Source: Marinilabilia rubra (GTDB lineage: Bacteria; Bacteroidota; Bacteroidia; Bacteroidales; Marinilabiliaceae). From it: a DNA stretch of 34,791 nucleotides. The translations under genes were made by a program, and so were the position numbers. The stretch lies in NCBI RefSeq assembly GCF_003121985.1, contig NZ_QEWP01000030.1:1-34791 (forward strand), in the 5' to 3' direction. The notes beneath the pieces are model-generated. The model had not been told where the DNA came from. It saw nothing but the letters and a program-made list of their open reading frames with translations, and searched no databases. Below are positions 1 to 34,791 of the stretch, piece after piece. Numbering within the stretch: position 1 is the stretch's first letter; each line of letters starts with the position of its first letter.

Positions 1-108
1 AGGAACAGAATGTAGAACCAAAAAATAAAACATTTTCGAGTATCCACATATTAGAAATGATAAACCAAACCTTTGATTTTGTGAATATTCCACTGCATCA
101 ATCTGCTT

Positions 109-397
109 AGCCTGACGGCTATGCCCCTACAGGGCGAAAACGGCCATCCGGCCTGGTTCCCGGGACGATGTCTCTGGCTGGATTTAAATGCCCTTGCAGG
201 GCGGGAGTCCCCAATAAATTAGAAATTTCAATGATTAAGACAAAAAACATAAGGAAAGAAAAATTGAAATCAACAATAATCAAAACCGCCAACAATGTAA
301 TTCAACCCCAGACGGGCCGAAGGCCCAGCTTATCCCAGCCCGGGGCACCGCCCCGGGGAAATGGCCAACGGCCTATAGCGGGCTGAAAGCCCAACTC
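109..397. repeat. Left copy of a ~280 bp palindrome-rich direct repeat
   Basis: The unit has a GC-rich block with short palindromes (111-208), an AT-rich core, and a second GC-rich palindromic block (about 311-397). The stretch 209-319 is identical to 986-1096, 111 bases without a difference, and similarity continues with scattered changes to 397/1174. The two copies flank the transposase gene in the same orientation. A short frame starting with ATG inside the core occurs in both copies but has no protein-like character, so I regard the unit as non-coding. GC-rich palindromes next to a Y1 transposase fit the REP/RAYT type of arrangement. Confidence 0.85.
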
Positions 398-440
398 CTA
401 ATCATTCAACTTAAATCATAAACGATTACAAAAACCACCT

Positions 441-896
441 ATGGCTCAATCACTCTCCAAAATCTACATTCACCTCACCTTCCACATTAAAGACAACCAG
501 GTTCACATCAGGCAAGAGGATAAAAAAAGACTTTTTGCTTACATGGGCACCATCATCAAGGACACAGAATGCCTCCCAATAAAAATAAACGGAACATCTG
601 ATCACCTTCACGTGCTATGCACATTGTCACGAAATGTTACGATGGCAAAACTGACAGAAGAGATAAAACGTCACAGCAGCCGGTGGCTAAAAACCCTTTC
701 CCCATATTATTCAAAATTTGCATGGCAGACCGGTTATGGTGTCTTTTCCGTTAGTCAATCGGTGGTTGACAAGACCATTTCATATATAGAAAATCAGGAA
801 TTCCATCACCAAAGAATGAGCTACAAAGATGAGTTGATCGCCTTTTTAGAAGAATATCAGATAGATTATGATGAACGGTATTTGTTTGAGAAATAA
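441..896 (+). CDS. IS200-like Y1 (HUH) transposase, possible RAYT
   Basis: A 151-aa protein of the usual length for single-domain Y1 transposases, which cut and rejoin single-stranded DNA through a 5'-phosphotyrosine and act as dimers. The HUH metal-binding pair is seen as H55-L56-H57 in the context DHLHVL, and the catalytic tyrosine is most likely Y115 in the sequence YIENQ, followed by a His pair typical of the family. The N-terminal strand around residues 7-16 (KIYIHLTFHI) also fits. No tnpB partner is present. The gene sits between two direct palindromic repeats, so it may be a REP-associated transposase (RAYT) that mobilises those repeats rather than a complete insertion sequence. The frame is intact. 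Family assignment is strong; the RAYT label is inference. Confidence 0.88.
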   Translation: MAQSLSKIYIHLTFHIKDNQVHIRQEDKKRLFAYMGTIIKDTECLPIKINGTSDHLHVLCTLSRNVTMAKLTEEIKRHSSRWLKTLSPYYSKFAWQTGYGVFSVSQSVVDKTISYIENQEFHHQRMSYKDELIAFLEEYQIDYDERYLFEK

Positions 897-1174
897 CCTG
901 CCCCGACGGGGCGAAAACGGCCATCCGGCCGCATTCCCGGGACGATGCCCCGGGCTGGGTTAAAAAGCCCTTACAGGGCGGGAATCCCCAATAAATTAGA
1001 AATTTCAATGATTAAGACAAAAAACATAAGGAAAGAAAAATTGAAATCAACAATAATCAAAACCGCCAACAATGTAATTCAACCCCAGACGGGCCGTAGG
1101 CCCAGCTTATCCCAGCCCGGGGTACCACCCCGGGAAAATGGTCATCGGCCAAAGGCGGGCTGAAAGCCCAATTC
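897..1174. repeat. Right copy of the ~280 bp palindrome-rich direct repeat
   Basis: Begins directly after the transposase stop codon. Its first GC-rich block (897-985) has the same order of motifs as 111-208 but differs in detail: the first palindrome here reads CCCCGACGGGG, whereas the left copy has CCTGACGGCTATGCCCCTACAG-like sequence. The core and the second GC block (986-1174) closely match 209-397. Palindromes such as CAGCCCGGGGTACCACCCCGGG would form stable hairpins in single-stranded DNA, the substrate form Y1 transposases recognise. Confidence 0.85.
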
Positions 1175-1227
1175 CCGTTATTGGCTCTAATTCCTGTTGC
1201 TGAGATCAGCAGCTCTTTTACAAACCA

Positions 1228-3048
1228 CTACCGCATTTGCAGTTCATTCAATTTTTGGTAAACGCCGCCTTTTTCTACCAGTTCGTCATGCGTGCCGGTT
1301 TCCACAATCTCTCCATCCTGAAAAACATGGATACGATCGGCATTTCTAACAGTAGAAAGACGGTGGGCAATAACAATAGAAGTCCGGTTGGCCATTAATT
1401 TCTCCAACGCTTCCTGAACCAGCTTCTCAGACTCTGTATCCAGCGCTGAGGTGGCCTCATCCAAAATCAAAACAGGTGGATTTTTCAAAACAGCTCTGGC
1501 GATACTGATGCGCTGACGCTGACCACCGGAAAGGCGTCCTCCCCTATCCCCCACAAGGGTATTATACCCATGCGTAAAGGATGAAATAAATTCATGAGCA
1601 TTAGCTACCCGGGCGGCTTCCTCAACTTTCTCAGGAGTAGCATCATCAACCCCAAAGGCAATGTTATTATAGATGGTATCATTAAACAAGATGGCATCCT
1701 GATTGACATTCCCCATAAGATTTCGAAGATCATGAATCTTCAGATCTTTAACGTCAATGCCATCTATTAGTATGGCCCCTTCCTTTACGTCATAAAACCG
1801 TGGCAACAAATCGACAAATGTGGATTTACCACTACCCGACTGACCAACCAAAGCAATGGTACGTCCTTTGGGAATATTGACCGACACGTTCCTAAGCACA
1901 GGTGTTTCCTGGTAAGCAAAAGTAACATTGCGGTATTCTATCCCCTGTTTAAGTGAATCAATTGATTTGGCATTTTCAGTTTCTTCAATAGCGATGTTGG
2001 CACTTAAAATATCATCAATCCTGTCGTAAGCTGCCAGCCCTTTCTGGATGTTGTAAGTAGCCTTTGAAAAGGCTTTGGCCGGGTTTATGATTTGGTAAAA
2101 TATCGCTAAATAACCCAGAAACTCTGCAGCATTAATAGTATCTGTGCCAGTAAGAATCAGGGTACCACCAAACCATACCAAAATAACCACTACAATAGTC
2201 CCAAGAAACTCACTCATAGGATGAGCCAGATCGCGACGCCTCATAAGACGATTCATGATGGACTTATAATCTTCAACTTCCCCTTCAAACCGCTCATCCA
2301 TACGCTTCTCGGCATTAAATGCTTTAACGATTCGTAAACCGGAAAGTGTCTCTTCAATAATCCCCAAAAGATCACCCATCTTATTCTGTCCTTCACGGGA
2401 TGTTTTCTTCAGACTTTTTCCGATGCGGCCTATAATAAATCCGGCAACAGGCAGCACAACAAACACAAAAAGAGTAAGTTGAACACTAAAAAGAAGCATT
2501 GCAACCAGAAAAACCAAAATCAAAACGGGATTTTTGAGGAACATATCAAGAGATGACATGATGGAATTTTCCACCTCCTGCACATCGCCTGTGGAACGGG
2601 CTATAATATCCCCCTTCTTTTCTTCACTAAAGAAACCTATGGGCAACTGAAGGATTTTTTGATAAATCTGATGCCTTAAATCACGAACTACACCATTTCG
2701 GATGCCGATGCTTGTATATGAAGCCAGGTAAGCAAATCCGGTTTTCAAAAAAGTGCCCAATACCAGAAAAATTCCAACAAACAACAGTGACAAACCCGGT
2801 CCATAGGAAGATTTCAATTGTGTGATATAGTAATAAAGATTCTGCTTCAGATCACTAAAGTTAAACGACCACGCTGCCAATTCATGCACTTCACTATCCT
2901 GTGAGAGAATAATCTCAAGCATGGGCACCATCAATGCCACTGAAAAAACAGCAAAAAGTGCCGACAGCAAATTAAAAAGAAAATTAAATCCAAGCAGATG
3001 CTTATAAGGCGGTAAAAACCGCCTCATAATTGCAAAAAAATCCTTCAT
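1228..3048 (-). CDS. MsbA-like ABC exporter (fused membrane and ATPase domains)
   Basis: A 606-aa half-transporter expected to work as a homodimer in the inner membrane, of the lipid/drug exporter class that includes MsbA. Residues about 15-320 hold six hydrophobic segments of an ABC type-1 membrane domain. The nucleotide-binding domain follows: Walker A GQSGSGKST near residue 400, Q-loop in the sequence NVNQD, signature LSGGQ near 503, Walker B VLILDEATSALD near 523, and the H-loop histidine in IAHRLS near 557. The start codon lies 10 bases after the purB stop on the same strand, so it is probably transcribed with purB. Lipid A core flipping (MsbA) is the likeliest job in a Gram-negative cell, but many Bacteroidota carry several paralogues and the substrate cannot be read from sequence. 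Confidence 0.9.
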   Translation of the reverse strand: MKDFFAIMRRFLPPYKHLLGFNFLFNLLSALFAVFSVALMVPMLEIILSQDSEVHELAAWSFNFSDLKQNLYYYITQLKSSYGPGLSLLFVGIFLVLGTFLKTGFAYLASYTSIGIRNGVVRDLRHQIYQKILQLPIGFFSEEKKGDIIARSTGDVQEVENSIMSSLDMFLKNPVLILVFLVAMLLFSVQLTLFVFVVLPVAGFIIGRIGKSLKKTSREGQNKMGDLLGIIEETLSGLRIVKAFNAEKRMDERFEGEVEDYKSIMNRLMRRRDLAHPMSEFLGTIVVVILVWFGGTLILTGTDTINAAEFLGYLAIFYQIINPAKAFSKATYNIQKGLAAYDRIDDILSANIAIEETENAKSIDSLKQGIEYRNVTFAYQETPVLRNVSVNIPKGRTIALVGQSGSGKSTFVDLLPRFYDVKEGAILIDGIDVKDLKIHDLRNLMGNVNQDAILFNDTIYNNIAFGVDDATPEKVEEAARVANAHEFISSFTHGYNTLVGDRGGRLSGGQRQRISIARAVLKNPPVLILDEATSALDTESEKLVQEALEKLMANRTSIVIAHRLSTVRNADRIHVFQDGEIVETGTHDELVEKGGVYQKLNELQMR

Positions 3049-3058
3049 CCCAATTTCT

Positions 3059-4414
3059 TTAATATAAATTTACTCCGGTATAGTTAGATGGAGTAAACTG
3101 TTTCAATTCTTCTTTTACCTCATCACGCACATCCAGTGTATCAATAAATTTTGCAATAGACTTAGCATTAATAACATCGTTGGTACGTGTCAGGTCTTTT
3201 AGTACTTCGTAGGGATTGGCAAAACCTTCGCGGCGCAGGATGGTTTGCATGGCCTCAGCAACCACAGCCCAGTTATTTTCCAGATCTTTATCAATGGCAT
3301 TCCGGTTAATTAACAATTTGCCCAACCCCTTCTGCAGAGATTGAATTGCCAGAACAGAGTGAGCCAGAGGCACTCCAATATTTCTAAGCACCGTACTATC
3401 AGTAAGGTCACGTTGAAGACGGGAAACAGGCAACTTGGCAGAAAGGTGCTCAAATAAGGCGTTGGCAACACCAAGGTTTCCTTCGGCATTCTCAAAATCA
3501 ATAGGATTCACCTTATGAGGCATAGCGCTGGAACCAACTTCACCTTTCTTAATTTTTTGCTTGAAATATTCCATCATGATGTATGTCCAAAAATCACGCG
3601 ATAAATCAAGCAATATTGTATTAATGCGTTTCAGGTTATCAAAAATGGCAGCCAGATTATCGTAATTCGAAATCTGCGTAGTCAATTGTTCACGGTCGAG
3701 CCTAAGCTTCTCGCCAACAAATCGATTACCAAATGCCACCCAGTCGATCTCAGGATAAGCAGCTTTGTGGGCATTAAAATTACCTGTGGCACCACCAAAC
3801 TTGGCAGGACAAGGAATATCTTTGAGCAGGAACAATTGTTTTTTAAGGCGCTCAACAAAAACTCTTACTTCTTTGCCCAACCGCGTGGGAGATGCAGGCT
3901 GACCATGGGTCCTGGCCAACATAGACACATCCTTCCAGTCGTTGGATAATTTTTCCAGCTGACTGATTAACTCTTCCAAAAAGGGATAATAAACCTCGTT
4001 TACCGCATCTCGCAATGAAGCAGGAACAGCAGTATTGTTGATGTCCTGTGAAGTTAATCCGAAATGGATAAATTCCTTGAAATTCTGCAACCCTAATCCA
4101 TCAAACTGCTCTTTCAGATAATACTCCACTGCTTTCACATCATGATTGGTGATGGATTCGATGTCTTTGATGCGTTCCGCATCCTCCAATTCAAAATTGC
4201 GATAGATGGATCGTAAAGCATCAAACTTACTATGATCCATTTCTTTGAGCTGTTCCAAGGGCTCTTCACAAAGAGCAATAAAATATTCCACCTCCACCAT
4301 AACACGGTAGCGAATAAGGGCATACTCCGAAAAATAAAGGGCAAGGCCGTCAACTTTTGAACGGTAACGCCCGTCAATGGGCGAAATGGCTGTTAACAGG
4401 TGCAGATCTGTCAT
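3059..4414 (-). CDS. purB: Adenylosuccinate lyase
   Basis: A 451-aa enzyme of the fumarate lyase superfamily, making two cuts in purine synthesis: SAICAR to AICAR plus fumarate, and adenylosuccinate to AMP plus fumarate. The start of the protein (LTAISPIDGRYRSKV) is characteristic of PurB, and the superfamily signature GSSAMPHKVNP lies near residue 293, in the mobile loop that carries the catalytic serine. An in-frame ATG exists 63 bases further upstream (4477), but the extra 21 residues are unlike PurB and a promoter-like box (4444-4451) lies inside that extension, so I place the start at 4414. It is the first gene of a likely two-gene unit with the ABC exporter, 10 bases downstream. Confidence 0.95.
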   Translation of the reverse strand: MTDLHLLTAISPIDGRYRSKVDGLALYFSEYALIRYRVMVEVEYFIALCEEPLEQLKEMDHSKFDALRSIYRNFELEDAERIKDIESITNHDVKAVEYYLKEQFDGLGLQNFKEFIHFGLTSQDINNTAVPASLRDAVNEVYYPFLEELISQLEKLSNDWKDVSMLARTHGQPASPTRLGKEVRVFVERLKKQLFLLKDIPCPAKFGGATGNFNAHKAAYPEIDWVAFGNRFVGEKLRLDREQLTTQISNYDNLAAIFDNLKRINTILLDLSRDFWTYIMMEYFKQKIKKGEVGSSAMPHKVNPIDFENAEGNLGVANALFEHLSAKLPVSRLQRDLTDSTVLRNIGVPLAHSVLAIQSLQKGLGKLLINRNAIDKDLENNWAVVAEAMQTILRREGFANPYEVLKDLTRTNDVINAKSIAKFIDTLDVRDEVKEELKQFTPSNYTGVNLY

Positions 4415-4958
4415 GATATCTTTGATTTTTATTTTTGCAGGCACAAAGTTAGCAGTTTTCAAGGAACAAAGCTTCATTAATCCCTTTCAAAAATCTTTAA
4501 ACTACGGTTTTGTTTCCTTACTTGTACAATAAGGCTTTTGAAAAGAAACCATTCATTTTATTTCTTTAAATAAGGATATTAGTAACACAAAAACATGATA
4601 GTAATCGTGCATCCCTTCTCCCCTAAGCCCGGCCCAGTATATATTCATTGTAAAAGGCCGATTCATCAAAAGTTTTTACTTATCTGTCAAGGAAAGTAAA
4701 ACTTAAAAACAGTTTCCCTCGTATTTAATACTCATACCAATCGTAAAGATTTAAATAACAAGATACAATAGAGAATTCCAACACTTCTATCAAGGAGACA
4801 AACAGCAAAAACCCAACATAGTCAAATAAACGAACCTACTTCCTTTCCCAACAATCTTAAAACAAAAAAATATCAAATTAGTTAACCTGTAATTTAACTC
4901 TCAAAAAGAGTAGTGCAATGCATTTTGTTGTTAAACGCAACTTATTTTATTAACTTAA
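4415..4958. other. Divergent intergenic region between purB and the hybrid sensor
   Basis: About 540 AT-rich bases between two divergent genes. The only element I can name is the promoter-like box for purB at 4444-4451. Toward the plus-strand sensor gene I see no TAnnTTTG match; the last 60 bases contain CTCAAAAAGAG and TTGTTGTTAAACGCAAC, whose significance is unknown. No convincing open frame, RNA gene or repeat. Confidence 0.6.
4444..4451 (-). promoter_or_regulatory. Candidate -7 box (TAACTTTG) for purB
   Basis: On the minus strand the sequence reads TAACTTTG, a full match to the Bacteroidota -7 consensus TAnnTTTG, and would put transcription start roughly 20-25 bases before the ATG at 4414. 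A TTTG occurs further upstream (4467-4470), but the 15-base spacing is shorter than the usual -33/-7 distance, so only the -7 box is supported. Confidence 0.45.
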
Positions 4959-7900
4959 ATGCTTCTGACAAAGAAAAAAGCAGCAATGTACCGGCATCTT
5001 AATATATTATTCTTACTTCTGATCTTTTGCAGCGAATTAATTCTGGCCAACGAAAAAATAAAGTTAAAGCCACTTGAATCAGAATTGTTCCAAAGCCTGG
5101 TGAGAGACATCCACAGGGATCACGAGGGTTATTTATGGATAGCCAATAATGGTGTGGGGTTAATGAAATACAACAGTCATTTCATTACGCGTTATTTGCA
5201 CAACAAATCAGACACCACTTCGATGAGCGATGACGGGGTGATGGTTATAGAACAAGACTCCATGAAAAATCTTTGGTTTGGAACCATAAATGGTCTGAAC
5301 CGCTATTGCACTTATCAAGATAATTTTGAAAGATATTTCAGCATTCCGGGAGATACCACAAGCCTCAGCAGTAACTTCGTCAACGAAATGTACCTCGACA
5401 CCCGTGGCACACTTTGGGTTTTGACTGCACATGGGCTCTGCCAATATCTGCCTGAAAAAAATCATTTTAAAAGGTTTTATATTCCAGACTCCCCCAGTGC
5501 CAATAACTTCACAGGAATGGATCAGGACAGCAAGGGGAATTACTGGGTGGTGACCACCTCTAATGGCATTTACAAGTTTAACCCCGACTCTAATCTTTTC
5601 ATTCACTACCCCGATAATAAAACCATATCTGAACGACTATTCAGCAAAAAAATACTAATTGACACCAAAGACAGGTTCTGGATTGCGAACTGGGGCGCCG
5701 GTTTGGCTTCCTTCAATCCGGAGGCTGGTGACTATTTTTATTATCCGGTAACAGACGACGGGTCAGGAACCAACAGAAATCTGGCTATGAACATTATTGA
5801 GTGGGGAAATGACCAATTGTTAATTGCTGTTGACCAGGGAGGTATTAACAAACTGGATTTAAAAACAAATATCTTTACTTATATAAAAGCCAATGACCCT
5901 GCTTATGGTCAAATGCTTTCCAATGGTGTTTATTGTTTTCATCACGACCAGGAAGGCATTCTGTGGGTAGGTACCTCCAGGGGAGGCACTTTCTATTCTA
6001 ATCCGAAAGAAAATATTTTCGATATATACAGTACCTACGGGGGCAGTATGGCGGTCAAAGACGGCATATACAACATGCCCATTCATAATATTATTACCAG
6101 CTTTTATGAAGATGCAAAAGGGGATATTTGGGTAGGCACAGGAGGTGGAGGCATAGCTTCTTTTAATCAACAGGAGCGGAAGTTTATATTTCATACACAT
6201 AACCCTCAAAATGAAAATTCGCTAAGCTCAAACGTAATACGGACCATTACCGGAGATCACAATGGCAATCTATTAGTTGCAACATGGGATGGAGGTATCA
6301 ACAAAATGAATCCTCAAACAGGCATGTTCACAAAAGAACCATTCGAAAGAAAACTTGACGGTGGATACCATGGCAGGAATTTATGGAACATAGACACAGA
6401 TTCAAAAAACAGAATCTGGATTACCAATCCTGTGGGTCAAATTGACTTGTATGATGAAAACAAAAACCTTTTGGGGCAATTCTTTATTGAACCCAACCCC
6501 GAAATATACCATTTACCACTAATCTATGAAGATGAGAAAAACAGAATTTACACCAATACCGTAAGAGGAGTATTTCTTTTTAATGAATCGGGAAGGTATT
6601 TCGAACAGGTAATCAAATTACCCGAAGTTACCTTTATAAACCTCGACGACCCGAAACACATATGGGCGGGAACGCAAAAAGACGGTCTTTATTTATGCTC
6701 CAGAAATGGTCAAATATTAAAACAATATACCACAGAAGATGGCCTGTCTGACAACTACGTATGCTCAATAATAATGGATTCTGAGAGAAACTTATGGATA
6801 TCTACCCATAATGGTTTAAGTTACCTCAAAACCAAAGCAGAGCAATTCACCAACTACACGGAGAAGGATGCTCTCGCTGGTAATCATTTTTATATTCAAT
6901 CTTCTCTAAAGACAAGTAATGGTAAAATCTTTTTTGGAGGTGCAGACGGATTCATTTCTTTTTTTCCGAAAGATATTCCAGAGAATAAAACAAGACCTGA
7001 AATCTATCTTACCGACTTTTATGTGAACAACAAAAAGATGGATTTTAAAGAAGAGAAATCACCTATATCAAAACCTGTTAAGTACATTAAAAACGTTAAT
7101 CTCAAATACAACCAGAGAATCCTGACTTTTCATTTTCAATCTATCAATTACACATTTCCACATAAAAGCCAGTATAAATACATCCTGGAGGGATATGAAA
7201 ATGAATGGCATGTACAAAATACAGAAGTAACCAGTGCAAACTACACAAACCTTGATCCGGGTACTTACACCTTCAAAGTTACCGCGTCAAACAGCGACGG
7301 TTTATGGAGTAAAAAACCGGCAACAATGGAAATATTAATCCGCCCACCTGTCTGGAAGACAAGATTATTTTTAGTTGCACTCACAGTTATTATAATTGCA
7401 TCTTTAGTCTTGCTTCTAAAATGGAGAAACCGCAAACTCATAAGAGAAAAAAACAGGTTACAGAAAAAAGTAAGTGAACGCACCAAAGTCATTGAAGAAC
7501 AAGCTCATGAACTCTCCAATCAGAACAGAATCCTTGAAGATCAAAAGGAAGAATTGGAGATTCAGCGTGATGAACTGGCCAAACATGAAGAGATTCTTGA
7601 ACAAGAAGTTAGAGAGAGAACCAGAGATCTGAAAATTGCCAAAGATAAGGCTGAGAAATCAGATAAATTGAAATCTTATTTCCTGGCCAATATGTCTCAC
7701 GAAATAAGGACTCCAATGAATGCCATTGTTGGTTTTGCGACCCTTTTAAATGAAGAAGGTACAAGTCCTGAGGAAAAATCTGAGTTCATAAAACTGATAA
7801 AAGATAATTCTGACAATCTCAGATTCCTGGTTGAAGATATTTTGGATTTTTCATTGATCGAAGCCAATCAAATGAAAATTCACTATAACAATTTCCTGTT

Positions 7901-8774
7901 GAATGAATTCATTAATCACATATATTCTTCCTTTGCTCTTAGAAATGAAAATCCAAACGTAGAATTACGTAAAAAGAATCTGCTGGAGAAAGAAGATTTG
8001 TCTTTTATTTCAGATGAATTTCGCATTCGTCAAATATTATCAAATCTATTAAGCAATGCCATAAAGTTCACCGAACATGGGTTCGTTGAATTAATAATTG
8101 ACCGTAAAGCTTCTGAAATTGTATTTTCTGTAACCGATACCGGCCCCGGAATTTCAGAAAGTGAACAAAAAATCATTTTCAATCAATTTGTAAAACTGGA
8201 AAATGACCAGTTTATGGCAAAGCGTGGAATTGGTTTAGGCCTGACCCTCTCACAAAGGCTGTCCAAAATGCTTGGGGCCAAGCTGTCTGTGGAATCAGAA
8301 TTGGGTAAGGGATCAACTTTTTCATTAAGTTTTCCATTCAATGTAACCATGAGCAGGCGCACTTATCCCCCAAAAAAGCCCACCACTTTTCTTCGAAAAA
8401 ACTGGTCATATAAAAACTTATTAGTCATTGAAGATGAGATATCTAATTACCACTTTATCTTTGAGGTGCTTAAAGGTACTGAAATCAATATCACCTGGGC
8501 AAAGGATGGATTTGAAGCTCTTGAATTCCTCCACAACAGCAAGAAATTCGACTTGGTCTTGCTGGATATAAAACTTCCAAAGATGGATGGTTTTAAGACT
8601 TTTCAACGTATCAGGGAATTGGTTCCTGAGCAGATTATCATTGCCCAAACAGCATATGCACGTCCCGAAGATGAATTAAAAATAAGGGAAAGTGGTTTTG
8701 ATGAATACCTGGCAAAACCGATCAATCCACATCATTTATTAAAAATTCTCTCTCAGTTTTTGGATAACAATTAA
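4959..8774 (+). CDS. Hybrid two-component sensor kinase with propeller sensor, ending in a receiver domain
   Basis: A 1271-aa protein of the HTCS architecture that Bacteroidota often use to sense glycan fragments. A signal peptide (hydrophobic run at residues 15-28) leads to a periplasmic region of repeated propeller blades (motifs such as LWIANNGVGLMKY, LWFGTINGLNRY, IWVGTGGGGIASF), then a Y_Y_Y domain near 690-790, one membrane segment about 802-822, a charged coiled coil, a HisKA domain with phospho-acceptor H914 (MSHEIRTPMNA), an ATPase domain with N, G1 and G2 boxes (NLLSNAIKF, DTGPGIS, GIGLGL), and a receiver with D1203 (LLDIKLPKMDG). Unlike classical HTCS proteins it stops after the receiver and has no AraC-type DNA-binding domain, so output must pass through another protein or be auto-regulatory. 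ATG at 4986 (residue 10) is an equally plausible start. No glycan-use genes lie nearby. Confidence 0.9.
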   Translation: MLLTKKKAAMYRHLNILFLLLIFCSELILANEKIKLKPLESELFQSLVRDIHRDHEGYLWIANNGVGLMKYNSHFITRYLHNKSDTTSMSDDGVMVIEQDSMKNLWFGTINGLNRYCTYQDNFERYFSIPGDTTSLSSNFVNEMYLDTRGTLWVLTAHGLCQYLPEKNHFKRFYIPDSPSANNFTGMDQDSKGNYWVVTTSNGIYKFNPDSNLFIHYPDNKTISERLFSKKILIDTKDRFWIANWGAGLASFNPEAGDYFYYPVTDDGSGTNRNLAMNIIEWGNDQLLIAVDQGGINKLDLKTNIFTYIKANDPAYGQMLSNGVYCFHHDQEGILWVGTSRGGTFYSNPKENIFDIYSTYGGSMAVKDGIYNMPIHNIITSFYEDAKGDIWVGTGGGGIASFNQQERKFIFHTHNPQNENSLSSNVIRTITGDHNGNLLVATWDGGINKMNPQTGMFTKEPFERKLDGGYHGRNLWNIDTDSKNRIWITNPVGQIDLYDENKNLLGQFFIEPNPEIYHLPLIYEDEKNRIYTNTVRGVFLFNESGRYFEQVIKLPEVTFINLDDPKHIWAGTQKDGLYLCSRNGQILKQYTTEDGLSDNYVCSIIMDSERNLWISTHNGLSYLKTKAEQFTNYTEKDALAGNHFYIQSSLKTSNGKIFFGGADGFISFFPKDIPENKTRPEIYLTDFYVNNKKMDFKEEKSPISKPVKYIKNVNLKYNQRILTFHFQSINYTFPHKSQYKYILEGYENEWHVQNTEVTSANYTNLDPGTYTFKVTASNSDGLWSKKPATMEILIRPPVWKTRLFLVALTVIIIASLVLLLKWRNRKLIREKNRLQKKVSERTKVIEEQAHELSNQNRILEDQKEELEIQRDELAKHEEILEQEVRERTRDLKIAKDKAEKSDKLKSYFLANMSHEIRTPMNAIVGFATLLNEEGTSPEEKSEFIKLIKDNSDNLRFLVEDILDFSLIEANQMKIHYNNFLLNEFINHIYSSFALRNENPNVELRKKNLLEKEDLSFISDEFRIRQILSNLLSNAIKFTEHGFVELIIDRKASEIVFSVTDTGPGISESEQKIIFNQFVKLENDQFMAKRGIGLGLTLSQRLSKMLGAKLSVESELGKGSTFSLSFPFNVTMSRRTYPPKKPTTFLRKNWSYKNLLVIEDEISNYHFIFEVLKGTEINITWAKDGFEALEFLHNSKKFDLVLLDIKLPKMDGFKTFQRIRELVPEQIIIAQTAYARPEDELKIRESGFDEYLAKPINPHHLLKILSQFLDNN

Positions 8775-9194
8775 CAAAAACCAACGGTACCTTGATAATT
8801 CATCACCCCTAAAATATAACATTCACTTTCAGACTAAAAGTTAATCACAGCAGAGCCTTAAAAACTTCGGGATTTGGTCGGTAAAGAAAGATATATTCTT
8901 TTGGGTAGGCCCTCGGGTCAAGTCAGGCAGAAGTTTGAGAGGCAGAAGGCAGGAGAAAAACAATTGACTGATAAGGGCTGTTAAGAGAAAAGTCAATTAT
9001 TATTTTGAGTTAGAAAAAAGACAAATCATATATTGCTAAAAGACTGGATTTTAACACAAACAAACACCTCTCCCACAACCAGTTCAATTTGAAGACCTTC
9101 CAAAAAATGAACGAAGTATTGAATAGAAGTATAATACTTTTAATATCTTTATCCCGATTGAAAGTGGATAACCCCCCATAAAGCTCTCTATCAT
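8775..9194. other. Intergenic region, no gene seen
   Basis: About 420 bases between two plus-strand genes. An 8-base inverted repeat (AATTGACT at 8962-8969 and AGTCAATT at 8991-8998) could form a weak hairpin but has no T-run behind it. Close to the radical SAM gene, TATCTTTA (about 35-40 bases before the ATG) is one base from the TAnnTTTG consensus. I see no coding potential. Confidence 0.5.
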
Positions 9195-10658
9195 ATGAAC
9201 ATCCTACTTGTCTATAGTATTCAAAAATCTATTGCCCCTAAAAAACCTCTTAAAGGAAATGAAGATGTCCAACTGGGGTTGGCTCAAATTTCAGCAGTTC
9301 TTAAAGAGGAAGGCCACAATACATCGCTTCTTGTTATTGACAGGAAAAACGATAACAACAAAACCATCGAAACAACAATAAATGATTTTTCTCCGGGGAT
9401 GGTCTGCTACACCGCTGTGGATACAGAATTCGAATTTATCAAAAAAACAGCAAAAGAGATCAAAGACAAATTTGGTCTTTTTTCAGTATTAGGAGGAGTT
9501 CATGTAACCCTTAACCCAAACGAAAGCTATTTGGATATTTTTGATATTCTCTGTATTGGGGAAGGCGAATATGCTCTTCTTGAATTGGCTTCAAAAATTG
9601 AAAAACAAGAGGATTATTCTCAAATTTCGAATCTTTGGGTTAAAAAAGCACCAGGAACCATTGTAAAAAACCCGACAAGACCATTTATTCAAAATCTGGA
9701 TTCCCTCCCATTTCTTGACAGAGAAATATGGGCTCCATGGATATTGGAAAAAAACTCTAAACTCACCATATTGCTCGGAAGAGGATGCCCTTATAATTGT
9801 ACATATTGCTGTAATCATAAGCTTAAAAAAATTGCAAACGGAGGGTATGTTCGTATGCGTTCCCCAGAGAATATCATTGCAGAAATCGAAGAATTAGCCA
9901 AAAAATATCCGGCTGTAAATACCTATTTTCTTGAAATAGAAACACTCGGCTCAGACCTGAAATGGCTCAGACAACTATGCAAATCTCTGGAACACTTTAA
10001 CCGTAAAAGACCTACTCCGTTCAATTTTGAAGCAAATTTACGGATTTATAAAAATCTGGATTTAGATGGTACTTTTAGTAACTTAAAAAGGGCAGGTTTT
10101 TCAGCAATAACCATTGGTTTGGAATCCGGTAGTGAAAGAATCAGATCCGAGGTATTAAAAAGGTTTTATTCTAATAATAAAATAATTGAGGCCGTCAAAA
10201 AAGCGAGGGAATATGGAATTAAAGTAGGTATCTTCAATCTGATTGGTTTACCTACCGAAACTTACCATGATTTTCTTGAAACCCTGCATTTAAATCAAAT
10301 AATACAACCAGACTGGCATGCTACCTCAATTTTTTTCCCTTATGAGGGTACGCAACTCCATGAAACAGCATTCAATCTGGGAATCCTCCCTAAAAAACTA
10401 TCAAGTACCAATGAGAGGCAGAAAGCAGTTTTAGACCTCCCGGGTTTTCCCCAAAAACAAATTCAACGGGAATTTGATAATTTTCACTTTAATGTTTACA
10501 CCAAGAAAGCTCATCCAAACCCGGTAAAACTTCTTTTGTTTTTCATTCAAAAATACGTGGGGCACAACACCATGGCCAACATAAAGAATCAACTCATAAA
10601 ATTAAACTACCGGTTGGGTCTGGAAACAAAACTGCTAAACATTATTCAAAAACTCTAA
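9195..10658 (+). CDS. B12-binding-type radical SAM protein
   Basis: A 487-aa protein with an N-terminal cobalamin-binding-like Rossmann domain (about 1-150, with LGGVHVTLNPNES and CIGEGE motifs) and a radical SAM core. The iron-sulfur cysteines form the canonical CxxxCxxC at C198, C202 and C205, with an additional adjacent C206. The SAM-binding strand and TIGLESGSERIR (about 310-325) follow the family pattern. Such class B enzymes typically methylate unreactive carbons or build lipids and cofactors, using cobalamin, SAM and an Fe4S4 cluster. The classical DxHxxG cobalamin motif is not seen, which is common in this group. The gene stands alone, so the context does not suggest a substrate, and I cannot name a subfamily. 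Family call strong, function unknown. Confidence 0.85.
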   Translation: MNILLVYSIQKSIAPKKPLKGNEDVQLGLAQISAVLKEEGHNTSLLVIDRKNDNNKTIETTINDFSPGMVCYTAVDTEFEFIKKTAKEIKDKFGLFSVLGGVHVTLNPNESYLDIFDILCIGEGEYALLELASKIEKQEDYSQISNLWVKKAPGTIVKNPTRPFIQNLDSLPFLDREIWAPWILEKNSKLTILLGRGCPYNCTYCCNHKLKKIANGGYVRMRSPENIIAEIEELAKKYPAVNTYFLEIETLGSDLKWLRQLCKSLEHFNRKRPTPFNFEANLRIYKNLDLDGTFSNLKRAGFSAITIGLESGSERIRSEVLKRFYSNNKIIEAVKKAREYGIKVGIFNLIGLPTETYHDFLETLHLNQIIQPDWHATSIFFPYEGTQLHETAFNLGILPKKLSSTNERQKAVLDLPGFPQKQIQREFDNFHFNVYTKKAHPNPVKLLLFFIQKYVGHNTMANIKNQLIKLNYRLGLETKLLNIIQKL

Positions 10659-10670
10659 GTCTCAGAAAAC

Positions 10671-10840
10671 ACTAGTGTCAAGTCAAGTGTAGAATTTCGG
10701 GTAAGCTGCCGCTATTTTTCACCTTGTGCAAATCAACAAAAAAGTAAGCATAGCCGTAGCTACGTGAGTCTTTTTTTGAAAAGCACAAGGTAGAAAGAGC
10801 AAGGCTTGGCCCGTCAGACTATGCTTGACTTGACACTAGT
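10671..10840. repeat. MITE-like near-palindromic element with 17-bp terminal inverted repeats
   Basis: The ends are exact inverted copies: ACTAGTGTCAAGTCAAG at 10671-10687 and its reverse complement at 10824-10840. Further inside, ACCTTGTGC (about 10721) pairs with GCACAAGGT (about 10783), flanked by A- and T-runs, and the centre is the palindrome CGTAGCTACG (10755-10764). The single strand could therefore fold over nearly all of its 170 bases. No protein is encoded. It fills the gap between two convergent genes, starting 12 bases after one stop codon and ending 3 bases before the other, so it may act as a two-way terminator whatever its origin. Confidence 0.8.
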
Positions 10841-10843
10841 TTG

Positions 10844-11566
10844 TCACCTCATAAATTTCTCACGTTTCTGTAAATTAAGCAATCCCCATAATAAAGCCAC
10901 CGCCGAAACAATCATCATATAGGTACGGTTGCGTACCACCGAAAGATCCCATACAACGGTGCTGGTATCGGATGGCATATCAAAAGGATTAAAAAACACA
11001 CTCCATACTGCCATGGAGAGATTATCTGTTAAGAGTTCCATAAACCAGGCAATAAGGGCCAGTATTACCACTACAACGGCAGCGCCATGCCCGTTTCGGA
11101 TAATAGTGGAAAAAAAGAACCCAACTGTTCCAAAAAAGGTAACCGGAATCATCAGTTGAAATGACAACCGAAGACTATTGTGGCGTAGCAGAATAAAGTA
11201 ATCCAGAAATGACAGTATGAGAAGTACTCCCCAAACCATCAGTAAAATAATCAACATTCTTATCATCCAGACTTTAAACCTGTAATTGGGAATGCTAAAA
11301 AGGATTTCCAGAATACGGGCGTCTTCATCATTCTGAATACCATACACAGTAGGAAAGAAAACCAGCAAAAGAGCCGGAAAAAGTAATTGATAATACAGTG
11401 ACGACAATTCCGGTAACGAGGAGGAAAACAAACTAATCCCGGTTATCAGAAAGAAAAAAATGAGACTTCCTCCCAAGAAATAAACAAATTTACTTCCAAA
11501 GATAACCTGGATATTGTAACGGATCATCAATGGAATTATTTGAGCCAATTGACTATCTTTTTTCAT
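10844..11566 (-). CDS. ABC-2 type permease, small
   Basis: A 240-aa integral membrane protein with six hydrophobic segments (roughly residues 23-45, 58-77, 98-125, 135-153, 158-178 and 215-232), the size and layout of an ABC-2 membrane subunit. The sequence NDEDARILEILFSIPNYRFKVWMIR between segments 2 and 3 resembles the cytoplasmic coupling region of this family (ER..GT.E.L...P in relatives). It has no ATPase of its own; the nearest candidate is the ATPase domain at the C-terminus of the RND-ABC fusion encoded just upstream, 143 bases away on the same strand. It is likely the last gene of the exporter locus and would act in the inner membrane. Substrate unknown. Confidence 0.8.
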   Translation of the reverse strand: MKKDSQLAQIIPLMIRYNIQVIFGSKFVYFLGGSLIFFFLITGISLFSSSLPELSSLYYQLLFPALLLVFFPTVYGIQNDEDARILEILFSIPNYRFKVWMIRMLIILLMVWGVLLILSFLDYFILLRHNSLRLSFQLMIPVTFFGTVGFFFSTIIRNGHGAAVVVVILALIAWFMELLTDNLSMAVWSVFFNPFDMPSDTSTVVWDLSVVRNRTYMMIVSAVALLWGLLNLQKREKFMR

Positions 11567-11709
11567 AACAATGGATCAATAGATTTTAAGATATTAGACA
11601 TCCCGTATAACACTGGTATAATATATTTTATAACAAAACCTCAGCTGGAGCGGATTTGAAATCCATCTTTTGTAATAATAGACAGTATTGTAAGTATGCG
11701 TTTGCAGGT

Positions 11710-14700
11710 TTATGCCTCCCCATTATCATTATTTTTTAGCAGCCACAGATAGGAATCTTCCAATACCGCTTTTACCTGAATAGCTCTATCATCGGGTTTT
11801 TCGGAAGACAAGCACCGCAACCTTACCTTATCCCCCTGGTTCATATGGTGTATAACAGTAAATTTCGTTGTCATCTCTTCAACCTCATCAGCATTAACCT
11901 CAACCTGCCATACTTTGCCATCGGCAATAGACATCATATTGCGTGGCTCCCCCCAATAACGTAATTCACCGGTCGACATAACAGCCACCTGGTTGCAGGA
12001 ACTGGAAATATCTTCAATAATATGTGTAGAGAACACCACCACCCGCTCACGGCTAAGTTCAACCAGTAAGTTACGAAAACGAATACGTTCACGCGGATCC
12101 AGTCCGGCTGTAGGTTCGTCAACCACCAGAATTCTCGGCAGGTGCAAAAGAATCATTGCAATACCAATGCGTTGCTTCATCCCTCCTGAATAAGCTCCGA
12201 TTTTATGGTGACGGCGTTCCCACATATGAACCGATTTCAATACATATTCAACGCGATCTTCACGCTCTTCTTTAATCAGAAGGCTTTTTAATATAGCCTG
12301 ATAATTCAGGAAATCCCAGGCAGTCATATTTTCATACGTGCCAAATTCCTGAGGCAGATAACCTATGAGTCCCTGTAATTCTTCTCTGTTATGGGCAGTA
12401 TCAATCCCATTTATAAAAATCTTGCCGTAACTCTGATCCAAAATACCGCAGAGTGTACGCATAATGGTTGTTTTGCCTGCTCCATTGGGACCTAACAGAC
12501 CTATCATTCCACTGGATAACTGAAGAGAAACACCCTTCACGGCTTTAAAAGGTTCTTTGGCCGGTTTGGCAAAAGGAAACAGCATTACTCCCCTAATAAA
12601 AAGACGTCGAATACCTTTAAACCAACCGTTCAGATTTGAGGGATCAAGTTGATTGGATCGTGTTCTCTTAGCCACAACTGCAACATTCATGACCAATATC
12701 CACAGAACAAAAATGGTAATGGCTCCTCCTTTACTTTTCCAATCCTGCAGCATGAACAACAACAAAAGAACCGGATATCCAATATGCCAGACTTTTCTGG
12801 AAATATTGATAACCCAGGAACGGTTAAACCATTTCCTTTCATCATAAAATGACATCAGCCATCTATTATGATAATAAGTGGCATAACCGGAAATGAAGAA
12901 ATAAAATACAACCCAAAACACCAGTTGCCAAAAACCAGAATCCAGATAGAACAATGAAAACCAGGTAAAGAACAACAGCAATGGAATCTGCCATATCAGG
13001 CCGGCTTTCAAACTTCGCACGCTCAGAGGTTCTTCAAGAAGCTTCTTTCTCAATTTGTTTCTCTGCTTCCATTCTCTTTTAAAACGATTGGCTCTGCCAT
13101 AAACTTTGACGATGTTGCGTATATGGATACTGATTTCTTTATTATCAGGTATTAATTTGCTGTTGGCCCTCTTCAGGCTGTTAAGCGCAAACCAAATGCT
13201 CCATGGAATGCCTGCCACCACAACAATAGTAGCAATCATTTGCCACAAAACAGACCAATCGGCTCCCCACCAAATCCACCCAAAAGCGGCAACCCAAAGA
13301 GCAATCATCAATACCTTCAGGGGTTGTTTTACTGACCTGATCCAGTTCAGGGATTGCTCAAGGCCAAGCCCGAATGCCGGAACAAAGACCAAAGTAAGGA
13401 TTGAACTAAAACAAAGTCCTCCTATTACAGTAATTGCAAATGGAGCTCCAAGAGCACCAACGTATTCTCCTTCGCCAAGACTTAGCGGAAGCATTGCCAC
13501 AATGGTAGTGGTGGCAGTAATCAAGATAGGTCTTAATCTGGCCATCCCCGCTTCCATATAAGCCCTTACTGCAGAAGTACCGGAACGCCTCATCTGCATG
13601 GCATAATCGATCAAAATGATACCATTATTGACAACCACTCCCAAAAGAATTAAAAATCCGATAAAAGAATTAAAACTCAATAAAGAATTACCTGTCAGGA
13701 GCAATGCCAACATTGATCCTATGGCAGCCAGTGGAATGGTAAACAGCATAACAACCGGTGCCGTAAATGACTCAAATACGGATGCCAGAATCATAAAAAT
13801 CAACAAAATGGCCATCCCTGCCAAAAAATAATATTCTTCAGTTTTATCATCCCGCTCCAGGGATACGTTAACCCCTTCTGGTGTAACCGCTGCAAGTAAT
13901 AACTCCTCGATCTCCTTAAGAGCAATCTCCTCAAGTTCCCTGGAACCCTCAACCTCTTCTTTGAGATTAAACCTTACAACCAGCTGTTTCTCCTGATTAA
14001 CCCGATTATATTGTGCCTCACTACTTCTCAGGGCTAAATTGGCAAAAGACTCCAACCGGACCTTTTCTCCCGTTCCTGTCCTGATTTTTGTTTCTGAAAG
14101 TGCCTTCAGATCTGTAGCCTTTCTCTCCTGTGTAGAATCTGTGAGGGCATCCTCAAAAGCCAGCATTATTTTATATTCCTGATTATCGGCTTTAAAAGTT
14201 CCTCCCGACTCAACTTGCGGTGACAGTGTGGTTAACTGCGAAACTACCTGTGCCGGTTCAACGCCGTTAAGTCCCATCCAATAGGGGTCTAAATCAAGCA
14301 TTACCTCAGGCCTCTCCCAGTTTCCCTGAACCCATGCACCGTCAATGCCGGTCAGATTTTCCTTCATGAGTTCAACAATGCGATGAGCTGTTCGCACCAT
14401 ATCCTGAAAGTTTTCTCCTTCAACCACAACCTTGCGTTCTTCGCCGGCAAGTCCTAGCATAGAAAAGGCACCACCTCCTCCTCCAAATCCACCTGAACCG
14501 GAGGACCTGACATCAAAAGTAACGGCTACACCGTGCTGTCTTACCACCAACTCTTTCTCTACTTTTGATTTAACCTCAGAAAACTTCAGGTTCCGAAACT
14601 CCAGTGAATCTTTATCCACATCGATGGTCAACACAGCTCTGTCAGAATATATCTTGCTAATAAGATCCAGCGGCAAATCCAATTCCTCAACCTTTTCTTC

Positions 14701-16434
14701 CATCTGGTGAACCACCTCATCTGTCCGTTGGAGGGTAGAACCCTCACTCATGTCAACATTCACTTCAATCTGTGATCTTTCCACAGGCTTGTTTCCGGCA
14801 ATACTGAAGGTGAAGCTTACAAAAGCCACTACGAAGAAAAGGGCCAAACCACCAAGCACAAGACGTGCAGGACTTCTCAAACCCGCTTTTAATAATTGAA
14901 TATAAATCTGAACAAAATGGTTATGCAAAGGCAATCTGGACAACCTCCAACTTTGTCCTTTCTGTCTTTTGAGAATAAAATTAACGATCGTTGGGATCAA
15001 TATCAGGGCTACCAAAAGAGACACCAGTAATGTAGAAATGATAGAAACACTTACATGCCTGGCCACTTCACTTAATATCTGGTTGGAAGCAAAAACAAAA
15101 GGAAGGAATACCACGATTGTGGTAAATGTGGCAGCAGCCACAGAGCGCCATATCTGAGAAGTTCCTTTAACCACCATGTCTTCAGGATTTTTCTCCCTCC
15201 CAGCCATGCGGTATATATTCTCCATGACCACTACCCCATTGTCGATCAGCATGCCCAAAGCAAGTGCCAGGCCAATAAGTGTAAGCATATTTATGGTAAT
15301 ACCCGCAGCATAAAAGAAATTAAAGGCTCCAAACACAGAAACAGGCATGGCTACCATTACTACCGTAACCAGAGGGAGGTTTTCCAAAAACACCCATAAA
15401 ATAAATATGGCCAAAAGCCCTCCTATTAAAGCCAAATTGATGATTTGATCAATATTTTCTTCAATCTCCTCGGCGCTGTTGGACTGAATCTCAAGAGATA
15501 TTCCCTTTGGTGCAAAATCCTCATTAATAGAAGCCAATTCGGTTTTTACCTTATTTGAAAGCTCTATAAGATTTACCTGAGATTCCCTTACGAGAGACAA
15601 GGTCACCACATCTTTACCATTTACACGGCTGTAAGAATCCGGCTCCTGAAGTCCATAAGTGATTTTACCTAAATCGGAAAGCAGAAGAGGCCCCTCCTCC
15701 TTTATTACAATATCCCCAATATCTGATGGAGAAAGATATTCAGCACCGGTATTGACATAAAAACGCGTTCCGTTATCCTGAATTTCACCTACAAAAGTTT
15801 TGACTTGTTGACCGGCTCTTATTCTTTGCCGCACATCATTCATGGTCAATCCATGACTTTCCATCTCCAGACGATCAAGGGTTACGCTGATTGTTTTCTG
15901 CCGCCCTCCAAAAACCTGAACCGATGCAATGCCATCAACCGCCATAAACCGGTCATTAACCTCCTGTTCCAGTAATGTTCTTATACGATCGGCCCCGCCC
16001 TCTCCCAACACCTGAATTTGCATAAATTCGGTGTTGATTTGTTCCAGATCCACCCTGACTACTTCTGTCATGAAACCTTCAGGCAAACGATTACGAACAG
16101 CATCCACCTGCTCAGTAAGCTTCAGATAGCTGTAGCGCATATCAGCCTGTTGGGCAAAGTAAACCGAAACCATGCCTCCATCCGGCATCACTCGTGATTC
16201 TATCTTTTCTACCTTGTCAAGTCTTCCCGCAGCTCCCTCAAGAGGAATAATTGCCTCTCTTTCCACAAATTGAAGATCACGCTCAACAGGAGCCATAACC
16301 CTGATAAACAAGACAGGCAGTTCCATTGCCGGAATTAACTCTACTGATAATGAACGATAACTAATCACCCCTAACATAGTAAGGGCAACAAACAGCATGC
16401 TCACAAATACTTTTCTGTTAATCAATTGTTTCAT
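11710..16434 (-). CDS. RND efflux permease fused to an ABC ATPase (split by a membrane insertion)
   Basis: A single uninterrupted 1574-codon frame. Residues 1 to about 1025 are a full RND permease: first membrane helix at 9-28, two large periplasmic domains, and the TM4 motif LIDNG with D398 as the likely proton-relay acid (AcrB has two Asp here; the second is Asn). TM10 reads VVNNGIILID, with Asn where AcrB has Lys940. Two additional helices follow (about 1038-1056 and 1060-1082). The sequence ISIHIRNIVKVYG then looks like the first strand and A-loop (Y1112) of an ABC ATPase, but it is followed by a basic stretch and four more helices (about 1143-1255) before the ATPase resumes at F1296: Walker A GPNGAGKTT at 1315-1323, signature YSGGMKQR near 1415, Walker B VVDEPTAGLD near 1440, H-loop in STHIIED. 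It begins inside the stop of the upstream RND gene (ATGA overlap), so the two are translationally coupled. A glycine-rich loop lies near 641-655. Confidence 0.9.
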   Translation of the reverse strand: MKQLINRKVFVSMLFVALTMLGVISYRSLSVELIPAMELPVLFIRVMAPVERDLQFVEREAIIPLEGAAGRLDKVEKIESRVMPDGGMVSVYFAQQADMRYSYLKLTEQVDAVRNRLPEGFMTEVVRVDLEQINTEFMQIQVLGEGGADRIRTLLEQEVNDRFMAVDGIASVQVFGGRQKTISVTLDRLEMESHGLTMNDVRQRIRAGQQVKTFVGEIQDNGTRFYVNTGAEYLSPSDIGDIVIKEEGPLLLSDLGKITYGLQEPDSYSRVNGKDVVTLSLVRESQVNLIELSNKVKTELASINEDFAPKGISLEIQSNSAEEIEENIDQIINLALIGGLLAIFILWVFLENLPLVTVVMVAMPVSVFGAFNFFYAAGITINMLTLIGLALALGMLIDNGVVVMENIYRMAGREKNPEDMVVKGTSQIWRSVAAATFTTIVVFLPFVFASNQILSEVARHVSVSIISTLLVSLLVALILIPTIVNFILKRQKGQSWRLSRLPLHNHFVQIYIQLLKAGLRSPARLVLGGLALFFVVAFVSFTFSIAGNKPVERSQIEVNVDMSEGSTLQRTDEVVHQMEEKVEELDLPLDLISKIYSDRAVLTIDVDKDSLEFRNLKFSEVKSKVEKELVVRQHGVAVTFDVRSSGSGGFGGGGGAFSMLGLAGEERKVVVEGENFQDMVRTAHRIVELMKENLTGIDGAWVQGNWERPEVMLDLDPYWMGLNGVEPAQVVSQLTTLSPQVESGGTFKADNQEYKIMLAFEDALTDSTQERKATDLKALSETKIRTGTGEKVRLESFANLALRSSEAQYNRVNQEKQLVVRFNLKEEVEGSRELEEIALKEIEELLLAAVTPEGVNVSLERDDKTEEYYFLAGMAILLIFMILASVFESFTAPVVMLFTIPLAAIGSMLALLLTGNSLLSFNSFIGFLILLGVVVNNGIILIDYAMQMRRSGTSAVRAYMEAGMARLRPILITATTTIVAMLPLSLGEGEYVGALGAPFAITVIGGLCFSSILTLVFVPAFGLGLEQSLNWIRSVKQPLKVLMIALWVAAFGWIWWGADWSVLWQMIATIVVVAGIPWSIWFALNSLKRANSKLIPDNKEISIHIRNIVKVYGRANRFKREWKQRNKLRKKLLEEPLSVRSLKAGLIWQIPLLLFFTWFSLFYLDSGFWQLVFWVVFYFFISGYATYYHNRWLMSFYDERKWFNRSWVINISRKVWHIGYPVLLLLFMLQDWKSKGGAITIFVLWILVMNVAVVAKRTRSNQLDPSNLNGWFKGIRRLFIRGVMLFPFAKPAKEPFKAVKGVSLQLSSGMIGLLGPNGAGKTTIMRTLCGILDQSYGKIFINGIDTAHNREELQGLIGYLPQEFGTYENMTAWDFLNYQAILKSLLIKEEREDRVEYVLKSVHMWERRHHKIGAYSGGMKQRIGIAMILLHLPRILVVDEPTAGLDPRERIRFRNLLVELSRERVVVFSTHIIEDISSSCNQVAVMSTGELRYWGEPRNMMSIADGKVWQVEVNADEVEEMTTKFTVIHHMNQGDKVRLRCLSSEKPDDRAIQVKAVLEDSYLWLLKNNDNGEA

Positions 16435-19400
16435 GAAGCATTGTTTAGTTTACGTCCGCTACGATCGAACAATTCATAAACACAAGGAATAACCAGCAAT
16501 GTTAGTATTGTAGAAGTAAAAAGACCGGCAATTACAGCTATGGCCAGAGGCGATCTTAAAGAGGCACTGCGCCCGATTGACAAAGCCAATGGGAATAGGG
16601 CCAGCATTGTTGTAAGAGAGGTCATTAAAATAGGTCTCAACCTGTCTCCGGCTGCCTGAATAACTGATTGTCTGAGGGGCAAACCGGCAAGCTTGTATTG
16701 ATTAATAGCATCCACTAAAATTATAGAATCATTAACCGCAATACCTCCCAGCATAACCACACCGATGAAGGCCATAACATTAAAAGAAATACCCAGAATC
16801 CAGAAGGTGATAATGGTTCCAACTCCGGCCAACGGGATTGTAAGAAGAATGGTGAAGGGATGAATCAGAGATTCAAACTGAGCTGCCATAACCATATATA
16901 CCAAAACCACAGAAAGAATGAGTGCAAACATCAGCTGAGAAAATGATTCCTTCCGGCGCTGTTCATCTCCGGTAACCAATACCCGGTAACCTGGCGGAAT
17001 GGCCATTGAAGCCACTTTCTCTTCAACCTGATCCACTATTTTATCATAAGGTTTTTCACCGGAAACTCCGGCATAAATTTTCCCGACACGCATCTGATTG
17101 TTCCTCAGAATTTGGCCAGGCTCATAGCCTACCAGTATTGTGGCAAGTTCATTCAACCTGTACTTCTTGTCCCCATCTATGATTTTGAGATTTTTCAAAT
17201 CACTGATATTCAGTTTCTCATTGGAAACTTTGATATCGGTCCGGCTTCCACCTTTCTCCAAAGACCCAGCTTCCTGCTCTTTCAACACAGCCTCAACCTG
17301 GGAAATAATTCCCGGGATATCGAGTCCCAACATTCCAGCCTTCAAACGATCAATGCGAATGTCTACTTCAGGGGCTTCCTCTTCAAAAGACGTATATACA
17401 TTCAACAAATCCGGATCATGACTAAGAACCCCTGCAATTTCTGAAGTAGTTGTTTTCAATACATCCATGTCTGCTCCTCTTATTTCCAAAACAAAAGGTG
17501 CATTTTCATCCCGAACCAGGACTTTAAGGGCAGGCTCTGTATGTTGGAAATGAAGTTCAAGTCCGGGGACATTGTCAAACAAACGGTCCAAACCGGCTAT
17601 GGTCTGACGGGAAAGAGAGCTGGAAAAATTTGAAAAAGCAATTTTCAGAAACCCTTCATTCTCCCCGCGTGAAAAAGACTGTCCTGACTCAGTAACAGAG
17701 GGTCCGGAATGTGCATATACCCACCTGAGAGCATCCGCAGGCAAAAGACGTCGAATGGATTTCTCCATAGCGTTCAGGGTCTTGTCGGTTCTTTCAAGCC
17801 TGGTTCCCGGGGGCAATGTGACCTCGATCTCAAGTTCATCAGATGATGCTTCGGGAAGAAATGAAGATCCCACCAGGGGGATTAACATGTAACTGCCTCC
17901 CATAAGCACCAAAGCAAACAATAGAACCACCCCTTTTCTGTTTAATGCTTTTTCCAGAAAATTTTGATAGAAACCATGATTCCGGGGACTTTCTGAAGCC
18001 GGTTTTTGTTTTCGCTTAATCAGCCTGGTACTTAAAAGGGGCACTACCATCAGTGCAACACCAAGGGAGCAAAAAAGACTGAAAGCCACTGTCCAGGCCT
18101 GATCTTTGAAAAACTCACCTGAAATACCCTGCAAATAAACGATTGGCAGAAATACCACAACTGTAGTTAAGGTGGAGGCAAGAATGGCTCCTCCCACACT
18201 GCCGGCTCCCTCAATTGCAGCTTCCCGGGCAGACTTTCCCTGCTCCAAAAGGCGATAAATGTTTTCCAATACAATAATGGCATTATCCACCAGCATTCCT
18301 GCTCCTAAAGCAAGACCTCCGAGGGTCATCAAATTCAGTGTTAAATCGTTGAAGTACATCAATCCGAAAGTGGCCACAACAGAGAGTGGGATGGCAATAC
18401 TAACCACCATGGTAGCGCCCCAGTTACGCAGAAAAAGAAAGAGAACGACCACAGCGATAAAAATCCCGATCAAAGCACTGTCACTAACTTCCGCTATAGA
18501 AGTTTCTATAAAGTCTCCCTGGTTTTCAACAACCTCCATCTTTATACCGGGATGGTTTTTCTGAAAATCCTCCATCACCCCAAAGACCTTTCCGGTCATT
18601 TCAACGGTATTATACCGGTTTTCTTTGTACACATAAAGCCCAAGGCAATCTTGTCCGTCAATTCGCACAATACTTGATGGCCGCCCCTCAATAATGTTCA
18701 CCCCGGCCAGATCACGCAAAAGAACGGGACTTCCGGGATTCCCTGTATTTGCATCATACCCCGCCATTTTTATTACCAACTCTTCAAGATCGGATGCCTG
18801 TGAAATGACACTTGTACCTCTGACCACAAACCGCTGGCCTTTTTCTTCAATATAACCACCGCTTACATTTTGGTTAAAGCTATTGATTTTGTTTACCACC
18901 TGAGACAGGGTAACACCATAAGCCTGCAGTAATTCCGGCTCGGTAAGGACCTCTATTATTTGTTCGCGCTCGCCCGCCAGAGCAACATCTGCAACACCTT
19001 CAAGCCGCACTAAATCTGGCCGTAAATTGTTTTCAACCAGCAATCTCAACTGATTCAGATTTCCACTTAATGAATCTGAAAGCGCCATCTGAATGACAGG
19101 ATCAGCATTGGGATTAAACCGGGAAATCTGCAGTTCCTCAACATCATCGCGCGTAGAATAAGGGGAAAGCACCTTTTGGAGCTCCAGAAAAGCCTGATCC
19201 ATATCATTTTCCCAGGCATATGAAATGGTGATTTGTCCACGACCGGACATAATCCTTGATTGCACATTAACAACACCTTTCTGGCGAACAACCAAGGCCT
19301 CAATGGGTTCCACCAATTGCTTCTCAATTTCAGCCGGAGGCCGCTCACCGGCATCAATATCCACAAACAACTGCGGATTCTCAATCTCAGGCATCAGATT

Positions 19401-19505
19401 AGTGCCAAGACGGGAAAAGGAGATGAACCCAAGCAGCAATACAGCCAATACAATCATGGATACTGTTACAGGGTTCTTTATTGAAAAACGGGGTAAACTT
19501 CTCAT
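16431..19505 (-). CDS. RND efflux permease (HAE-1-like)
   Basis: A 1024-aa inner membrane antiporter subunit of the AcrB/MdtB superfamily that exports substrates in exchange for protons through a periplasmic adaptor and an outer membrane channel. Twelve helices in two halves surround two large periplasmic loops. TM4 carries VDNAIIVLENI with D407, matching AcrB Asp407; the neighbouring Asp408 is Asn. TM10 (GIAVNDSIILVD) has Asn in place of AcrB Lys940, as in many RND proteins outside the enterobacterial drug pumps. The start lies 15 bases after the adaptor stop codon, and the stop overlaps the start of the RND-ABC fusion by four bases. A pair of dissimilar RND permeases served by one adaptor recalls MdtBC, where two permeases form a mixed trimer; whether that happens here is inference. 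Confidence 0.93.
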   Translation of the reverse strand: MRSLPRFSIKNPVTVSMIVLAVLLLGFISFSRLGTNLMPEIENPQLFVDIDAGERPPAEIEKQLVEPIEALVVRQKGVVNVQSRIMSGRGQITISYAWENDMDQAFLELQKVLSPYSTRDDVEELQISRFNPNADPVIQMALSDSLSGNLNQLRLLVENNLRPDLVRLEGVADVALAGEREQIIEVLTEPELLQAYGVTLSQVVNKINSFNQNVSGGYIEEKGQRFVVRGTSVISQASDLEELVIKMAGYDANTGNPGSPVLLRDLAGVNIIEGRPSSIVRIDGQDCLGLYVYKENRYNTVEMTGKVFGVMEDFQKNHPGIKMEVVENQGDFIETSIAEVSDSALIGIFIAVVVLFLFLRNWGATMVVSIAIPLSVVATFGLMYFNDLTLNLMTLGGLALGAGMLVDNAIIVLENIYRLLEQGKSAREAAIEGAGSVGGAILASTLTTVVVFLPIVYLQGISGEFFKDQAWTVAFSLFCSLGVALMVVPLLSTRLIKRKQKPASESPRNHGFYQNFLEKALNRKGVVLLFALVLMGGSYMLIPLVGSSFLPEASSDELEIEVTLPPGTRLERTDKTLNAMEKSIRRLLPADALRWVYAHSGPSVTESGQSFSRGENEGFLKIAFSNFSSSLSRQTIAGLDRLFDNVPGLELHFQHTEPALKVLVRDENAPFVLEIRGADMDVLKTTTSEIAGVLSHDPDLLNVYTSFEEEAPEVDIRIDRLKAGMLGLDIPGIISQVEAVLKEQEAGSLEKGGSRTDIKVSNEKLNISDLKNLKIIDGDKKYRLNELATILVGYEPGQILRNNQMRVGKIYAGVSGEKPYDKIVDQVEEKVASMAIPPGYRVLVTGDEQRRKESFSQLMFALILSVVLVYMVMAAQFESLIHPFTILLTIPLAGVGTIITFWILGISFNVMAFIGVVMLGGIAVNDSIILVDAINQYKLAGLPLRQSVIQAAGDRLRPILMTSLTTMLALFPLALSIGRSASLRSPLAIAVIAGLFTSTILTLLVIPCVYELFDRSGRKLNNAS

Positions 19506-19520
19506 TTTAGTTCTTTTTCA

Positions 19521-20615
19521 CTATAGGGTAATTCTAACCTCATTTTCAATGTTCACTTTCGATCCGTCACGCAAAGTCTCAAAACCTTCAACAACCACTT
19601 GTTCTCCCGGCTTTAAGCCATCCACAATTTCAATTCTATCCCTTCCTTCAAGGCCGGTTTGAACAATTCGCTTACGTGCCGTTTCTTTATCAACCACATA
19701 GACAAACTTCCCGCCCATCTGTGAAAGAACAACCTCGGGAGGAACAGCTAAAACACTGTCATTTTGTTCCACGACAATAGCGGCATTCACAAACATCCCG
19801 GGTCTTAATATTCCCTTCTCATTTCCTATTCCTATACGACCCTTATACGATCGGGTACTCACATCCAATGCAGGTGAAAGCTGTGTCACTTCGCCCTGAA
19901 TGGTATCCTCAGAAGATGAGTAATTGGTAATCAAGCTCCTTTGCCCCGGTTCTACTCTGCCAAAAGAACTGGCCGGAAGCGTTACATCCAAAACCAGTTG
20001 CTGATAGTTCATTATACCAATCATTTCGGCACCCTGATCAACCCGCACTCCTTGAGAATAATATGGAAGTGAAGTAATCACACCATCAATTGGGGCTTCT
20101 ACTGACATTTTATCAAGATTGATCTGGGCGTTTTCGTAGTTTTTACGGGCGGAAACCAGATTGCGCTCGGCATTTACCAGCTCCCTTTTAGTTACCCCCC
20201 CTTTTTCATATAATGCATTCTGCTTCACATATTCCTGCTCAGAAATTTCCAGGTTGAGACGTTCTCCTTCAATGTTGGTGGTATTCCGATAAGCCTTATC
20301 CTCCAGTTTAATAATGACTGCTCCTTTTCGTACCTTATCACCCATTTTAAATAACTCACCGGTTTGCGGGTTTCGCTGCAAATAATACTCTCCGGGCATT
20401 TCACTTTTCAGAACAACAGAACCTGCAGGCATCAAATCCCCGGTTACGGTTACCATTTCCTGAATAGATTGGGGAGAAAGCTTTTGAACCGTTACATCAA
20501 CGGCAACATCCATATTAAAACGCTGGTTTCTGTTGCCACAGGCGCAAAAAACCAGTGTCATTAAAATTGCAATGGCGGATAGTCTCATGGTATATAGATA
20601 TTTATTATATTTCAT
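19521..20615 (-). CDS. RND periplasmic adaptor (membrane fusion protein), probable lipoprotein
   Basis: A 364-aa adaptor bridging RND permeases to the outer membrane channel. The N-terminus has a hydrophobic signal (about 11-25) ending in VFCAC, a plausible lipobox with C26 as lipid-bearing cysteine. Then come the first half of a lipoyl-like domain, a coiled-coil hairpin around 115-170 (YVKQNALYEKGGVTKRELV...), the second half with APIDGVITSLPYYSQGVRVDQG, a beta-barrel domain, and a membrane-proximal domain (VVEGFETLRDGSKV). Its ATG shares one base with the stop of the outer membrane factor gene (TAATG), which supports this start and translational coupling, although ATG at residue 10 would also give a good signal peptide. 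Gene order and length fit the AcrA/MdtA family. Confidence 0.93.
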   Translation of the reverse strand: MKYNKYLYTMRLSAIAILMTLVFCACGNRNQRFNMDVAVDVTVQKLSPQSIQEMVTVTGDLMPAGSVVLKSEMPGEYYLQRNPQTGELFKMGDKVRKGAVIIKLEDKAYRNTTNIEGERLNLEISEQEYVKQNALYEKGGVTKRELVNAERNLVSARKNYENAQINLDKMSVEAPIDGVITSLPYYSQGVRVDQGAEMIGIMNYQQLVLDVTLPASSFGRVEPGQRSLITNYSSSEDTIQGEVTQLSPALDVSTRSYKGRIGIGNEKGILRPGMFVNAAIVVEQNDSVLAVPPEVVLSQMGGKFVYVVDKETARKRIVQTGLEGRDRIEIVDGLKPGEQVVVEGFETLRDGSKVNIENEVRITL

Positions 20616-22102
20616 TAATATTCACTCATATCAGGCACTATACTCATTTGATTTTCAAAATCATAAAGTGTCTGAATTTTCATATTCAACAACTCCAGCA
20701 TATAGTTTATTCTGGCTCTTGTGAGTGATGTTTTTTTCTGAGTCAGCTGATTTTGATATAGATTAAGATCCATACTTGTCAGGTCTCCGTTTTTATATTT
20801 TTCAAGATTGATTTCATAAGTCAGTCGGGCATTTTCAAGATTTTTTTGGGCAATATCAATCTGGGTAAGAAGGTTTTTCAAACTCCTGTGAACCTGACGT
20901 ATGGTAAGTGAGATATTGATTTTTTCATCATCGAGATTTATTTCCCTTATTTTCTGTGCAGCTTTGGCCGCACGCATGCGTGCTTTTTTCTCTCCCCAAT
21001 CCCAAAGCGGGATTTCCAAAGAAAAACCAATATTCTGGTTATCTGTAGGTTTGTCAAAAACTCCGGTAAATTCTTCATTCTCGCCAAACAATCCAACTGA
21101 AATGCCAATATTTCCTTTAAACTCATTCATCGCATTGGTACGAACCAACTCAAACTGCCCTGTTTCAATGTCAATTTTTCGTTGGCGTATTTCAAGGCGG
21201 TTATCAACGGCCAGCTTCATGGCTTTCTGCAACTCAATGTCAACAGGTAGAACGTTTACTTCTCCCAACAACAGCACCTCTTCTTCGAGGGGCATACCAA
21301 GCATTTGCTTAAACTGATCTTTTAGATTGGCTAAATCCACTTCCTGATTCTGATAATTCGACCGGCTGGTCATCAAATCAAGTTCAGCCTGCAACAGCTC
21401 CTCTTTTGCCACCAGCCCGGCTTCAACCTTATTTCGAATTATCGCCACACTTTGGGAGCGGTTTTCAAATTCTTCCCTTGCCGTATTTAAAGTCATCTGG
21501 GCTTCATAAACCTGGTAAAAAGCCTGAGATACCTGACGTTCAAGGCTAAGTTCCTGTAGTGCGTAACCGATTTTTGAATTCTCCAAACGATACTCCAGCT
21601 CTTTTAATTCAAGTTTTGTGCGATTGTAAGTAAACAAAGGCTGATCTAAATTGAGAGAGATCCTGTTACTAAACCCCTTAAACGGATCGCCACTGAAGGA
21701 ACTGTTACTTTGGGAATCCTGGTATCTTAAGCTGTTGCTTAGTGTCAACACCCCATCAGTCATAACAATGGGTTGCTGAACGCTGAATGTGCCGTAACTG
21801 TTAAGACTTTCGGTGGTATACCATTCTGACAACGGATCATTGTATTGCCGGTTATGACCATACTCTATAGGCGTTAGATTTAACCGAAAACCGGACTTCA
21901 ACGAAGCTCTTCGGGCTATAAGATTTTCCCTGCTTTGCTCCAGGTTTAATCTTGCCTTTTTTATTTCCGGACTTTCCTGCCTGGCATATTCCAGTGCTTT
22001 TTCAAGATTCAGAACTTGCTGAGACCAGCTCTCAGAAACTGAAAAAACCGCTAAAAACATTAGCAGAAAAAGATTAACAGTAATTTTTCGCACAAAACTC
22101 AT
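20615..22102 (-). CDS. TolC-family outer membrane factor
   Basis: A 495-aa protein with a cleavable signal peptide (hydrophobic run 9-24, likely cleavage after SWS/Q near 28). The body shows two repeats of long amphipathic helices, the OEP pattern: LEKALEYARQESPEIKKARLNLEQSRENL at the start of repeat one and LAVDNRLEIRQRKIDIETGQFEL at the start of repeat two, each followed by alternating-pattern strands for the barrel. It should form the trimeric tunnel through the outer membrane for the RND permeases encoded next. It opens the tight four-gene group; the 162-base gap before it separates it from the ABC permease/peptidase-like gene and may hold a promoter, though I found no exact TAnnTTTG match (TATGGTTTG is close). 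Confidence 0.92.
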   Translation of the reverse strand: MSFVRKITVNLFLLMFLAVFSVSESWSQQVLNLEKALEYARQESPEIKKARLNLEQSRENLIARRASLKSGFRLNLTPIEYGHNRQYNDPLSEWYTTESLNSYGTFSVQQPIVMTDGVLTLSNSLRYQDSQSNSSFSGDPFKGFSNRISLNLDQPLFTYNRTKLELKELEYRLENSKIGYALQELSLERQVSQAFYQVYEAQMTLNTAREEFENRSQSVAIIRNKVEAGLVAKEELLQAELDLMTSRSNYQNQEVDLANLKDQFKQMLGMPLEEEVLLLGEVNVLPVDIELQKAMKLAVDNRLEIRQRKIDIETGQFELVRTNAMNEFKGNIGISVGLFGENEEFTGVFDKPTDNQNIGFSLEIPLWDWGEKKARMRAAKAAQKIREINLDDEKINISLTIRQVHRSLKNLLTQIDIAQKNLENARLTYEINLEKYKNGDLTSMDLNLYQNQLTQKKTSLTRARINYMLELLNMKIQTLYDFENQMSIVPDMSEY

Positions 22103-22222
22103 AGTTCAATAGATCGTTATATTTTTAGATACAAGATTTAAGACAAACCATATAATACTAATAAACGGGGCTTTAAAGCAATCATAAGCATAATTCTAAA
22201 ACTTTAATTACAGACTCTTACA

Positions 22223-22240
22223 ATCCCGAACCATCGGGAT
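22223..22240. repeat. Short hairpin TCCCGA-N4-TCGGGA, copy 1
   Basis: ATCCCGA and TCGGGAT pair around a four-base loop (ACCA). The same stem with a different loop occurs at 32924-32939. It lies about 25 bases beyond the stop of the ABC permease/peptidase-like gene on the minus strand, so it could slow or end transcription, but no T-run follows. It resembles short dispersed palindromes common between genes in this phylum. Confidence 0.6.
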
Positions 22241-22264
22241 AACGGAGTATTGATAGTTAAATCA

Positions 22265-25200
22265 TTAGTTCTTAATCCATTTTACGGCATCGGCCACCAC
22301 ATAAGGGAAATCCGATTTATCAGACAATTCAACAACGGCATCTCCTTCATCTAAATAAAACCGTCCTAAAGAAACCCAGCCATTGCGCTCCCTGACAGGT
22401 GGTGTATCCACTTCGTCCTTTCCGTTAGCATGAAAAACCGTATATTTAAAACTTCCTTTAGAATTTCGGTTTCTCCAACCTACATCCAGGTTAACAGGAA
22501 TATAAACCTGAACCTCGTAACTCCCCGATTCCGAAATACGACCTGTCCATCTGGCACGATCCTCCCCGTTCCCTGATGCTTTTAGAGATGCAGACCTTAG
22601 GTATTCACCAAAATACTTATCACCAAGAGAGGAAATCCAAACAGGCTGAGGACTCCAATGCCGAAAACGGACATAATCCTTAACCTTCTCACTTTCTTGC
22701 TGTATCCACCAGTCTTTGAGTGTTCTGATTTCATCACGGCTGTCGATTAAAAAGCCGGGGTCTTCATTATCCACTATGAAGGTGTTTTGCTCATCTGAAC
22801 GCTCAACAATTGAATCTACGTTAAAAACACCTTCTTCTATATTTTCCTGTCCCTTATATTCGAAATTTTCAAGAGTAAATGAGTAAAAGGGAGGAATATT
22901 ACGTGCTACACCCGTATTAACTTCAAGTTCCCTTGGCAATTCGTCATAAACCATGTCAATTCGGACTTTTGACCGGGCTGGAACCACATAAGTTTTTAAA
23001 GCAACATTTTCTTCATTCTCAACATTCTGATACATCCATTGTGAGAACGATCGTCCCCGGTTTTCTGATAAATCCAAAAAGGTTACCTGCATATCCAATA
23101 CCCCGTCGGACCACCCTTCATTGTCAACCGGCAAAGAGACCATATATTGACTTTTTCCTTTTTGTCTCAGTTCTGAGGTTTGAACCGTTCCAAACTTAAA
23201 TGCCGGGAGCTGGCTTTTTTGAATCAATTCCCTGTATTTTTTTTCAGGATCGCCAGGTGTTTCAATTGCATTCAGCCATTGAGCAGGGCTACTTCGTTGA
23301 AAAGCGTAATTTTTTAAAGGATAGTGCATCCTGTCAATAAAATCTTTTTCATCTGACGCTGAAGAAATTTCAGCAAAAAACTGAACGCCGGTCAAATTTA
23401 ATATCCGTGCAATAGTATCGCCTGCATTTTTATTATTTAGCCATTGATGGAGGCTCTTATTTTTGAGGGCAAGATGCCCTTTATACTGATCGTTTTCCTG
23501 ACGCCAGGAATTCCCAAACTCTTTTCTGCTTTTTGACCGAATGGCCTCATCCAGCATTATCTGAAAAACAGGCCAACCTTTCTCCCTTATTTGATAGGCA
23601 TGAAAAAAATACAGGGGATATACCTGAATCCTGTTCCATTCGTCCATATTTCGCTCGTTGATAGATTGGAACAATTGCCATCGGGGAAATAAAAATGCAT
23701 TTCCCGCAAGGGTAACAAACATTCTGGCCTGAACTTCCTCTTCAAGAGGCTCTTCACCCTTCTGTTCAGCTTCTTCCTCAAAATCATTCCGGGTCCTGTT
23801 AATATCTAAAAACCATTTCCCCGTACCATATTCAGGCAATAAAATCATTTCAGGCTGAATATGATCTGTCCCACTTCGCCATGGTTGCAGCCATGAATAA
23901 AAATGAACAGGAACCTCAATAACTTTCAGGCGTCTAAAGGGATACTCAAGCTTTAAACGTCTTTCATATTGGTTTTTCAAATTACGAATCAAAGAGGGAA
24001 TTGTATCAGCAACCTGATCAAAATTATTTGCAATTAAGTTATTGTCAACATTTGTTGCCAATTGGTATTTTATACTATCCACAACAATTTCAGAGCTTGA
24101 GTACCGGCCGGCAACAAGCGTCAACGCATTCAGAGGCTGATCGTTAATGAATTCAACCATAGAATCGCCCACAACTGATTTTCCCTGAGAAAAAGCCTTC
24201 AGGTTGTTTTCAGAGTTGAAAGTCAGTTTGTAATTCGTAAAGTCGGGTTGCTGTCGATAGTTTTTCCAGGCCACTTTGGGATACCATCCTGACTCAGAAG
24301 TAAGTAATATAAACTCAGATTCGACAAAAGCATATTTCTTGTTGGCCACTAAAGGATCAAAACGACTTAACATCTGTCGCTTTTCCTCATCTACAAAAGG
24401 ATAAATTGTCTTATTTAGGGGACTCCCACTATATGAAATACGACAGGTAATTTCAGAATGCATTTTGCCAGGACCCCCCGTAATATCAATGTTCAGAATT
24501 CCTGATTTATGATCAAATTCAGCCTTTCCCCCGTTAACTGCTACTGCGGTTACACTAAAACCGGAGTTCAAAGCCAGCTTCAGGGAATCCGTTTCAGAGA
24601 ACAGCGAAATTTTCAAATGTGCATCGCAATCAAGGGAATTATCGATGTGTTTTACATCCAAAAAGCAGGAATCGATTTGAGCTTCAGGCAAATCAGGAAG
24701 TCCGCCTTCATTATTTCTTATTTCTTCTCTCAACACCAGTCCATTCCGTCCTTCATCAATAATACCATAAAAAAAAGAGCCCGATACCAATAAAGAAAGA
24801 ACTGCAATACCGATCAAAGCAGGTGAGCGTCGTTTGCCGCCGGGTAACCGGGGTAAAAAGAGAGTTGTTAATACAATGCCTGTGCATCCAAGAAGAACAT
24901 AACCTCCCCTTTGTTCCAGAATGGCATAGAGGTCACTGAATCCGGTAAATCCGGAATAATGAACAGGAAGAAAGAACCCCATAAAGTCCCACACCCCCCA
25001 ATGCATATTTTCCAGATAAAACAGCACTGTAGCCCCGAAACCTAAAACAAGTACAAAAGTAACTGCCTGGTTGCGCACCAAAACCATCAGTACATATGAA
25101 AAACCAAGAATAAAAATAAGTGACGGCAAAGAGTAAACGACTAAAAAGAACAAAAAAGGGCTGAGAGCAAAAGGGGTGTCAGGGGTCAATAATGTAACAA

Positions 25201-25654
25201 CCATTGACAGAATAATAACCAAAAGATTCAGTCCCCCAAAAACCATCATGGCTCCCCAGGTCTTACCCAAAACATATTGAAAGTTGGACATGGGACGGGT
25301 ATAAAAAACTTCGGTAGTATCCATTTTACGTTCACGCCCCAGGAAATCAGCAGACAGAAAAGCGGCAATAATTACCTGGGCGATGGTAAACAAGAAGAAA
25401 TTCATGTATACAATATTGCCCGGCAGGTTGCGCCCCGGCCAGGCATTTGCCCCTGCAATTCCAAGAACACCAAATAAATCAAACAGAACAAGAATGGCCA
25501 GTATCAGGATCGAAAATACACGAAACAGCCAACTGCGCCACAGAATGCGTGCTTCGAAATTCCCAACACTGGAAATATAATACAATGCAGATAAGAAAGA
25601 GGAAAACACGTTCTTTCTTTTGGGTTTTGTTGTTGTAGTTGAGTAAGGACTCAT
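22265..25654 (-). CDS. ABC-2 permease fused to an M1-peptidase-like domain without HExxH and a golvesin-like C-terminal domain
   Basis: A 1129-aa membrane protein. Residues about 30-300 hold six to seven hydrophobic segments of an ABC-2 permease, including the FLGRERKMDTTEVFYTRPMS coupling region; a further helix lies near 283-303. The large following domain (about 315-830) has the layout of M1 aminopeptidase-like domains known as ABC permease fusions (for example QPEMILLPEYGTGKW), but no HExxH zinc motif exists anywhere in the protein, so it is probably not a peptidase. The final ~115 residues (SGSYEVQVYIP, WVSLGRFYLDEGDAVVELSD, VVADAVKWIKN) match my knowledge of golvesin/xanthan-lyase C-terminal domains, which bind carbohydrate-like surfaces or stabilise partners. 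The ATPase upstream (26016-26909) is the obvious partner, although 361 bases separate them. Domain labels after residue 315 are recognised by motif, not by search. Confidence 0.8.
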   Translation of the reverse strand: MSPYSTTTTKPKRKNVFSSFLSALYYISSVGNFEARILWRSWLFRVFSILILAILVLFDLFGVLGIAGANAWPGRNLPGNIVYMNFFLFTIAQVIIAAFLSADFLGRERKMDTTEVFYTRPMSNFQYVLGKTWGAMMVFGGLNLLVIILSMVVTLLTPDTPFALSPFLFFLVVYSLPSLIFILGFSYVLMVLVRNQAVTFVLVLGFGATVLFYLENMHWGVWDFMGFFLPVHYSGFTGFSDLYAILEQRGGYVLLGCTGIVLTTLFLPRLPGGKRRSPALIGIAVLSLLVSGSFFYGIIDEGRNGLVLREEIRNNEGGLPDLPEAQIDSCFLDVKHIDNSLDCDAHLKISLFSETDSLKLALNSGFSVTAVAVNGGKAEFDHKSGILNIDITGGPGKMHSEITCRISYSGSPLNKTIYPFVDEEKRQMLSRFDPLVANKKYAFVESEFILLTSESGWYPKVAWKNYRQQPDFTNYKLTFNSENNLKAFSQGKSVVGDSMVEFINDQPLNALTLVAGRYSSSEIVVDSIKYQLATNVDNNLIANNFDQVADTIPSLIRNLKNQYERRLKLEYPFRRLKVIEVPVHFYSWLQPWRSGTDHIQPEMILLPEYGTGKWFLDINRTRNDFEEEAEQKGEEPLEEEVQARMFVTLAGNAFLFPRWQLFQSINERNMDEWNRIQVYPLYFFHAYQIREKGWPVFQIMLDEAIRSKSRKEFGNSWRQENDQYKGHLALKNKSLHQWLNNKNAGDTIARILNLTGVQFFAEISSASDEKDFIDRMHYPLKNYAFQRSSPAQWLNAIETPGDPEKKYRELIQKSQLPAFKFGTVQTSELRQKGKSQYMVSLPVDNEGWSDGVLDMQVTFLDLSENRGRSFSQWMYQNVENEENVALKTYVVPARSKVRIDMVYDELPRELEVNTGVARNIPPFYSFTLENFEYKGQENIEEGVFNVDSIVERSDEQNTFIVDNEDPGFLIDSRDEIRTLKDWWIQQESEKVKDYVRFRHWSPQPVWISSLGDKYFGEYLRSASLKASGNGEDRARWTGRISESGSYEVQVYIPVNLDVGWRNRNSKGSFKYTVFHANGKDEVDTPPVRERNGWVSLGRFYLDEGDAVVELSDKSDFPYVVADAVKWIKN

Positions 25655-25694
25655 AATTATTTTTTAACGAATATCCGGTTTTACCTAATTGAAA

Positions 25695-25990
25695 ATATAG
25701 AGGGGCTTTGCCCCTTAAACCCCAATTACTTTTTTGTCTTGACACAAAAAAGTAATCAAAAAAAGTCAAGGCTGTGACCGCTTCACTCAAAAAAACAGCG
25801 TTTGATGGCTAAAATCTTTTAAACTCGCCTATCGGCTCAAACAGAAAAGATTTTTTAACGCCATCTTCACTTGTTTTTTTGGCTCACCGATCAAGGCCGT
25901 CCTTTTCGGCGGGTCTGCTTTCAAGTTGGGTATAAAAACGGATACTCATTTTATTTTTTAAAAGCCGGACCTTCGGACTTTTGGTGGTTT
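25695..25990. repeat. Intergenic hairpin-rich element inside the exporter locus
   Basis: Fills most of the 361-base gap between the ABC ATPase and its permease. From left to right: a small GC hairpin AGGGGC-TTT-GCCCCT (25701-25715); a perfect 12-bp stem TTACTTTTTTGT / ACAAAAAAGTAA (25726-25737 and 25744-25755) with loop CTTGAC; a large imperfect inverted repeat whose arms span about 25767-25820 and 25845-25919 (inner pairing GATGGC..TAAAATCTTTT with AAAAGATTTTTTAACGCCATC-type sequence); and a last small hairpin near GTCCGAAGGTCCGG (25963-25978, minus). No protein is encoded. Sequences starting with a similar TTACTTTTTTG stem occur widely in Bacteroidota genomes as far as I remember. Confidence 0.7.
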
Positions 25991-26015
25991 GGTATATATT
26001 CTTTTGTGAATACAA

Positions 26016-26909
26016 TTAAACATTCATCTCTGCATCAACTACTTTCTCCATAAAACAAACATAAGCATGCTCCAGGCCGGGATCAATCATTGTTGCATCC
26101 GGAGTTGGTTTATCAGATGCGATCAATTCCACTTCATAGCCTTCAACAGAGGGAATGGTTGTAATAACCGGGTGTTTTTCCTTTACCTCCTTTAATGCAT
26201 CAAACCCCACATTAGCTCTCCAAACCATCCCTTTGGCTTTATCGATAAAACTTTCGGGACCCCCCTGGTATTTGACCTTCCCTTCATCCAACAAAGCCAT
26301 ATTTCTGCAGGTACTTGAAATATCGGCTACAATATGGGTTGATAAAATGATAATCACCCCCTGCTGACTAAGATTACTCAATATATTGCGGAACCTTATC
26401 CGTTCTTCAGGATCTAAGCCGGTAGTAGGTTCATCAACAATAATAAGCTTTGGGTCGCCAATGAGAGCTTGTGCAATCCCTAATCGTCTTTTCATTCCTC
26501 CGGACAATTTATTGGCAAATCTGTCCCTGGCATTGGTAAGGCCCACCTGGTGCAGCATTTTCTCAACCTCGGCGCGTCGTTCTTTTTTACTCCTGATACC
26601 TGCAAGAGAAGCTGCATAATCTAAAAATTCCCATGATTTCAGTTTTGGGAAGAAGCGAAAATCCTGCGGAAGATACCCTAATATTTGTCGGATTTCCTTC
26701 CTGTGAGAAGAAAGCGAAAGCCCATCAATAGTTACCTCACCGGAAGAAGGTTCCTGCAAAGTCACCAGGGTCCGCATCAAAGTAGATTTCCCTGCACCAT
26801 TGGGCCCCAACAATCCGAACATTCCTTCTTCTAAGAAAAGATTAACGTCCTGTAAAGCCCGATGGCCATTCCTATAGGTTTTATTTAACAATTTAATATC
26901 TAATTCCAA
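26016..26909 (-). CDS. ABC-2 type transporter ATP-binding protein
   Basis: A 297-aa cytoplasmic ATPase subunit. A-loop aromatic in NKTYRNG, Walker A GPNGAGKST near residue 35-43, Q-loop in GYLPQDFRFF, signature LSGGMKRRLGIAQAL near 138, Walker B LIIVDEPTTGLD near 160, and H-loop in STHIVADIS. It has the C-terminal extension usual for ABC-2 ATPases. Its likely partner is the permease/peptidase-like fusion encoded next on the same strand. It is visibly related to the ATPase part of the RND-ABC fusion: both share GLDPxERIRFRN and STHIxxDISSxC, pointing to duplication within the locus or shared ancestry. It is the first gene of the minus-strand locus and diverges from a sensor kinase. Confidence 0.93.
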   Translation of the reverse strand: MELDIKLLNKTYRNGHRALQDVNLFLEEGMFGLLGPNGAGKSTLMRTLVTLQEPSSGEVTIDGLSLSSHRKEIRQILGYLPQDFRFFPKLKSWEFLDYAASLAGIRSKKERRAEVEKMLHQVGLTNARDRFANKLSGGMKRRLGIAQALIGDPKLIIVDEPTTGLDPEERIRFRNILSNLSQQGVIIILSTHIVADISSTCRNMALLDEGKVKYQGGPESFIDKAKGMVWRANVGFDALKEVKEKHPVITTIPSVEGYEVELIASDKPTPDATMIDPGLEHAYVCFMEKVVDAEMNV

Positions 26910-26960
26910 AACAAAATATTTTCAATTGCCAGTACCAATAAACAGACCAAAACTTTTAAA

Positions 26961-26968
26961 CAAAACTA
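26961..26968 (-). promoter_or_regulatory. Candidate -7 box (TAGTTTTG) for the exporter locus
   Basis: The minus strand reads TAGTTTTG, a full match to TAnnTTTG, about 52 bases before the ATPase start at 26909. No TTTG sits at the usual -33 distance, so the match could be chance in this AT-rich divergent region. If real it would drive the ATPase and perhaps the whole minus-strand locus. Confidence 0.35.
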
Positions 26969-27149
26969 TATCAAAAAAATAAGAAATTAAACAATAAAAA
27001 AAAAGTGTACGAAATCAAACAGCCAGGTGTTCGCTATCGAACAAAAGAACAAGTTTGTCTATTGGAATAAAAGTGGCTTGGACTAATGCTAAAAAATACC
27101 TACTTTTAGTTCCATTAAATTGATAATTGAGGGATCCTTACTTCTATTT

Positions 27150-29426
27150 ATGGCAGACAAGCTATACAGCAACAGAATTTTTTCATTTCTTCTTTTATGG
27201 CTTATTGTCACAAACCAATCATGGGCTCAAAAGGAGGAGTTTAAGGATATTGTTCTTTTAAACTCCTATCATCCTACCTTTAAATGGACCGTTGACATTA
27301 CCCGGGGCGTTTTAAATGAATTCTCCAATCCATCAGAATACCGTGTTTTCGTAGAGTACATGGACTCAAAAAGGTTTCAAAATGAAGCCTATCTTAAACA
27401 ACTCAGTCGTATTTACCTCCAAAAATACAGTAACACTACTATTGATGGAGTAATAATTAGTGATAACAATGCTTTTGACTTTTTCCTAAATTACGGAGAT
27501 AAAATATGGGGTGATGTTCCGGTTGCTTTTTGTGGGAACAACAGCATCCTTGAATATAAAAATCTGGATACCACGAGATTTAAAGGAGTCAAAGAACAAA
27601 TCAACATTGACAGTACTATCAATATTATCAAGTCCCTGCAGCCTGAATTAGAAGAACTCATTGTCATATCCGACTCTACTAATTCGGGTGAAATTTTCAG
27701 TAATCAATTCAAAAAAGCTGCTTCATCGCATCCCGACCTCAACTACAGCTTTCTAATTGCCAGGACCCCGGATCAGTTAAAAACGGATTTAAAAAGGAGG
27801 TGTTCAAAAAATAAAGCAATCTATTTGTTAAGTCTGTACATTGACCGGGAAGGCTTTCCCAGGGAAATGCTTCAGGAAGCACCCTTAATACTGAACAACT
27901 GTTACGTACCCATATATAGCAACTGGGATTTTCTGTTTGGAGATTTCATTACCGGAGGGTTGGTAATCAGGGGTAAAGATCAAGGTGAAAAAGCAGCCAA
28001 AATAATGAAAGACTTAATCAATGGCCGGCAAGTACCCCCCTGGCTTTCGGAAAACAGGGAAATCCTGGCATTTGATTACAAACAACTCAATAAAGCGGGG
28101 CTGAATTATTCCGGTTTAAAAGGAGAAGCAGTCCTTCTGAATAAACCAGAAAATCCTTTTGAGAAATACAAACAGGAACTTCTGGGAGTGGCATCTGTAT
28201 TGTCTTTTATGCTAATTACAATCCTGGCTTTACTTCGTGTCATCAATCAAAAGAAAATAGCAGAAGAACAGCTTAAGCAGAGTGAAAGCCGGCTTGAAAT
28301 GGCGCTTGAGGGTGCTAACGAAGGACTATGGGATCTTGATTTTACCAACTATGACGTTTTTCTCAGTCAACGATTTGCGCGTCTGCTAAAATATAGTAAT
28401 CCCAATGAATTAAATATTGGATTCACAAACTACGAAAATCTGTTCCATCCTTCTGATTTCCCTCAAATGATGGAAGCTTATGAAATGCATAAAACAGGCC
28501 ATTCCCCGCTATTTCACAGTGAGGCCCGGATGCTTACAAAAACCGGTCATTATATTTGGTTTTCTATCCACGGGAAGATCATTGAAACCGATGAAAATCA
28601 TGAACCTGTTCGAATGGTAGGAACGATCACCCAAATTCAATCGCAAAAAGAATTCGAAAACAAACTTAAAGAAGCCAAAGAGAGAGCTGAAGAAAGTGAC
28701 CGGTTAAAATCTGCCTTCCTGGCAAACATGTCGCATGAAATCCGCACCCCCATGAACGCCATACTCGGCTTTACCGACCTAATAATGAACGACATGATTA
28801 CCCCTGAAGAAGGAAAAAAATATCTTGAAGTTATAAAAAGCAGTGGCGAAAATCTTTTGAATATCATAAATGACATCATCGATATTTCAAAAATAGAATC
28901 AGGGCAGCTGAAAATAAAACAGGAAACTTTTGATCTTCACTCTTTACTGGGTGAATTGCAAGATATTTCAGAAAACCTCATATTTCAAGGCAGAAAACCC
29001 ATTGAAATAATCGTTCATAAAGGCAGTGAAAATAAAAACTTTTTCATCAAAACAGACCCATTCCGCTTACACCAGATCTTGCTTAACCTCCTGACCAACG
29101 CCATAAAATTCACAAAAACGGGACACATTGAGCTGGGTTACATCATTCTTGATAAAGGTGCCCTTCAGTTTTTTGTAAAAGACACCGGCCAGGGGATTGC
29201 TCCAAAGCACAGGAACATCATCTTCGAGCGTTTCAGACAAGTAGATGAAACTTCTATACGAAAATTTGGGGGAACCGGCTTGGGGTTAGCCATTACCAAA
29301 AGCCTGATATCAATGATGAAAGGTAATATATGGTTAGATTCGGAGGTGAATAAAGGTTCCAAATTTTACTTTTCCCTTCCCTGTGAGTTTAAGTTAAAAG
29401 AGCCTGACATACCTGCATCTTACTGA
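27150..29426 (+). CDS. Sensor histidine kinase with ABC-solute-binding-like periplasmic domain
   Basis: A 758-aa membrane kinase. A signal peptide (hydrophobic run ending in QSWAQ near residue 27) leads into a periplasmic domain of about 300 residues with the pattern of ABC_sub_bind/PBP1-like proteins (VLLNSYHPTFKWTVDITRG, IDGVIISDNNAFDF, FGDFITGGLVIRG). One membrane helix (about 346-366) is followed by a PAS domain (about 380-500), HisKA with H529 (MSHEIRTPMNA), and an ATPase domain (NLLTNAIKF, DTGQGIA, GTGLGLA). There is no receiver domain and no response regulator gene in the window. An in-frame TTG at 27120 would extend the protein by ten residues that spoil the signal peptide, so I use ATG at 27150. 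It diverges from the ABC/RND exporter locus, making that locus a plausible target, by position only. Confidence 0.9.
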   Translation: MADKLYSNRIFSFLLLWLIVTNQSWAQKEEFKDIVLLNSYHPTFKWTVDITRGVLNEFSNPSEYRVFVEYMDSKRFQNEAYLKQLSRIYLQKYSNTTIDGVIISDNNAFDFFLNYGDKIWGDVPVAFCGNNSILEYKNLDTTRFKGVKEQINIDSTINIIKSLQPELEELIVISDSTNSGEIFSNQFKKAASSHPDLNYSFLIARTPDQLKTDLKRRCSKNKAIYLLSLYIDREGFPREMLQEAPLILNNCYVPIYSNWDFLFGDFITGGLVIRGKDQGEKAAKIMKDLINGRQVPPWLSENREILAFDYKQLNKAGLNYSGLKGEAVLLNKPENPFEKYKQELLGVASVLSFMLITILALLRVINQKKIAEEQLKQSESRLEMALEGANEGLWDLDFTNYDVFLSQRFARLLKYSNPNELNIGFTNYENLFHPSDFPQMMEAYEMHKTGHSPLFHSEARMLTKTGHYIWFSIHGKIIETDENHEPVRMVGTITQIQSQKEFENKLKEAKERAEESDRLKSAFLANMSHEIRTPMNAILGFTDLIMNDMITPEEGKKYLEVIKSSGENLLNIINDIIDISKIESGQLKIKQETFDLHSLLGELQDISENLIFQGRKPIEIIVHKGSENKNFFIKTDPFRLHQILLNLLTNAIKFTKTGHIELGYIILDKGALQFFVKDTGQGIAPKHRNIIFERFRQVDETSIRKFGGTGLGLAITKSLISMMKGNIWLDSEVNKGSKFYFSLPCEFKLKEPDIPASY

Positions 29427-29564
29427 CAACTAACTTTAAATTAATTAATTCACCACCAGTCTGTTTGTTCCCGGACAGAGTAATTATAGAGACTTGTAAG
29501 CTCTCTGGAAAGGCTAATTCGAATAATTGGCAGAGATTGATTATTACAATAACCGGGTTTCAAT

Positions 29565-29572
29565 TATTTTTG
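29565..29572 (+). promoter_or_regulatory. Candidate -7 box (TATTTTTG) for rsmE
   Basis: TATTTTTG matches TAnnTTTG fully and ends 22 bases before the ATG of rsmE, giving a leader of roughly 15 bases. Nothing matching TTTG stands at the standard -33 distance. Confidence 0.5.
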
Positions 29573-29594
29573 CAGCCAAACAACACAAAATCTA

Positions 29595-30314
29595 ATGCAA
29601 ATTTTTTACGATCCTGACATATCAACCAATGGGGGTTTTCTCAATGAGGAAGAAGCAAAACACTGCGTAAAAGTACTAAGGCACAAACCCGGAGACAAAA
29701 TATTTGTCATTGACGGCAAAGGGTCCCGTTTTCACTGTGAAATAGCGGAAACTTCTTCCAAAACTTGCAGGTTAACCATTTTAGACACAGAAAAAGCACC
29801 AGCTGTGGAAGGGAAATGCCATATTGCAATTGCTCCAACAAAAAGCAATGACAGATTTGAATGGTTTCTTGAAAAATCTACGGAGATTGGTATTGACAAG
29901 ATTACACCTTTACTTTGCAAGCAATCTGAAAGAAAAAGAATCAAAATTCCCAGACTTGAACGGGTTTTAACTGCTGCTACTAAACAATCCCTGAGGTTGT
30001 GGAAGCCTGACATCACAGAACTGACCGACATCAAAGATTTTTTGAACTCAGACCACCAGGAAAAATACAAGTTCATTGCCCACTGTGAGGGGAAAGACAG
30101 AAAAGAACTTTTCAACGAACTTCAAAAGAGAGACAATCATGAAGATGTTCTGATTTTAATTGGACCGGAAGGGGATTTTACAAAGGAAGAAATTGAAACT
30201 GCCCTGTCAAAAGGATTTCAACCTGTCTCTCTTGGGAAAAACAGATTAAGAACAGAAACTGCCGGAATAGCAGCTTGCATGGCCATTCAATTAACCAGTT
30301 CGTATTACAAATAA
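29595..30314 (+). CDS. rsmE: 16S rRNA (uracil(1498)-N(3))-methyltransferase
   Basis: A 239-aa SPOUT-class enzyme that methylates N3 of U1498 of 16S rRNA in the assembled small subunit, using SAM. An N-terminal PUA-like domain (1-70, with HCVKVLRHKPGD at 23-34) precedes the knotted SAM-binding domain. Diagnostic motifs are EKSTEIGI (93-100), AATKQSLR (127-134), LIGPEGDFTKEE (188-199) and SLGKNRLRTETAG (212-224), the last forming the trefoil knot. Length is normal for the family. Its last ten bases overlap the 3' end of the convergent Rrf2 gene. Confidence 0.96.
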   Translation: MQIFYDPDISTNGGFLNEEEAKHCVKVLRHKPGDKIFVIDGKGSRFHCEIAETSSKTCRLTILDTEKAPAVEGKCHIAIAPTKSNDRFEWFLEKSTEIGIDKITPLLCKQSERKRIKIPRLERVLTAATKQSLRLWKPDITELTDIKDFLNSDHQEKYKFIAHCEGKDRKELFNELQKRDNHEDVLILIGPEGDFTKEEIETALSKGFQPVSLGKNRLRTETAGIAACMAIQLTSSYYK

Positions 30315-30703
30315 TCCTGGAGGGTTTTTCCTTCAAGAAATTCTTTAATTTCACCTGACATTCTTAGCGAAAGATCACCTAATAAACACTCCCCAAACGG
30401 ACAAACATCCCTGTCCATAGGGCAGGTTTGAACGGCAAGAGGGCCCTCAATGGCTTCATAGATATCAAGCAAAGAGATGTCTTTAGGCAGTTTTTTCAGG
30501 ATAAATCCCCCTGAAGGACCTCGATTGGATGAAACAAATCCCCTTTTGGAAAGTCGTTGCATTATTTTGGCAACATGATGACGGGAACTACCTATAAATT
30601 CGGATATTTTGGCAACATTAACGACCTCATCCGAGCGGGCAATTAAAACCATACTATGCAAACCAATTGAAGCGGCCTCTGTTAAGGCAACAATTCCAGA
30701 CAT
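30305..30703 (-). CDS. Rrf2-family transcriptional regulator with three conserved cysteines
   Basis: A 132-aa dimeric winged-helix repressor/sensor of the IscR/NsrR/RirA family. The DNA-binding part holds NVAKISEFIGSSRHHVAKIMQRLSKRGFVSSNRGPSGGF-type sequence (residues 29-67), the hallmark of Rrf2. C94, C101 and C106 (spacing C-x6-C-x4-C) lie in the usual cluster-binding loop, so it probably holds an iron-sulfur cluster and senses iron, redox state or nitric oxide. The spacing is slightly different from IscR (x5/x5). A TAnnTTTG box and an 11-bp inverted repeat lie upstream. The 3' end overlaps rsmE by ten bases tail to tail. Target genes cannot be named. Confidence 0.9.
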   Translation of the reverse strand: MSGIVALTEAASIGLHSMVLIARSDEVVNVAKISEFIGSSRHHVAKIMQRLSKRGFVSSNRGPSGGFILKKLPKDISLLDIYEAIEGPLAVQTCPMDRDVCPFGECLLGDLSLRMSGEIKEFLEGKTLQDYL

Positions 30704-30731
30704 GTGATAAACATTAATACTATGAACATCA

Positions 30732-30739
30732 CAAATGTA
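30732..30739 (-). promoter_or_regulatory. Candidate -7 box (TACATTTG) for the Rrf2 gene
   Basis: The minus strand reads TACATTTG, a full match to TAnnTTTG, about 28 bases before the start codon at 30703. The right place for -33 contains no TTTG and instead abuts the 11-bp inverted repeat at 30757-30797, so the promoter may depend on a regulator. Confidence 0.5.
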
Positions 30740-30756
30740 ACAATATTTATAAAAAA

Positions 30757-30797
30757 TTTAATCCGCAAGTTGAGTTTTTCCCAAAATGCGGATTAAA
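30757..30797 (-). terminator. Perfect 11-bp inverted repeat: pfp terminator and/or Rrf2 operator
   Basis: TTTAATCCGCA (30757-30767) and TGCGGATTAAA (30787-30797) pair exactly around a 19-base loop. Read on the minus strand it lies 24 bases past the pfp stop and is followed at once by six Ts (30751-30756), the form of a factor-independent terminator, although the loop is long. It also sits immediately upstream of the -7 box of the Rrf2 gene, covering about -32 to -72, where an operator could be. Both uses are possible. Confidence 0.6.
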
Positions 30798-30820
30798 AAT
30801 ATTCTTTTGTAAACTATTTA

Positions 30821-32464
30821 TTACTTCTCGAGCTGAAGTGTTTTGGTCGTTTGATCACAAACTTCGCTTGGCCCGAAATACTGAATGGGCCCGGGATAAA
30901 CATATTGAGTATTTTGAGCCCAGGCTGTACGGTTTTCAACCAAAGTCTGATATGGCTTGTCATCAAGCTTAACAAGAGCCTTCTGAATAACCGGCTTCAT
31001 AGCCCCGTGACGACGCTCCATATTCATCAGCATGGTAACAGGAACACCTCCTGCAACCCACTCTTCAGCAGGGGCCGTAAGGTTACGAACAGACGCCATA
31101 TAACCGGTTTTTCCATCTGCAATAAGCACTGCGGCTGTATTACCTAAGGAATAAGTATAATCGGCATCAAAGTTTGAAGGAGCTGCACAACGTCCCTCAT
31201 ATCCAAAAAAGTGGGCCTGGCCTTTAAATTTACCATTGAACTTACCCTCTTTTTTCAGCTTTTTAACTTTGGCCTTAACCATGTCAATCAGAAGCTTTTC
31301 GGTATCAATCATCGACACCTGAACGTTTCCGTGCGGGTCACGATCAAGGAGTAACTGATTGGCAAAGCTGTTAGGCAATTTAGTAAATACATCCGAAGAG
31401 TCAGCAGACAGTTTTTCGGCTACAAATTCGCGACGCTCCTTATTGCTTTCAAGGGCATTCACCTCATCCTCATACTTTGCAAGCATATCGTTAAGTTCGG
31501 CAATCAAAGCTTTCATTGCAGGGATGAACTCAACCAGGCCTTCAGGAATGAGAACAGTTCCGAAATTCTCGTCATTTTCGGCACGTTTCACAACCACATC
31601 CACAATCTGATCCACAACCTGATCCAAGGTCATATTTTTGGCTTCAACTTCTTCTGAAACAATAGCCACGTTAGGCTGCGTCTGAAGTGCACATTCCAAA
31701 GCAATGTGAGAAGCTGAACGTCCCATCAACTTAATGAAATGGTAGTATTTTTTAGCAGAGTTGGCGTCACGCTGAATATTACCAATCAGCTCGCTGTAAA
31801 CTTTACAGGCAGTATCAAAACCAAAAGATGTTTCTATCATATCGGTTTTCAAGTCACCATCAATGGTTTTAGGAACACCGATAACCTGTACACCTGCATC
31901 TTTAGCTGCGAAGTATTCAGCCAAAACAGCCGCATTGGTATTGGAATCATCACCACCAATAATAACAAGTGCGCTAATTCCCAATTTCTTGCAGTTCTCA
32001 AGAGTCTGGTCGAACTGAGCTTCTTCTTCAAGTTTTGTACGTCCTGAACCAATAATATCAAACCCTCCGGTATTGCGGTAGTGATCAATAACATCAGAAG
32101 TCAGCTCCTGATATTCATTGTCAGTCAATCCACTGGGCCCTCCCAGAAAACCATACAATTTACTATCACTATTCTGACTTTTCAACCCGTCGAACAATCC
32201 GGAAATAACGTTATGACCTCCGGGAGCCTGACCACCTGACAAAATAACCCCGACATTAATGGCCGGATAGTCTTTTTTCTCATCAGAGGCTTCGAAAGAC
32301 AAAACAGGCATCCCATAAGTATTGGGGAACATCTTGGCAATTTCAGCCTGATCAGCAACCGATTCGGTTTTGTTTCCTTCAACAACTTTTACTCCGCCTT
32401 TTAATGAAACAGGCACTTTGGGAACATATTTTTCCCGCGCAATCTGTAGTGGACTTTTGATCAT
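30821..32464 (-). CDS. pfp: Pyrophosphate-fructose 6-phosphate 1-phosphotransferase (long type)
   Basis: A 547-aa enzyme of the long PPi-PFK clade, interconverting fructose 6-phosphate and fructose 1,6-bisphosphate with pyrophosphate as phosphoryl donor, reversible and so usable in both glycolysis and gluconeogenesis. Active-site motifs are [10 protein letters not shown] (76-85), GGDDS (170-174) and PKTIDGD (198-204), with D202 the likely catalytic base. D173 and K199 stand where ATP-PFKs have glycines (Gly104 and Gly124 in the E. coli enzyme), the established signature of PPi dependence. [15 protein letters not shown] also fits. It diverges from a second PFK 744 bases away. A T-rich hairpin follows the stop. 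Confidence 0.95.
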
Positions 32465-33208
32465 CGTCTAAGTATATTTATGAGATTTCTAAACAATTAA
32501 TTCGTTATTGCAACCTGATGTAATGGCCATTAAATCGCCATAGACTGGACGCTTTACAATTTTGCAAGCATCAACACAAAGGATAAAAAAAACAGATTTC
32601 AGGCTCTGAAAGCCTTCCCCCCGAAAGCTTTCACTGCATTAATCAGCGTTTAAAACATCATTTCACTGATAAATTAAAAGCAAAATACTGCCAAAAACTC
32701 ATCATTATAACAAGCTGATTTATTGTCGTGCAAATTTGTGAATATTTTTTCAGAATAGAAAAGCCCCACCCTATTAATTAACAATTCATAAGCAAATTAA
32801 GGACTTCCGAAGGACCGGTAAGCAAAGTCCGCCTATAAAACAAACATCAAAAGTTTCAATTATATCAACCACTTTCTTGATAATTAATTTTTTATCCACT
32901 AACTTGAATTAATAGATCGTTAGTCCCGATGCTTCGGGATAGATATGAGATGTGAAACAAATATTACAATACTGAAATCCTGCGCATTAGCCTAAATCAA
33001 AGCATACTTGCAAACAATTGTAAAAGTTTTACGGAGTATTGTTGAATAATCAGTTCCTACAAAAAGAAGTATGGGCTAAAACATTGAGGTAAATATGATC
33101 AACATAATCGATTCTGACAAAAAACAAATTCTTCGAATGCCAGGTAGATAAAACAAGCCTACCCTTTAAATCAATCATTTCAATCAATAATCCCTAAAAT
33201 GAAAAAAC
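32465..33208. other. Long divergent intergenic region between the two phosphofructokinase genes
   Basis: 744 bases without a convincing gene. It contains a short hairpin (32924-32939), the palindrome AATGGCCATT near 32523, and long AT-rich stretches. No full TAnnTTTG match was found before either gene. The length is generous for two ordinary promoters, so a small RNA or decayed sequence could be hidden here, but nothing in the sequence shows it. Confidence 0.5.
32924..32939. repeat. Short hairpin TCCCGA-N4-TCGGGA, copy 2
   Basis: Same 6-bp stem and loop length as at 22223-22240, with loop TGCT in place of ACCA. Conservation of the stem but not of the loop suggests a dispersed small palindrome. 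Confidence 0.6.
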
Positions 33209-34426
33209 ATGAGCAACAAGGGCAATCATCCAAAAACCATAGGCATCCTCACCGGTGGTGGCGATGTTCCGGGACTAAACCCGGCCATTAGAGCAACAAC
33301 ATTGAGAGCTGTTAGAGAAGGATACAAAGTAATTGGTATAAAAAACGGATGGAAAGGTATTATTTCAATTGATCCTTCAAAGTCATTTGATGAACAGGAG
33401 TATTGTTTCCATTTGGACGAAAAAGCTGTTACAAAAATTGGCCGCACCGGAGGTACCTTTTTGCACTCCAGCCGAACAAAAGCCGACAAGGTAAGCCTCA
33501 AAGACATTCCGGACCACCTCAAAGGAAAATACACGGCCGAAATCAACGATTTAACAGAGGAAGCCCTCACCAACATCAAATACCTGGGATTGGATTATTT
33601 AATTCCCATAGGCGGAGACGATACTTTAAGTTATGGCTTCCGTCTTCACAAAGAAGGGATTAAAGTAATTGCCATCCCCAAAACCATGGACGGCGATGTT
33701 CCCGGCACTGAATATTGCATCGGTTTCAGCACCTGTGTTACAAGAACCATAGAGTTGACTCATGAACTCCGTACCTGTGCCGGCTCGCATGAGCGATTTC
33801 TGGTATTGGAGGTATTTGGACGAAATGCAGGATTTTCAGCGTTATTGCCCACTGTAGGGGGAGCAGCCGACCGCTGTGTGATTCCCGAACATCCGTTTAA
33901 CATGGAACACCTCACAGCTCTGATGGTGGAAGATCGAAACAATAACCCAAGCAAATATGCTGTATTATTAGTGTCAGAAGGTGCACACATCATAGGTGGC
34001 GGAGAAGTTTTTGCAAGCCATGAAACCGATAATTTCGGACATAAAAAACTAGGGGGCGTTGGAGAAATGGTAGGAAGTCAGCTTAAAAAGATTTCACCCA
34101 AATTCAACAATGGCAAAGAAATCAACATTATCAACCAGAAGCTGGGTTACCTGGTACGTTCAGGGCAGCCTGATGCACTAGATTCTATTGTTCCCACAGC
34201 CTATGGGAATCTTGCGCTTGATCTTATTGCCAAAGGTATTTCTGGCCAAATGGTATGTATTCGTGATGGTCAGTATGGTTACACTCCCATCGATGCGGTA
34301 AAAAAAGACGAAAAAGGTGAAAGCATTAAAAAGGTTAATGTTGAAAAATTTTATGACACCAACCGTTACCGCCCAATTTATCAAAACCTGATAGGTGATC
34401 CCATGCTAATTATGACAAGGGATTGA
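33209..34426 (+). CDS. Phosphofructokinase-family enzyme, predicted PPi-dependent
   Basis: A 405-aa PFK. GILTGGGDVPGLNPAIR (12-28) is the first nucleotide/PPi loop, GGDDT (135-139) and PKTMDGD (157-163) the second and third, with D161 the likely catalytic base. D138 and K158 occupy the two positions that decide the phosphate donor and point to pyrophosphate instead of ATP. MGR-type substrate motif is replaced by VFGRNAGFSAL (about 199-209), close to the family pattern. Length is nearer to the single-domain clade common in anaerobes and actinobacteria than to the long enzyme at 30821-32464. ATG at 33209 is chosen because an upstream ATG (33199) is in another frame. Databases often label such proteins ATP-dependent 6-phosphofructokinase; the residues argue otherwise. 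Confidence 0.88.
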   Translation: MSNKGNHPKTIGILTGGGDVPGLNPAIRATTLRAVREGYKVIGIKNGWKGIISIDPSKSFDEQEYCFHLDEKAVTKIGRTGGTFLHSSRTKADKVSLKDIPDHLKGKYTAEINDLTEEALTNIKYLGLDYLIPIGGDDTLSYGFRLHKEGIKVIAIPKTMDGDVPGTEYCIGFSTCVTRTIELTHELRTCAGSHERFLVLEVFGRNAGFSALLPTVGGAADRCVIPEHPFNMEHLTALMVEDRNNNPSKYAVLLVSEGAHIIGGGEVFASHETDNFGHKKLGGVGEMVGSQLKKISPKFNNGKEINIINQKLGYLVRSGQPDALDSIVPTAYGNLALDLIAKGISGQMVCIRDGQYGYTPIDAVKKDEKGESIKKVNVEKFYDTNRYRPIYQNLIGDPMLIMTRD

Positions 34427-34791
34427 AGGTAAATGAATAGTGGATAGTTGTTAGTCGTTAGAATTCATTGGTTGATGGTAAGTAATCTGTTAAAAATGAG
34501 AAGTGAAAGCATGGAGCAGAGAAGACCCCGGATGAATCCCCGGGGAATTTACTTCGAAGCAACGGAGGCTAACCCAAAAGTCCAAATTAAATGTCATTCT
34601 GAGTGCCTACCCCAAATAATCTTGAAGAATAATGCGGATATGACAAGGCGAATGCCTCGTCCCCAAAGGGCATAGCCGTCAGGCTTACAAAGCCTAAGTG
34701 CTTGATTTGAAGATTGGTAAACAGACGCAACTCACCCCTTTCGGGATGATAGTCGAATTTTCTTCATATATTTGCTGTGATTTATTTAACA
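34427..34791. other. Non-coding right edge with degenerate repeats
   Basis: 365 bases after the PFK gene. It has GC-rich palindromic scraps (CCCCGG-ATGAAT-CCCCGGGG near 34528), a TGTCATTCTGAGTG motif (about 34590-34603) of a kind often seen between genes in this phylum, and a fragment related to the left-edge repeat at 34668-34685. The short open frame here is crossed by these repeats and shows no protein-like pattern. The window may cut a feature that continues to the right. Confidence 0.5.
34668..34685. repeat. 18-bp inverted match to the left-edge palindromic repeat
   Basis: GGGCATAGCCGTCAGGCT is the exact reverse complement of 109-126, the beginning of the left repeat copy next to the transposase. 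Similar sequence is not present at the start of the right copy (897). It suggests that repeats of this family are dispersed in the genome in both orientations. Confidence 0.65.

Follow-up and report, generated by a model that had tools for sequence, protein, structure and literature searches.

It is customary to regard RND pumps and ABC exporters as separate means of powering export, and the locus of Marinilabilia rubra analysed here raises the question of whether both can be joined in a single polypeptide, and what such a protein would do in the cell envelope. A preliminary description of the window, that is, of the whole stretch of 34,791 nucleotides, had reported an RND permease that continues in one unbroken frame into an ABC ATPase. 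This frame, whose coordinates had been given correctly but without its strand, lies on the minus strand (11710..16434); it opens with an ATG at 16434, ends at 11710 and encodes 1574 amino acids with no internal stop, and its start codon shares four bases (ATGA) with the stop codon of the RND gene upstream, here termed RND1. Both parts of the product, an RND permease (RND2) and an ABC ATPase, are recognized by Pfam models above the curated cut-offs: ACR_tran covers residues 3-1021 as a full-length match (E 3.3e-150; 502 bits vs a cut-off of 28), and ABC_tran covers residues 1300-1443 (E 2.7e-27; 96 bits). The C-terminal motifs, which indeed score as an ABC ATPase, are found where they had been placed, with Walker A (GPNGAGKTT) at residues 1315-1323, the signature SGG starting at residue 1416 and the Walker B residues DE at 1439-1440; the H-loop histidine is H1471.

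The RND permease part (residues 1-1021; 13372..16434, minus strand) shows 12 family-mean hydrophobic peaks, all of them at or before residue 1018, which corresponds to the RND layout of 12 helices in two halves. Residues 3-1028 also match the phage-protein family phrog_7301 (a profile of 1035 positions) with an E-value of 4.3e-166, so that a similar RND has evidently been filed among phage proteins. Beyond the permease, two extra membrane helices (13165..13326, minus strand) form a tether, which AlphaFold2 places at residues 1037-1057 and 1060-1090 and family-mean hydropathy at 1038-1056 and 1066-1084. Family means were used for such assignments since helix counts from the hydropathy of individual sequences were too noisy. 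The C-terminal portion (residues 1295-1574; 11713..12552, minus strand) comprises most of the ABC ATPase and a C-terminal extension, as indicated by Pfam, the AlphaFold2 model, Foldseek and motif conservation. Eight catalytic positions in the A-loop, Walker A, Q-loop, signature, Walker B and H-loop, among them the A-loop tyrosine Y1112, are invariant in all 51 fusions aligned. The best ABC model in NCBIfam is drrA (residues 1296-1530), with a score of 168 bits that falls below the cut-off of 312, and a Foldseek search with the ATPase model returned TM_1403 (4yer) as top match and NosF, LptB and ABCA proteins among the lower ones. The fused ATPase is thus of the DrrA/NosF type, though no certified DrrA.

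The ABC domain of this protein is not contiguous. In ordinary ABC ATPases (50 sequences), the first strand ends in the A-loop tyrosine and the second strand follows a few residues on, while in the fusion of the window the second strand lies at about residues 1296-1306 and no first strand directly precedes it. We therefore slid a 12-column first-strand matrix, built from these 50 unrelated ABC proteins, over the region between RND and Walker A in 51 fusions. Its optimum fell on residues 1101-1112 of the window protein (ISIHIRNIVKVY; 13099..13134, minus strand), which end in Y1112, or on the equivalent residues in 48 of the 51; in the other three (L046, L156 and L159) another place scored higher. 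The window score of 10.3, compared with an average of 26.3 for the training proteins, was equalled by none of 200 shuffles, while shuffles reached the weak scores of L064, L150 and L048 in 54, 48 and 21 of 200 cases, respectively. From the A-loop position to the second strand, the 51 aligned fusions span 110-226 residues. The junction had previously been placed at about 13,100-13,370, which is the right place; the ABC domain, however, begins earlier than had been assumed, at residue 1101, and is then interrupted. None of the 10 Pfam matches to the C-terminal 553 residues of the window protein starts upstream of the second strand, and the first 25 of 32 families matched by the C-terminal parts of 25 members are mostly P-loop families, with rare exceptions in one to three members. 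Eleven loci from a scan of named genomes (see below), in which the match to the query did reach upstream of the second strand, turned out to be plain ABC genes of 294-343 residues and were rejected as fusions.

The structural model is consistent with this split. As MAFFT misaligned ordinary ABC proteins at their first strand, these sequences were trimmed to start after it; in the resulting 66-row input, anything before the second strand is present only in the six fusion rows, on which the modelled first strand therefore rests. The model has a mean pLDDT of 83.8 (an earlier input of the six fusion sequences alone reached 55.9 and was set aside) and predicts a strand at residues 1103-1112, with a block pLDDT of 96, and the second strand at 1296-1306; the pairing of the two strands is suggested by this strand assignment and by the fold matches. 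Between them lies the insert (residues 1113-1294; 12553..13098, minus strand), with four predicted membrane helices at 1139-1163, 1167-1197, 1205-1231 and 1235-1261 that coincide with four family-mean hydropathy peaks. Per block, pLDDT ranges from 65 to 85 in the tether, a moderate confidence, and varies between 48 and 92 across the insert. The insert measures about 182 residues in the window and 164-182 in 47 of the 51 fusions; two have 209 and 226 residues and two have 110. The latter (L141 and L142) appear on reading to contain one membrane hairpin rather than two, and in L040 and L143 a long low-complexity stretch precedes the membrane helices of the insert. With two helices in the tether and four in the insert, or one hairpin in the shortest inserts, helix numbers are even, so that the ATPase would remain cytoplasmic. 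Sequence and model thus agree that a membrane insert separates the first strand of the ABC domain from the second.

What could such a protein be used for? Its gene belongs to a seven-gene operon, the order of which is ABC ATPase, ABC-2/golvesin permease, TolC, adaptor, RND1, fusion and a 240-residue ABC-2 permease. The genes share one strand (minus in the window) wherever they are present in 50 homologous loci, which were picked by a match to the linker or the C-terminus. All seven were found in 37 of these loci, 12 are cut by the end of a contig or stretch, and one (L057) differs. The operon includes a TolC-family outer membrane protein (20615..22102; OEP, E 2.4e-50), a periplasmic adaptor or membrane fusion protein (19521..20615; HlyD_D23 and RND_mfp) and the 1024-residue permease RND1 (16431..19505; ACR_tran, E 1e-216). 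The RND of the fusion is hence encoded together with an adaptor and an outer membrane channel, as in HAE-1 RND operons, and RND1 and RND2 are adjacent and fall into separate clades. Some loci are less compact: L046, L051 and L059 have extra ORFs between operon members, and several loci show gaps of some hundred bases within the operon. In L057 (G416:C152, 580-7651), a gene that reads as S8-protease-like replaces RND1 upstream of the fusion, which, on a contig of 8.2 kb, may reflect a rearrangement or a misassembly.

The operon furthermore encodes a second ATPase and two permeases of the ABC-2 type. The separate ABC ATPase (26016..26909; ABC_tran, E 3.4e-33) is 40% identical to the fused one over 272 columns, and both have complete motifs, while our tree did not recover the two as sisters. 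An interpretation of the locus as a defence system was discarded, as the respective models match nothing but the ATPase regions of these two proteins. The larger permease (1129 residues; 22265..25654) combines an ABC-2 part with a degenerate M1-peptidase-like region and Golvesin_C, according to Pfam scans of 34 members of its family, which at E-values up to 0.1 gave Golvesin_C in all 34, ABC2_membrane_2 in 24 and Peptidase_M1 in 16. The window's own protein has no Peptidase_M1 match at this threshold, and the HExxH of active M1 aminopeptidases occurs in just one of the 34 members. The 240-residue protein (10844..11566) is probably also of the ABC-2 type, considering its conserved position, its six hydrophobic peaks, which suggest six helices, and ABC2_membrane_3 matches at E 0.1 or better in five of 40 members scanned, the window's own protein being without a match. 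Its gene follows the fusion in 48 of the 50 loci; the exceptions are L041, which ends 120 bases past the fusion, and L057, in which the remaining 551 bases hold no such gene. This order fits the earlier suggestion that the ATPase is delivered to a neighbouring ABC-2 permease. The other earlier suggestion, that ATP serves for a coupled or alternate energising of the RND, may apply. The split ABC domain, the second RND, the second ABC/ABC-2 pair and the relay asparagines discussed below had been missed.

Several genes around the operon were recorded as well. It is flanked by a PAS histidine kinase (27120-29426) and by a hybrid two-component sensor containing a propeller region (4959-8774); next to the operon, strong matches to the kinase occur in L042-L044 and strong matches to the hybrid sensor in L042 and L044, all of them same-genus loci, and weaker matches to these flanking genes in L053, L049, L036 and L154. 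A B12-binding radical SAM gene (9195-10658) adjoins the operon on the other strand and was not seen beside it in the 50 loci examined. Further away are two phosphofructokinase-family genes (PF00365) close to each other on opposite strands (30821-32464, minus; 33209-34426, plus) and an IS200-like transposase (Y1_Tnp) at 441-896.

That the fusion is nearly always found within a seven-gene export operon suggests one machine that joins two transport systems, and we consider it rather probable that the seven products form a hybrid exporter spanning the envelope. RND1 and RND2 would assemble with the adaptor and TolC into a two-RND tripartite pump, the cytoplasmic end of RND2 bearing the two-helix tether and an ABC ATPase that is anchored by the four inserted membrane helices. 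The most likely partner of the fused ATPase would be the separate ATPase of the operon, and the pair would power both ABC-2 permeases. Through these, a substrate of hydrophobic or amphiphilic nature could reach the periplasmic side, be taken over by the attached RND pump and leave through TolC. Each operon encodes two ATPase domains and as many ABC-2 permeases, a copy number that just fits one heteromeric ABC exporter. Moreover, MdtB2C is reported as the active heterotrimer of a two-RND system (PMC12802153, in the part consulted); a trimer of this kind would contain one RND2 per pump and thus one fused ATPase, whose partner would then have to be the separate ATPase. This reading builds on the fusion itself, the ABC domain split according to sequence and model, the ATPase motifs, the TM4 aspartate of the RND and the operon order; from these we infer the pairing of the ATPases, the hand-over, its direction and the substrate class. 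Gene order points to the partner of the fused ATPase, whose most likely role would be to power the ABC-2 permease or permeases of the operon while tethered to a two-RND tripartite pump. Points against this reading are the tree, in which the two operon ATPases are not sisters, the different neighbourhood of the fusion in L057, the extra ORFs in L046, L051 and L059 and the moderate or uneven model confidence in tether and insert.

Alternatively, two independent ABC exporters might be encoded in one operon with the RND pump: the separate ATPase would work with the golvesin permease and a homodimer of the fused ATPase with the 240-residue permease, and the fusion would serve stoichiometry or localisation only. 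Each ATPase does adjoin its own permease gene and possesses complete motifs. However, the seven genes are kept in one order, which argues for one machine, and if the fused ATPase formed a homodimer, each complex would presumably have to contain two RND2 chains. We hence regard this arrangement as unlikely.

A direct energising of the RND trimer, in which ATP binding or hydrolysis by the fused domain drives or gates the pump, replacing or assisting the proton relay, and the ABC-2 permeases constitute a separate exporter, seems a rather poor prospect to us. It would agree with the covalent linkage of the ATPase to the RND membrane domain, where it is anchored by its own helices, and with the state of the relay, which in AcrB we take to be Asp-Asp-Lys (D407, D408 and K940). 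This canonical relay is incomplete in both RND subunits, as two of its three charged residues are replaced by asparagine: in RND2, N399 occurs in 45 of 50 sequences and N936 in all 51, and RND1 has N408 and N925 in 48 of 48. The TM4 aspartate, on the other hand, is retained in both (D398 of RND2 in 50 of 50; RND1 in 48 of 48), as are R966 and T973 in TM11 of RND2. Furthermore, three of the 12 other RNDs of the genome, none of the three with an ABC domain, likewise combine DN in TM4 with N in TM10, so that the asparagines alone do not demonstrate a loss of proton coupling, which weakens the notion that they mark an ATP-driven RND. An ABC ATPase requires a second ATPase to make the sandwich dimer, and the tethered domain would be no exception; the ABC-2 permease gene that so regularly follows the fusion also speaks against this explanation. 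Two other RND permeases of the genome (L006, G000:C10, 211-4596; L008, G000:C58, 1471-5793) are fusions of another kind, with ACR_tran followed by a C-terminal TolC-like part (OEP) in 1462 and 1441 residues, respectively.

That an assembly or sequencing error joined two genes can be dismissed, since the same frame occurs in genomes of numerous species from two or more classes and the RND parts and the ATPase parts form one clade each. The chain is present in frames of 1,509-1,633 residues in 48 of the 50 homologous loci, two being cut, and the union of RND and ABC in one chain, which had been called unusual, is thus real and conserved. A linker query (approximately residues 1021-1310) against overlapping samples of Bacteroidota genomes, each including the genome of origin, matched 6 of 395 genomes in the phylum sample, 21 of 61 among close relatives, 52 of 393 in the order and 3 of 247 in the class. 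A stop codon or frameshift between the two parts, which would have spoken against the fusion, was not encountered in these relatives: 44 of the 52 matching genomes of the order have an open frame of at least 1,500 amino acids, and the eight shorter frames lie at or near contig ends. Direct reading established this for G452 and G441, and match positions together with frame and contig extents for G685, G683, G705, G701 and G564, while the frame of G516 stops about 150 bases from a contig end and its C-terminal half opens another contig. The RND part alone, searched against 149 genomes of the order, gave an RND2-type match of at least 37% identity in 18 (the genome of origin included), 13 of them in frames of at least 1,536 amino acids and five in short frames. 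Four of these frames (G444, G452, G564 and G441) reach a contig end; the fifth is that of G516. A complete unfused RND2 was accordingly not seen among the 149 genomes of the RND query or the 393 of the linker query; the candidate G499 was rejected as an ordinary RND beside a weak adaptor match.

The fusion is distributed over the order of M. rubra, another family of its class (G064 and G158) and a family outside the class (G116 and G345). In a scan of named genomes, at least 80 loci were kept and at least five match across the whole tether, insert and ATPase, the full-length matches listed being Carboxylicivirga, the culturable gut commensal Parabacteroides massiliensis, Proteiniphilum and two bins of Bacteroidales. 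In our trees, the 50 RND parts form one clade with a support of 1.0 and the 51 ATPase parts one clade with a support of 0.71, which makes a single fusion event likely.

No RND-ABC fusion protein was found in the open-access literature searched, although automatic annotations in general protein databases may exist; a term search in the consulted part of the review PMC8277102 showed no such fusion, and the portion of the golvesin literature covered gave no lead. The architecture is thus real and conserved and apparently undescribed. NosDFY-type ABC-2 exporters have an ATPase fold similar to that of the fused ATPase, as seen from the NosF match; to our knowledge, however, they include no RND, and no membrane helices interrupt their ATPase. 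MdtABC and MuxABC resemble the present operon in that two different RND genes share one operon, yet we know of no ABC domain or ABC-2 permease in these systems. MdtB also keeps the three charged relay residues, according to the part of PMC12802153 consulted, whereas RND1 and RND2 carry asparagine at two of these positions. The 1129-residue permease recalls the ABC-2/M1-peptidase fusions of TC 3.A.1.145, such as Myxococcus Q1D520, in which an ABC-2 domain is likewise succeeded by an M1-like region (PMC3924187, in the excerpt consulted), but 33 of 34 members of its family are without HExxH, Golvesin_C is added and the gene is linked to RND genes.

The nearest analogue is the unlinked mycobacterial pair of MmpL7, an RND protein, and DrrABC. 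In the consulted passages of PMC11539658, loss of drr genes abolishes PDIM export and an mmpL7 mutant is said to share this phenotype, so that an RND and a DrrA-type ABC exporter are both required for one route; MmpL7 is described there as being without canonical relay residues, and the authors suggest that it is a scaffold for DrrABC, for which they state to have no direct evidence. DrrABC and the fusion have a DrrA-type ATPase with the signature SGGM in common. RND and ABC are separate proteins in MmpL7/DrrABC and one chain within a tripartite operon here, and the same passages name neither a TolC nor a second RND, both of which the present operon encodes.

The anatomy of the fusion is well supported, and the way it works is inferred from this anatomy and from the operon. 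We tentatively propose that it may represent a new transporter class, in which an ABC motor, with its ABC domain built around a membrane insert that separates the first two strands, is covalently attached to an RND pump and ATP and the proton gradient are used together across the envelope. Judging from the split domain, a membrane module beside the adenine-binding loop seems compatible with the ABC fold. As RND and ABC are fused and conserved, their cooperation would be addressable by single point mutations in one protein. That two or more classes of Bacteroidota have kept the fusion bears on the physical RND-ABC cooperation that has been proposed for MmpL7/DrrABC.
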